From contig NC_080582.1 of assembly GCF_029962835.1 (NCBI RefSeq), positions 77,930,177 through 77,994,176 on the forward strand: 64,000 nucleotides of DNA, in the 5' to 3' direction. The first letter of the stretch is position 1. Every line of letters begins with the position of its first letter. The DNA is from Magnolia sinica. Taxonomy: Eukaryota > Streptophyta > Magnoliopsida > Magnoliales > Magnoliaceae. Shown in pieces: positions 1-64,000 of this stretch. The notes below the pieces were generated by a model. That model was not told the DNA's origin. It did no database searches and saw only the letters and a program-made list of their open reading frames with translations. The position numbers and the translations under genes were made by a program.

Positions 1-188
1 CTACAAAATGCTTCTACAGATTCTCAAGAATTTGGTTCAACAACTTGAAAGTACATTTTTGAACTTCTAGGATGAGGTAATTTGTCATTTGTGCAGATTC
101 CTCTAACATCTCTACCCACCGAGGGATTCCCCTTTTTGAAATTCCTAATTGTCGGCAAATGGTTTTCGAAATTCTGTTTACAAGAAGG

Positions 189-1049
189 GAAATCAAGAAA
201 ACTCAGATGCTTTAAAATGCTTCTGTCAATAGATTCTCTAGGAATCGATTCGGTTTGAAAGGACAGTAATCAAGATCGTTTGCAGCTAAAAATCGCTGCA
301 GTGAATCAAATAAAAGATTATTTTACAGAAAGAAACTACTCAAATCGATGTCTTCTAAGATCGGATAATAAAGAAGCATAAGAAAAATCAATCAATCGAG
401 TCACAGCTTGAAAACACTCAAATAGATTGAAGATTATCAGTAAAAATCATCAAAGATCACTGAATTCAAACAGGATGAAAGAAGAACACAAGTATTTCGA
501 GATCTAATAGAGAAAAGAAAAAGATTGAAAGGAAAAACACAGAATAACAAAGAAGAGATAGTAAGCATGATGATATGACAACAGATGAAGAGCAAGAGAT
601 CGACCTTCCAAAAGATGTTGAGAAATCAAGAAAACTCAGATGCTTTAAAATGCCTCTGTCAATTGATTCTCTAGGATTCGGTTTGAAAGGACAGTAATCA
701 AGATCGTTTGCAGCTAAAAATCGCTGCAGTGAATCGAATAAAAGATAATTTTACAAAAAGAAACTACTCAAATCGAAGTCTTCTAAGATCGGATAATAAA
801 GAAGCACAAGAAAAATCAATCAATTGAGTCACAGCTTGAAAACACTCAAATAGATTGAAGATTATCAGTGAAAATCATCAAAGATCACTGAATTCAAACA
901 GGATGAAAGAAGAACACAAGTATTCCAAGATCAGATAGAAAAAAGAAAAAGATTGAAAGGAAAAACACAGAATAACAAAGAAGAGATAGTAAGCATGATG
1001 ATATGACAACAGATGAAGAGCAAGAGACCGACCTTCCAAAAGATGTTGA
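189..1049. repeat. Tandem duplication, two ~430-bp copies
   Basis: The block beginning GAAATCAAGAAAACTCAG near 189 starts again near 624. Both copies end in the same words, GAAGAGCAAGAG then CCTTCCAAAAGATGTTG (near 623 and 1049). They differ by scattered substitutions and a few small indels, so the duplication is not brand new. The block is A-rich on the plus strand and T/C-rich on the minus strand, and no coding frame persists through it. It fits best as duplicated leader or intron of a leftward transcription unit (see the promoter entry). Confidence 0.85.
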
Positions 1050-1083
1050 AAATTCCAGAGATGAGAGAGAGATCCGTTGATTG

Positions 1084-1118
<35 letters not shown>

Positions 1119-1175
1119 GATTGCTAGATGAGAAGGATAGGCCTCGTGCTCGCATTTTATACAAGTGCCTCTGGC
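1050..1175 (-). promoter_or_regulatory. Candidate leftward promoter and CT-rich 5' leader
   Basis: Read on the minus strand, a TATAAAA-type box lies near 1153-1163. It is followed about 40-75 bases downstream by a (CT)n run (1087-1115 as GA on the plus strand) and then pyrimidine-rich sequence. This TATA, CT-leader and T-rich arrangement is typical of plant core promoters and also of LTR promoters. No coding exon can be assigned to the left inside the window, so the transcript, if any, continues off the left edge. Confidence 0.35.
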
Positions 1176-1199
1176 GGGAAGACTGTCCTGTGCTGTATG

Positions 1200-2375
1200 C
1201 CCACGTGGCTCTTTTCCATCGCTTGGATCGAAATACTTACAATGCCTCTGTGGGTCCCACCCGTGTTGTTTGATCTGTACGGTTAAGATATGAGACTTCA
1301 ACTGATGGATGTAGCGGATGTTACAAAATTTACACTGTTGGGCCATGGTAACTCGGGTGCTGTACATGCTGCGTACAACCGTTGTTGTCAAGGATTCCCG
1401 TCCATCTTAGTTGCTTAAGTGTTACCCTTACCGTGTGGGGGCCACCTTGATAAAGGTTTTGTATATCCACGCCGTCCATCCTTTTTATTAGCCCATTTTA
1501 GTACTTTTTCCTAAAAATTAAGCATATATAAATCTGTCTTATTACGGGATTAGTCGCGTTTTTAGCGCTGGGTGGATAGAAAATTCTTGCTAAAGGGCTA
1601 CTAAACTAGGCTTAACGATTGCATGCGTTCGAGCGGCCATTCGTGATCTGTTTTTGATGAGGTGGGCCTTACATTGAACGACTTAGATTGGTGAATGTGG
1701 CAGGATTAAAGAAAATGGGTTTTCTCAGCCGGCGAGGAGGATGACTCATCTATCATGGCGATTTTTGGTTGATCGGTGGATCTGATGATCTAAGTCTCTT
1801 AATTGGTTCGGATGGTGTTAAGTAGGCTTGTGGGGTCCACCTTTTGGTGAAGGGAGGGCAGTAGATTAGGATGTGTTAAAAAAACATCTCGCGCCGTTGC
1901 AATTTCTCACTAAAAGCTCGTCAAATTGTCTGATCGCTACTAGGCTCCTGGCAGCCCTAGATCCAGCATTCCAGATTCATCGTGAGACTCTTCTAGAAGG
2001 CAGGGAAGGGTTGAGATTGCACCAGCGCTTAAAACGGAAAGATTCAGATTCTTTCCGCTTTCAGCCAAGGGCGGAACCATTTCCGTTAGGTTGGTGTGAC
2101 TAGGACTCTATTTTCCAGCTGAACAAAGGGGACGTGGATTTCTCCTATCCGATTGGTGTTTGCAGTTAGGTAGGTTGGGCCTGGGCTTGTGTTCAAACCC
2201 AAACCTTACATCGTGAGATCCGACCCTTTTTTCGGTCATTGATCTCTTCTTCTCGCGATGGACGGTCTGGATTAATCGATTAGATCTTCATTAGTGGGCA
2301 AAATCATGACAGCGGTTCGTCCTTTTGAATCGTAGCTGGCGGGAAAGAAAAGAGGAGGTTAGCATTCCATCTCGA
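1200..2375. other. Intergenic stretch without recognisable gene
   Basis: Mixed-composition sequence with a few short open frames that show no family resemblance. Phrases such as GTGGGGTCCACC occur near 1830, perhaps remnants of the foldback family, but no paired arms are visible here. Confidence 0.5.
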
Positions 2376-3479
2376 GGAAGCGGATTGGCTGGTGTACCAC
2401 ACACCAGCTATAAAAATCGGATTGCGTACCGACGCTCTTATCGTACTTAGTAAACTCAATTGGGCCCACCTTAAATGTATGTGATTTATCTACGCCGTCC
2501 ATCCGTTTTTCCATTTAATTTAAGTGGTTGATCCCAAAAATGAAGCATACCCAAATATCAAATGGATCATACCACAGGAAACAGTGGGGATAATGATTTC
2601 CACCGTTGAAACCTTTCTAGGCCCCATAGTAATATTTATTTATCATCCAACCTGTTCATAAGATCATACAGACATGGATGAAGGGAAAAAACAAATATAA
2701 GCTTGATCCAAAACTTCTGTGGCCACCAAAAAAATTCAACGGTAAAAGTTCAATTAAAAATTTTCCTGTGGTGTGGTCCATTTGAAAATTCTATATGCTT
2801 CCCTTTCTTTTCAGCCCTAAAATTATCTTTTAAAATTGATGGACGGAACGGATCAGATACATAAATCATGGTGGACCTTACAGAGTTTACTCAGTACGCT
2901 AAGTGTAGTGAGTAACTCACTACGCAATCCGCTTCCCCTATTGGGTACGTGTCGTGCGAAGAAGAGCGCCGCGCTCCTCGAGCTCCGAGTTGTACGAACA
3001 GTTCAAAGGAGATCAAAGTTACATGGGCCCCACAGTGATGTATTTTTTTATATCCACACCATTCATCCATTTTTAAAGATCATTTTAGAATATTATCCAA
3101 AAAATGAATCATATCCAAAGATCAAATGGACCACACCACAAATAGCAGTAGGGATGATGATTTTCACCGTTAAAAAATTCGTAGGGCCCACCACAACGTT
3201 TATTTTCCATCCAGTACGTTCATAAGGTCAGAAAGACCTGGATTAAGAGGAAAAACCAATTTCATATTGATCCAAGACTTCTATGACCCCTAAAAGGGTT
3301 TCAATGGTATACGTTCAATCCCCCGCTGCTTTTTTCTGTGATAATTATACCTGTCTTATTTTTTTCTCTAGCCTTGAGACGAGGTCGAAAATTTGATGGA
3401 CGGTTTGGATACAATACAATACATAAGTCAATATATCAGCTATATAGCTGATGTGTGGTACAGAAGCCAATTTGCTTCC
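2376..3479. mobile_element. MULE-like foldback element with nested copies
   Basis: The left end reads GGAAGCGGATTGGCTGGTGT and continues through ACCACACACCAGCTATA. The right end is its inverted complement, finishing ...CCAATTTGCTTCC. Flanks are CCATCTCGA (2367-2375) and CCATTTCGG (3480-3488), a 9-bp target duplication with two mismatches, as expected of the Mutator superfamily. Inside lie a second complete foldback (2418-2935) and another foldback core (about 3018-3435). There is no transposase frame. Confidence 0.7.
2418..2935. mobile_element. Nested foldback, GCGGATTGCGTAC-cap type
   Basis: The left arm CGGATTGCGTACC...TAGTAAACTC leads into GGGCCCACC and GCCGTCCATCCG. The right arm returns as GATGGACGG, GGTGGACC, GAGTTTACTCAGTACGC and TACGCAATCCG. 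The whole unit is a long imperfect palindrome of about 0.5 kb. The same cap and core recur at about 20957, 51130 and 60130. Non-coding. Confidence 0.7.
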
Positions 3480-4393
3480 CCATTTCGGGCAGGCTCGGGT
3501 CAGTTTCACCCGATATAACATTCGGCACCCTGCAGTTGTACGTGTTAATACGTACAAGCAGGTTGGCTATGGGGTCCACTAACTAAGTTCATGAAAATCT
3601 AGACCGTTGGTTAGTTTTTTTATGACTCCCTAGGGCTTTAATTCAAGGGTTTGGTAGATACAACGAATTGATGGGCCACACTATGAGGTATGGGTGTTTA
3701 TTTCTCATTTCCTACAGTGTCAATGGTTGGATTGGCCCAAAATCAGTTTCTAAGCTCCAGTTGTTCTCAAGTAGACTTATTTTGGGAGTTTATTTAGAGG
3801 GTGCTTGATTTTGGTTAGTACTCTTTTGGCTTATTATGAGCATGGTAAATCTTACATGGTCACATGGTCATTATCTCATAAATCTAATTTAATTTAGTAT
3901 TAATTTTTGGGAGGTGTAATTAATGGTGTTAATAGAGAGGTATTAATTCACGTGTAAGTTGAATTGATGGGGCAAGCACCGTCGTAAGAAGTGAGGGGTC
4001 ATTTGGTACAAAGCTCCCTGTTCTAAATCTACTCTTGATAAAAGTGACATGTTTTTCCATCCATTCAAACTTTCACTAAATTGGCCTCTCTTGTATTATT
4101 ATCTGAATTTTCAACCTTTTGGATTTTAAGGTACCAACAATCCTTTATATGTCCAGTTTTCCGACAATTCTAGTACTTCATTTTGCCTTTACACTTAGAT
4201 TTTGACCTTGATCATGAATTCCCTTCCTTCCGCTTAAAACTTTTTCCCCTAACGACCAATACATCCGTAGAAGAACCGTCACCACCATTCTTCTCCCTCA
4301 ACTGATTTGAATGAACTGAAATAACGATTTTGACATCAATGGTCTCCCTACCATGGTACAAAGTATTTACGAGGTTCTCGTAAGACTCTATAA
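3480..4393. other. Intergenic, no gene seen
   Basis: AT-leaning sequence with no supported coding frame, tRNA or paired termini. It ends at the TAA target site of the Harbinger-like element. Confidence 0.5.
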
Positions 4394-4962
4394 GGGCGTG
4401 TTTGGGCACTGGGATTGGAAGGGATTAGATGGGATGGAATTGCATCTGGTCTCGTGCCAATTCCACTCCTTGTTTAGGGAGGATGGAAAAGTTGTCGATG
4501 GAATTGCATTGGGTCCCCTGCCAATTTCACTCAATGTTAGCAAATTGTGTAGGTCCCACTATGATGTGTAGGTTAGATCCACACCGTCCACCCATTTTTT
4601 TAGATTATTTTAGAGCATGGGCCAAAAAATCAGGTTAATCTAAAGCTCAAGTGGACCCCACCATAGAAAGCAACGGGGATTGAATACTTACCATTGAAAA
4701 CTTCAATGGGGCTATATAAGTTTTGGATCTACCTCATTTTTAGGCCCATGTCATAAAATGAGGTTACAAAACAAATGAACGGTCTAGATATAACACGTGT
4801 GTTATTCTAAATAACTTTGAATGATGGTTAGTATATCCATTCAATGTACCACCTGATTACCAACAAAGCATGGAATTATTCTTATCCCATGGCAACAGGG
4901 TTATTATGTTTTTTTAATCCCATCCCACCGAATCCCTTCCAATCCCAACGCCAAACACGCCC
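4394..4962. mobile_element. PIF/Harbinger-like non-autonomous element (569 bp)
   Basis: The ends are GGGCGTGTTTGGGCACTGGG on the left and, inverted, GGGCGTGTTTGGCGTTGGG on the right. Both continue with GATTGGAAGGGATT. It is flanked by TAA on both sides (4391-4393 and 4963-4965), the TWA-type 3-bp target duplication diagnostic of PIF/Harbinger. The interior holds both arms of the abundant foldback core (GTCCCACTATGATGTG ... CCGTCCACCC). No transposase, so a MITE-class element. Confidence 0.82.
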
Positions 4963-4965
4963 TAA

Positions 4966-5339
4966 GAGAATTCAACGGGATTATCGAATGATCTTCCTTG
5001 TCAATATTCACCTCCACACTTATCAATTTGCAAAGTATTCTATTGAAATTGCTGATGTGTTCATTGAAATTTGTCCCTTCTGCCATCTTCACATTATAAA
5101 ACTGATTCTTAAAAAACAAATGATTATAAAGCAATCTTATTATGTACAGGTTCTCCAATTTCGCCCCTAATCTAGCCGTAGTCATCTTGCTAATAACATT
5201 ATATAAGACCTTATTGGCCAAACACCTTATTGACCTTATACTAACCACGTGACCAAATTTGATATTGAACCACGACATACATAGCTCAGGAGAACTATAT
5301 CACATTATACAAAATAGTGGTAGAACCATATCACATCAT
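4966..5339. other. AT-rich stretch, no gene seen
   Basis: The open frames here lack family resemblance and overlap on both strands. Near 5290-5350 a short motif (CATATCACAT-ATA-AAATAGTGG) is repeated twice in tandem. Confidence 0.4.
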
Positions 5340-5349
5340 ATAAAATAGT

Positions 5350-5965
5350 GGCGATTGATCATTAAAAACTTCTTATGGGCCACCAAAGTTTTAGATGAAG
5401 TTGAGATTCGTGTGGTCACTTCATCTAGGTCTTTGCTACCTTATAAATAGGTTGGATGGAAAATAAACATTTTGGTGACTGGCAAAAAAAATTTAATGGT
5501 TAGTATTCCCCACCTGTCATTGTTTCCCGTGGTGTGGTCCACCTAAGATAAACATCAACTTCGTTTTTTGGATCATGTGCAAAAATGCTTTTTAAAATAT
5601 GATGGACATTGTGGATGTAATCCAAATGCATCAAGCTAGGTCCACAGTCATGAATCCACTGACCACGGCATGGAAGCGACACCCTACTTAAACAGTCTTT
5701 ACTTGGTGAATTGGGAGGCTAGGAGGGGCCCACTGTTATGTTTGTGAGAAATCCATTCCGTCCATTTGTTTTTTCTGGATCATTTAAGAAGATGAGATAA
5801 AAAATGTGGCAGATCCAAAACTCAAGTGAGCCTCGGGACAGGAAACAATTAGGATTAAGTGTCTACTATTGAAAACTTCATGGGGCCACATAAATTTTGG
5901 ATGAGGCTATCATTTTTGTTTTCATTTATCTCAGTGGGAATGACCTTGTCTGACACAGGGGAGGA
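5350..5965. repeat. Two partial foldback arms, head to head
   Basis: About 5350-5660 is a right-half copy of the foldback family (ATTAAAAACTTCTTATGGGCC ... TGTGGTCCACC ... GATGGACATTGTGG). About 5725-5925 is a left-half copy (GGGCCCACTGTTATGTTTGTGAG ... CCGTCCATTTG ...). Each has lost its partner arm, so these are truncated copies. Confidence 0.6.
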
Positions 5966-6390
5966 CGTGATAAGGATGATCATCGTCTTCCTCAGTGATA
6001 ACTATGAATCCATAGAGTTTCTCTAGACTCCTCATCGAGATTCTTTAAATCCACGTGCGATGAAAATAGAAATAATTTATAATAATTTGATTTAAAATAA
6101 TTGATGATAAAAATGAATTTACAATCCTTTAAATAGTGAACTCAAACCTAGGAAGAAGTTTTAGACTCAAACTCCAATCAAACTTCTAAAAAAAATGTGA
6201 CTTATTATAAATAGTAAACTTGATATTTATACACCATCATAATTCGTACTAGACTCCATTGTTTTTTGCCAAAATATTATCTAATTCGGTCATAATTAAA
6301 ACTTACTATTTATAGTAAAAACAAAAACAAAATGGACTTTTGACCATCAATCTGATGGAATCTCATAAATCTAGCATGGGCAACCCATCA
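5966..6390. other. AT-rich intergenic stretch
   Basis: No coding frame or structured element recognised between the truncated foldbacks and the TGTAATGCCC palindrome. Confidence 0.4.
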
Positions 6391-6960
6391 TATGTAATGC
6401 CCAGGGTTTTTGGAACCCGAGTATATGACTCGTTTTCCAAAAACCCGGGTGTTAACCTTTAAAGATGGGAAAATTTCAGGTATTTTTTTTTTTCTTTTAT
6501 CAGAGCTAGCAGCTTAGCGGAATATTAACAAATCAAGCATAAAAGAATTTTCATATATATTCAAAATGTACAAGCGGCTGCCCAAATGATTTATACAAAC
6601 CCATGTCTCATACTAATAAATATAGAAATGAACAATTTAATACATAAAACTAAATAAAATGTAACTAGTCTTGAGCAGCAAGATCACATAGGTTCTCTTG
6701 GCAAATACAACCATGCATCCTTGACAATTGTACCCTGCTTCTCATGAATATCACTTAAGCCATCTGCATTACCTGTACGGTTATATATTCGATGAATGAG
6801 TGGCCAGCTCAGTGTGAATTTCTCTCAAGATTACACATCATCGCATTAGTTAAGCATAGTTTTAAACAATAAGACATGCAAAATAATCCATGATGCGATC
6901 TTGTTTAAGTGCATGGATGTGTAAATGCACATCAACTAGGGATGCATATCCAGTTAGCCA

Positions 6961-7697
6961 AGTGAATGGACCTTTCAAACAATCAGTCCATTCATGCAAG
7001 AGAGTGAGCCTTTCAAACAGTCAGCTCATTCAACTTACAAGGTAGTGGGCCTTTCAAACAGTCGGCTCCCTTAAACATGAATGGGCCTTTCAAACAGTTA
7101 GCTCATTCATGCTTGGGGATGGGCTTTTCAAACAGTCAGCTCATCCCTAATAGAGGAATGGACCTTTTAAACAGTTAGTCCATTTAGGCAAGAGAATGGG
7201 TCTTTCAAACAGTTGACTCATTTAACTTACAAAAGAATGAGTCTTTCAAACAGTCGACTCGCTCAAGTAAGATAGTGTGCCTTTCAAACAATCTGCTCAC
7301 TTAAGTAAGAATGAGCTTTTCAAACAGTCGGCTTATTCAAGCAATACGACGGGTCTTTCAAACAGTCGGTCCATTAGGCAAGAGAATAATGGGCCTTTCA
7401 AACAGTCGGCTCATTCAACCTGCAAGAGAACAAGTCTTTAAAAACAGTCACCCGCTCAAGTAAGACAGTGGGCCTTTCAAACAGTCGGCTCATTCAACCT
7501 GCAAGAGAACAAGTCTTTAAAAACAGTCACCCGCTCAAGTAAAACAGTGGGCCTTTCAAACAGTCGGCTCACTTAAGCAAGAATGGGCTTTTCAAACAGT
7601 CGGCTCATTCAAGAATGGGGATGGGCCTTTCGAACAATCGGCTCATCCTAAGTAAGTAAATGAACCTTTCAAACAGTCAGTCCATTCATAATGCAAG
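6961..7697. repeat. Hairpin-forming minisatellite, 19 units
   Basis: Units of about 36-42 bp share the core CTTTCAAACAGTC. In most units the bases before and after the core pair: TGGAC with GTCCA, TGAGC with GCTCA, GAGTC with GACTC, GGATGGGC with GCTCATCC. The arm sequence changes between units while pairing is kept. A 79-bp double unit is repeated almost perfectly (7391-7469 and 7470-7548), showing recent slippage or unequal exchange. No open frame runs through the array. It is not a CRISPR array, since the variable parts are arms rather than spacers. Confidence 0.9.
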
Positions 7698-9332
7698 TAC
7701 CATGAATGCATGATTACTCTCATCCATTATTATTCCAATTTGCAAGCAGAAAATTTAGGAAAGCTTAAAGGACACTATGGGGGGCTCGCTACCCAGCATA
7801 GGCCGACAGTTCAGACATAGTATTTCATTCCACCATCCCCGGCTCATGAGACTCCATCATTAGGATGTTTAATAGCATTATCATCAACCAGTGGCTAATC
7901 AAAATCTAACAAATGGGACTTGCCATTGCATGGTCACACAGAATAATACATCAAGACACCTTGGGCAAATATGCAATTATGGCCGCAAGAGGCAAATATC
8001 AATAAAAAAAGGCCACATAAGCTTAACAACCCATGGATGGTAAGCCTACATCAATGTTCCATTTAATCCATTAATCAAAGTAGCCATAGATGAGGGTCCA
8101 TTACAATCACAATCAGTTAAATTACATCCCAAGTCTGGATGTACATATATAAGTGAGGTTTTTTCCACTGATAGATGTAGCAGTTCAAGTTCTACAAGCA
8201 ATCCATAAACAATATATAAACATGAAAAGATACACAAGTACAACATATATCATACAAGCTAAGTGTTGAGCATGTGATTGATAATCAGATTCAATATCTA
8301 ATACAAGTTATCATGAGTTAGAGATATCAATTATCACTTGAAAATAAAATGAACTATTACTTAAACTAACAAGGAAGAGGAAAGCTTAAGGGGAAAGATT
8401 CATCACCTCCTGGCTTGGTTTGCTTACTAGTGTTGCCACAAGGTGTGCATGCTCCTTAGGATTGAATTTTACCCTAAATTGTGCATTCATAGAGTTAGAT
8501 TCAAGTCTTGTATTTTGCATGTGGCTAAAGTCATACTCCCGAGTTTGGTTTGAGTTCCTAGTTTTATCATTCAATTTATGTCAACTGAATTTGAATTTCT
8601 TATTAAGAGTGGGGAAATGATTTACGTTCCTTTATGGGATGGAGTGGCCTAATCCAAACTGGTCCAAGGGAGGCTTTCTAAGCAAAGCCCTAACCCCAAA
8701 CTTGAGCTGACCCAAGAGAGGCACGCTGCTTTCCTACCAACGAGAAATGGACAGGGACTCGATGAGTCACCGAGTCACACTATGTGGGTTCCTCAAATGG
8801 AGAACTTTGCTCAACTTGTTTGCCTACCATCATTGGCATGGGTTGCTGAGATGGCCAGTTTCAACGATGGTTGATTGGCCATGGATCGGATCGCACATCG
8901 GGCCTTGGCCCACTGAGTTGGCCTAAATCCGAGTTGCCCCACTACTGACCTGAAGGACTAAAGCCTATGTTGGTCTGGGCAAGGCCCTGACTTTGGAGGC
9001 CTTTCCGGTGTGAGTGAGGAGTTGGGCCACCTAAACTCGGCAAGGCACTCCCAGCGTATCTGGTGAACGTGGGGCTGGCTAAGTCAACCCGATGATTCAG
9101 AAACCACACAACAACCCCAATAGCTTCAACAGGTCCACTCGGCAAAGCGAGAAGTTGGATTCAAGCCCGAACCCCGCTGGACTCCAAGTTCACTCACCTT
9201 CTCTTTCTCTCACCTTCTTCTTCCTCTGTTCTTCCTATTTTCCTTCAGGACCAGGGCTACTGGGTTGTCCCAACCCGCCCCGAGTCAAGTTAACTTGATC
9301 GCCTGGTGTAGTGCGACACCACAGCTGCGTCG

Positions 9333-9335
<3 letters not shown>
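7698..9335. other. Non-coding body of the palindrome-bounded segment
   Basis: Short open frames on both strands resemble nothing recognised. The part from 8640 onward is GC-richer, with many GAGTCAxCGAGT-like words (8757-8790, 9280-9300), and includes the donor-like AAGGTGAGTG on the minus strand near 9190. Confidence 0.35.

Positions 9336-9373
<38 letters not shown>
9336..9373. repeat. (CT)n microsatellite
   Basis: An uninterrupted CT run of about 38 bp. On the minus strand it is a GA run about 50 bp downstream of a TATAAA box, so it may be leader sequence of a leftward transcript. Confidence 0.95.
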
Positions 9374-9377
<4 letters not shown>

Positions 9378-10838
9378 GTTTGCTGGAATCTCGGATGCAA
9401 TCCTTAGGCGTGCGTGGTCCATTTATAGCTTTAGGGTTGGTGCTTGACTGTGCTTGCCAGCCGTTTATTTATTGCCATTAGCTGCTTGGATGAACAACCG
9501 CACCCCTCATTTCAATTTGCATGGATGGAGTTTATAGCTTTGGATTGTCATCCAGGACTATGGGCACCAAATGAGCAGTTCTGATTATAAGATGGGGCCC
9601 ACTAGAGGTTGGTGGGTTCTTCGGCCATATGAGGAAGATGACCGACCCTTTGATGACATTTCATCATCGGACGGTTGATCCGTTGGTTAGAAACTCGTGG
9701 AGGGTGCAGATTCATCTCTTAATCATAGTGGGGCCCTGTATAATGAAGTTCATTGTAAGCGTCAAATCTTAGATAATTTGATGGTCGGATGGCTTTCAAC
9801 TCTGATCAACCTTCTTCTACGAGTCATAGGGACCCAATGACCGTCTAGATAGGGTTTTTTAGTTGAGCTTTAAAGGTTGGTTGATGAAGTTCCACTATTC
9901 TTTGATTGATGGTTCGTTGATGAGTGGACAATGGTGAACTGATGATTTAGGTCTCGATTTGCGGATTCCCATCAATCCGACAGTCGGATCATCTTTAGAT
10001 CTGACATTCAAGGTCCTAAGGGTCCTATGATTTGTTTAGATGAAGATTCGTGGTACGGTTAGTGGCGCGTTGGTCTAAGTGTGATGATCAGGTAGCAGGC
10101 CTTTCAGTTGGACAATATGAATCTGACCAATGATGAATTTGATGATCTAAGGCTCAAGATTGAATACATATGGTTCAATCTAGCTAATAAGGCGGGATTT
10201 AGACTTTCATTGCCATTGGAATCCTAACAATACAGTGGGTTCCTAAAGATCAATGTCACTTTCGTGATGAGATAATTATTTGTTCTTGAGAATCAATGGT
10301 CAGATGAATTGATATATGAATGAAGATTGCACTAGGCGGTCAAGATGGATTGATTGAGGACCACTAGATGATTGATGTGTAAGGTAAGTTACGTATATTC
10401 TCACACACATGCAATCCAATTTATATATTGTAATGCCCGAGTATTGAAAAATACGGGGTGTACATCTTAGCAGGGTTGGTTGGCTCAATTAGCTTCTCCT
10501 GCCCAAAATCAAATATGATACACGATAAAAACTCATTACGCATTGCAAGATAGGATTGTTTTAGGGTTATGACTGTCCTAATCACTTATGCATCGGGCCT
10601 TCTCCGATTCATTTTTACCATGAAAGTATCCGCGACCGGCTCTTCATCATTATGAAAGCCATCGGTTGCATTTAAGCATTATGGTAGATCCAAGGGAAGT
10701 TTCAATGGTAGTCATTTCCTTACACACTTTTTCCTCTCCAGTGGCCCACTTGTTTTCTGGATCTACCTCATTTTTGAACTGGTGTCCTAAATTCCTAACA
10801 TTATCCAGAAAAATGGATGCACGGAGTGAATTTATTAC
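9374..10838. other. No gene recognised
   Basis: Sequence with many GATGATCTAAGGTC-like words but no supported coding frame. Contains the second TGTAATGCCC palindrome at 10431-10470. About 10690-10830 resembles a single foldback arm (GTTTCAATGGTAGTCATT ... TGGATGCACGGAGTG). Confidence 0.4.
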
Positions 10839-11394
10839 GGACGCGGATTAGCTACTGAACTCACGGCAGCAACTATTGGCACTGAAGTGACGTCACCACT
10901 TTCTGTGAGCCCCACCCTGAAATATGTATTGTATCCACACCCTCTATACATTTGGAGAGATCATTTTAGGACATGTTGGAAAGAATCAGGCAGATACAAA
11001 TGTCAAGTAGACCCCCACCATAGAAAAACAGTGGGATTGAACGTCTACCATTAAAAACTTTTTTGGGCTACAGAAGTTTTTGATCAAGCTGATATTTGTG
11101 TTATCCCTTATTCCATGTCTGTGTTAACTTATAAACAGGTTGGATCTCACGTAAACATCATGGTAGGCCTTGGGAAGGTTTCAATGGTGGGTCACTATCC
11201 CCACTGTTTTCTGTGGTGGGGTTCACTTGAACTTTGGATCTAACTCATTCTTTGGACCATGTCCTAAAATAATCTCTCGAAATGGATGGATGGTATGGAT
11301 ACAACACATACATCATGGTGGGTCCAAAGAACATGATGACGTCACTTCAATAGTCGACTCTCTTCTGTCGTGTCCTGGTAGCTGATTCGCCCCC
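10839..11394. mobile_element. MULE-type foldback (556 bp) with perfect 9-bp TSD and paired GTGACGTCA sites
   Basis: ATTTATTAC flanks the element exactly (10830-10838 and 11395-11403). The termini GGACGCGGATTAGCTACT and, inverted, GGGGGCGAATCAGCTACC form the TIR. A GACGTCAC palindrome lies inside each end, near 10890 and 11338. The rest is the common foldback core (GAGCCCCACCCTGAAATATG ... CATCATGGTGGGTCC). No transposase. The 9-bp duplication places it in the Mutator superfamily. Confidence 0.88.
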
Positions 11395-11403
11395 ATTTAT
11401 TAC

Positions 11404-11675
11404 AAACATCACGGTGCGCCCCACCTAACACTATATCATGCAATTCCCGTCCTTTTCTCAGCGGTCTCTAAAACAGAGTTAATGAATTGGAACCGTCACC
11501 ATCAGTTCTAGGGCCCGGGCTCAGGCTCGGGATGGGCTTTGCAGCGGACTGTTAGGTCATGCTTGGGCTACACCCGTTGTGGCGCGGGCTGTTTTTGGAC
11601 CTCCATTGAGTGATACGGGCCGGCCTTTGACAGATGTTTAACCTGGCCCTAACCCGGCCCATTGATACACCTGCT
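11404..11675. other. Short intergenic stretch
   Basis: GC-richer sequence between two foldback elements (GGGCCCGGGCTCAGGCTCGGG near 11512). No gene seen. Confidence 0.4.
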
Positions 11676-12214
11676 TTGACGCGGATTTCCTGCGAAAGCC
11701 TTTCGCAGGAAGTTCCTGCGAAAGGATGCTGTGTGGGGCCCACCACTATGTTTTTGGGAAATGTATTCCGTTCATCCGTTTGGTGAGCTCATTTTAGGAA
11801 AATCGACCAAAAACGAGGTGGATCCAAAACTAAAGCGGGCCACACGAGAGGGAACATTGGGGAAAGAAATACCTACCGTTGAAACCTTTTTGGGCTCCAC
11901 CTTGATGTTTATATGCCATCCAAACCGTTTATAAGGTTATTAACACAGAGATGAAGTGAAAATACAAAAAATTTAGCCTGAAAGAAAGCTTTTATGGTCA
12001 TGAGAATGTTTCAACGGTTCTAACTGAATCCCTAATGTTTCCTCTCGTGTGGCCCACTTGAGTCTCGGATCCACCTCGTTTTTTGTAGATTGTCCTAAAA
12101 TTATCTTGCAAAACGGTTGAACGGAGTATATTTCCCAAAAACAATGGTGGTGGCCCCACCCAGCCTCCTTGCGTAGGAACTTCCTGCAAATGCTTTCGCA
12201 GGAAATCCGGATTT
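11676..12214. mobile_element. Foldback element, GCGGATTTCCTGCGAAAG-cap type
   Basis: The left end GCGGATTTCCTGCGAAAGCC continues with TTTCGCAGGAAGTTCCTGCG and then GGGGCCCACC. The right end mirrors it: GGCCCCACCCAGCC, GGAACTTCCTGCAAATGC, TTTCGCAGGAAATCCG. The cap contains its own small hairpin (CCTGCGAAAG / CTTTCGCAGG). It truncates or sits beside the LINE remnant on its right. I could not fix the target duplication. Confidence 0.72.
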
Positions 12215-12229
12215 TGTTGTTGTTGGGGG

Positions 12230-12560
12230 ATTAGCGGGGCATATCTTTGACTATGGGCGTTTTTTCCCCACCACCGCAAAGACCCGCATGTTTTAAGAGA
12301 TGATCTTTATTTGGCCAACCGATTTTCCCTTGCACCCTTTCTTAGTAGAGCAAGAGCTCGAGCCCACCTTGTAGTTGATAGAGGATTCGAGACTTATCAG
12401 TTCCTTCCATCCTCGAGGAGATTTGGAAGGTTTCTTGGCTGCTATTGTTGCTTGAGCTCCCCGCTCCTCCATGAATTGGAGGAGAGTGATGTAGTGTTCC
12501 TTATCTTTGAAAGACATTCCAATTGCCATTTTGAAATTCATGAGTCCTTTGACTCATCGG
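12230..12560 (-). pseudogene. Decayed L1-type LINE, start of ORF2 endonuclease region
   Basis: On the minus strand, the frame at 12541-12293 reads ...RGWKELISLESSINYK... and ends QIKIIS, then a stop. The following bases, allowing frameshifts, correspond to the SWNVRGLGG...KR start of plant L1 endonucleases. The expected Trp codon is now a stop, followed by an NMR tract and a shifted GGG-EKRP-like stretch. This is the conserved junction where L1 ORF2 endonuclease begins. The endonuclease body and RT are absent; the sequence to the left is foldback element. The family call rests on motif recognition, not a search. Confidence 0.5.
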
Positions 12561-12980
12561 GGATTCTTACATTTGGAAAGAATTGAATTGGGGTCACTAT
12601 GGGAGGTGAGAATAGAGGATTCAGGAAGTCTAGGGCAAGGAAGGTCTGCCGGGAGGACTTGGATGGGAGGGACATTCATGGAAAAAAGGGTTAGAAGAAT
12701 CGGGAGGCAGGGACACCTCAGGGAGGGGCGAATAGGAGACGGGGGTAGAGGAGATTGAAGTGGTTGGTACTAACGCCCATTCGTGAGGTACTAGAAGAAG
12801 GGTGGCTGGAAGAACACGCACAGAAGGGCTCTTCAAAGGGGAATCTCTGAGCAGTAAATGCTAAAAGACATTTGAGGGAGGGAGGTTGAGAATGTTAGGA
12901 AGAGAGCATATTCATTGCCATGAGATTCCTTTCTGGGAGCTGAGATAACAGAGGAGGAAAGGGCAAAATCTCCATTTCTC
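12561..12980 (-). other. Possible upstream part of the LINE remnant
   Basis: A minus-strand frame near 12630-12836 is Pro/Ser-rich and unrecognised. Its position, upstream of the ORF2-like remnant and immediately left of the Harbinger insertion, suggests LINE-derived sequence, but nothing conserved can be shown. Confidence 0.25.
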
Positions 12981-12983
12981 TAA

Positions 12984-15088
12984 GGGCCTGTTTGGATGCC
13001 TGTAAGTTCTTTTAAGTTGTAAGTGACTTACCTGTAAGTCACTTATAGGTGAAAGTTACTTACAGGTAAGCTGTTTGGATGTAAGTTGTAAGTCACTTAC
13101 AGGTAAGTTAGTTTTTCTGTTTGGATGACCTGTAAGTTACTTATAGGTAGAAAGATGAATATTCACATCGAGCAAAGCTTAGATTGGGGAATCATTCTAA
13201 AATGTTATAATCATATTAAAAAAACGTGGGATCAAATATGTTATTTTGTTAAGCCCATCAAGATGAATATTTGAGATAATTATTAAGCTAAACCATTTAT
13301 CGAGTGGGCTATAAAAGTGGGCCCACGAATTCAAAATATCTATAATATGGAGTAATAACTTAATTTAAGCATTGAGAATAAACTTAAAAACATTAATAGA
13401 AAATCTACTAATTAAATTACATTACCAATGTCTTCTTTAACTATAGAAATTAAATTTAAAACTTTTTACTGGGGAATTATCCTCCCCAACCATTCATTCC
13501 TTTGAATAGGACTTATTCCAAAGTGTACATCAATGGCCGGCATTAAACTGAAGAAATGCTATCCATGGTCAGCCCTACTGCAGCCTATTCATCTGGATTG
13601 CTGAACCATGGCTCCCATTATAGAAATCAAGAATCAAATGTACTGTGGATATTTGCAGTTGAACAGTTGTTAATGATCAAGTGAAGAATTGGGACATGGT
13701 CCATCCATAGTGGGTCCATTTGAACAATGGCCTTGATTGCAAGGGCCATAAGAATAAATAGGATTTATGTACCAGATACATGATGGATTTACGGTTTTCT
13801 AATCCAGGCCACTGGTCCATATAAGGGAACTGTGGTTGCTGGCCAATGAAAACTTACACTGTAAGCATACGTCCCACCAATCAAATTTTAATGGGCTTCT
13901 ACTATGAATGGAAATGCGCCACAGTCCATACAAACTAGAAAATCCAAACCATCTAGAAATGTCAAGCAAGGTGGGCCTAAAATCCCTGATGGAGAAACTG
14001 CAGTATATTTTAACATGTCATTTCTTCCTTCGTGAAAAACTTGGCAACACAAGCAAGGTGGGCCTAAAATCCCTAATGGAGAAACAGTTGGGTGGAATGG
14101 ATATATAACACATCATCAAGGTGGGCCCACGGCAGGGGTAACACCAACTATCGTGTTACCAGTAACGCAATCAGATTCAGTTGGGCCCAATGTAGTTTAT
14201 CCAATCTGTCCATCCATTTTTTCATCTAGATGTAGACGTTGAGCCATAAATTTAAGAATATCCAAAGCTCAAGTGGCCCATACCACAGGAAACAGTGGAA
14301 ATATTGATTTGGATAGTTGAAACCCTTCTAGTGCCCATAGAGATCTTTATTTGTCATCCAAGATATTCATAAGATCACAAACACATGGATGAAGGGAAAA
14401 TAAAATAAAATCATCTTGATCCAAAACTTCTGTGGCCCCCCCAAAATTTTTAACGGTATACACTCAATTCACACTATTTCCTATCTTGTGGTCCACTTGA
14501 TCTTTGGATATAGCTAATTTTTAGGATCAGGATTTAAAATTAAGTATTAAAATGGATGGACAGTGTGGATCAAATACATATATCATGGATGATCCCACAG
14601 AGTTTACGCATTACTCAGCACGCGATCCCTTCCGTTTTCAAAGGAGAAAATAAGGTAGATGAAACCCTACCGTTTTAGGAGGAGAAGAGACGGAAGGCGG
14701 TAACTGCAGCGAGAGATTGCAGAGACGGAGAGAGATTGCAGAGAGGGAGGGGGAGAGATTGCAGAGACGGAGAGAGATTGCCGTTTTCAATGGCTGGTGC
14801 TTCTTCTTCATTGGCTGGAGCTTCATGGCTATAATGGTGGTTGGTGGGTTGGTGCGTTTCTCCCTCTTCCCCTCTTTTTAAAAATCTGACCGTTGAGCCT
14901 GTAAGTGACTTACAGGGAAGTGACTTCCCACCCCCATCCCCCTGCAGTTTTTTGGTAGATTTGCCTGTAAGTGACTTACAGGTTGTAAGTTACTTACAGG
15001 TGATTTTTCTCCCCCAAACACCACCTGTAAGTGACTTCCCTGTAAGTCACTTCCCACTTACCCAACTTACAGGCATCCAAACAGGCCC
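12984..15088. mobile_element. PIF/Harbinger-like element, 2.1 kb, non-autonomous
   Basis: The left end GGGCCTGTTTGGATGCCTGT is repeated as an exact inverted end at 15088 (ACAGGCATCCAAACAGGCCC). TAA flanks both sides (12981-12983 and 15089-15091). Subterminal regions carry many copies of AAGTGACTTACAGG and its complement, likely transposase-binding repeats. The interior has no transposase frame but includes a nested foldback (about 14145-14632) and a repeated AAGGTGGGCCTAAAATCCCT word (about 13969 and 14059). The element lies between two stretches of possible LINE-derived sequence. Confidence 0.85.
14145..14632. mobile_element. Nested foldback copy
   Basis: The left arm ACGCAATCAGATTCAGTTGGG leads into the core (CCAATCTGTCCATCC). 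The right arm returns GATGGACAGTGTGG, GATCCCACAGAGTTTACGC and CAGCACGCGATCCC. It resembles the GCGGATTGCGTAC-cap class, diverged. Confidence 0.6.
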
Positions 15089-15091
15089 TAA

Positions 15092-15540
15092 TGTGGCTTG
15101 AAGGGAAAGACTTCGGGGTTAGGACATGTGCGAAGGTAAGAAGCCCCGTTTTTGACAGAATAGCAGAGGGAGGCTTGAGATAAGCAAGATTCGATAGGAG
15201 AAAAGGGTCATGACAGGGATGTTTCGTAGAATCGTCTAGAGATATGCAAGAAGGTGCACCCATCTAATTCAAGAGTATAGGGAGAAGTCGTAGGAGGATG
15301 ACAGATCGTCCCCATCTATGTCATCGCTATCATCGCCTTCTGATTCGAAGAATGAAGAGGATTTTAATTCTAAAGAGTTAGTAGCCAGGCCATGTGTCGA
15401 AAATCGAAGCAGAGACGTTGAGGGACCCATCTGATAGAGAGAGAGATGCCTCCCGACATCCCTTCCGCAATCCCCCGAAAACCCCCAAATCAGAGAAACC
15501 CTAGCAACCTCTCCTTCCCACAAAATCCCCCAACAACATC
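15092..15540 (-). other. Unassigned open stretch on the minus strand
   Basis: A minus-strand frame (15523-15269) contains an acidic run with several Asp and Ser residues and no recognised domain. It may be the other side of the LINE-like sequence split by the Harbinger element. Unproven. Confidence 0.25.
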
Positions 15541-15547
15541 AAAATCC

Positions 15548-15800
15548 CCGAAATGGATGGACGGCGTGGATAAAACACATTCATCATGGTGGGGCCCACA
15601 TAGCACCGACCACTAGCCAACTTTAATAGCCAAACCGTATCCGAGCATCTACCATTTTCCATGGTGTTGTACACCTAATATTTAGATGTGGATCATTTTT
15701 GGGATCAAAGCCTAAAATGAACTTGAGAAATAAATGGACGGTGTGGATTAACAAATACATCATGGTCGGGCCCACGGAGGACCGATCACTTGGCCAGTGG
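15548..15800. repeat. Foldback arms (right-half copies)
   Basis: Two partial arms end in CATCATGGTGGGGCCCAC (about 15583) and CATCATGGTCGGGCCCAC (about 15756). Each follows GATGGACGGCGTGG or ATGGACGGTGTGG. Shared GACCGATCAC / CACCGACCAC words follow both, so they belong to one cap type (compare 63001-63467). Confidence 0.6.
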
Positions 15801-18050
15801 CAGTCGTCGCAAGCCAAACCCGCTTCTTCCCAAAAGACCAAACCATGTCCCTCCCCCCGAAAAGCAAACCGCGTCCCTCTCTATCGATCGGATTCTGTAT
15901 CTTTCCTAGATTCATTGCCGGCCGCAAGCTCTAGATGTCCTCCATCCAAGGTTTGTTTCTTGTATTCTTTAATGCAGGGATATTTCGATTTTTATTGCCT
16001 TTTCCTTTTTGTCATTTATGTTTCTGGAGTGCACTTGAACGGATTTCCAAAGGCAGATTGGAGTCCTCCTGCAAGAGGATCGAGACTCCGGATCTGGATT
16101 CGGTTTTCCGATCTAAAATGTAATTTATTTCGATTTCTTTTTCTTCTTTTTGAAGCTGGTGTTGGATTCTATGATTTGTTTGATTTTTATTTTTGAATTT
16201 TCTCTTGCTTTGTTAGCATTTAATTTTAGTGTATTTTAGATTCTTTGAAATTTTTTTTTTTTGGTTGTGGGGGAGAGAATCAACTTGTATTGGGTTGTTT
16301 ACCAAAGGGATTATCATTTTTGAGGAATCCTCCTAAGAAGTGCTACCTCCACTGTACACATAGCATGTGTATAGTGATCAGAAGCCTTGATTTGGTGGGC
16401 CATCAGGTTTCCACATCCTAAGATAAATGCTATAAACTATGGTAGTCATTTGATCTGTAGCTTAGGAAAGGATTGAGGAAGATGAACCATGGTCCACATT
16501 CAACACGTAAAATTCATAGCGATCAAACAGTTAGATTGAGCCATGGCCCATCTACATGATGACCCACCATATCAACGGTCCAACTTCCATACACATTTCT
16601 ACATGTATGGTCAAGACTGTACTTCCAAGGCATACACCGTACTTGCATTGCAGCGTTACTCTAGGTTGTACCTTTTTTACTCTTAACTGGTTTTACATTT
16701 TAGTTTGTTGGTTATTGGCCTTCGATGCTGGGTCCACCAGAAGAACCGTTCCAATCACTGAGGCGTGTCCCACATATGGTGGAGGTAAGGAACTACACTC
16801 TGGGGTACCACCACAAGTTACCTGCCTTTTCTTGCATATGTATTATGGGCTGAAGGGAGATTGAAATGAACCTGCAAGTAACTAAGAATGGCTTCTTTCC
16901 TTGTGTGATTGATTTGAATGGTCTATAGAAGGATTCATTTGGCAGTATGGATTTAAATCCTCTTGAATCCAGTGGATTTTGAAACCTGTGGAATTGAGAG
17001 AATTTTACAAATCAGCTTTGAGGTCGGAATGCAAAAAGGACTCTTTGGAGGGATTTTGGAAGAATAAAAATCCAAACCTTCAAAATCCTTGCTACTAAAG
17101 TCTAAAGAAACTGAAATGCCTGGAAACCCTCAGAATCCATGATGCCAAATGACCCCTAATATAAATGGTGCATGATGTTGTAAATCAACTATAAGTAGTG
17201 TGGAGGATTAGCACATTATTGATCAGCCAACAGATTTTCTTAGCACATCATTGATCGGGCAACCTATTTTCTTTCTCCTCCATGACTATTTCTGGAGACT
17301 TTTATTTATGACAATGCTTGGTAACTGTGTTTGATCTACAATCCTTTTCTATTCCTTAGATCATTTCTTTTAATTATGCAATCCAGTTCCTAGTTCAGCT
17401 AATGAAGTTAGGCTTACCTTGCAAATACTTTTCCCCTCCTGACACCTCTTTTGTGGACGCCTTGTGTCTCTTAGCAGGGAATTTGGTATTATTGTTTCCT
17501 CCTATACTTCTTCAGGCTTCGTTTTAATTATTTTTTGTGAGCTTTTTTACCAATAAAAATTATGATATCTTATTTGATTTCAGGTATGGCCATCAAATTG
17601 CTTTTGCTCTTTCTTTACTGGTTACAAATTCTGTACTATGTCTATTACAACTACTTACTTTTACCCTCCAGCAACATTTGTCGCTGTCCAAGTTTGAAGT
17701 CGAGTTTTTTGGAGTGGGCTTCAAGTTTGAAGTCTAGTGATTCAAATTTTGTTCAAAGGTTGTTTTCTTTGTAGTTTCGCGCCAGTTTTATTAACTTGAG
17801 AGGCTTAGATTAACTTTAGAATTCAGATATAGGAATTTTGAAGTCAATCTAAGCCTCTCAGGCTGATAAAATTATTGGGCAGCCTGAGACAACATTCTTA
17901 CCACTCAAGTTTCGTCTTCTGGAATTGATTTGTCATGTTTGATCTTCAATTCTGCTGGTTCAACCTGAATTTACTTTGACGGTTTCTTTTAATCTCTCTC
18001 TTATAATTGGTTTAGATGAACTTTCTTATTAATAGGATTGTAGATGAACT
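15801..18050. other. Possible gene leader and intron; no assignable exon
   Basis: The stretch is T-rich and intron-like. At 15931 an ATGTCCTCCATCCAAG followed by GTTTGT could be a small first exon with a donor, but nothing links it to a protein family. About 16927-17157 has short inverted ends (TTCATTTGGCAGTATGGATT against the inverted TCATTTGGCATCATGGATT), a likely 230-bp MITE. A 28-bp word containing TAGATGAACTTTCTTATTAA is tandemly duplicated at about 18014-18068. Confidence 0.35.
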
Positions 18051-18066
18051 TTCTTATTAATAGGAT

Positions 18067-18151
18067 TAGAAGCCCACGTAAGTGCTCAATTGGTTGCTGT
18101 ACCAAAGGAGCATGCTGCCTATGGCAAAATCACAGAATCAAAGGTATCTTT
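18067..18151 (+). CDS. Candidate exon of unidentified gene
   Basis: A TAATAG acceptor precedes an open stretch reading LEAHVSAQLVAVPKEHAAYG followed by KITESK, ending at AAAG with a GTATCT donor. Amino-acid composition and splice sites look coding. I do not recognise the family, and it does not match the RIO2 exons downstream. Confidence 0.35.
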
Positions 18152-18960
18152 TTCATAATGATTCCTAGAGTATGGCTGGATCATTTGCACAAGATTATGA
18201 AAGTTTAAATTATTCTTTCCTCGTTTGATAAGTTTACACTTTCTTTCGTCCGAATAGGTGTTGTATGATAATTTTTCTTTTTGTTCAAGTTCATAGATTA
18301 ATAAACATTTCGTACTATATTTCCATCAATTTTTTAAATAATTCGTACTTCAATAATTTCCTTTTGCCAGTTGAGGGAGGGAAATTTTTGACATGAAAGA
18401 AAGATGAAAAACATAAGGGTGCATTTGCCAAATATTCTGTAGGTAAAAGCTCTTCTCTTGAACATTCTTGCCAAATATTCTGAAGGTAAAAGCTTGCTGC
18501 TTAATATGTTGATTGCCTTTAGCATCTTCAAATTTAAGATCCATTCCACACACTTGAGTTTAATGTCTATCGTCAGTATTTGCAATGCCACCTGTGACTA
18601 CCTATCTGGATATGCCCATTCTTTTTTCTTTTTCTTTTTTAAAATTTTTTGTTTTGAAGGATAACATAAAATGCCTGATGTTTGTTGTTTATGTAAATTT
18701 TAAGTTGTGCATGTAGCACTGGTTTATACATTTATATACTAAAGCGTACACACATCACTTGAATGCGTTCATAAATGTGTGGCTGTGTCTGTGTGCGTTT
18801 CTGGTGCGCTAAATTGTTTGGATTCTATTTCAGATGAGCTACTGCTGTCTGGCTGGTGAACTGCAGCAGTTTTTTGTTCATAGGTGAGTATTTATATTGT
18901 TCTCCATCTTTTTGGCACCAACACACTTTGTAATATTTTGTGCTTCTTTTCTTTCTATAG

Positions 18961-19047
18961 GTGGTCATTTGGTAGTGTTCCTGTTCCAACTGCTGTAGAT
19001 TGCAATAGGCATTGTGTAATTATGTTGCTTGTCCAAGGTTATCCACT
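18961..19047 (+). pseudogene. RIO2: RIO2-type kinase, exon with lost donor
   Basis: After the acceptor CTTTCTATAG, the frame reads GSVPVPTAVDCNRHCVIMLL, then VQGYPL. This matches the RIO2 segment between the kinase N-lobe and the catalytic loop (known from memory as a VPxAVDCNRHCVIM-VQGYPL block). The next exon starts with a base that must complete the Leu codon. The exon must therefore end at CCACT, and the intron then begins TTAAGA where GTAAGA is expected. The donor G at +1 appears mutated to T. Upstream winged-helix and ATP-binding exons of RIO2 are not found, so the gene is also 5'-truncated in this window. RIO2 normally acts in late cytoplasmic 40S ribosomal subunit maturation. Confidence 0.72.
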
Positions 19048-19261
19048 TTAAGATATCCTTTTAAGATTCTGAAATACTCTTGATTTCGAAGCCCACCTTT
19101 TCTGGCTACTAGGGGATGTTTGATTTACTTGTAGAACGTTTTTTTCAACATGTATCAGAAGTGCAGGTTTTCTTCTTTATCCTCATGTAAATTTACATGT
19201 TTTCTGAGGTTTGCTTGCTGGAAAATGACAGTTTATGATTCAGTGAGTTGTCTCCATGCAG

Positions 19262-19379
19262 CGTACAGGTGAAGCAATTGGAAAACCCAGACACTGTTTT
19301 TGACGCAATTGTTGGTCTTGTTGTTTGTTTTGCAGAACATGGTCTCATACACTGTGACTTCAATGAATTTAACATTATG
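19262..19379 (+). pseudogene. RIO2: RIO2-type kinase, catalytic-loop exon
   Basis: The acceptor CCATGCAG precedes a fully open 118-bp exon. It encodes VQVKQLENPDTVF..., then a GLVV segment, then EHGLIHCDFNEFNIM, ending at a good GTATGC donor. HCDFNEFN is the RIO catalytic loop (H-x-D-x4-N), with the catalytic Asp and the metal-binding Asn intact. Sequence and splice phase agree with plant RIO2. This exon has no stops; the doubt about function comes from the neighbouring donors. Confidence 0.85.
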
Positions 19380-20332
19380 GTATGCAATTATCTCTGATAA
19401 GCAAATGATTCCATTTTTTACATTTCCTTAGAATTGTTGAAATTCTATTGTCTTCCTAACTTTTCGGTGTTATAATCAGCAGATCATGATTTATTTATTT
19501 TCTTTTTCTAGATATTTTTAATGTGGCTGTAACTCTATCACAGAAGAGTTCATAATGACTTTTGCTTGATTTCTATGCAAGTTATTTTTTCTTGAATAAA
19601 CATATGATACAAATATATGGAATGTAGCTATTTTATTGTATTTATGTTTTCTCTATGCATGTGCGTGTGCCACACGTGTGTGAAGTTGTTGCAAGCAATA
19701 TGCATGTGTGTGCGCGCGCGCAGGTGGGTGTGTATCATTCATTTTTGAAGTTGTTACAATCAATTTTCTTGTGTGTGGGCAGTGTTCTAGTTGTCGACGA
19801 AATGTAGATATTATCGCCGATAATATCGGTGTCGCTAGTCTAGCGATACCAAAACCCCAATTTTTCGTTTCTCTCCCGATTATCGGCGAAAAATCGGACA
19901 TATTGTCGATAATTTTGGATTATCGCCGAGAATATCGACTATAGCCACCAACCACGTAACCTATCAATGGAAAACCGTAGCCAACAACCTATTTTTTCGA
20001 TAAATAGGTAAAAATAAGGAAAAAAAAAATCAAAAAATCACTTTGATTTTGCTGTTTTTGTAAATACGTGAGAGTGATCGCATACTTGGTTAATCGGAAC
20101 TCTCAACTTGGAAGAATGCTTCATGTCGGTCTTCGAACATTGCAAAGCGGTAAGAAAAACCTCAAAATTCCTTTTCCTTTTTCGATTGGAAGCTTGAAAT
20201 TTCGGCAAAAAATCAGCGATTTTGGGAATTTCCTCCCGATTTGGGAATGATATAGGGTTTCAAAATCCTCCCTCAAAAACCCCCTTTCTTCGGCAAGAAT
20301 CCCTCGCGAATGAAATTTTAGGGTTTTCTTCT

Positions 20333-20335
<3 letters not shown>

Positions 20336-20364
<29 letters not shown>
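20336..20364. repeat. (CT)n microsatellite
   Basis: A CT run of about 28 bp inside the hAT-like element, followed by TCCTTTTTTTAATTC. Confidence 0.9.
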
Positions 20365-20368
<4 letters not shown>

Positions 20369-20444
20369 TTTTTTTAATTCGAGGCTCAACGATATAGGGA
20401 TGCAGATTCAGCTACGGACGGCTTCAGCAACGATCTCGTACTGA

Positions 20445-20920
20445 AGGACGTCACCAAGTTCTGTGGAGTGTGGACCCCACCATATATATATATATATGTT
20501 ATATCCATACCATCCATCCATTTGGCGAGATCATTTTATGTCATGATCCCAAAAATGATGCATATCCAAAGTCAAAGTGGACCCCACCACAGAAAACAGT
20601 GGGGACAGTGACGCGCACCGTTGAAACCTTCCTAGGGCCCACCATGATGTTTATTTGAGATCCAACTTGTTCATAAGTTCACACAGACATGGAATAATGG
20701 AAAAACATAAATATCAACCTGATCGAAAACTTCTGTGGCTCCCATTAAGTTTTTAATGGTAGGCGTTCAATCCCCACAGTTTTCTTTGGTGGGGTTCACT
20801 TGAGCTTTGCATCTGCCTCATTCTTTGGCTCATGCCATAAAATGATCTCGCCAAATGGATAGACGGCATGGATATAACAGATATATCATGGTGGGGTCCA
20901 CAAAACTTGGTGGCGTCCCT
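20445..20920. mobile_element. Nested foldback, GGACGTCACCAAGTT-cap type
   Basis: The left end GGACGTCACCAAGTTCTGTGG runs to GACCCCACC. The right end is GGTGGGGTCCACAAAACTTGG followed by TGGCGTCC. Both arms include CCATTTGGCGAGATCATTTTA or its complement. A well-preserved palindromic copy with a (TA)n insertion near 20482-20498. Confidence 0.75.
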
Positions 20921-20956
20921 AGCTAATTTGTGTCAAGCCTGTAACAGCTTTTTTGT

Positions 20957-21475
20957 TGCGTACTGAGTAACTCGTACACAATATCGTACTAAGTAAACTC
21001 TCTTGGGCCCACCATGACTATATGTGGCTTATCCATGCCGTCCATCCGTTTTCTAGGTCATTTTAGGGGTTAATCCCAAAATTGAAGCATATCCAAAGCT
21101 CAAGTGGACCACACAAAAGGAAACAGTGGGAATAATGATTCCACCGTTGAAACCTTTCTGGGGCACACAATGATGTTTATTCGTCATCAATACTATACAT
21201 AAGATCATACAACCATGGATGAAGGTAAAACATAAAAAATCAGCTTGATCTAAAACTTATGTGGCCTTTAAGAATTTTTCAACGGTATATGTTCAATTCA
21301 CATGGTTTCCCGTGGTGTGGTCCACTTGAGGTTTCGATATGCTTCATTTTTTACATGAATACCTAAAATTATATGGTAAAATGGATGGACATAGTGGATA
21401 AAGTATATAAATCATGGTGGGCCCCTTAGAGTTTCCTCGGTATGCTCAACACCAATCAGTGTGTTCACGATGAAG
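20957..21475. mobile_element. Nested foldback, GCGTACTGAGTAACTC-cap type
   Basis: The left arm GCGTACTGAGTAACTCG ... TAAGTAAACTC leads to GGGCCCACC. The right arm is GGTGGGCCCCTTAGAGTTTCC with a decayed cap. Same class as 2418-2935 and 51130-51641. Confidence 0.65.
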
Positions 21476-21489
21476 TAGCATGTGCGACT

Positions 21490-21990
21490 TGGCTTGGTAA
21501 TCTGTGGGGGCCACTGTAATGTCTTTCTACCATCCAACCTCTTGATTGGGTCACACTGACCTGGATGAAGTGAAAATACAATTATCATCTTGATCAAAAA
21601 CTTTCATGGCCCGTAAAATGTTTTTAATGGTGGGATTCAATCACTACTGTTTCCTTTAGTGTGGTCCACTTGAGATTTGGATCTATCTCATTTTTGGGGA
21701 CCAGGTACTAAAATGATGTTCTGAAACAGATGAATGGAGTGGATTTGTCACAATGATAAAATTGGGCCCCACATAGTAAGAGTAATATGGTGTTACCCGG
21801 GTAACACGGGAGTGGCTCCAGTGGATCCCCGAATCCACCAGGTGCATGGGGCCCCTAAGTGTGGGGCCACCTTGATTATGTGACTAAATCTATGCCGTTC
21901 ATCTATATTAAAAACTAATTTTAGGGCATGATCCAAAACTTGAAGCATATCCAAATCTCATATGGACCATAGTACGAGCAGAGGATGACC
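21490..21990. repeat. Further foldback arms inside the hAT-like element
   Basis: About 21500-21780 is a copy whose right arm ends AATTGGGCCCCACATAG, followed by the palindrome GTGTTACCCGGGTAACAC. About 21850-21975 is a truncated left arm (GTGGGGCCACCTTGATTATG ... GCCGTTCATC). Confidence 0.6.
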
Positions 21991-22737
21991 TGGTAACAAT
22001 ACTGCCAACATGTTGGGCAACAGTACCACGCCCCAATTGCAACGGGATCCAGATGATGACTACGAGCCACCTCGTCACTCCATGTGGGATGAAATATGGC
22101 CAGAAAAGTGTACTTTTTGAATTCATTTATTATTACATGTATTAATTATTGTATGCTAGTCGCATTTTTATTATATAAACTCATTTTGTTTATTATTGGA
22201 GTGATATTTTACGGCAATTTTACGGCAACGCATGCTTTTGGCTCCCGTTAAATGAGAACTTATTATTTAATACATTCTTTTTACATTTTAAAAAAAAAAA
22301 AAATCCTAAATATGCAAATATGTAATCTAGGCATGTCCTGAAGTTTCACTAAAAAATTCCGCTGTTTTTCCCATATTTCCCACTTTTTCCTTGCATTTCC
22401 GGTTATCGGCGATATTATCGACGATAACGATATTATATCTTTATCTCCAGCCCACGAAACTTGTAGCGATACCGACAACTCGAACACTGTGTGCGGGTGG
22501 GTGTGTATCGCGCGTGTGAACTTTTAACCAATTTGTGTGTGCATGTGTGTATGGGCATGCGTGTGTGCAGAGTTGTGAGCAATGCCGGTCACATTTTTTT
22601 TTTTGCCATTCACAATTATCAGCTTTAGCCCTTAGTAAGCAACCTCCTCATTATAAGTTCCTCAATATATATTCGGCTATGCATCATTTGATAATTATAC
22701 TCACCTTTAATCAATTGACTCAACTGTTCTATTATAG

Positions 22738-22811
22738 ATCAATGATAATGAGGAGGTTACAATGATTGACTTCCCTCAAACGTTGTCTGTTTCGCATCGC
22801 AATGCACAAAT
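22738..22811 (+). pseudogene. RIO2: RIO2-type kinase, DFPQ exon with lost donor
   Basis: The acceptor ATTATAG precedes an open exon reading INDNEEVTMIDFPQTLSVSH followed by RNAQ. MIDFPQ is the RIO metal-binding (DFG-equivalent) motif with its Asp intact, and SHRNAQ-MYFDRD is a RIO2 signature. To join in frame with the next exon (GTACTTTGATCGTG), this exon must end at CACAAAT. The intron then starts TTATGT where GTATGT is expected. Using the nearby GTAATA instead creates an immediate stop. This is the second apparent +1 G-to-T donor loss in the gene. Confidence 0.78.
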
Positions 22812-22915
22812 TTATGTAATACATCCTCCAATGTTTTAAGTTGTTAGCCCATTATTTACTTGTTAACAACCGTCCTCGCAATCATTATATTTCTGAAAAC
22901 TTCCCCTTGTCTCAG

Positions 22916-22960
22916 GTACTTTGATCGTGATGTTGAATGCATTTACAAGTTCAGTAAAAG
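22916..22960 (+). pseudogene. RIO2: RIO2-type kinase, YFDRDVEC exon
   Basis: The acceptor TTGTCTCAG precedes codons for (M)YFDRDVECIYKFSKR, ending at AAAAG with a GTCAGT donor. It continues the RIO2 C-lobe directly after the DFPQ exon. The following exons (acidic C-terminal region) are not recognised before the retrotransposon at 25467. Confidence 0.8.
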
Positions 22961-25461
22961 GTCAGTACCTGGAATCCTTGAATTTATTTATTGATTGGGT
23001 GTCTTCTATGTGATTACTAATAGATTGATATAACTGCATTTTGCGCGCGTGTTTTCCTCAACATCCTCATCTAACATTGCACAACATCTTTAAGCATTTT
23101 CCAGATGTGGTTTGAACATGTGAAATCCTTTGCATCTTCATTCTGTTATTTATTTGTGGCTATGTTATTATATAATTTTCAGCTTGTTGTCTTTTACTTG
23201 GGTTGGTCCTTGAAAGTTCGTTCACAAAGACCACAAAAATAGTGCATATTTGGGTATTCAAAACCAAAATTTTGGGTGATGTGGATTTTCATATGCAAAA
23301 TGAGAATCATGAGATAGGTATATCCATTGCATATGACACAGATTATGCAAGAGTTTAAAACAAATACAACATTTGCAACTTTGGGCCACCTTGATGTATT
23401 TATTATGTATCCACTTTGTCCATCTGTATTTCCAGACCATCTTCTTTTTTTTTTTTTTTTTTTTGAAGACACAGGGTGTCCCCACCTCTTTTTTGAAGTG
23501 AGACTAATCCCTGCGGATACACGCAATCACCTACAGTGAGACTAATCCCTGTGGATACACTTTGTGCATCCGCATTTCCAGATCATCTCAGGGCATTATG
23601 CTAAAAGTGAAGCAGATCCAATTATCAGGTGGACCATATCACAGGAAACAGTGGGATTCAGGCCACCATGAAAAATCCATTTATCCCTAATACATTTAAA
23701 ATGATACTGCCAAATAACTTGTTAAACGAGACTGCCAGATTTCTAAATTGTCTATGGGAGTTTTTTGAGGATTCCATGTTAGTTTTCCATATCTACATGG
23801 CTTTTTGAGGATTCTATGTTAGTTTTCCATGTTTAGAAATCTCTGTAACCCAATCCCAGAATTTAAAGCTCCATGGAAGAGCAAATTTAACTGACCAACA
23901 GTTTCTAAATTATTAGAACTAGTTTAAGATAATCTAGCCATGCTACCAAGGACCTGTTTGGATACCACCAAATAAGTTGCATTTTCTACTTATAGTAGTA
24001 GATACGTAACTTATTTGAGATAAGTAAGTTTGGTTTAAGATTAATTACAAGTAACTTTTTTTATTTACTTCATCACTTCAGCTGAATAAGTACAAACCAA
24101 GATAACTACATGATGCACAAGATAACTACACTACATGATTCCATTCATTGATACACATCCTAATTCAAGAGATTCTCCCTTGATTGCACAATGCTCAATC
24201 GGGAGTAGGATAGAATTCAGGTGCAGGAACGAGTAAGAAACCAAATCAGGAGCCAGATCTTGGACTGGAACAATGCACAAAAAGTTCCTACAACCAACTA
24301 TATATAGTGTAGGTGAAAAAATTACAAATATTGAATTTCTTAAGGTAAATTCTTAGAAAACAAGGTTCAAAACGACATGGGACTTGGAAGTTTGGTCAAA
24401 TGTGTCCCACCGTATCACAATGTCATATGCTGGGGCTTTATCTTTGAATCTGGATTGTCTTCCAATGATCCAAATCGTTTATACAATTAGTCTAAACAGG
24501 TGTGATAGATACAAAACAAATAAAACATCTTAAATACCCATGTTTAGCAATACCTATAGCCATGCCCATATATCAACTATATTGAGCAATGTCCATGGCC
24601 ACGTATAAAACCCATTTCAACTAATAAGCATTGTCACATTTATGTATAGACAAATACTCTTATCATAGAAACAGACTCGTAAGTCCGCAAAAATCCATGC
24701 TTGAAAATCATGCTTAACTTAACAAACTTAAATTTCAACCAATAAGCATCAATAGCCTCTATAGCCTCTCACTCTAACCAATGGCTAAGAACACGCCCTT
24801 TAGCTCTACATCCTTGGCGAGATCACTACTCGCCTTCAGCTCTACGTCCATGATGATGATACATAAACATTAGATTTATTGCCGATACAACAATAGATCC
24901 ACAACTTACAGAATAATAGATGGATATCTAATACAGTAACATATTCTCTTATTTCTTGTAGTGCCTATATGCAATGAATGGGATCCTATGTAGATAGGGG
25001 AGCAGTGGAAATGAAAAAATAGATCAACTTAACTGAGAAGCATCCCAATTTATCAAGATTCCAAACCCTTCAGTCATAACCCCCAAAGAGACTGCACCAT
25101 GAAGCGGTTCCATCAGTCCAACAAAATCAACAAGTTCCTCATCTATCAAGTTTCAGCAAAAACTAGGCACTCACACCACATTGTCACCCTCCTATAAATC
25201 TCTAATCTCAATACCAAGTTTTTAAATCACATTTTGAAATCTAATCCTAGCAGTTAGTAGCATAAATGGATGGAGAAATTTAAATCAGCTCATCACTTGA
25301 TTTAGGTTAGTTTCATAAAATCAGATAAAATATAATATAAAAAAAGTTTTGTTCCTCTTCAACCTTATCTTGCTGAAACCAAAAGATGTTGAATTAATGA
25401 AAATTCTTTTGCCTACTGCAAGACAACTATGAGCTTCCCCTAGGTTTCTTTTTTGTTGTTA
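22961..25461. other. Intron-like or intergenic sequence with foldback fragments
   Basis: About 23377-23455 and 23562-23680 are two truncated left arms of the foldback family (GGGCCACCTTGATG ... TTTCCAGACCATC; GCATTTCCAGATCATC ... CACAGGAAACAGTGGG). A GTGAGACTAATCCCTG-GGATACAC word repeats at about 23499 and 23536. Near 23947 ACCTGTTTGGATACCACC resembles a Harbinger-type end with no partner found. The rest is AT-rich with no supported exon. Confidence 0.4.
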
Positions 25462-25466
25462 GCTAC

Positions 25467-26432
25467 TGTTGAGGAAAGAATCTGGATTGCCCTCTTTTGA
25501 CCTCTGAGCACCTGCACAGGAGAAGAACAAAGGAGACCCTGGCTAGAGCAGGGGACCTTTCGATGCCAAAGTCAAGCCTGGAATCTGGGTTTGGTTGTGA
25601 TTGAAGGGTTTAGGGCGAGAGATTTTACATACCTTTTCAGTGGGAGTAGGTCCTCTATTTATAGTGCATGGGGGATAGATTCGTCCACAATCTTATGCAC
25701 GACTTTAGCCGTTAGGCAAGATGTGTGCGAGTGGTGAATCTGGGCAGATACCCTGGAATTACGCGGTGGACGGTTACGCGCAAGTTATGGACGCCAACGG
25801 TTACCCTGGAGTCATGCATAGCCGAGGAAAATCATCTGCCTAGCCATGGAGGTAGGTCGGCATGATTCTAGTCGGGACATTATGGGTCAGCATGATGTGG
25901 ATCCCTCAGTCGGACATCACAAAGATTCGGGCTGAACTTCCGTTTACTTGTGTCAGAACCAAATTAGACTAACTGATTGAGCGGATGGAGCTGACCCGAA
26001 CCAAGCCGAGCTGAACCCAACAATCGGCCGAGGATGGGCCGGGCGTTGCCCTGAGCCGAGCTGAGCTCAACGATTGATCGGCCAGGGATTGCTACGAGGA
26101 GCTCAAAAGTTCTGTATTGGTCGTCTGGGTTATTGGTTTTTCCGAGCTGGAGGTTGGGCCTATCTTCTCGTCAGTTCCATTTGTCCTCGATGAGCTCTTC
26201 AACTTTACCGAGTCGATCAACCCCTTGGGCCTGTCCCGAGCCAAGCTGGATTGACCAGGGCACTTTAAGACAGTCCTTGTGAGGTGCATAGGTGGAAGCT
26301 CGGGGGCGTGCACTGCCGAAGACTGCGCTTGGGGAAGTGAACTCCAGCTCCTCTGGGCATTGTGGCGTAGGAGTGTGTGCTCGTCAGCTCGAGCCAACCC
26401 TAAGGACAGTCGCACTATATTTCCCCATAATA
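25467..26432 (-). repeat. 3' LTR of the Tat element
   Basis: 966 bp, matching 33522-34438 along its length. Relative to the other LTR it has extra sequence around 25544-25563 (GGCTAGAGCAGGGG). A CTATTTATAG-like TATA region lies near 25650. A short purine tract (AGGGGG on the minus strand) adjoins its inner edge. Confidence 0.9.
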
Positions 26433-27075
26433 GAAGCCCCCTACATCTTGAGTTTACAATGTGAGCTTGGGAAGTAAGTCGGTGGAACGAGGTCGGGCGG
26501 ACGAGATGTTACGCTTTAACTGCCAGCTAGCGGGGTGCTGTACTCTGCTATGAAAACTTTTTGGCTACAGACCCATGTTGTGCTGACGTGTTGCATTGAC
26601 TAAGAATGCAAATCGGCCATAACGAATGAGAGATCGCCATGTGTAAAGTGATAGACGAGGAGATGACTCTTCGTCTGCGGCATTTAATGCTGCTCATTAA
26701 AGACGTGGCGCAGCTTGGGAATTTGGGGCATGGCCGCGTGTAAGGCGATGCTCGGGGAGATGGCTCTTCACCTAGTAGATATGTAGGGTCGTGCACTTGT
26801 ATGTAGTAGTAGTGTGGTTAGCCACATTGATTTATAAGCGTTGACTTGGCTTATTTGTTGACATGTGTAGTTATAGTTAATGGAGTGACCACTTCTTCAA
26901 GGGTCAGCCCATCAAAGGAGTGTCTCTCCTTGCATTGAAGGAGGTCCTTGGTAGTGTGAATAAGCAGACGCGGAGTTTAGATGAAAATCTTCCGTGTTGA
27001 GGAGTTTTTATTGCGAAAATCCATAGGAATTTACATGCAATACAAGTAGCTTTTGACCTCGGTCGCTTTTTCTCC

Positions 27076-27383
27076 GTGACTCAGCTCACGGGTAGTAGAC
27101 CTTTAGATGCTCGACATTCCATGGATAGGGCAGAGGTCGGTTCTCTGGGTCCTCGAGTCGGTAGGAATCGGGCTGAGCTGTACCGAATACCCGGTACGGT
27201 CCTTCTCAGGGCTCCCGTTCCAGGTTCCGAAGTATTTGGGAATATCTTGCGGAGGACCAGGTCCCTTGGTCTAAACCTTCGAACCTTGACCCTGGAGTTG
27301 TAGAATCGGGCAACCTGTTGTTGCCGAGCCATGATCTTGAGCTTGGCCAGTTCTCTTGTTTCTTTAAGGAGGTCAAGACTCAT
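27076..27383 (-). pseudogene. Integrase C-terminal domain of the Tat element
   Basis: The minus frame reads ...LDLLKETRELAKLKIMARQQ, QVARFYNSRVKVRRFRPRDL, VLRKIFPNTSEPGTG and then degrades. This is the typical GPY-like C-terminal region that follows the core in this lineage. It is separated from the core by the TRIM. Confidence 0.8.
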
Positions 27384-28417
27384 TAATGCGGGGGCGTTTT
27401 CACACTGGGCTCGAGTGGGGTGGCCTATGGGATGCAGGGGCACACTCGAGGTGGGTGGACCGCATAACCCATGGATTTGGGGCTCATGGAGGCGGGTGAC
27501 TTGTATGAGGCGGAGCCCATGGATTTAGGGCCCACGAGGGGGTGAAACCCATGGATTTAGGGTCCATGAGGGGGTATGGCTGAGGACCTAACCCATGGAT
27601 TTAGGGCCTGGGCTATGAGATAAAGGGATTAATTCGCCATGCTCTAACAGTTCGAGCTTTTAGAGCAACTGGTTAATTGTCCCGCATCAAATTGGTATCA
27701 GAGCAGGAGGTCTCGTGTTCGAGACTCCTTACTGGGGGTGATTAATGCGGGGGTATTTTCACACCGCGCGCAAGTGGGGTGGCCTGTGGGATGCAGGCAA
27801 GGTGTTTTGTAACAGTAACGGTGGCCGTGACAGTCACCGCCGTTACCTTTACGATATGGGTCATAACAGTTGTTATGACCCCCATAATGGCCATTACGAT
27901 CTCTTTTTTTATTGAAAAAAAATCCTGAAAAACCTGTATTTGCTTTGTAATGTTGATTAAAAAGTATGAAAAACTTGTATTTGCCCCATAACAAACAATT
28001 ACGGGGCTGTTATGGCCTTTATATGGGACGTAACGTGCCGTTAACGGCAATTACGAGTCATTTTTTCCATAACGACTGTTACAGCCGTTACGACCCTGTA
28101 ATGTGTAATGGTTGCCACCGTTACCTTTACGTAACGGCCTCGTAACGGCACACCATGGATGCAAGGGCACACTCGAGGCATGTGGCCCGCATAACCCATG
28201 GATTTGGGGCCCTTGGAGGCGGGTGACTCGTGTGAGGCGGAGCCCATGGATTTGGGGCCCACGAGGGGGCGAAACCCATGGATTTGGGGTCCATGAGGAG
28301 GGTTCGGCCAAGGACCTAACCCATGGATTTGAAGCCTGGGCTATGAGATAAAGGGATTAATTTGCCATGCTCTAACAGTTCGAGCTTTTAGAGCAATTGG
28401 TTAATTGTCCTTCATCA
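27384..28417. mobile_element. TRIM (very short LTR retrotransposon) with nested MULE-like element
   Basis: CTCAT flanks it (27379-27383 and 28418-28422). LTR1 is 27384-27689, running TAATGCGGGGG to CCCGCATCA. LTR2 runs from 27743 to 28417 and is enlarged by a 359-bp insertion. Between the LTRs are only about 53 bp, containing TGGTATCAGAGC (27693-27704), the classic primer-binding site for initiator Met tRNA. No coding sequence. A second copy lies at 42715-43075. The tiny internal region makes it one of the smallest LTR retroelement layouts. Confidence 0.85.
27798..28156. mobile_element. MULE-like MITE inserted in the TRIM LTR
   Basis: Comparison with the uninterrupted LTR1 shows the exact insertion, between GGATGCAGG (27789-27797) and GGATGCAAG (28157-28165), a 9-bp duplication with one mismatch. 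The termini are imperfect: AAGGTGTTTTGTAACAGTAACGG and inverted ATGGTGTGCCGTTACG. The interior is packed with CCGTTACGG-type palindromes. Confidence 0.8.
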
Positions 28418-28422
28418 CTCAT

Positions 28423-29501
28423 AGTCATCTGTTCGACGTTCTGGTCCTCGTCCTAAGACCGCACGCGTGTTGTAGGGAGTCCCACTTTAACTGGGACGAT
28501 GGCCTTGACTCCGAATGAAAGGGAGAACGGGGTCTCCTCGGTTGAAGACCGAGCTGTAGTCCTATAGGCCCAAAGTACGAAAGGGAGTTCCTCGACCTAG
28601 GCACCTTTTGCCTTCTCGAGCTTGGTTTTGAGATGATTTTTTATTATTTTGTTGAACGCTTCGACTTGTCCATTCGATTGAGGGTGCTAAGTTGACGAAT
28701 ATGCATTTCGGATGCCGAGCTGCCTCCCATTGTCCAAGACGATGGTGTGCGGGATACTGAATTGACAGATGATATTCTTCCACACGAAATCGGTGACTTT
28801 ATGCTCGGTGATTCTAGCCACGAGCTCAGCTTCCGCCCACTTTGTGAAATAATCGACTCCTATAATGGCGTATCGAGTTTGCCCTTTGCCCGGGGGTAAT
28901 GACCCTATGATGTCAATACCCCATTGAGCGAACGACTAGGGTCCAGTCATGGGAGTCAACTATCGCATTTCTGAGCAAAGCGCTTAGCGTCCTCTTGGAG
29001 GGTCGGCTAGAAGTAGCCTTGCCGAATGACCTTGTGGGCTAAGTCTTGGCTGCCAGAGTGATTGCCACATATTCCTTTGTGAATTTCTTTCAGGACGTAG
29101 TCGGACTCTTCTGGTTGGAAACACCTGAGATAGGGCAGGGAGAACCCCTTTTTATATAGGATGTCCCCAATCATCACGTACCAGGCCGATTTGAGTTTGA
29201 GTCGTCGTGCCTCCAATTTTTCATCGGGGAGCTTTCCTTCTTTGAGGTACTCTATGATCAGGTCCATCCAGCTTGGGGTCATGCACATGGGTAGAATGAC
29301 ATTCAACCTAAGCTGATTGATGCTCGGCTCGGCTAGAAACTCTATTGGGACACTCTTTGGGATGACCCCTTCAATCACGGACGCTAGCTTTACTAGCGCA
29401 TCCGCCCATGAGTTTTCCGTCCTTGAGATTAAATTGACACTACACTTTTGGAATTTGCCCATCAATTCTCGAGCCTCGCACAGGTATGCAATCATTCGCA
29501 T
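28423..29501 (-). pseudogene. Integrase (N-terminal and core) of the Tat element
   Basis: The frame at 29501-29007 ends with the linker (LKLKSAWYVMIGDILYKKGF) and the HHCC finger start (HKGICGNHSGSQDLAHKVIRQGYF). The CC half (AKRFAQKCDS) follows a stop. The core domain to about 28440 persists only as short shifted pieces. It is cut by the TRIM insertion at 28418-28422. Confidence 0.75.
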
Positions 29502-29510
29502 CTCCTTTGC

Positions 29511-30432
29511 CTAGTATTCTTCGGAGATCTGGTTGACGACAAGCTGAGAGTCGCAATGGACTTTGAGGACCCGAGCCCCCATAGTCATCGCTAACCTGAG
29601 TTCTGCTAGCAGCGCTTCATATTCAGCCACGTTGTTCGAAGTGCGGAAACCAAACCTCAGAGCATACTGGATTGATGTTAGGTCGGCGACTAGGAGGACG
29701 ATCCCGGCTTCGCCATGTTTGGAGTTGGACAATCCGTCCACATACAACGTTCAGATGCTTTGGTCAACTTTTGTCGTCCGAGCGTTTTTAATCAACTGGC
29801 CGAGCCTTGTATCATTTGGTGTGGTGGTTAATCGGCAGGCTTTGCTTTCTTGACTAGACCTGCTGGCTGGGTCAAGAGGTTCTTCCGGGCTGTTCGAGGC
29901 AGCCTTGTTCTCATGACCAGTAAGTCTGACGATAAAGTCAGCCACTGCCTGACCCTCAATGGCGCTTCTCGGCTGGTACTTGATATCGAACTCGCTGAGC
30001 TTAATTGCCCATTTAGTGAGCCTCCCTGATACCTCGGGCCTCTAAAGTACCTGGCGGAGAGGCTGGTCGGTTAAGACTATTATCGTGTGAGCTTGGAAGT
30101 ATGGGCGAAGCTGTTGAGATGATATTATCAGAGCTAGAGCCAGTTTTTAACGAGGGCTCTACCTACTCTAGTTTCGATAGCAAGGGGGGTGATCTTAGGT
30201 ACTGTTTCAGCCGTTGGAATGCTTGCTCGCAATTTGGGGTCCATTCTGCCTTCTTATTACCCTTCAGCTGCTGAAAGAAGGAGAGGCATTTGTTGGTTGC
30301 CCTGGACACAAAGCGATTGATGGCGGCGATCCTGCCAGTGAGGCACTAGATCTCCTTCACCGTCCGAGGTGACTTCATATCTAGTAGAGCTTTGATTTTG
30401 TCGGGGTTTGCTTTAATTCCTCTCTGGCTAAC
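29511..30432 (-). pseudogene. RNase H and archaeal-type RNase H of the Tat element
   Basis: After RT, the frame continues through stops with KANPDKIKALLDMKSPRTVK, GRIAAINRFVSRAT and CLSFFQQLKG, the RT thumb and connection. Next is a distinct RNase H frame at 29747-29511: MYVDGLSNSKHGEAGIVLL, NNVAEYEALLAELRLA, and HCDSQLVVNQISEEY. The D...E...D set is visible. This second RNase H between RH and integrase is characteristic of Tat. Confidence 0.82.
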
Positions 30433-31443
30433 CTAGAAACCGACGAACTTACCCGAGCCGACTCCGAACGCACACTTGGTCGAGTTCAGCTTCATTTGGT
30501 ATTGCTTTAAGATTGACAAAGCCTCGTCGAGGTCAGCTGCGTGGTTGGCGGCCTTGATGCTTTTCACCAGCATGTCGTCGACGTAGACTTCCACGGACCG
30601 TCCAATCTGTTGAGCAAACATTTTGTTCACGAGCCACTGATATGTAGCTCCAGCATTATTCAATCCAAAAAGCATGACCCTGTAACTGTAAAGATCTTTG
30701 TCGGTGACGAAGGTCGTCTTTTGCTTGTCACACGGGTGCATGGCTATCTGATTATAGCTTGAGTATGCGTCCATGAAGCTTAAGAGCTCATGTTCGGTCG
30801 TGCTATCGACCAGCTGGTCGATTCTGGGGAGAAGAAAGTTGTCCTTGGGGCAGGCTTTATTCAGGTCGGTATAGTCGACGCAAACTCGCCACTTCCCATT
30901 GGACTTCTTCACCAGGGCAACATTGGTGATCCAGTCAGGGTAATAGACTATTTCGATAAACCCTGCATCCAAAAGCTTGTCGACCTCTTTTACGATTATG
31001 GCATATCGCTCTGGCTCAAACACTTTCCTCTTCTATCTGGCCGATTTGTAATCAGGATCTACGTTCAGCTTGTGGACCATCACTTGGGGGCTAATGCCTG
31101 ACATATCCTGATGGGACCAGGCGAATACGTCGGCATTGCGTCGGAGGAGATCCATCATTTGCTTTTGGGAGTCGGGAGCCAACAATGATCCGATCTGGAC
31201 TGATCGGGTCGGATCAGACTTGTCAAGGGGAATAGTCAAAAGATCTTCTATCGGAGATCCTCTTTCGGAAGAATCTTCCCTGGGGTCAAGCGAGTTGACC
31301 ACTAGGGTCTGGACGGGAGCTTTAGTTCTCAGAGCGGTTGAGTAACACTGCCGAGCTTCACGCTGGTCTCCTTGGAGATAGCCGACCTCGTCATCAGTAA
31401 AAAATTTCATCATGAGGTGATATGTGGATACCACGACTCTCAT
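30433..31443 (-). pseudogene. pol: Reverse transcriptase domain of the Tat element
   Basis: Minus frames 31443-31033 (connector ending MVHKLNVDPDYKS) and 31023-30433 (RT). The RT shows [43 protein letters not shown] and the catalytic YVDDM. It ends at a stop within the FVGF-VSQRGI stretch. The YVDD aspartates are intact but the protein is interrupted, so no active polymerase is expected. Confidence 0.88.
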
Positions 31444-31447
31444 GGAG

Positions 31448-31808
31448 TTAAGGGACAGTCATCCGATGATGACATTGTAGGCTAAGGGGCGGTCCACCAC
31501 TAAGAAGTTGATTTGGTGGTCTGATTCTACCCTTCTCCTGCAGTGACAGGGAGTATGATAGAACCCTCAGAGATGACTTCATCTCCCGCAAAGACATGCA
31601 GCGGGGTCTTGACGGGTCGGAGACATGACCTATCAATCCCCATCTTATTGAACACTTTGGCAGAGAGTATATCGGCTGAGCTGCCTGTGTCTACGAGAAT
31701 GCGATATACTTTTCGACTAGCTAGAGTCATAGCGACGACTAGAGCATCGTTGCGCAGTTGCTGGATACTGTGAGCGTCCTCGGAAAATGTCAGATTGCAT
31801 TGGCGCAT
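31448..31808 (-). pseudogene. Aspartic protease domain of the Tat element
   Basis: The minus frame carries ALVVAMTLASRKVYRILVDT with GSSADIL directly after: the DTG catalytic triad in the usual retropepsin L-V-D-T-G-S-S-A-D context. The frame breaks after about 31527 and resumes in another frame toward RT. Confidence 0.8.
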
Positions 31809-32306
31809 CCGCTGTTCTTTGGAGGGTCTGCTGGTGAGATGAATATAATGGTCTGGGTCGGTACTCTGAGCACGGGCCTTCCGGGCTTGGTTTGAGTCAC
31901 CTCCCGGCTCACCACAGATAGTAAAGATCTCGAGATTACCGTCGGCGGCTCTGTTGGGTTGTTCATCTTTCCGACCTAATTGTTCCCCTTTGATATACTC
32001 TCGCAGATGCCCGCTGTGGATGAGGGCTTCGATCTCTTCCTTGAGGTCGAAACAATAGCTGGTGGTGTGGTTGTGGTCGCGGTGGAAGCGGCATTATTTT
32101 CGCTTATCCCGCTGGTCTGCGTTGGTCTTCATACAACTCAGCCACTTTAGCAGTCGTTTATCTCGGACTTCCAGAAGGACTTGTTCCGGCGAGGCATTGA
32201 GAGGGGTGTATGTACTAAACTGACTCTCAGGACGTTTGCTCGGCCGCTGACCTCTTGTTTTATCCTCGTCCGGTCTCTTTTTGTTAGAGGTCGCCCGGGG
32301 TGGGGC

Positions 32307-33383
32307 TTACTCTTTGCGCTTTTCGTCCTTCGCCGAGCTCTTGGTATTCCGTGTAGCCTTTCGGGAATTGAAGAGGTCTTCGGCATCAGAGTACTTCTGT
32401 GCTCGATTCATGAGCTCTCCTAGGGTCGTCGAAGGGTTCTTCCCTATTGAAAAGAGGAACCTCCCTTCCCCGAGACCGACTATCGTAGCGGTCAGAGCTA
32501 TTTTGTCCGAGTAATCATCGACCTGCACTACCTTCCCATTGAACCGCACAATGTAGTCTTTCATGGTTTCTCCTTCTCTTTGCTTGATGGTGAGTAGGTG
32601 AGTAGACGGTTTTCGCTGTTCCTTCCCGACAATAAATTGTGTCAGGAATGCCTTACTGAGGTTGGCGAAGGAGCTGATCGACCTCGGCTTTAGTTGCCTG
32701 TACCAGCTCTGGCCATCTCTTGTCAAGGTTAAGGAGAAGGCACGACACATGTTTGGCTTGGATGCCGATTGGAGCTCCATCCAAGCTCTGTAGGATTTTA
32801 GATGCTTTGTAGGGTCTCCAGAACCCGAATATGGGGTGATGGGTGGCATCCGGAACCTCGAGGGTAGAGTAGAGCTCATGGTGTCGTTGATGAATAGTGG
32901 CACTGTTTCCTCCATCATTACGTCTATCGAAGTCGGGGCTTGTGCCCGATAAGCTTGGTGCATGACGCTGATCTGACCCCGCAGCTCGTCAAGCTAGACC
33001 TCCCAGGGATCCTTGTTCTCGGCGACAGTTTCGAGGGTCAGATCTTTCTCAGGTGCTTTCCCGTGCCTCCTCTTCTCCAGTTCATGATGTAGATCGGAAG
33101 GCTCCATCATTGAGGTCCTTGAAACATGAGACGGCGCTTGAGGGGATACGCCACGAGATACTTCTCTCCGAGAATTAGCTAGCGTAGAGTTCTCGGCAGC
33201 CGCCTGGGCAACCGTCTCCTGATTAGGGAGGGGGAGTTGCCTTTCTAGCATTTGCCTCATTTGGCCGAGCTCACTGGCTAGCGTTTCGACCTGGTTCTGC
33301 AAGGAAAGGTAGCGGCCTCTCCGGTTCCGAGATCGTTGCATCAGGCCCGTGGGAGCGGACTCGGTTTGGAGTTGGGAAGACAA
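32307..33383 (-). pseudogene. gag: gag of the Tat element
   Basis: The N-terminal frame (33383-32994) is Gln-rich with a predicted helical segment (LQNQVETLASELGQMRQMLE). It is separated by one in-frame stop at about 32994 from the capsid frame (32963-32307). The capsid part holds the Retrotrans_gag pattern: LPSRFRMPPITPYSGSGDPT, HLKSYRAWMELQ, CRAFSLTL, SWYRQLKPRSISSFANLSKA, FLTQF. In the family this assembles the virus-like particle. The nucleocapsid region after 32307 has further stops. Confidence 0.82.
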
Positions 33384-33521
33384 GTTCTGCGATTGGGCTG
33401 CCCAACAGGCTCAGGGCTGGTAGCAACAGTGGTGGGAGGGGCTTTCCTTCCTTTCGCCATTGTTCTTTTTTGATAAAGCAGGAACGACTTTTGATGTTGT
33501 TTCCCACAGACGGCGCCAAAA

Positions 33522-34438
33522 TGTTGAGGCAAGAATCTGGATCGCCCTCTTCCGACCTTCGAGCACTTGCACAGGAGAAGAACAAAGGAGACCCTCAGAT
33601 GCCAAAATCAGGCCTGGAATTTGGGTTTGGTCGTTATTGAAGGGTTTAGGGCGAGAGATTCTGCGTACCCTTTCAGTGGGAGTAGGTCCTCTATTTATAG
33701 TGTATGGAGGATAGGGTCGTCCGCAATCTTAGGCATGACTTCAGCTGTTAGGTGGGATGTGCGCGAGTGGTGAATGTGGGCAGCTACCCTGGAATTATGC
33801 GGTGGACTGTTAAGCGCTAATGATGGGCATCAACGGTTACCCCAGAGTCGTGCATAGTCGAGGAAAATCATCTGCCCAGCCGAGGAGGTAGGTCGGCATG
33901 ATTCTAGTCAGGACATTATGGGTCAGCACGGTGTGGACCCCTCAGTAGGACATCACAAAGATTTGGGTTGAACCTCCGTTTACTTGTGTCAGAATCGAAC
34001 TAGACCAACCGATTGAGCGGATGGAGCCGACCCGAACCGAGCCGAGCGTTGCCCTAAGCGGAGCTGAACTCAACGATTGATCGGTCAGGGATTGCTCTGA
34101 GTAGCTTGGAAATTCTATATTGGTTATCTGGGCTATTGGTTTTTCCGAGCTGGAGGTTGGGCCTATCTTCTCGTCAGTTCCATCTGTCCTCGATGAGCTC
34201 TTCCTCAACTTTACCGAGCCGATCAACCCCTTGGGCCTGTCTTGAGCTGAGCTGGATTGACCAGGGCATTTCAAGACAGTCCTTGTGAGGTGCCTAGGTG
34301 GAAGCTTGGGGGCGTGCACTGCCGAAGACTGCGCTTGGGGAAGTGAACTCCATCTCCTCTGGGCATGGTGGAGCAGGAGTGTGTGCTCGTCAGCTCGAGC
34401 CGATCCAGAGGATGGTCGCACTATATTTCCCCGTAACA
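33522..34438 (-). repeat. 5' LTR of the Tat element
   Basis: 917 bp. The inner edge TGTTGAGG abuts the GGCGCC primer-binding region. The outer edge CCGTAACA is followed by the GCTAC duplication. Divergence from the partner LTR is visible throughout. Confidence 0.9.
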
Positions 34439-34443
34439 GCTAC

Positions 34444-34648
34444 CATTAGCATTAACTCTATCCAAAGTCTTTTTCAATGCTTCACCTGTTTGCACACAGG
34501 TATCATCACTCGATATCATATTTCTAAATCAATTTTTTTCTGCACAAACTTCAAGCATATACTAACCCCATTCAAAATTTCTAATTAGAATTTAAAGCAT
34601 CTAATCATTCTATTCATAATGAACAGATGAAAGAAAAGAAAAATGTAC
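34444..34648. other. Flank of the retrotransposon
   Basis: AT-rich, intron-like sequence between the GCTAC target site and the first minus-strand exon. No element recognised. Confidence 0.4.
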
Positions 34649-34774
34649 CTCCCCGTGGCTAGCATAGCGCCACTGCAGAAGAGAGCTTCTCATGGATTCC
34701 TGATCTTGCATCAATCTTTCCAAACCATGTTTCTGGCTCTCTTGTGCTTCTGGACTACATTCGAAATCATGAAC
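34649..34774 (-). CDS. Exon of unidentified gene (minus strand)
   Basis: On the minus strand the acceptor TATATTCAG precedes a 126-bp open exon: VHDFECSPEAQESQKHGLER, LMQDQESMRSSLLQWRYASH, GE, ending at a GTACAT donor. It is in frame throughout, rich in Gln, Glu and Leu, probably helical. I cannot name the family. It is followed downstream by intron and then the Tat insertion. Confidence 0.6.
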
Positions 34775-34920
34775 CTGAATATAAAAAAAAAAAAAATGAA
34801 AGAAAAAAGAAACAAAGAAACAAAGAAAGCATCAAATGAAAGCCTGTTGATAATAGACTGGCTAAAGAAGAATTTCCATATATAAAACTAGAATTATTGG
34901 TTAACCATTTCAAACAGTAC

Positions 34921-35057
34921 CTATTATCAAATGATGGAAAGCACCTGTGTAGCACATTCACTATCAACTCCACTGTAGCAGAATCTGCCATGGCGGTATC
35001 TGTCATGTGAGTGTGTTGAAACAGTCTATCAAGATAGTTATGGACCATCAAAAATAG
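34921..35057 (-). CDS. Exon of unidentified gene (minus strand)
   Basis: The acceptor TTTCTTGCAAG precedes an open 137-bp exon with a frame reading MVHNYLDRLFQHTHMTDTAM, ADSATVELIVNVLHRCFPSF, DN. The donor is GTACTG. Helical, Leu-rich, HEAT- or ARM-like in feel, but no motif fixes the family. It lies upstream of the 34649-34774 exon and is probably the same gene. Confidence 0.6.
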
Positions 35058-35739
35058 CTTGCAAGAAATTTCTTAATTTATGATCAGACGAATTCAGTCT
35101 GCACTTCTATCCCTCTAACATTCCCAGATCTCTGAAGTTGTTCATCTTCCCACTGAGCATTATCAGTAGTAAACTGTGATAACTTCTTGTTCTATGTAAG
35201 TGACATTGTTGTTCCATCATTGTGTATCTGCAATCCACATACATACAATCTACATAAGTGGGACTAAAAACTCAGCTTACGTGTGACTTATAATCCTCTA
35301 GGCTAAGCCCAAACCTGGCCAGGGTGGACTCAAGCTTCACATTCCAGTCAAGTCCAATTGCACCTCTAGATACAGTTTTGGGTTCCAGGAAGTAGAACAA
35401 TAGTACAAAAGTCTCAAATGGTGATGTTGCCTTTGCAAGTTCCAGCTAGTTTCTTACATGCATGCAGACATGAGAAAATACCTATATCCAAGTAGGGAAA
35501 ATGTGAACCCAACATCCTTCCTTTCATTTTTTTATTCTTATTCTTTTTTCCTTTCTGAACTAAGCTTCTATCCAATGTCAAGAATTTCCTTAATTTATGT
35601 TATCAAGTACCTCGTAGTCCCATTCATTTTATATGCATTAGTTTTGGCTACATTACATTTTCGTTAGTCTGGTTTAATTGGATGTGTCACACACCTCACT
35701 AATTTATTTAATATATCTAAGGTGAAAACCAGTACTTCT

Positions 35740-35802
<63 letters not shown>

Positions 35803-36106
35803 GAAATTTGTGAGAGAATCTGATTGAGAGAGATTGGCAAGCTATGGTTGGCCCAAATGGAATGCTATGACTAGCCACGAGAAGCATATCTGAAATGGTA
35901 TATAGAGGAGCCAACATCGTCTTAAATCTTTATTATGTACATACACAACATTCAAATCTACCATTGACTAGCTACTTTCTTTAAAGAGCTTGTCAAATGC
36001 AAATTAGTAGAGCCAAAATAGGGCATGACCCACCCATGATCTGTCCCAGCAATTCAAGGGTCATGGTGTTGGGAATTACTCAAATTTGGAATGGACATTG
36101 GCGCAC
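35058..36106 (-). other. Intron of the unidentified gene, with (GA)n
   Basis: Non-coding. A GA microsatellite runs 35743-35797, among the longest in the window, and is followed by degenerate GAGAGATTG words. Confidence 0.5.
35743..35797. repeat. (GA)n microsatellite
   Basis: A GA run of about 55 bp inside the putative intron. Confidence 0.95.
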
Positions 36107-36200
36107 CTTGACATCCTTGACATCGTGCACTTCAGGAAAATCCAGTAGATCAAGATAAATAGTATGGATGGTGCGCATATGCTCCTCCATGTCAAAGCTG
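36107..36200 (-). CDS. Exon of unidentified gene (minus strand)
   Basis: The acceptor CATATTTAG precedes 94 bp that read SFDMEEHMRTIHTIYLDLLD, FPEVHDVKDVK, ending at a GTGCGC donor. It is the most upstream of three consistent exons. The protein is large and helical as far as visible. Exons farther 5' were not identified up to 38 kb. Confidence 0.55.
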
Positions 36201-38080
36201 CTAAATATGCACAAACAAGAGAAATAAGAAGTGAGAGTTTTAGAATGATCACATTAATGAGCGACATAACTAGCAATAGGAACATGGAATCTGGACTACG
36301 ATTGGAACCATGGTAACAGGATCCTGCCCATTGTTTAGATGATTTTTATCAAATCTAAATGCAAACTAATGATCCACCCAAAAATTGCCATGTCTAAGCT
36401 ATCAATTGTGTGCAATGATCAAACACTATTTTCTAGAACTAGCAGACATTAAAAAATGGAACCTGAAATTAAAGATACAAGTAGACTCTTGTGAACTTTC
36501 CTCCAGCAGTTTTGTGACCGCCAGTAAAAGTCATCGTAAAAGCGCCACCCAAACATCAACATGGACCCCAAATCAACAGGGGTCAGATTTCCACATCAAG
36601 CACCAGCTGCATACATATAATACAGAAGGGAAAAAGTATCACCTTCAACATGTGCATGCATGTGGCCTCAACTGCAGCTGACCATGACTGTCAGCCAAGT
36701 TTCCACACCAAAAATCCAGAAGTCCAATTCAGAAGCAAGCCAATTAGTGCTAAGATGGAACTAACAGCAATGCAGAGAACTTGGAACCTGAAATTTGAAA
36801 CCATTAGTGGATAGCTTGGATATTTCCAAGAAAGCAACTAAGTCATGAGAAATTCACCATAAGAATATAAAAAAGTATATAAATTAAAAAACGTCGGTGG
36901 ATAGTGTGGATATTGGTAAGAAAGCTTGCATAGTTAGTGCAAGATGCTGCATTAAATACTTACACATAATGCATAAACTGTCTTGGCATCCTAAAGATCC
37001 ATCGAGGGTCAAATCAAAGGGCCCGTGTAGATGTATAGTCAAGGAAGAAGATTCTCTCTATAAAGATCCAATGTCAATACTCCAGTCAAGTTCATTAGGA
37101 GCTTGTCCTGTTTTATAAATGACTAGTTTTAATGCATGTATATGCGTCAACTGCAGAAAATCAGTAACCCATCATCCAGAATACGATTTTTCAGCCTTTT
37201 GCACACCAGGTTGTATAAACCAGACATTAAGTTGGCAGAACTGCATCCCATTGGCCCGTCTTCCTAAGGACATCCAAGCAAAAATAAAATAAATCCAGTA
37301 CTCAATTAATTCTCCTATGATGTACTTTGGTTGAAAAAAATATAACCAAACCCCTTGAAGAAATACCCTTCTTGAATAATTAAGGATCAAGGTAGCAAAT
37401 TATCCTCAAAATCTCAGCTTCAATGGGTTCTCCTTGAAAGAATGGCACTTAAAAATAACAGAATCCAATTAACAAAATGCCATGATTCATCAAGCATGAA
37501 AGCTAACAAAAAAAACCAAGCAAAATCTGGTCGTTGGAGAAGAATACTAAGACAGTTTCGCCCCCAGATGCACGCCCAAGCTGCTCACCCCTTGTGCCAC
37601 CGTGTGAAGATCCATCAAGAAATGGTTTATATGGCACATTCAGTAGTTCCCGTGATGTGGTTTAGACATGATAATACATACATATACCGTGATATGGTTT
37701 AGACATGATATACATACGTATGGATAGAGTATTCTCATTTTCAATGTTTTCTTTTTCTTTTTCCTTTTTTTTTTTTTTTTTTTTTTTGTAAAATCTCCCC
37801 AAAAATAAAATATTATCAATTTATAAATAGTTATAAAATTTTAAATATACACGTATAAAATTAATTATTTTAACTTTTATATATTTTTTCATAAAAGATT
37901 GAGATAATTTTGCAATAAATAGCGAAAATTTAAAACTTATAGTGTTTTAAAATATCTTGCAATATTATCATGATAATATTGTTTAATCATTTTTCTGCAA
38001 AACAATGTCTTGGTATTTTAAAAATCTCGGCAACATTTGTGACAATGGTCTACATCAGCTAACCAAATAAAAGAATGACT
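36201..38080. other. Intron-like or upstream sequence, no exon assigned
   Basis: Mixed AT-rich sequence. Contains a word GATGTGGTTTAGACATGATA repeated with one change (37656 and 37691), a poly-T run (37767-37787) and a very AT-rich block (37790-38010). Short open frames on both strands have no recognisable content. Confidence 0.4.
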
Positions 38081-38082
38081 TC

Positions 38083-38084
<2 letters not shown>

Positions 38085-38122
<38 letters not shown>

Positions 38123-38235
38123 GGGGTTTGAATCCAATGCCTCAATGTTGAATCGACGAGCCTTTTGTCCAGGCAGGGAAGCCATATTTCAGCGAGCCTT
38201 CTGTCCAGGCAGGGAAGCCATATTTCAGCATAGAG
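38085..38235. repeat. (CT)n and a 36-bp tandem duplication
   Basis: A CT run at 38085-38119, then GAGCCTTTTGTCCAGGCAGG with GAAGCCATATTTCAGC repeated twice in tandem (38158-38229, one difference). Confidence 0.9.
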
Positions 38236-39295
38236 AGAGAGAGAGCATCTTAAACCATCCAGCACCATCTAGTTCGTCCGATCACAACAGATGAGAGCGT
38301 CCAAACCAAGGGGGACCACAATGTCAACACGAGCATATCAAGATCCAGAAGTGATCAGAGATGCTGGCCCACCATAACAGATTAATGGCAGATTCCTTCT
38401 CAATGGTCCAGAGATATTCGCGATCAACAACTATGCAGAGTCCAGCAGATACGAACAATGAAGAAGACTTGGAATTTGAGCACAACAGATCCAGATACGA
38501 TCTTCAGCCACTTTCATCAGTAAGGAGGGCCATTGATCCAATGAATCAGAAAAACACATTAGATCTCAGATCAAGATGTAGATGTAGAGCAATTGCGTGC
38601 ATTGATGGCAGATTTGGAGAACGACATCAATGAAGATGGAACAACAATGTTTGCGTCACGATCTCACATTGGGCTTCCCGGTTTGGAATTATTGGATTTG
38701 ATGGTTGCCACTACGGGTGGATGATGGAACTAAAGTGCTGGATTTAATGGTCGACGATTGCAGGTGGAGATGGGTTTTGCTGTTGATGATATGGGACAGG
38801 CAGCCTCTTATGATGGTAGTTGCTGTTGATGGAGGTTGGGTGGCTGTGCAGTGGGACAAGATCCGCTGCTACCGGATATGGGGAAGACTCTGGATAGCAG
38901 CGGTGGTTGATGGGTTAGGGTTTGGAGAAGAAAGCAGGACAATAGTGGTAGTCTGCTAGGGTTTGTAATAACGACGATTGGGGGTTTGGAGAAGAAATAG
39001 GCTTTTGACGTAAATGGTAAAAAAAAGTCAAGGGGAAAATGAATTTTTATTACGAGAGAGCATCGGTGTTTATTTTTCCTGCAGTTGTTTCCTACATTAA
39101 GGAGTGAGCCCCAATGATTCATATCTAAACCCACAGTTTGTGTTAGCCGCCGGTAAAAATGCGCCGACAATTCCCACATTTCTTGTAGTGTGGACAACTT
39201 GTGGTTTAACCAGTTGAACTCTAAACCTTTCTTTATAAAGGAAGGTCGGTAGAAATAGTGAATGCAAAGTGGATTAATAACAGTGATGCTGGTTT
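38236..39295. other. No gene seen; CACTA-type end at 39190
   Basis: The open frames around 38361-38960 show no family features. At 39150-39190 the sequence GCCGCCGGTAAAAATGCG then CCCACATTTCTTGTAGTG is a typical right end of a CACTA (En/Spm) transposon, with the inverted terminal CACTACAAGAAA. The matching left end was not found. Confidence 0.45.
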
Positions 39296-39310
39296 TTTTT
39301 TTTTTTTTAA

Positions 39311-39530
39311 GGCAAAGTTGCTAACAGGTCAAGAAATATCAGTAAAAGTACTTTCTAATAGTTATGGGCAATGCCTGGAAGAGTACAAGAATGAAGTTGA
39401 ACTTATTGCAAAACTCCAACACAAGCATCTCTTTATAAAGAAAGGTCCATTCATGTGGAAGAAAAGATATTGATATATGAATACATGCCCAGCAACAGCT
39501 TGGATGAACTGCACTTTGGTTTGCTTCTGT
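39311..39530 (+). pseudogene. Receptor-like kinase fragment (N-lobe of kinase domain)
   Basis: The frame reads AKLLTGQEISVKVLSNSYGQ, CLEEYKNEVELIAKLQHKHL, matching the cysteine-rich or G-type lectin receptor kinase exon (GQEIAVKRLS...GLEEFKNEV.LIAKLQH). The VAIK-type Lys (VKVLS) and the C-helix Glu (EV) are present. After a frameshift, EEKILIYEYMPSNSLDELHFG (split here as EEKILIYEYMPS + NSLDELHFG) continues in another frame and stops. A single decayed exon with no start, TM region or C-lobe. Confidence 0.8.
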
Positions 39531-40714
39531 TACTTATCACTTATCACATGACAAGAAAATCTCAATTTCAAGTGATTTAGTAAACAAAGCTATGGGTGCA
39601 CATGTTATTTATATCGTTTATTTTTTTCTTATAATTCTTCTTCAATCAAAATATCTAATAAAGAATATCCATCGAAATCCAACCCAAAAGCATTCGCTAC
39701 CTACTTTCTTATGAATCATGGGAACTTATGTTGGGATTGCATTTTTATTTTTTTAAATAAACGCCGACGGCTATAACCGTAAAAAAACAGATAATTTCGA
39801 CGGTTAATACCTGTCAGAAATGATGACGGCTACAACTGTCGAAAAAAGCTGTTGGCATGTCCGATGGCTATAACCATTGGCGAGCAACGCAGACGCCCTG
39901 TTGTCAGGGAAAGCGATCGCCGACAGTTTTTAGCCATTGGTGTTGCCTTTTTTTTTTTTTGTAGTACTTCTTCGAATAGAAAAGAAACGTATTGTATTAT
40001 TACTAGGAGTATACTCTTCTACATTGCCCACCATCCTGTTCGATTGAGTAGGTTTAGCTTGAAAACTAAACGATAATGTGAAAACCATGTTCCAATGAAT
40101 GGCAATGTCCCAAATACAATTTCATTACATGGACATCGTCCCCTTGGTGTTTCGAGGCCTGCTTCTTTTAAGACATTTTCCATCTAACTTGTACACTCAC
40201 TGGCCGCAAGGTTGGCTGAAGGATCAATAGGTGAGATGATTTTCAGTACTTTGGTTGTCGATGATAGCTCATTGGCCAACCATTCATCAGCTAGGAAACA
40301 CTCTTGCTGAGGTAGTCTAATAAGTTACAACAACTTTCTTCCTTAGGACTTACGACCGATCAGTCTGGTTGAGAGCATTTGAGTTTCAGTTTTGCAGCAT
40401 GGGAGATAGTACTACTACAGTATTCATTGCCACATGGTCCTTGTTTATTGGGATCCTTCAGAAAGGCCTATGAAAGCTTACTTATGACCAAAGAGGTCTT
40501 GCATTTTCCTTTGATTTCCTTCTTACTGCAACCCGATGTCTTGCCATCGACGTTTTTGGGTCTAGGTCAACGCTTTTGGTACCGCTGAAAATTTTGGGTG
40601 TAAACCGTTTCCATATTCCTTCTCGTGTTGTAGGAGGTTTAACCATCCTTTGGGTCAATGGCTCCCTTCGTGGGCGGTGATTGGGAGTCATCTATTGTGG
40701 TTGGTGGCAGTCAC
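39531..40714. other. No gene; second CACTA-like end at about 39966
   Basis: About 39755-39966 contains repeated GACGGCTATAACCGT and GTCGAAAAAAGC words leading to TTTTTTTTGTAGTA, resembling a CACTA subterminal region and end with one changed base. The remainder to 40714 lacks a supported frame. Confidence 0.4.
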
Positions 40715-42067
40715 TGTTGAGACCTAAATATTACATATTTATCCTTTCAATTATATTACCTTTCCTGCCATTTAAGTGTTAATCCAATATAATTATATAT
40801 GTTTTTAATCATGTGAGGTAGTTTTGGATCTAAAGATGAATATGCGCCTAAAAGGATGGATTTAGAGCTTAAAAGAAGATATTGAAGAATTGGAGATTTG
40901 GATATCATTAATGAGGAATTCAAATGCCAAAGATCCAAGAAAATCAAGTACACAAAATAGAGTGCTTGGTCCCACCTAAGGTCGGTTTGATCCAATCAAA
41001 AGTGCACAAAACAACCCAACAAGAAATTATAATTTTCAGAATTAATTTGGCTCAGACCTTTAGTCCGACTGAAGCCAACTTCAGTCCGACTGAAGCCAAC
41101 TTCAGTCCCACCTAAGACAGCTTAGGTGGGACCTAAAGACAGATTCTGCATAGATTTTTCAGATGAAATTCGATATGCGACCGAATGCAACTTTGGTGCG
41201 ACCGAAGCATAACAAAAGTGTGGAAATTGAAGTTGGTTGCAAGTCGGTGAGAGTTTTTACTATTTAAAGGAGTTTTCTTAGTTGTTTTAAATACTAATTA
41301 GAGCTTGGGAAAGATACCAGTGGGTGGTGGAGTCTCTACAAAGGCTTTCTTCTTCTTCGACTTCTCAATTCTAGTTTGTTTTTTTTTTTTATTATTTTTC
41401 TTCTAAGTTATTAGCCATATTAGGCTAATCTCTTAGCTGAGGCTAAGGGATGGAGCTTGTAGTTTATTACATTATTTAGTTTATTTGATTCAACAAACAG
41501 TTGTTAGAATTATGATATTATATTAAATAGATTTTGGATTTACTTTTAAGTCTTTGAGTTGTTTATTTTTGGATTTGTTGTACACTTTGGGTATAATGAA
41601 TGCTTTGATTTAACAATTGTTTAGCCTTGATTTATAAAAGGATTCAATCTGTATAATTGATTGATCTATGGTTGTTTAAGGATGTTATAGACGCTTTTAA
41701 TTCCCTACGATTGATGTTCGAGTGCTTCATGAATGAATTGTGTAATTAAATTCATATTTTAATATTGTTTATGATTAGCTTAACCACTCTATCTTCCAAT
41801 TGGATAGGATAGGACTTGATTCCTATTAAGTTATAATCGTTGAATTAGTAAAATAGATATTATGATTGCTATAAGTGGACATAGTCATTTTTCTTCTTGT
41901 TTAAAACCATTTTTATCTCGCTAGATTAAACACCCAGACTACTATAAGTGGACATAGTCATTAGACTTAGATTAGTTCTAGGCTGTGTTCCCCATTCCCT
42001 GTGGATTCAATCTCGGTCTCATCGAGTTATTACTACTTCGCAACCCTGCAATAGGGGTTTGTGAACA
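40715..42067 (+). repeat. LTR-like segment (solo or truncated LTR)
   Basis: It begins TGTTGAGACCTAAATATTAC and ends with a stretch typical of plant LTR 3' parts (TTCCCTGTGGATTCAATCTC, GGTCTCATCGAGTTATTACT, GCAACCCTGCA). A CTATTTAAAGG TATA-like site lies near 41260, and CAACTTCAGTCCGACTGAAG words are tandemly repeated near 41064-41110. Flanks GTCAC and GTCGT agree poorly, so the exact ends are unsure. It abuts decayed gypsy sequence on the right. Confidence 0.45.
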
Positions 42068-44470
42068 GTCGTGACTTCTAACTAGCCAAGGACCATGTAA
42101 TGACCTCCCCATCTTGACTTGGGAGGGTCCCCCCACCCAGAAAAATCCTTCGAGCACATCGGTCGCATAGCTAGGAACCCTAACTGGTTCTCCTAACGAC
42201 GTTCGTTCGAATGTGAGGGCCATCGATGCCCTTGTATTGTTCGATGTGACACTTTCCGTTGATTGCCTGGTTGATTGATTCCTCAAATTAGTCGTAACCA
42301 TGTTGACTTCGAGGTTGGATGGTAACGGGTCTATATCGATCGACATTGCTTCCTCACCTTTCTCGGAAAACTTCAGTAATTCGGGATCGATGTGATCCTG
42401 GATAATGTTCCTGAATACAACACATTTGTTAGTTGAATGAGACCGAGTTCTGTGCCATTTGTAGTATTTGGTCTTTTGTAACTCATTGACCGATCGACCG
42501 AGGGTATCTTATGATTCATGTTATTTTGATAAATTTCCCGGCCAACAAAATATCAAATATTTCCTCAGCTTTTGTGACGTTAAAGGTGTAAACTTTTTGA
42601 GCCTTTTGTTCGGCTGAAGTGGCTGATTCCTCTTTGACTAGTATAGAACACACTGGTGGCTTTTTAGCCACCACTACAACAATTGTGATCTCGTAATTTG
42701 AGTCATTGTAATACTAACGCAGGGGCATTTTCACACCAGGCTCGAGTGGGGTAGCTCGTGCGATGTGGGGACACACTCGAGGTGGGTGACCCATGTGATT
42801 TGGAGCCCATGGGAGAGATCTCGTGTTCGAGACTCCTCACCGGGGGTGATTAATACAGGGGCATTTCACATCGAGCTAGAGTGGGGTAGCCCGCAGGATG
42901 CGGGGACACTTGGGGTGGGTGACTCATGTGATTTGGGGCTCACAAGCCCATGAGGGGGGTTCGGCCGAGGTCCTAACCCATGAGACGTGGGGCCTAGGCT
43001 ATGAGATAAATGGATTAATTCGTCATACTCTAACAGTTCGAGCTTTTAGAGCAAGTGGTCAATTGTCCTGCATCAAATATGTCCCCAATGACGAGTACTT
43101 TGCTTAGTTCCTTTTCGCAGAGGTTCATATCAAGAGACTTTTTTGGTCAAGTCATACAAATCTACGAACTCCGTGCCTATAAACTTCTTACGAAGTTTGT
43201 ATTCAAACCTGTCTTGTGCAAGTTGCATAAATTCAGCTTCGGCCATGACAACCTTATAACAACACTTCGCCCGCTTAAACCATATGATATAGCTCTCACA
43301 CGTTTCGCTAAGCAACTGCTGAAAACGTACGAGATCGGACATAGTAATCTCTATTCTTAGAGAAGAACTAAGCGTAGAACTTTTCTTCCATCTCTTGCCA
43401 AGTGTGTATTGAGTTTGACAGTAAGTTTGAGTACTATGCGAAGGCCATTGCCGTTAGTGAATGTCCAAACAATTGCAATTTATGATAGTCGTTGTTGGCC
43501 AATTCTCCACATTTCATTGTAAATCGACCAACATATTCGATAGTCGATTGACCGGGCTCGCCAGAAAATAAGGTAAAATCCGGTCGATAGTTTCTTGGCA
43601 ATGAGTGTTGCTGATCTATCCATTCAGGGTATGGTTTATGATACACCGAGAGAATGTTGTGGTTGAGTACTTGGCCAACAACTTCTTGGACAATTTGTAC
43701 AATCTAGTCACGATCCATCTGCTGAGGTTCTAAGACTGGTGGGTGATCGGGACCAAATCGGTTCACATTATCCTGGAACGTAGGGAACTGTTGGAGATTG
43801 AATCCTCCTGGCAATCCTAGATTCATGTTTTCAGGTATAAAGTTCCTACCCTCTCCCTCCAGTCACCTAACTCCCATAGGAGGTGGCTCATTTCTCATCT
43901 CTTGGATAGGAACCGATGGTGGATTACATTGCGGATACGGCATGTGTGACAACAAAGCTACATTGCCAATAGAACTTTCCTCGACATTGTATTATGTTGC
44001 TGATAGTGTTCGTTTGGCCATCATAGCTATCAATCGATGCATGGCTTCAGTCTAATTAGCCATATATCGATTGGTATTTTCAGCTTAAATATGAAATTAC
44101 TCTCCCTGGGCCCTTCCATATTCCTGCACAAGTTAAATGCTCATCTATACATCTCGGAGCACAACAACTACCTCATCTAGAAGAATAGTTCGGGAAGTTG
44201 ACGCTCCTTCCTGATACCTAGCAACAGATGTTGGACTATTATTTAAATTCAATGTCTCAGGGGTTGTCATAACTCACACGTCATCTACTGGAGGTGGTGC
44301 GGTTGGCGTAGAGGGATCAACCCCGGCAGTACGAGCACTTCTTCTATTCATAGTTGGCAATACTACACCGGTAAGTTAGACACAGTCCCATTGGGCATGC
44401 TAAAAACTTCTTGTTGTTGTTTTTGGCACTGGGTGTGTGGGCGTGCCAGAATTGAAATTGCGGCTTCAAT
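42068..44470 (-). pseudogene. Decayed Ty3/gypsy gag-protease region
   Basis: Minus frames: near 44350-44170 a start region (MNRRSARTAGVDPSTP...). Then 43646-43434 has HSLPRNYRPDFTLFSGEPGQ, STIEYVGRFTMKCGELANND, YHKLQLFGHSLT, a Retrotrans_gag segment. 43342-43130 has further gag C-terminal sequence (VMAEAEFMQLAQDRFEYKLR). 42346-41978 is the region before protease. A TTCTGGCACGCCCACACACC leader lies at about 44434-44453, as in gypsy 5' untranslated regions. Stops and frameshifts throughout; no RT found. Interrupted by a TRIM at 42715-43075. Confidence 0.72.
42715..43075. mobile_element. Second TRIM copy, LTR1 internally deleted
   Basis: Starts TAACGCAGGGGCATTTTCAC and ends CCTGCATCA. Flanks AATAC (42710-42714) and AATAT (43076-43080). 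LTR1 is cut short near 42816 and joins the internal TCTCGTGTTCGAGACTCC and CGGGGGTGAT. The complete LTR2 (42851-43075) follows. The deletion has removed the primer-binding site. Same family as 27384-28417. Confidence 0.82.
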
Positions 44471-45910
44471 TCAAACCGAACAATAATGACCCTAAGCACT
44501 AAGATAGGTAAACACGTAGTGTATGATCGAGATTTGATGAGATCGGTGGCCTATTCAACCACTCGTTCAATGTGTAAAATTGGATCAGGTGATATTAAGA
44601 GGGTGGGGTTCATCCTTTGATGATGGGTTGCACCTTTGCCTTTTGTACGAAAGGACTTTTCGATATAGATAAAATGAAATTGGAAAAGGGATTCTTACAG
44701 TCGATCACGAAAAATAACTGCGGAACACCTTTCCAATTGATGAACAAAATCCAACGCACGAGTGCAGGTTCAAATTATAGCTAAAAGTTACCCACTACTT
44801 GGTTAATGTTACGTATTACACTACTATGGAATGTAAAATAGTAAGCTTAAAAGTAAAAGATTACACTAGGAAATGTAACTTGTTTGACACAAAAAGTAAA
44901 TGATTACACTATGGAATGTAATTTGATTGGTAAATTAACAGGATAATTGAAGGATAGATTTGGTTTGTTTGGGTTGGTATGAGAGTATTTTTCTTGCTGA
45001 ATTCTTTTGTTATTTATAGTGTTTAATTTATCTACCCATCTAGATCCTTCCCACGTTGTGATGGTCCATAACCGTTCGCCATTACTTGAACTCCTTTGTT
45101 TCTCCTCTCGCCGCTTGTCCTGTAACCACGTTTATGTGTTGGTTTTATGAGGAAAAGGGAGTTTTTTGTAAATAGAGGCTTCCTGTCTTCTTAATTGATT
45201 TTCTGAAAAATGGGTTTTTGTAGGAATGGGTTTTCTGTAGCTACTTTTCACCCAGTAATGTCTCTATTTTAATATGTGGCACTGATGTAGTATCACATTA
45301 CTTAGGACTTGAAATGTTTTAGAGGCTTCAAATCTAGCACAAATGGCATAGTTGTTGTTGTTGTCTTTTTTGGCAAACTTAAAATTCCATCCAATCATTT
45401 GAAATGTTTTGAAGGCTTCAAATCCAGTTCAAATTCCATCCAGTCATTCACTTCTGCTTGATTTTTTGGTGTTTCTCAGTTTTTCCTCATTTTGATATAA
45501 CCTTTCATACTGTTAGAGGTCCAATTGTTAAGGTCCCTTGTCAGATGTTTAGTATCGGGCAAATTTTGAGTAATTTTCAATTTAACCATTTGTTGTTTCA
45601 ATCCGAGCATTAGGATTTCTATGTCAGTTCTAATGACCTTTGCATCTTGTGTGGAAATCACAAACTGAGAGTATTATCTGACTCTTTTTTTTTTTTTTCA
45701 AAACATAGCTTCAGGAAAAAGGACCTCCACTTGATGTGAAGTTGCTGTTGTACTAATGAGCACTTGAGCTCTAGAAAAATCAAATTATTATATCCCATTC
45801 GTTTGTTTTCTTCCATGTCTCTAAGTTTTAGTAGAAATGTTATGATATGCATGCATGCCTGAAGTTCATTTTGTAGCCAAGCCCTGTAAAATCCATCATC
45901 AGTTCTCATC
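44471..45910. other. Probable LTR or flank of the decayed gypsy element, then unassigned sequence
   Basis: Position upstream of the gag leader suggests 5' LTR sequence around 44471-45260, but no repeat partner is present to prove it. The words TTTGAAATGTTTTGAAGGCTTC and ATTCCATCCAATCATTT repeat near 45310-45450. No coding frame supported. Confidence 0.35.
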
Positions 45911-46884
45911 AAGGTATTCCGTATCGGTATCAGTACCCTTTGATACCGATATGGATACGGGGGCGAAACGGCCCGTAGTGGTGCAAAATTTTTTTTTTGC
46001 CAAAAAAATATAAGAAAATATGGATTAAATCCGGAATATTCTAAGCATTCCAAATATACATTCATTTATAAATTGGAATATGTTTATGGTGGTGTAACGG
46101 TCCACTCTTTGGTGAGAGTTGTATCGGACTGTTTGATGAATTTATGAACCAGACAACCTAGATTTGACTGCAAAACTCATATATTTAATTTTCTAACTAT
46201 CTACTATCAATGATAGATATATTAGAATGAATGTAATATGAAAATATCTTACATGTGTAGGTGTTTGCAATTATTTTTCATAATTCATAAAAAAAATATA
46301 AAATGACAATAACAATCTGTAAAATGAACATTAACATGTTCTACTATGATTAACACATCATATTCTACCATTAAAACATCAAAATATTCAATAAAAAATA
46401 ATTTTTCGAATTTAAAAAAAAGGGTCAAAAATAGTGCGTAAATAGAAAAAAATTATAAAAAAATATAAAATGATAATAACAATCTGTAAAATGGATATTA
46501 TTATCTTCTATTATGATCAACACATCATATTCTACCATTAAAACAATAAAACATTGAATAAAAAGTATAAATACCTATTTTTGAGAAATTTCTGGAAAAT
46601 GGCCCACAGAGCTTCGAATCAAGAAAATCCTTAATATAAGTTGTTTTTATTTGTAATATCAAGCCAAGAGTAGTCGAAAATAGCAATAGAATGATTTAGA
46701 AAGAGTTTAGAAGAAAGAAGTTTCAAAAAAAGTGAAAAAACAGACCTTAAAAAAGAAAAAAAAAGAGAAAAAAAAGGCATTTTTTGACCATAACGGCCGT
46801 TACCGGGCAGTAACCGTTACGGCCCCGTATCGCGTAACGGCCACGGCCGATACGCCCATATCGTAACGGATACGGGACACCCTG
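45911..46884. mobile_element. MULE-like element, CCGTATC/CCGTTACG type
   Basis: The ends AAGGTATTCCGTATCGG and inverted CAGGGTGTCCCGTATCCG are flanked by GTTCTCATC (45902-45910) and GTTCTCATA (46885-46893), a 9-bp duplication with one mismatch. The interior is AT-rich and has a duplicated block of about 115 bp (near 46285 and 46453) sharing AACAATCTGTAAAATG and CACATCATATTCTACCATTA. No transposase. Related in style to 27798-28156. Confidence 0.75.
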
Positions 46885-46893
46885 GTTCTCATA

Positions 46894-48321
46894 GAATTGT
46901 TTGATTTAGAACTGCATGCTATTGGGAGAGAAGTTTTGTGTCTAGGCAATGCGTTGGATATATCTGGGCTATATTAAGTTGTGTCGACCCATTTAATTGG
47001 CATGGAATGTCTTGCCCTTGCATGTTCCTACGAATCCGTGTTCTTGTTCTTGTTCCGTTTTTTGATCATTAACAAAGTTTTATTAAAGAAAGGGAGAAAG
47101 AAGGTCGAAGGACTAGTGAATGCAGATCGCAAGAATACAGTCACTTCTTGTTTTGTTTCTCCTTACCCTTTATTCCCATTCTTGAACATTATGTAAGTTC
47201 AATTTGACTAAATTGTCTCACATCTATGAAATGGGGATAATCTTGCAATATTTTGGTGTTAAGTTTGTAATTTCAAGTTCTAAGAGGTTAATCTACAGAA
47301 ATTAGACTGCTCCTCATCCAACAACGAGCAAGCTATGGTGCAAAAAAACATGTCAATTAGGTGATCCTATGCTTCCGATCAATAGCATGAAAATGGACAG
47401 TCAAGGTCGACCAGAGAAACAAAATAGATCCATCATTTTGAAGCATCTAGTAACAGATCACTCTTTGTATTTCTTATGATTCTAAAGTAACACTTTGATT
47501 TTATGATTCTAACCATGTGATTTATGGCTCATAAGCCATAGACAGATGTAACAAATTGATCCCATTCAAAGGGTTAGGTTCATCAAATCGGCATGATTCT
47601 TGCAACATGGCTTGCTTCTAGTTGAATGCATGGTTCAAATCGACAATAGGTCACCTTGTGTTCCATTTGAAAGGTTTGGTGATTGTATCGCAGGTTGTCG
47701 AAGCCCATCGTTCAAACACTATCATGTCTTGATTCTCTCTAGAATCTTATTTGAAAAAAATAAACTATCAGCGATCTAAGCTAATGTTTAGCAACTTTGA
47801 GAGTGCCAGTCAGGCACCCAAATCCAGCACATTATCAATAGTTCTATAGGTTGTACCGGCATGGGCTTCCAGGTGCATTATATGATTATTCTACATTTTC
47901 TGTGTGTAATTATAAATTTCATAATGATTACTTTGTGTAACTGGCGGCATGATGACGTTTGTGTAGTTACTACTTGCATATATCTAGTAAAATTTTCCAG
48001 TTCTAATCCGAGTCTAATGGATTATCATTGAAATCAATTATGCTTATAGCATATGAAATTGGTTGGAATGGTAAGTTATTTGACAGTGTGATTTTGTTTG
48101 TTCAGAACTGTGTATAGTGGTATATGGTATGTTTAATTGGGAGCTTTGGATCTAGTTGAATCTTACTAATGTCACAGTTTCTTCAATGTGTTTATTATCA
48201 TATTTCTTCCGTATGCTAAATGGTTTTGGACTTATTTTATTAGCTTTTGACTGGAGTACCCTATCCGAAACAGTCAGGTAATTAACACAATACTGAAACG
48301 AATTCGAAAAAGATTGGTGGC
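46894..48321. other. No gene recognised
   Basis: AT-rich intergenic or intron-like sequence. An open frame near 46981-47196 has no recognisable features. Confidence 0.4.
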
Positions 48322-48830
48322 ATGGCCTCCTCGGCTGCTGCTGCTGCTAATTCATCACGTAATGGAAAAGGCATGGTTCCCCTGTATGGACATTACTCTG
48401 GAGGCTCTGACTTCGGCAACAACAGCCCCAAGATTGATCAGCTGATTCAAGAAGTGACACATCATAGCATAGATGGTGCATGGGAGGTCTGTGGCAAGAA
48501 ATCTAAGAACTGAACTGGGAATGGTGCTGAGAAACAGAGGGGAGCCTCAACTGCTGCCCCAAAAGCCTGGGGGCATCCAGAAATGTCTCAAAAGTCGTCC
48601 ATGTCTGATAATGGTCAAACAGGATGGGCTTCTGAAATTAATTGGCGACACAGACAGTTGATTCTAAGAGACAAGCTGGCAGAGTAAATGCAAAGCCAGT
48701 GTAATCTACTAGGTCTGGTTCCTCAAATGTTTCTGGAGAGCATTTCTTTGCATTATCTGTTGAACAGAACATGATGCTGTGTAACAGAATCCAGCATTGC
48801 TGTTTACAATAATGGTCAAAATTTTTCAAA
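48322..48830 (+). pseudogene. Unidentified Ala-rich protein fragment with nonsense and frameshift
   Basis: The frame starts MASSAAAAANSS and contains IDQLIQEVTHHSIDGAWEVC with GKKSKN, then TGA at about 48511. The TGA sits where CGA (Arg) is likely, a CpG-type change. The same frame reopens as TGNGAEKQRGASTAAPKAWG, HPEMSQKSSMSDNGQTGWAS. Near 48645 the likely frame shifts to TQTVDSKRQAGRVNAKPV and then stops. The WEVxxKKSKN block faintly recalls N-terminal regions of SGS3-like proteins, but I would not name it. Clearly broken. Confidence 0.6.
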
Positions 48831-48924
48831 ATTAATTAGTTAGTTTCTGCCATCTTCCCTCTTTGTTCATTTTTGTGGCGGATGGACTGTCTATTGCTTC
48901 TGCAATCTGATCTTTTTCCCGCCT

Positions 48925-49134
48925 ATGGTTGTTTCAGTTGGTGGATCTGGAAAATGTCTCCGTGGATCTTTTTCCCGCATAGTTGACCTTGAAGCAGCTG
49001 TCTGTCTTTGCACTGCCATTAAAGCCAATATCTTGGGCATAAACCTCAATGTCCCAGTCTCCCTAACCTTGCTATTGAACACTTGTGGGAAGAAGTGCCC
49101 ATCTGGTAATAAATCATGTACTCATATGTATTAA
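48925..49134 (+). pseudogene. Hybrid proline-rich protein fragment (8-Cys domain)
   Basis: The frame reads [43 protein letters not shown], then diverges to NKSCTHMY and stops. This is the core of the 8-Cys motif of HyPRP/DC2.15-type cell-wall proteins ([37 protein letters not shown]). The signal peptide, Pro-rich spacer and first Cys residues are absent and the usual GFQC end is altered. A truncated piece, about 100 bp from another gene fragment. Confidence 0.82.
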
Positions 49135-50235
49135 TGAGAAAAGCGATTCGTGATGGAATAAGATTGGTGCTTTCTTAGCAATGTATTAATGTGTAAAGTA
49201 CAGGTACTGCATGCATGTGAGCTTTCACTTATAGTCTTGTATGTGGGACATCCAAACCGTGCAAAAGATTCATCAGACCATCAAGATGGCCTTCTATGAA
49301 AATCAGGCTGGTCTACTGATTAGATCATCCAAGCTTGTATGTTGATTTGGACGATTAGACATCCATTGATTTCGACTGTGGCCCACCTGATAAATAAACC
49401 AAGCCATCATGATAAATTGTTATTTTATGAACAAACCAAAGGCTCAAGCTGAAGGAAAACCGGTGAACAGTCACAACGGGAAATACATCTGATCTAACTG
49501 TAAAAGCCTGGCGGCCAGCATAACTGCCGGAAAAAGCACTGCACTTATACAAATCACACATAATTATTCCTAATTAGTTCTCATAGGGAATGTTGAAGTA
49601 TGACCATTGATTTGACAAACCGTCTATATATTTATATCTTAATATGTCAAGGAGTTCCGTGAGCCACTCAAATCATAATTGTAACGAAAGCGGATTGCCA
49701 ACCACACCACACCATAGATAAATCTTGCATTTAATGCAACACAAGCTTATTATTGCGTTGGATCTAACTCATTTCCGTGCACATACCTTAAAATATATGA
49801 GAGAAGGGATGGACGGTGTGAATAAACAGATACATCACAGTGGGCCGGCCCATAGCACTGCCGGGGCTAGAGACCGGCGGGTAGGGCAAAATCCGTGTCC
49901 AATTGTAAGACCATCTGACTGTTAATTTTGAAAAAAAAAAAAAACTCATCTAAACCACTGGGCTTAGATAAGTCAATTGAATACTCACTGTGATGATCTA
50001 AACTGTTCAATTAGTAGGCCATTAAATGCTAAATCTTTGGCCAGCGTACAATCAAGCCCTGACCATTCCCACGTGTAGATTAAAACAAGAATACACTCGC
50101 ACGTTAGCATGCTCGCATGGGAAACAAGGCCCACTCGCATGAAAAAAACAAAATAATAAGAAAGAAAGAATCCTCGAGCGTGAAACACTTCTTTCCGTTT
50201 TCTCTGTTGGAACGCCCCAAGGATCCCACTAATAC
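49135..50235. other. No gene; one foldback arm fragment
   Basis: About 49805-49860 is a right-arm remnant (GGGATGGACGGTGTGAATAA ... CATCACAGTGGGCC). Otherwise unremarkable. Confidence 0.45.
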
Positions 50236-50239
50236 TAAC

Positions 50240-50740
50240 TTAATAAATAAACTTTTTTGGACCCACCGTGATTGAATGTGGTTTATCCACGCCGCTCATC
50301 CGTTTTTCCAGCTCATTTTAGAGGTTTAACCTGGCATTGAATCATATCCAAATCTCAAATGGACCACTCCATAAGGAAACAGTCGGAATAATGATTTCCA
50401 CCATTGAAATCTTCTTAGGGCCTACAGTGATTTTTATTTGTGATCTAACCTGTTCATAAGATTACAAATATATGGATGAAGGGAAAAAAAAAATTATGAG
50501 ATTGATCCAAAACTTATGCAGCACTCCAAGAATTTTACGTTCAATTAACACTGTTTATTGAGATGTGGTCCAATTAAAACTTGGATATGCTTCATTTTTG
50601 GGCTCAATTTCTAAATTTATCTTATAAAATGGATGACCGGAGTGGATAAGATACATAAATAATGGTGGACCCCACAGTTCACTCAATTTATAAATTTAAG
50701 GTACTCGGTTACTCCGTACGCAAATCGGCTTTCCGGGGAA
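50240..50740. mobile_element. Foldback copy, GCGTAC-cap class, left cap lost
   Basis: The left arm is ACTTTTTTGGACCCACCGTG and CCACGCCGCTCATCCG. The right arm is AATGGATGACCGGAGTGG and AATGGTGGACCCCACAG, then CTCGGTTACTCCGTACGC and AAATCGGC. Palindromic core with a decayed left cap. Confidence 0.6.
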
Positions 50741-50775
50741 CTTCCTCTTCCGTTTCTTTCGTTCCGGAAATTCGG

Positions 50776-51677
50776 AAACGGATTTCCTGCGAAAGCCTTC
50801 CCGAAGAAGTTCCTGCGCAAGGATGTTGGGTGGGAGTACATAAATGTTTGTGAGAAATCCATCCCGTCCATCCGTTTTTAGAGATGATTTTAAGGCCTTA
50901 TAAACGGTTTTGATAGCATATAAACATTAACGTGGTGCCCCATGAAGGTTTCAACGGTAGGCATTTCTTTTCCAAAATTTCCCTCTCGTGTGACCCACTT
51001 GAGTATTGTATCTACTTCATTTTTAGCCGCACGTCATAAAATGGGCTCGCAAAACGGATGGACGGAATGGATTTATCACATACATTGAAGTGGGCCCCAC
51101 CCAGCATCCTTCCACACGAACTTCATGCGTAAATCGGATCGCGTACTGAGTAACTCAGTACGCTCTTATCGTACTGAATAAACTCTGTGGGGCCCACCTT
51201 GAATTCATTTGGTTTATCCACGCCACCCATCCGTTTTTACTGATCATTTTAGAGGTTGAGATCAAAATTGAAGTATATCAAAAGATCAAGTAGACCATAC
51301 CACAGGAAACAGTGAAAGTATTGATTTCCACCATTGAAACCTTTCTAAGGCCCTCAGTGATGTTTATTTGTCATCCAAACTTATCATAAGATCACACGGA
51401 CAAGGATGAAGGGAAAACACAAATATCAGCTTGATCTAAAACTTCAGTGGCCCCAAGAACTTTTCAACGGTAGACTTCAATTCAGACTGTTTCTTGTTGT
51501 GTGGTCCAGCTGAGCTTTGGATTTTCTTAATATTTGAGCTAAAGCCATAAATTTATATGATAAAACAGATGGACGGAGTTCCCCACAGAGTTTACTCAGT
51601 ACGCTTATGGTACTGAGTTACTCAGTGCGAAATCCGCTTCCCTTCATGCGAAAGGTATTCGCAGGAAATCCGCGTCC
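50776..51677. mobile_element. Foldback, GCGGATTTCCTGCGAAAG-cap type, split by another element
   Basis: The left end is ACGGATTTCCTGCGAAAGCC then AAGTTCCTGCGCAAGGATG. The right end is CATGCGAAAGGTATTCGCAG then GAAATCCGCGT. The right cap is separated from its core by the insertion at 51130-51641. CCGGAAATTC and CCGGAATTC near the outer flanks may be the target duplication. Confidence 0.7.
51130..51641. mobile_element. Foldback, GCGTACTGAGTAAC-cap type, 9-bp TSD
   Basis: CTTCATGCG flanks it exactly (51121-51129 and 51642-51650), interrupting the cap of another foldback. The arms are ATCGCGTACTGAGTAACTCA and the inverted TTTCGCACTGAGTAACTCAG, followed by GTACGC..., TAAACTCTGTGGGG and the common core. 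This is the best-preserved example of the class, 512 bp, Mutator-type duplication. Confidence 0.85.
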
Positions 51678-51917
51678 CGGCCGGAATTCGATCAATCCAT
51701 GAAATCAACCCTAAATAGATCCTACCCGTTCAAACGGTTAAATCTCATCCGTGCAACACTAATCCAATCCAACCTAGTAAGAAACCACAGGCGTCATGAC
51801 CGAACTGTTTACGAAAGTTTTTTTTTTAAAAAAAGAAACTTCGGCTCCAAGAATGAATCCAGACCGTTCGTTCTTCGCAGCAGGATTTCCGGATCTTAGT
51901 GGAGTCCAAGAGATGGC

Positions 51918-51925
51918 TATAAAAA
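51918..51925 (+). promoter_or_regulatory. TATA box, F-box gene (copy A)
   Basis: TATAAAAA in the context GATGGC-TATAAAAA-CCCTACC. The same box and flanks recur in copy B at 60676 (GATGGC-TATAAAAAA-GCTAC). Both are followed by a GAGAGAAA-rich leader and, 120-210 bp on, a splice donor. Conservation in both copies supports a real core promoter. Confidence 0.6.
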
Positions 51926-51949
51926 CCCTACCTGACGAGAGAAAGAGAG

Positions 51950-52127
51950 ATACAGGAAGGATAAAGATAACGAGAACTTCACCAAGTCGTGAGAAATCCG
52001 ATTTGGAACTGAGTCGCAACCGAGTCAGAGCTGAGTCAGGACGAGTTACACCGGTTTGGAATTGAGTCGAAACCGAGTCAGAGCTGAATCAGGGCGAGTT
52101 ACACCGAGTTTAGTCTGATTTAATAAA
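51950..52127 (+). other. Candidate non-coding first exon of the F-box gene
   Basis: From about 30 bp after the TATA box to TTTAATAAA, followed by the donor GTGAGT (copy B has GTAAGT). It contains two tandem copies of a ~52-bp block (GAGTCGCAACCGAGTCAGAG ...GAGTTACACCG, about 52007 and 52059), whereas copy B has only one degenerate stretch. No coding frame is needed, since the CDS lies wholly in the later exon. Exact 5' end unknown. Confidence 0.45.
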
Positions 52128-52551
52128 GTGAGTTGCCGCTTACCTCTTCTCGCATTAGTAATCTCATATGAGCATGATTCAAAATTAGATTCAAGAATAT
52201 TAGACTTATGTAACATTATCGTTGGATTTGTGACTTATTTAGTAGTTTGAATTTATGATTTGGAATTTCGTTATTTTGTTTTCACTGTCGTCACTTGTTG
52301 AAAATTCATATTGCTAGTTTCTGTTTTTGAGGTTATCTTTTGAGAGCGTATAAATTTGAGACGTTCTTAATGATTTATGTAAAATTTAATGATTTCAATC
52401 TATGGTTAGAAATCTTATAATTTACATGAATATATTTTGACGCCTCGAAAAGTCTTAAAAATTAAGTGCTTGATTGTGAAAGACTTTGGAAAGAACTTTG
52501 TTTGATTCATGCATTGCACGGTTGAAAACTCCAATTATTACCTTTGGGTGA

Positions 52552-52790
52552 GTATCCTGGTGTGTACAATAGGTCCCTTAATTACCTTATGGTGAGCATC
52601 CAAGTGTGTACAATAATCGTGTGCAATTTTCTCCAGCTAAGCACTTACGTGTGTGCAATAGACAGTATACTTCATCAATTGTATTTGGGTTAGATAAGTG
52701 CCCGCGTGTCCAATTTACCGATTATTGTGTCTGGTGTATATTCTATCGATCGTAGCGAATTGGGTGAGTGCCCGAGTGTGTACAAGAGGC
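52552..52790. repeat. Degenerate GGTGAG-N-GTGTGTACAAT repeat, about 5 units
   Basis: Units such as GGGTGAGTATCCTGGTGTGT, GGTGAGCATCCAAGTGTGT, CTAAGCACTTACGTGTGTGC and GGGTGAGTGCCCGAGTGTGT, each then ACAA or CAAT, recur every 40-70 bp. Two units survive in copy B (about 61972-62040) and one at 56655-56675. Confidence 0.65.
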
Positions 52791-52849
52791 CAGATTTGCA
52801 GGCCTGACAGATATTTGTGAAAGTTCATGCACACTTACATACTCCTACA

Positions 52850-53235
52850 TACCAACACTGTCCCTCCGTTTTTTTAAATATTATTTTAGGGCATTATCCC
52901 AAACATGAAGCAGATCCAATTATGGGGGGAATGTTTCATAAGAAACTGTGGTAATTGAACCACCTACCATTAAAAACTTCTTAAGACACACCTTAATGTT
53001 TCCGTAGTGTTTATTTGCCATCTAATCTATTGATAAGGTCACATAGGCATGGATGAAGGGAAAAAATAGATATTAGCTTGATCCAGAACCTCCGTGGCCT
53101 ATTAAAGGTAAATAATCACTGATTCTTATGAAACGGTCTATCTGATAATTGGATTTGCTTCATGTTTGGGATAATACCCTAAAATGATCCGGAAAAACAA
53201 ATGGATGGAGTAGATACAGAATACAGATATCAAGG
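52850..53235. repeat. Foldback copy
   Basis: Left arm CACTGTCCCTCCGTTTTTTT with ATTATTTTAGGGCATTATCC. Right arm GATAATACCCTAAAATGATC, AATGGATGGAGTAG and GGCGGGGCCCACAGTAAAGG. The flanking GGCCTCACC / GGTGAGGCC palindrome at 53257-53280 follows. Confidence 0.55.
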
Positions 53236-53320
53236 CGGGGCCCACAGTAAAGGCCTCACCCTCACCATCTTGGTGAGGCCAGGGTCTCACCGAATCAGAA
53301 TCTGCTCACACAAGCGACTG

Positions 53321-53321
<1 letters not shown>

Positions 53322-53382
<61 letters not shown>
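53322..53382. repeat. (AT)n microsatellite
   Basis: An uninterrupted TA run of about 61 bp. A second short (AT) run lies at 53717-53736. Confidence 0.95.
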
Positions 53383-53384
<2 letters not shown>

Positions 53385-54030
53385 TCCGCTGCACACTAGT
53401 TTTCACGGAACTCATGAGAACTTTTTGAGAACTCATCATTTGTGATGTGAGTCCAAAATCTAAATAGTCCACGTGATGCAGCAGCCCATGAAACCCCAAC
53501 TCCCAACTTTTACTCTTATCCAAAACTTTTTGGGACATGGAAAAATAAATTAGTTTTCTCCCTTGATTTGCATCGCTCTTTGCTATAGTCCACCAGAGTT
53601 TTCATACAGGTGAAAATTGGTGCCTTGGGTTTCAGGGGATGCATTTTCGAATTAGATGCCCATGACACGTGCAAAAGCGCACACGCATGCATGTAGGTGG
53701 GTCGGTGAGCATTCATATATATATATATATATATATGTTTTTTGAACACGTAATTTCTTTCTATCTTTTTTGCTTTTTTAATCATTGATTGCCAATTATA
53801 GCCATAAGAAGATGGAAATCTTTATGAGGCCCGATATCTTAAGCAATGTCCTACATGTGACATCCACTTCTTCGATTAGGTGCAGCCTCTAATGTTTACC
53901 ATACATGCCCAAAATCATCCTTGTCCAAAACCAAGGTGGGCTACACCATGAGGTGGAGTAATGTAAAATCAGGCTTAGAACATCGAAGTGTGCACTGATG
54001 CACCTGATGACCAAGGAAGTCGATGGAACA

Positions 54031-55790
54031 TATGTTACGCCCCAAAATCCGGGTACAAAGTGTGCACCCATAGACCCGAGTTTCTGTTCGTAACTCATAC
54101 ACAAACTGTACTCACTTAATTCTTTAATCAGTTTAATCGCATGTGATAATTACATTCAATATAAGATCCACCATAATCTTAATCACACATACATAACACT
54201 TAACACCAATCAACCAAGCATATAGAAATCTTGACGACCCTTAAAATAAAATAAACCTTAAAATCATTCATTTATTATACCATTATACTAATGATGTTTA
54301 TTCCATGCTAACATTGTTTTAAAGAAATAAATCTAAATAATTTCTTAAAGTCTCAAAATCAATACCAATATGCATTATATGTTAATCAAATTATACTAAC
54401 AAATAAACTACATAATTAGAAATGATTTGATGCTGCCACTTCATCTTCAGATAAGTATGACCACGTGTCACATGGGTCGTGTTCAGATATAGTAGATCAT
54501 TCCGGTTCTTGTGCCATATCATTTGCTAATGGCTCCTTTGTACGATTTTTCTATCAATAAAAGTATTAGCTGCTCAGGCTTAGTGATATAACCTAACATG
54601 GTTCATAATCATAGCAATTAAAATAATACAAAAATGCATGTACAATGATATAAATGTAAAATGGTGTATGAATGCATTAGATGGGATGATCGTCCATCTG
54701 CTTGGGTTAGAGGTCGTCAACCCGCATCTACCCGTTGGGTAGGTTTCCACCTTTCGGTAGGCTTGGGCATAGTCCGTATCTGGTAACGCTCTACCAGGAT
54801 CGACATTTCTTCTACGGAGGACCCCTAGGATCGACGATGCATTATGCAATGCAATGAATGATGGATGATATGTAAATGCATATTTTTCATATTTGACATA
54901 GTTTTCTTGATCAAAATATTCACTTATGAATTTAGCGTACAATTATCATATCAAAATACTCAAATCAGTAAATCAATTCAACAATCACAAAAGATTTATT
55001 TTAATTTTAATGAATTATGAAACAAGTTGGGTTACTCACCTGAGTTTGGTAGTATTGACTCTGTAATATAATTAAGTTGATTTGAATTCCGAGGTCCTAT
55101 CAATTATATCAACAATATTATTATTCATTTATTTGTATTATATGGTGGGGCCCACCTTTGATTAACATCCTATGTAGCTAAATCCAAAATAATTAAATAA
55201 TTAAAATTTTTATTCTATCTTTTTTTCCTTTTTAAGATTATAAAATTGAATGGAAATTAGTTGATCAGGGTGGCCCATCGGATGGTTAGATCATTCAGAT
55301 TCTTAAGGTCTTGTCATGTTTTGCCTCTACGCATTTGATGAATGGTGTGGATCTAACCACACATACACCAATGACTTATCTCGACCTTCTACACCAAGTG
55401 ATACCAACACTTGCGCAAAATATCTAAGATTTCTTTATTAAACACTTCTAGATCTAACTAATGTGGCCTATCTGATGGTTAGATTGATCTGAATATTAGG
55501 GCCCTTGTATATTTTAGCCTTAGGGATTATATGATCAGTATAGATCTAATCTAATTTGATCAGATACACACCAATTACAATTACATAATTTTATATTCCC
55601 CTCACCTTTAAATGGCATCTACTCATAATTCAATACAATGAACGTGTGACCAATCCACACCGTTCATTGCATACACCAAATTAAATTATATTAAATATAT
55701 AAAAAAAATACTAAAAGGAAGACGATATACATATCTGATCTAAGCACTCCAAAATTCTCTTTCTTCCTTTCTCTGCTATCGCAGGTAGCC
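54031..55790 (-). mobile_element. Second TGTTACGCCC palindrome segment
   Basis: It opens ATGTTACGCCCCAAAATCCG with a hairpin-rich start (CCGGGTAC ... ACCCGAG) like those at 6394 and 10431. On the minus strand an ACTCAGGTGAGTAACCC donor-like site lies near 55035, comparable to the AAGGTGAGTGAAC site near 9190. A cluster of small hairpins (GGTTAGAGGTCGTCAACC; CTACCCGTTGGGTAG; GGTAACGCTCTACC) lies at 54700-54800, in the equivalent position to the minisatellite. No coding frame. Right boundary uncertain. Confidence 0.3.
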
Positions 55791-56500
55791 TTTTTGTTAA
55801 TATTTAAATTTGACTAAAACTCTTTTTACGACTGAATGTTTGAATCTTGAGAGATGTGGGGAGGGTTAGAGGTATATTTAAATTATACGGTTTAAGATAG
55901 GAGATAAGATTAATTTAAAATAAATACAAAATAAAGATAAGATAAAATATCTTTATTATTATTATTATTAGTAAATTTTTACGGCCCTTACAACATACAC
56001 CCCATTGTTCTAAAAGTCGCCGACTCTAATGTGATTTGAACGGTAAATGATGGGATTTTATTAAAAATATAATATACTTAGAGTAAGATTTGAACTCCCA
56101 ACCTAATGCACGTGCATCTCCACACTATGGTGAGGTGACTCATAAGATGGGGTCTATGAGATGCATAATGACCATGGGGTGGTTCCCACCGTGGGACTTG
56201 TGAGATTCGGGGTAGCCTACGGGGAGATCTTGGTCGGTTTGACCGGAAGGGCCTAGATAAAGCGATATTCTATTTCTTCATAGCTTTGGAGTTTTTGGTG
56301 CATTGGCCCATACTTCCATGTAAAAATGGATGAATGGTGTGTTTCTTATGGTTGGTCCACTTGAGCTTTGGATATGATTAAATTTTGGATCATGTCTTGA
56401 AATGATATATAAAAATGGATTGACAATATACCTTTTAAAATAGTAATTATCTTTTTATTTCCACTCTAGGTAACCAGAAAATTACACTGCGGTTTCAATT

Positions 56501-56832
56501 TTAAATTCTTGAAGTTTTATGAGCCTGATTTAGAAGTATAAGCTAAAAGCTGATTGGATTTGAGATGTTCTATTGATTTACTTTGCTCCAAGTACTTTTG
56601 TAATAGAAATGTAATATTCTCGGGTGAGCGTCAAAGCATATGTTCTCTATCTAAGTGCTTGCGTGTGTGCAATAGACCGAATCCGCTTGCACTGGTGATT
56701 GCTACAATTTTTAAATTCTTGAAGTTTTATGAGCCTGATTTAGTAGTATAAGCTAAAGCCTGTTTGGATTTGAGATTTACTATTGATTTACTTTGCTCCA
56801 AGTATTTTTGTAATAGAAATGTAATATTCACC
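56501..56832. repeat. 210-bp duplication upstream of the F-box CDS
   Basis: TTAAATTCTTGAAGTTTTAT... to ...TAATAGAAATGTAATATTC occurs at 56501-56625 and 56711-56832, about 95% alike, separated by part of the GTGTGTGCAATAG repeat. Confidence 0.88.
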
Positions 56833-56941
56833 ATGATCCCTCATCTAATTTTCATGTTTTATTTCACTTTTTTTTTTTTCCAGCTCCAAGGAAACACTGT
56901 TGCATAATCTCGAGTGATCAGTAATATTGAGAAGGATATAC

Positions 56942-58180
56942 ATGGCTGACTGGTCCCAACTTCAAAATGAACTGTTACGTACAATCGCTGAATTACTATC
57001 TGCCAATAGGGATTATCTGGCATTTCGTGCCACTTGCAAATCATGGCGATCAGCCGTAGAGGAAATGCCTCTTCATTACCCTTACCAGCTACCACTGTTA
57101 ATGCTTCCATATGACAAGAACGTCAAGGCCTACAGTGCCTTTAGTTTATCTGATAACAAGATATTTTACCTCAAGCTATCAGAGGTTCATGGGCGAAGGT
57201 ATTGTGGTTCTTCCAATGGTTGGCTGGTTGCAGTAGATGAGACCCCTGTCATTCGTTTATTTAATCCATTTACTAAGACCCAGATCGAACTTCCTCCAAT
57301 AACAACGTTTTCCGAAGTACTAGGGTTTGACAAATCCAGAGTGGGTGCAGAGTACAATGTACGGTCTTTATTTGATGGTGTAGTAGAAACTCCAAACTCG
57401 GAATGGATAAGAACCCGCTTCATAAAAAAGGCTGTGGTATCCTCAGACCCTACATCGAACCCCAACTATGTTGTTATGGCCATCCATGGTGAGCTTCAAA
57501 AATTGGCATTCTGTAGACATGGAGACAAGGAGTGGACCGTAATTGAAAAGATATGGTGTCCTTATTGTGACATTGTGTGTTATAAAGAACAATTCTATGT
57601 GGTAGACTCTAATGGAAGAGTTGCAATTTGCAACATTGATGGTCCTCCCGATGCAGTCGAGGTCATGCCACAAATGAATATCTATGTGCCGCCACAAATG
57701 GATATCTATCAACAGACAATGTATTTAGTGGAATCAATGGGGGAGCTGTTACAGGTTGTTAGATATTGTCAAGACATTCATACTGGTGAGGATGTTAGAT
57801 ATTGTGAAGACATTCATAATTGGATATATTATACCATTAGATTTAAAGTTTTTAAGATGGATATAAGTAGGAGGAAGAGGTTTGAGGTGAAAACTCTTGG
57901 TGATTGTATGTTGTTCTTAGGCTCAAATAACTCATTATCTCTCTCGGCTCACGATTTTCCCAGATTCAAAAGAAATTGTATTTACTTTACTGATGACGCA
58001 GTATATTCGTATAAGGCTGGTGTACGAGGGGGTCATGATTTAGGCATGTTCAACTTGGAGGATAATAGCATCACATCGTTGCCATGCCAATACCATTCAA
58101 GCAATGACTTGGGAATGATTTGGCCTCCACCCATATGGTTGCACACATCTTATCGTCGTAATGATGCGTTGGAAGAATAA
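56942..58180 (+). CDS. F-box protein with DUF295 (KIB-type) domain, intact
   Basis: A single open exon of 412 codons. I start at ATGGCTGAC (56942), which has a good plant context (ACATGG). The frame extends five codons further upstream only through a TTG. Residues ~3-41 form the F-box (WSQLQNELLRTIAELLS..., FRATCKSWRSAVEEMP), which binds SKP1 in SCF ubiquitin ligases. The C-terminal part is the DUF295 beta-propeller-like domain: NGWLVAVDETPVIRLFNPFT, VLGFDKS, YYTIRFKVFKMD, NCIYFTDD. Two short in-frame duplications (PQMNIY/PQMDIY and VRYCQDIH/VRYCEDIH, residues ~247-300) are absent from the paralogue. Normal length for the family and no lesions. An acceptor (CCAG, 56880-56883) upstream implies a 5'UTR intron. 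The substrate is unknown. Confidence 0.9.
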   Translation: MADWSQLQNELLRTIAELLSANRDYLAFRATCKSWRSAVEEMPLHYPYQLPLLMLPYDKNVKAYSAFSLSDNKIFYLKLSEVHGRRYCGSSNGWLVAVDETPVIRLFNPFTKTQIELPPITTFSEVLGFDKSRVGAEYNVRSLFDGVVETPNSEWIRTRFIKKAVVSSDPTSNPNYVVMAIHGELQKLAFCRHGDKEWTVIEKIWCPYCDIVCYKEQFYVVDSNGRVAICNIDGPPDAVEVMPQMNIYVPPQMDIYQQTMYLVESMGELLQVVRYCQDIHTGEDVRYCEDIHNWIYYTIRFKVFKMDISRRKRFEVKTLGDCMLFLGSNNSLSLSAHDFPRFKRNCIYFTDDAVYSYKAGVRGGHDLGMFNLEDNSITSLPCQYHSSNDLGMIWPPPIWLHTSYRRNDALEE

Positions 58181-59160
58181 TTGCATTTATGTTTTTAAAA
58201 AAAAAAAAAATTATTTCTCAAATACACATTGGATTAACATTATTTCTTTCCACGACTTTTGTTAGTTTGTATTATTAAATGTTTAGTAATTTGATGAGAG
58301 ACTGAAGAAGCAAACTTGGAAGGTTGACCATAATATCTATGTGCATTTAGAAATTTAGATTTTCATTTTCTAAGTTCTATGAAGTTAAACATACAATAGA
58401 AACAAGTTTTCAGAGTAAAGTTGCTTCAATTCCAGTATGAAGTTAGATTGTTTTGCTTTATATTGATTATACAAGGAGGCCAGTGTAACAGTAATCACCT
58501 AATTAGAGGACTTATTACCTCCGTCTAATGGTTATTCACCTGTCCATGTGGGGTCCACCATCAGCATACTTATCATGCTAATCCAAATATAATTCATTAG
58601 TGCACAACCCATAACAGAGCAATTAGGACAAAGACACTGATGACTAAAAAGCTTCCAAATTGTGTGTGGGGCTAGCCTTATCTTTTTATTTTGTGGGACC
58701 TACACTTTTTTTTTTATTTTTTTGTGCCGTCAATAGATGCTCTCACCTTAGATGAATGGATAGCCCAAAATTCCGGTCATTCCAAATGATTTAGAGGTAT
58801 TCAGAACGATTTGACATGGGTTTGGCCCACTTCAGATTTGGATTAACCTCACTTTTTAGTTCCAAGGGAAACATGAAAGGGCATACATTATTTGTGGTGG
58901 TTCCATGCGGATCTAAAATGGCAGTAATATAGGGCCTTGACAAAAAAAATCAGGAGGAAATACACAGCACACAAAAGACGACCCCATGTTTATGTGAAAT
59001 CCACCCCCCTAACAGGTGCATCACCCCATGCTAGACTAATTGCTGAAAATTTTGCCCCCAACCATGATTCAGGTGGACCACATGATTGAAAATAGTGCTC
59101 TGCACAAAGATTGTTCTCCAAAATAGTTTTACTTGGTGTCGCGGACATTAATCACAGATA
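58181..59160. other. 3' flank of the F-box gene, no further gene
   Basis: T- and A-rich with an A run at 58196-58210; AATAAA-like words are absent nearby, so the polyadenylation site is not fixed. About 58530-58560 has GTGGGGTCCACCATCAGC, a stray foldback word. Confidence 0.4.
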
Positions 59161-59164
59161 GGTC

Positions 59165-60070
59165 TGATTATGTGCTTTATCCACGCCATATATCCATTTT
59201 TACATATCATTTTAGGTCTTTATACAAAAAATGATGGAGATATAAAAATCAGGTGGACCACACCACGGGAAAACAGTAGTGATTAAATGTCCACCATTGA
59301 AAACCTTCTAAGGCCCACTGTAATGTTTATTTGGCATGCAACCTATTGATTAGGTCGTACAGACCTGAATGAAGGGTAAAAAAAAGGGTCCACTGTGATG
59401 TTTATGAGAAATCCAACCCGTTCATCCATTTTTCAAGCTCATTTTAGGACATGCAATAAAAAATTAAGAGAATCCAAAACTCACCTGGCCATACAAGATG
59501 AAACAATGGGAAAAGGAATTACTACCGTTGAAACCTTCCTAGGCTCTGTCTTGATGTTTATATGCCATCCAAACCGCTTATAAAGTCATTTTAACTGGGA
59601 TGAAGTGAAAACACTGGAAACTTACACCTATACAAAACTTTTGTGGCCATATAAATATTTCAACGGTGAAAACTAAATCCCCACTTTTTCATCTCTTGTG
59701 GCCCATTTGAGTTTTGGATCCACCTTATTTTTTCTCACGTGTCCTGAAATGAGATCGAAAAATGGATGGACAGGTATGATTTCTCACAAACATTGCAGTG
59801 GGCCTCACCCAGAATCCTTTGGTAGGAACTTCTGCGGAAGCATTTTGCAGGAAATCAGCGTCCGATTTTCCTTTGGAATGCACGGATGCGGATTATCTGC
59901 AAAGGCCTTTCCCAAGAAGTTCCCACGCAGGAAACTTAGGCGTGGCCCACCGTGATGTTTGTGAGACATCCACCCTATCCATCCCTATTTTGAACTTATT
60001 TTACTGACTTCAGCCCAAAATTCATCGGTATCCAAGACTCAAGTGTACCGCACTAAAGGAAAAGGTGGGC
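59165..60070. repeat. Cluster of foldback arms (upstream of copy B)
   Basis: About 59170-59385 is one left half-copy. About 59386-59815 is a nearly full copy ending in the cap CAGAATCCTTTGGTAGGAAC, TTCTGCGGAAGC, GCAGGAAATCAGCG. About 59880-60070 begins another with GCGGATTATCTGCAAAGGCC and GCGTGGCCCACCGTGATG. Cap type and order parallel 50750-51120 in copy A, suggesting they were there before the duplication. Confidence 0.6.
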
Positions 60071-60129
60071 AGGGAAAATCTTACCATTGACTGGATCTTT
60101 TTTTTTTGGTTTCCTTTGGAATGCACCAA

Positions 60130-60625
60130 GGATGAAATCCGATTGCGTATTGAGTAACTCACTAAGCTTTATGGTATTGATTAAACTCTGCTGGGCCCAC
60201 CTTGAATTTATGTGGTTTATCCAGGAAGTCCATCCAATTTTTTGGATCATTTTAGAGGTTCATTCCACAATTTAAAAATATCCAAATCTCAAGTGGACTA
60301 CACCACAGAAAATGGGCATAATAATGATTTCCACCATTGAAACCTTATCAGGGGCCACACTAATGTTTATTTGTCATCCAACCTCTTCGCAGGATCAAAC
60401 AGGTATGGATGAAAGGGAAACACAAATATCAGCTTTATCCAAAACCTGTAGAATTTTCCAAGCGGTAGGTGGATGATCAATTCACACTGTTTATTGTGGT
60501 GTGGCTAAATGAGATTAGCATACCCTTCATTTTTTGTTTAAAGCATTAAAATTATCTAATAAAATGGATGGACGGATTGGATAAAATACATAAATCACGC
60601 TGGGCCCACTGATAAATAACAGGTC
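60130..60625. mobile_element. Foldback, GCGTAC-cap class, right cap lost
   Basis: The left cap is ATCCGATTGCGTATTGAGTA, ACTCACTAAGC, TTAAACTCTGCTGGGCCCAC. The right arm ends CACGCTGGGCCCACTGATAA with no cap. It occupies the same place relative to the copy B promoter as 51130-51641 does in copy A. Confidence 0.65.
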
Positions 60626-60639
60626 GAAACACATGGCTG

Positions 60640-63000
60640 GATCCGCCATGCAATTTCGGAACTACAAGCGATGGCTATAAAAAAGCTACTTGACGATAGG
60701 AAGAGAGAAAAGAGAGATTCAGTCGTTATTGAGTTAGCACAGAAAACTGGAACTGCGTCAAGGCTGGTCCCGACCGAGTCATGATTTAATAAAGTAAGTT
60801 GCCGCATACCTTTCATCGCATTAGTAAATGCATATGAGCATGATTTTATATTGGATTTAAGACTATTAGATTTGATGGGATTTTTTGTCCCATGCTCGAC
60901 TGGTTGTGAGCCTCACTTGACTGGTCGAGGGTTGGTGCACGACCAGTTGTAGAGTCGAGTCGTGGCACGACTCAAAGTCCAACAACTTTGGACTATTTTT
61001 TTCTGGGGTGCTCGACCAGTCGAAGGAGGATCTCAACCGGTCGTGGGTGTGCTCGACCAGTCGTGGTTACGCAGATTTATTCTACGATTTTGTGCGAATT
61101 TCATATCGCAAGTCCTTTCGTAACCGGGATGTGGAAGGGAGTTTCCTAAAACTATAAAAAGGGTTCCCTAGGGTTTTTCTAAGTGGTGATGTGTGAAGGA
61201 AAAAGTACAAGAGGGTTTCGTAAAGGGTTTAAGGATATTAAAAGGTGTAAGAGAGAGGGAAAGAAAGAGGAAGCTTGTGGAAGAGAGGCTATGCTCGTAG
61301 AGGTGATTTACCATATCTCAGCACTTTCACGTCCTCGTAATCGGTGAGATCTCTCCGTTTTTCCTTTGTTTCTCTTACTGTTTATCCACTCTTGCGTGAG
61401 TGATGAAGGTTTGATCATAACAGGGTGTGCCTATGATCGGTTGTAAAGTTCTACTTCATAGTGGATTGTTGATCTAAACGAGGTCCCATGGTTTTTACCT
61501 CTTTGAGGGTTTTGCACTTAAAAATCTCTTGTGTGGTGTGTGGTTGATGCTTTGATTTATTTTATTACTTTATTATTCCATAATTCTGGTTTGTTCTGAA
61601 GGGCTAGATCCTAAGGTTTTGTGCAAAGCCCTCAACAAGATTTATGTAACATTATGGTTGGATTTGTGACTTATTTAAGAGTTTGAATTTATGATTTGGA
61701 ATCTTGCTATTTTGTTTTCATTGTTATCACTGGTTGAAAATTCATATCACTATTTTCTGTTTTTGAGGTTATCCTTCGAGAGTATAAATTTGAGATGATC
61801 TTGACAATTTATGTAGAAACTGATGATTTGGACCCATGGTTAGAAATCTTTTGATTACGTGAATGTATTTTGACACATTCGAGAAGTCTAGAAAACAAAG
61901 TGCTTGATTGTGAAAGGCTTTCGAAAGAATTTTATTCGATTGCACAATTGAAAACTTCGGTTATTACCTTTGGGTGAGTATCCCCATGTGTACAATAGGT
62001 CCCTTTAATTACTTATGGTGAGCATCCAAGTGTGTACAATAAGCCCATTGAATTGGCTGCTTTCCTTATCGAAGCCTTATCATCATTGCGTAACAATGTA
62101 TTTTCTTTGAATCATCTTCCTGACTTGATCTTGAATTGGCTGCTTTCCTCATGTGCTTCTAATTCAATTGAAACACGCTTGCCAGGTTCCCCGCCCAGCA
62201 TGCAAGTGGGCCTCACTCTGTAAATGACCTGGTCTAAGAAATCAAAATCCACCAGCTGTGGTAACATTTGTATGTTACATGTCAACCGTAGAGGAAATGC
62301 CTCTCCATTTCCCTTACCAGCTACCATTGTCAATGCTTCCATATGACAAGAACAGCAAGTCCAATAGTGCCTTTAGTCCATCTGATAACAAGATATTTTA
62401 CAAGGCTCATGGGCTAAGGCACTGTGGTTCTTCCATTAATATATAGTTGGCTGGTTGTGGTAGAGGAGACCCCTATTGTTTGTTTAGTGAATCCATTTAC
62501 CAAGGCTCAGATTGATCTTCCTCTCATAACAACGTTTTCAGAAGTACTAGGGTTTGACAAATCCAGAGTGGGTGAAGAGTATACAGCCTCCGGTGTTTAT
62601 TTGATGGTGTAGTAGAAACCCCAGACTCCGAATGGATAAGAACCCACTTCATAAAGAAGGTTGTGGTATCCTCAGATCCAGTGTCGAACCCCGACTATGT
62701 TGTTATGGCCATTCATGGTGGGCTTCGCAAATTGGCATTACGTAGACATGGAGACAAGGGTCCTTATCAAGACATTGTGCATTATAAAGAACAATTCTAC
62801 GTGGTAGATTGTGAAGGAAGAGTTGCAAGTTGCAACATTGATGGTCCTCTTGAGGTGGTGGAGGTCATGCCAGAAATGAAAATCTATGGCAGGTCAATGT
62901 ATTTAGTGGAATCATTGGGGGAGCTATTACAGGTTATTTGATATTTAGGAGACAGTCATAAAGATGAGGATGAAGATGATGGTATTTGGATATATTATAC
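60640..63000 (+). pseudogene. Copy B of the F-box locus (promoter, leader, broken CDS)
   Basis: The TATA box at 60676, a donor AAAGTAAGTT at 60794 and intron start match copy A. The CDS similarity begins at 62281 (STVEEMPLHFPYQLPLSMLP) with the F-box itself missing. It continues through several frame breaks: KIFYKAHGLRHCGSS then stop; VVETPDSEWIRTHFIKK; VVSSDPVSNPDYVVMAIHGG; YKEQFYVVDCEGRVASCNID; YLVESLGELLQVI then TGA at 62939. Similarity ends at IWIYYTM (about 63000), where a foldback begins. Not functional as an F-box protein. Substitutions are many, so the duplication is not recent. Confidence 0.88.
60873..61637 (+). mobile_element. Solo LTR (765 bp)
   Basis: It begins TGATGGGATTTTTTGTCCC and ends CCCTCAACA. 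AGATT flanks both sides (60868-60872 and 61638-61642). Copy A has the uninterrupted target (TATTAGACTTATGTAAC at 52200-52216), confirming the insertion. CTATAAAAAGG at about 61152 is the LTR TATA box. Repeated CGACCAGTCG and GACTGGTCGAG words fill the first 250 bp. No internal region, so it arose by LTR-LTR recombination. Confidence 0.85.
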
Positions 63001-63467
63001 AATGGCTGTTGGTCGGTGCTCTGTGGGCCCCACCATGATGTATATGTTTCATCCATGCCGTCCATCTATTTTTCTAGATCATTTCGTGGTATGAGAGCAA
63101 AAATTAGATATATCCTAATATAAAGTGGACCACATTACAGGAAACAGTGTTGAATGAACATCAACCATTAAAAACTTTTCGGAGGCCATAAAAGTTTTGA
63201 GCCAAGATGATCTTTGTTTTTTCATTTAATCTAGGCCTGTATGACCTAATCGACAGATTGGATGCCAAATATAAAATACAGTGGGCCTTAGGAGGATTTT
63301 AACGGTGGATATCCAATCACTATTAATTTCCTGTGGTGTGGTCCACACGAGATTTATATCCCTCTCATTTTTAGAATAAAGATCTTAAATCATATGTAAA
63401 AATGAATGAACGGAATGGATAAAACACATACATCATGGTGGAGCTCACAGAGCACTGACCACCAGCC
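63001..63467. mobile_element. Foldback, GGTCGGTGCTCTGTG-cap type, ending the F-box pseudogene
   Basis: The left arm GCTGTTGGTCGGTGCTCTGT leads to GGGCCCCACCATGATGTATA. The right arm returns CATACATCATGGTGGAGCTC, ACAGAGCACTGACCACCAGC. It directly follows the last recognisable F-box codons. No clean target duplication found. Confidence 0.7.
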
Positions 63468-63514
63468 ACCGGGCTCGTGGCTGGGGAGTAGCCAATCCAT
63501 TTCCGGATCGACCG

Positions 63515-63960
63515 AGGTGGGTGGGACCGCCACGGAGATATGCATATGACTACATCCACGCCGTCCATCGATATTGAAAGCTCATTTTTAGGCATGATGC
63601 AAAAAATGAAGCAAATCCAAATCTAAGGTGGACCACAATACAGAAAACGTAATTGATCGTTAGAAACTTCCCGTGGCCCACAAAAGTTTCGAATCAAGAT
63701 TATATTTGTGGGTTTCTTCATACTGGTCTTTGTGACCTTATCAACAGGTTGGATGGCAAATAAACATTCCAGTGGCTCCATGAAACTTTTACTAGTCGGG
63801 GCTTCAATAACTACTGTTTATGTGGTAAGATTTGGATTTGATTCATTTTTTTGCCTAAAAAGGGCTTTCAAAATGTTAAGACGTTGTGGAATGTGAGCCG
63901 CTAGTCAGGGGTTTCACCCACGTCTATGCATTGGGGGTCTCACCTAATCCGCTTCCACTA
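63515..63960. repeat. Foldback-family copy at the window edge
   Basis: The left arm is GGTGGGTGGGACCGCCACGG with CCACGCCGTCCATCGA. Interior words GGTGGACCACAATACAG and TTGGATGGCAAATAAACATT are present. The right arm is decayed (ATGTTAAGACGTTGTGG) and the window ends soon after. Confidence 0.5.
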
Positions 63961-64000
63961 AGAGGGTCGCTACTGGACAGATCTATGTGGGCCCTATAAT

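Follow-up and report, generated by a model that had tools for sequence, protein, structure and literature searches.

The Magnolia sinica window (the whole stretch of DNA analysed, 64,000 nucleotides) carries, inside the LTR of a retrotransposon, a tandem array of hairpins whose arms changed in matched pairs between hairpin types. This pattern suggests that the element carries a folded signal. Judged by comparison of its sequence with that of its relatives, the array is a non-coding LTR module of a large Ty3/gypsy-type family with insertions both old and recent.

The units are spaced 36-42 bp apart between 6961 and 7690, and Tandem Repeats Finder reports 19 copies of a 38-bp repeat at 6959-7690, with matches of only 65%. 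The features of the array, in window coordinates, are:

6961..7690, no strand assigned: array of 19 hairpin units, each consisting of left arm, loop, right arm and linker (unit alignment)
7390..7547, plus strand: tandem duplication of 79 bp, units 12-13 and 14-15, 99% identical (repeat comparison)
7428..7458, plus strand: unit 13, a decayed copy of a hairpin type (stem alignment, copies compared)
7507..7537, plus strand: unit 15, like unit 13, with the majority state of the other copies paired (stem alignment, copies compared)

A preliminary description of this DNA had proposed the 19 hairpin units, and they are present, with stems paired beyond shuffling: standard pairs occupy 139 of the 171 cells of the 9-bp stem compared with 131.0 (sd 2.5) when right arms are re-dealt, a number reached by 16 of 10,000 right-arm shuffles. 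Its statement that the arms usually remain self-complementary agrees with this count, except that a G.T pair occurs in some of the arms it quoted and reads as an A.C mismatch on the opposite strand. That every unit keeps the loop was true in part: the loop, TTTCAAACAGTC on the + strand and GACUGUUUGAAA in the element's sense RNA, occurs as the exact 12-mer in 11 of the 19 units, is off by 1-2 bases in six, and is altered and one base longer in units 13 and 15. These last two units (AAGTC...CACCC) had been put forward as non-pairing controls, a use that has to be given up: they are decayed hairpins, and the majority state of unit 15 has 8 of its 9 stem positions paired once the register is shifted by one base, a shift set by hand for the longer loop. 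Unit 13 could be aligned in only 2 of 39 copies. The array of the window is a higher-order repeat of about six unit types, and a search of the window against Rfam 15 gave 0 matches at the gathering score.

Changes in the two arms are coupled. On the 18 distinct units of the window, double-changed cells numbered 13 against 4.9 (sd 1.8) and the covariation score was 0.404 against 0.305 (sd 0.028), each reached in 0 of 500 shuffles; with the register slid by 1-3 columns the score was never above 0.134. The preliminary description held that paired arm changes in several unit types are not expected of a drifting tandem repeat, and they do exceed what shuffles with the same phylogeny produce. Under a null with the same unit tree (unit 13 left out as identical to unit 15), the window's covariation score and its double-changed cells were each reached in 10 of 2,000 replicates, and the percentage paired did not exceed the null (833/2,000). 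Seventeen arrays with 191 distinct units (L125, L131-L144, the window and L089, from 40 subfamily arrays, 14 diverged arrays and 26 young-relative loci) gave 180 double-changed cells against 65.6 (sd 20.9; 0/400) and a covariation score of 0.378 against 0.255 (2/400) under the tree null, the percentage paired again not lying above it (135/400); the trees behind these nulls were built from 32-nt units and are hence weak. A per-branch parsimony count on a larger unit tree showed no excess on inner branches, the ratio of double-paired to broken changes being 2:47 on inner and 4:84 on terminal branches. We weigh the column statistics above this branch count because stepwise change via single mismatches is invisible to the latter. 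In the most diverged arrays, L132 and L138, arm matching within units is hardly above matching between units (Watson-Crick match 0.46 vs 0.43 and 0.59 vs 0.57, respectively; 0.73 vs 0.60 in the window). Inversion of palindromic arms, which had been suggested as a source of the paired changes, finds no support, as the rarer purine/pyrimidine orientation was present in 26 of 4,268 Watson-Crick cells of 665 pooled hairpins and no inverted loop was seen inside the window's array at up to 2 mismatches.

The published genome of Magnolia sinica has a size of 1.84 Gb, of which LTR elements are reported to make up 48.9% (PMC10999834). A pattern of two loops 18-40 bases apart matched this genome 570 times in forward and 655 times in reverse orientation, giving 1,225 matches, with 0 and 0 for the reversed control pattern. 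An array search of the genome yielded 568 first-look candidates, of which 40, window included, were scored, the best pieces of the others being 75-97% identical. Three loci in a set of 20, each 10 kb long, are segmental duplicates of the window, and the other 17 are not; matches extend to about 8408 in many of these loci at 76-83% identity, and past ~8408 copies other than close sisters are ~57-70% similar among the matches listed. Loci L105-L123 were fetched only around the match and may be cut. The three duplicates, L085, L086 and L092, lie at 77.61-77.94 Mb on C10, within 0.4 Mb, with arrays 91-97% identical and the left flank ccatcata; going by this likeness we regard them as a segmental duplication of the window stretch and not as separate insertions. 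Outside the genome, viral contigs gave 0 matches and 3 unrelated ones, and the 73 single-match stretches in GTDB genomes, which were not inspected one by one, are taken as chance.

The following features describe the LTR that carries the array:

6393..10464, minus strand: solo LTR of a Ty3/gypsy-type retrotransposon, 4,072 bp (from ends, length and shared edge; orientation from the primer sites, gag and reverse transcriptase of relatives)
6388..6392, no strand assigned: target-site duplication, left copy, TCATA (LTR end comparison)
10465..10469, no strand assigned: target-site duplication, right copy, TCTTA, one mismatch (LTR end comparison)
9421..9427, minus strand: candidate TATA box TATAAAT, located ~1.04 kb from the LTR start, with the array ~1.7 kb further downstream (sense reading of the LTR)
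9336..9377, minus strand: (GA)n tract directly after the candidate TATA box (repeat finding, sense reading)
8373..8409, minus strand: 37-bp block that has changed little: 19 of 21 loci, counting the window, reach an alignment score of at least 30 of 37

Because the minus strand is the sense strand, the LTR starts at 10464 and ends at 6393. The 6393 edge (within 6387-6395) is common to 10 of the 17 loci other than the segmental duplicates, and the LTR ends read TGTAAYRCCC...GGGTGTTACA, some copies having 5-bp target-site duplications; the window's LTR measures 4.07 kb, that of L088 4.87 kb and that of L102 5.04 kb. When 15 copies with a recognised edge were checked for these duplications, they were perfect in two (L088, L092) and had one mismatch in two (L098, L101); in L089 the other end was possibly seen, in L104 weakly, and there was no match in nine including the window, whose one-mismatch duplication came from a separate inspection of the ends. 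No primer site was found at the edge of the window's LTR, which is therefore best called a solo LTR. In sense coordinates of this 4.07-kb LTR, the 37-bp block lies at 2.06 kb and forms the border between the conserved primer-site half and the fast-evolving start, and the array follows at 2.77-3.50 kb, ending ~570 bp before the LTR 3' end. If transcription starts at TATAAAT, as we infer, the RNA leader would include the array, with about 570 nt between it and the primer site; the array's position in the sequence thus probably places it in the 5' leader of the element's RNA, between start site and primer-binding site.

Several other features share the window. A palindromic repeat family (GTCCATCC...GTGGACC...CAGTGGG) is scattered over the first 26 kb in many copies, often as inverted pairs, and copies are found at:

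2475-3306, 4564-4710, 10717-12190, 14186-14617, 20490-21990 and 23564-23655: palindromic repeat family copies

Positions 189-1053 hold a tandem duplication of 428 bp with 95% matches, minus-strand ORFs at 29007-32963 resemble, by eye, gag and pol pieces of another Ty3/gypsy element, and an open F-box/DUF295 (SKIP23-like) gene at 56942-58180 is 97% identical to a Magnolia sinica protein.

The orientation of the LTR follows from its relatives. Pairs of young LTR pieces, in three of the three pairs taken, are 99.36-99.55% identical over 1.1 kb and lie on the same strand 8.87-8.93 kb apart. In one of these young copies, the primer site TGGTATCAGAGC is found 3 nt after the LTR end, followed by a gag ORF (Retrotrans_gag, 1e-19), and a purine-rich tract AGGGGGGTAGA directly precedes the other LTR; this copy also has a reverse-transcriptase-like stretch (141 aa compared, 81% identity), in a place where no ORF of at least 100 aa is open. 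Within the subfamily to which the window belongs, the primer site was also found at the LTR edge in L097, L094 and L102 (0, 1 and 2 mismatches, respectively); the remaining 14 loci with a readable edge, the window among them, lacked it there. Relatives of gag lie behind the primer sites of L094 and L097, that of L097 continuing into the adjoining L124, where stretches of RVT_1 (5.4e-25) and RNase H (1.6e-28) come after gag. Primer sites, gag and reverse transcriptase are all on the strand opposite to the loop. A reading with the + strand as the element's sense and the array in U3 had been considered as well, and is ruled out by the primer site and gag of the young copy.

Single loci illustrate the range of ages. 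L145 (C1:70183501-70188500) is young, with LTR pieces 99.4% identical, gag open and the reverse-transcriptase-like stretch frame-broken, and is probably non-autonomous. L097 together with L124 (C7:64588563-64607999) represents an old element, along which the LTR, a primer site without mismatches, a gag relative, reverse transcriptase and RNase H succeed one another; L097 is its 5' LTR, because primer site, gag and reverse transcriptase follow behind it in the right orientation. L097 and L114, 13.8 kb apart on C7, had been dismissed as an LTR pair on the basis of 86.8% identity over the array and of their not being among each other's top-three matches; this dismissal was not retained, and L114 may be the second LTR of the L097 element. 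Among the 20 ten-kb loci of the window subfamily a second LTR piece was seen only in L100 (nested, 69%), and a partner LTR would be missed because the loci reach only ~8 kb past the array. Some arrays were broken by later insertions (L092 around 2005-6215, L100 around 6668), and in L100 an LTR end of the array's own retrotransposon family abuts a hairpin loop. According to a title in the reference list of PMC11963269, palindromes are a frequent target of plant LTR elements. The primer-site type and the 3' motif are reminiscent of the Tekay/Del chromovirus lineage, a likeness confined to these two traits.

Comparison between copies dates the compensation. In 39 aligned subfamily arrays (the interrupted L092 omitted, the segmental duplicates L085 and L086 kept), the majority state at pairs 2-8 comprises 110 Watson-Crick, 11 G.T, 5 A.C and 7 other pairs of 133, and changes between copies are mostly C-to-T (151/640) and G-to-A (269/640). 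Compensation between copies is not beyond chance: over nine pairs, 38 double-paired changes were observed and 32.5 expected, and over pairs 2-8, with the segmental duplicates L085 and L086 and unit 13 omitted, 28 against 21.6, with unpaired doubles at 17 against 10.9. Between unit types the picture is different. Compared with type A, and again with unit 13 omitted, the double-paired changes of the types at pairs 2-8 number 8, the single-paired 6 and the broken 3; the cells between copies, counted from Watson-Crick majority pairs, include 25 that are double-paired and 308 that are broken (Fisher 4e-7, or 2e-4 with doubles counted once per each of 5 positions; the types are hand-named, some of the 8 doubles are not independent, and the between-copy cells are not events). 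Since about six types make up the array as a higher-order repeat, the compensations predate the spread of the window subfamily. Inserted copies decay: the solo LTR of the window is dead, and its hairpins decay mainly by C-to-T and G-to-A changes.

The same observations may be read without any function, as a founder palindrome duplicated into a few unit types whose history gives the appearance of compensation. The higher-order structure fits this reading, since with about six types the independent events are few (5 positions), and so do the lack of excess compensation between copies, the negative per-branch count and the weak within-unit excess in the most diverged arrays. It would not lead one to expect that the tree-based nulls are exceeded both in the window and, for double-changed cells, in the 17 arrays, and we consider it quite improbable.

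The preliminary description had also proposed folding the whole array on both strands. As RNA, the window array folds with z of -5.3 on the + and -3.4 on the - strand (20 shuffles each), and in 19 of the 19 copies tried the array RNA folds better than shuffles on both strands (12 shuffles each), the folding excess over these copies being -32.5 kcal/mol for the antisense strand vs -26.3 (p=0.018). With wobble pairs counted, the two strands of the 665 hairpins pair nearly equally, in 4,861 and 4,935 of 5,985 cells. On the loop strand A.C outnumbers G.T in 11 of 14 diverged arrays, so that the sense RNA would pair better. The ratio of G.T to A.C is 59:114 against 125:172 in decay (L085 and L086 omitted) at pairs 2-8 without pair 4 (p=0.096), and 116:133 with pair 4 included (p=0.74 against decay); on the unit tree, pairs read on the loop strand changed to G.T or to A.C in a ratio of 20:28 on inner and 31:46 on terminal branches. 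A strand preference of wobble pairs, as expected from RNA selection, is thus not clear in either the branch counts or the comparison with decay. An excess of G.T on the + strand (11 vs 2, majority state, outside units 13 and 15) had been taken as a sign of RNA selection there, and this argument fell because the sense strand was corrected and 10 of these 11 pairs, all at stem pair 4, go back to a single inherited state.

Covariation without a clear strand preference would fit a process at the DNA level. Quasi-palindrome correction, a form of template-switch mutation, creates paired changes in the arms of hairpins, and arm-to-arm copying of this kind, by a template switch within the hairpin during reverse transcription or replication, could have coupled the arms without structural selection. 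The array undergoes reverse transcription in every cycle, as is established for LTR elements, and the own stems of some units reach 10-12 pairs in the majority state. Correction would remove G.T pairs and would have no reason to conserve the loop, whereas the G.T at stem pair 4 persists in 10 of the 19 units (majority state) and the loop, as the most conserved part, is left unexplained; we therefore regard arm copying as unlikely.

This conservation of the loop extends to related arrays. The related sequences consist of 14 arrays that have diverged and 26 short stretches from young relatives, and the likeness of their flanks, judged by eye, suggests the same position in the LTR. The number of units per array ranges from 2-4 in young elements to 22 in L135 (24 at a laxer limit). 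In eight of eight arrays, likeness between units is 0.74-0.90 for the loop, 0.41-0.68 for either arm and 0.35-0.45 for the linker, figures in which loop conservation is inflated because relatives were found via the loop.

We propose that the array acts as a multivalent hairpin signal in the LTR leader, with stems kept paired while elements are active, an explanation to which, taken as a whole, we give an even chance. From 2 to about 22 tandem stem-loops would be present in the RNA leader, each offering the same near-constant loop to a binder, possibly Gag/nucleocapsid or a host RNA-binding protein. The stem would need only to be double-stranded, in any sequence, so that its sequence could change while pairing is kept, and repetition of the unit would allow multivalent binding, for packaging, export or translation of the leader. 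Selection would have acted in active lineages, with inserted copies left to decay. With rather less confidence, we suggest that the long R-U5 leader of these plant LTR retrotransposons may hold a new cis-acting retroelement signal, in which 2 to ~22 stem-loops with a near-constant 12-nt loop and covarying stems serve as an RNA platform for multivalent docking, its number of units evolving through duplication; such novelty is possible but doubtful.

A role as DNA has to be weighed against this RNA signal, in which the array might influence transcription or chromatin through cruciforms or palindromic binding sites, or form hairpins in minus-strand cDNA, which, given the orientation, has the sequence of the loop strand. 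In Tnt1, the BII boxes are reportedly its tandem repeats. Precedents exist in that Tnt1 and retroviral U3 repeats are, like the array, tandem repeats within the LTR, described as having a possible role in transcription (PMC3601003), and the BII boxes of Tnt1 are reported to bind defence-induced factors (PMC3316501). As far as these sources were available to us, the Tnt1 and retroviral repeats are placed in U3 and thought to be transcriptional, whereas the magnolia array would lie downstream of the start site, ~1.7 kb from the candidate TATA box, and has covarying stems. A dimeric DNA-binding protein needs fixed half-sites, but here the arms vary, complementarity stays and the middle is constant. 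A DNA-level role accordingly appears improbable to us, at a level similar to arm copying.

Among RNA signals, the leader and export hairpins of retroviruses (packaging signals, the constitutive transport element) are stem-loops that recur in retroelement RNA and keep their unpaired bases constant; the array resembles them, with no claim of homology, and has many more units (up to ~22). The 3' UTR repeats of Tat-lineage elements (Ogre, Retand) are, in the portions of the two sources available to us, described as short, family-specific and non-coding tandem arrays of Ty3/gypsy elements with a length that varies between families, and are in this respect like the array (PMC7004042, PMC11963269). 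They sit between pol and the 3' LTR, whereas the magnolia array is part of the LTR itself, close to its 3' end, and the word "hairpin" is absent from the main text of both papers. In the portions of this literature open to us, known plant LTR-element repeats lie elsewhere or in U3, and none is described with covarying hairpins; our literature search likewise found no account of retrotransposon tandem hairpins with a conserved loop and compensatory arms.

Within one genome, 1,225 sites match a pair of adjacent units exactly; the families that contain them differ in age, and dead copies supply a neutral yardstick. Selection on structure and arm-to-arm copying should therefore be testable against each other by counting. 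To our knowledge, little is known of RNA signals in long plant LTRs. The loop GACUGUUUGAAA in the sense RNA is a candidate signal, which may serve the packaging, export or translation of plant retroelement RNA.
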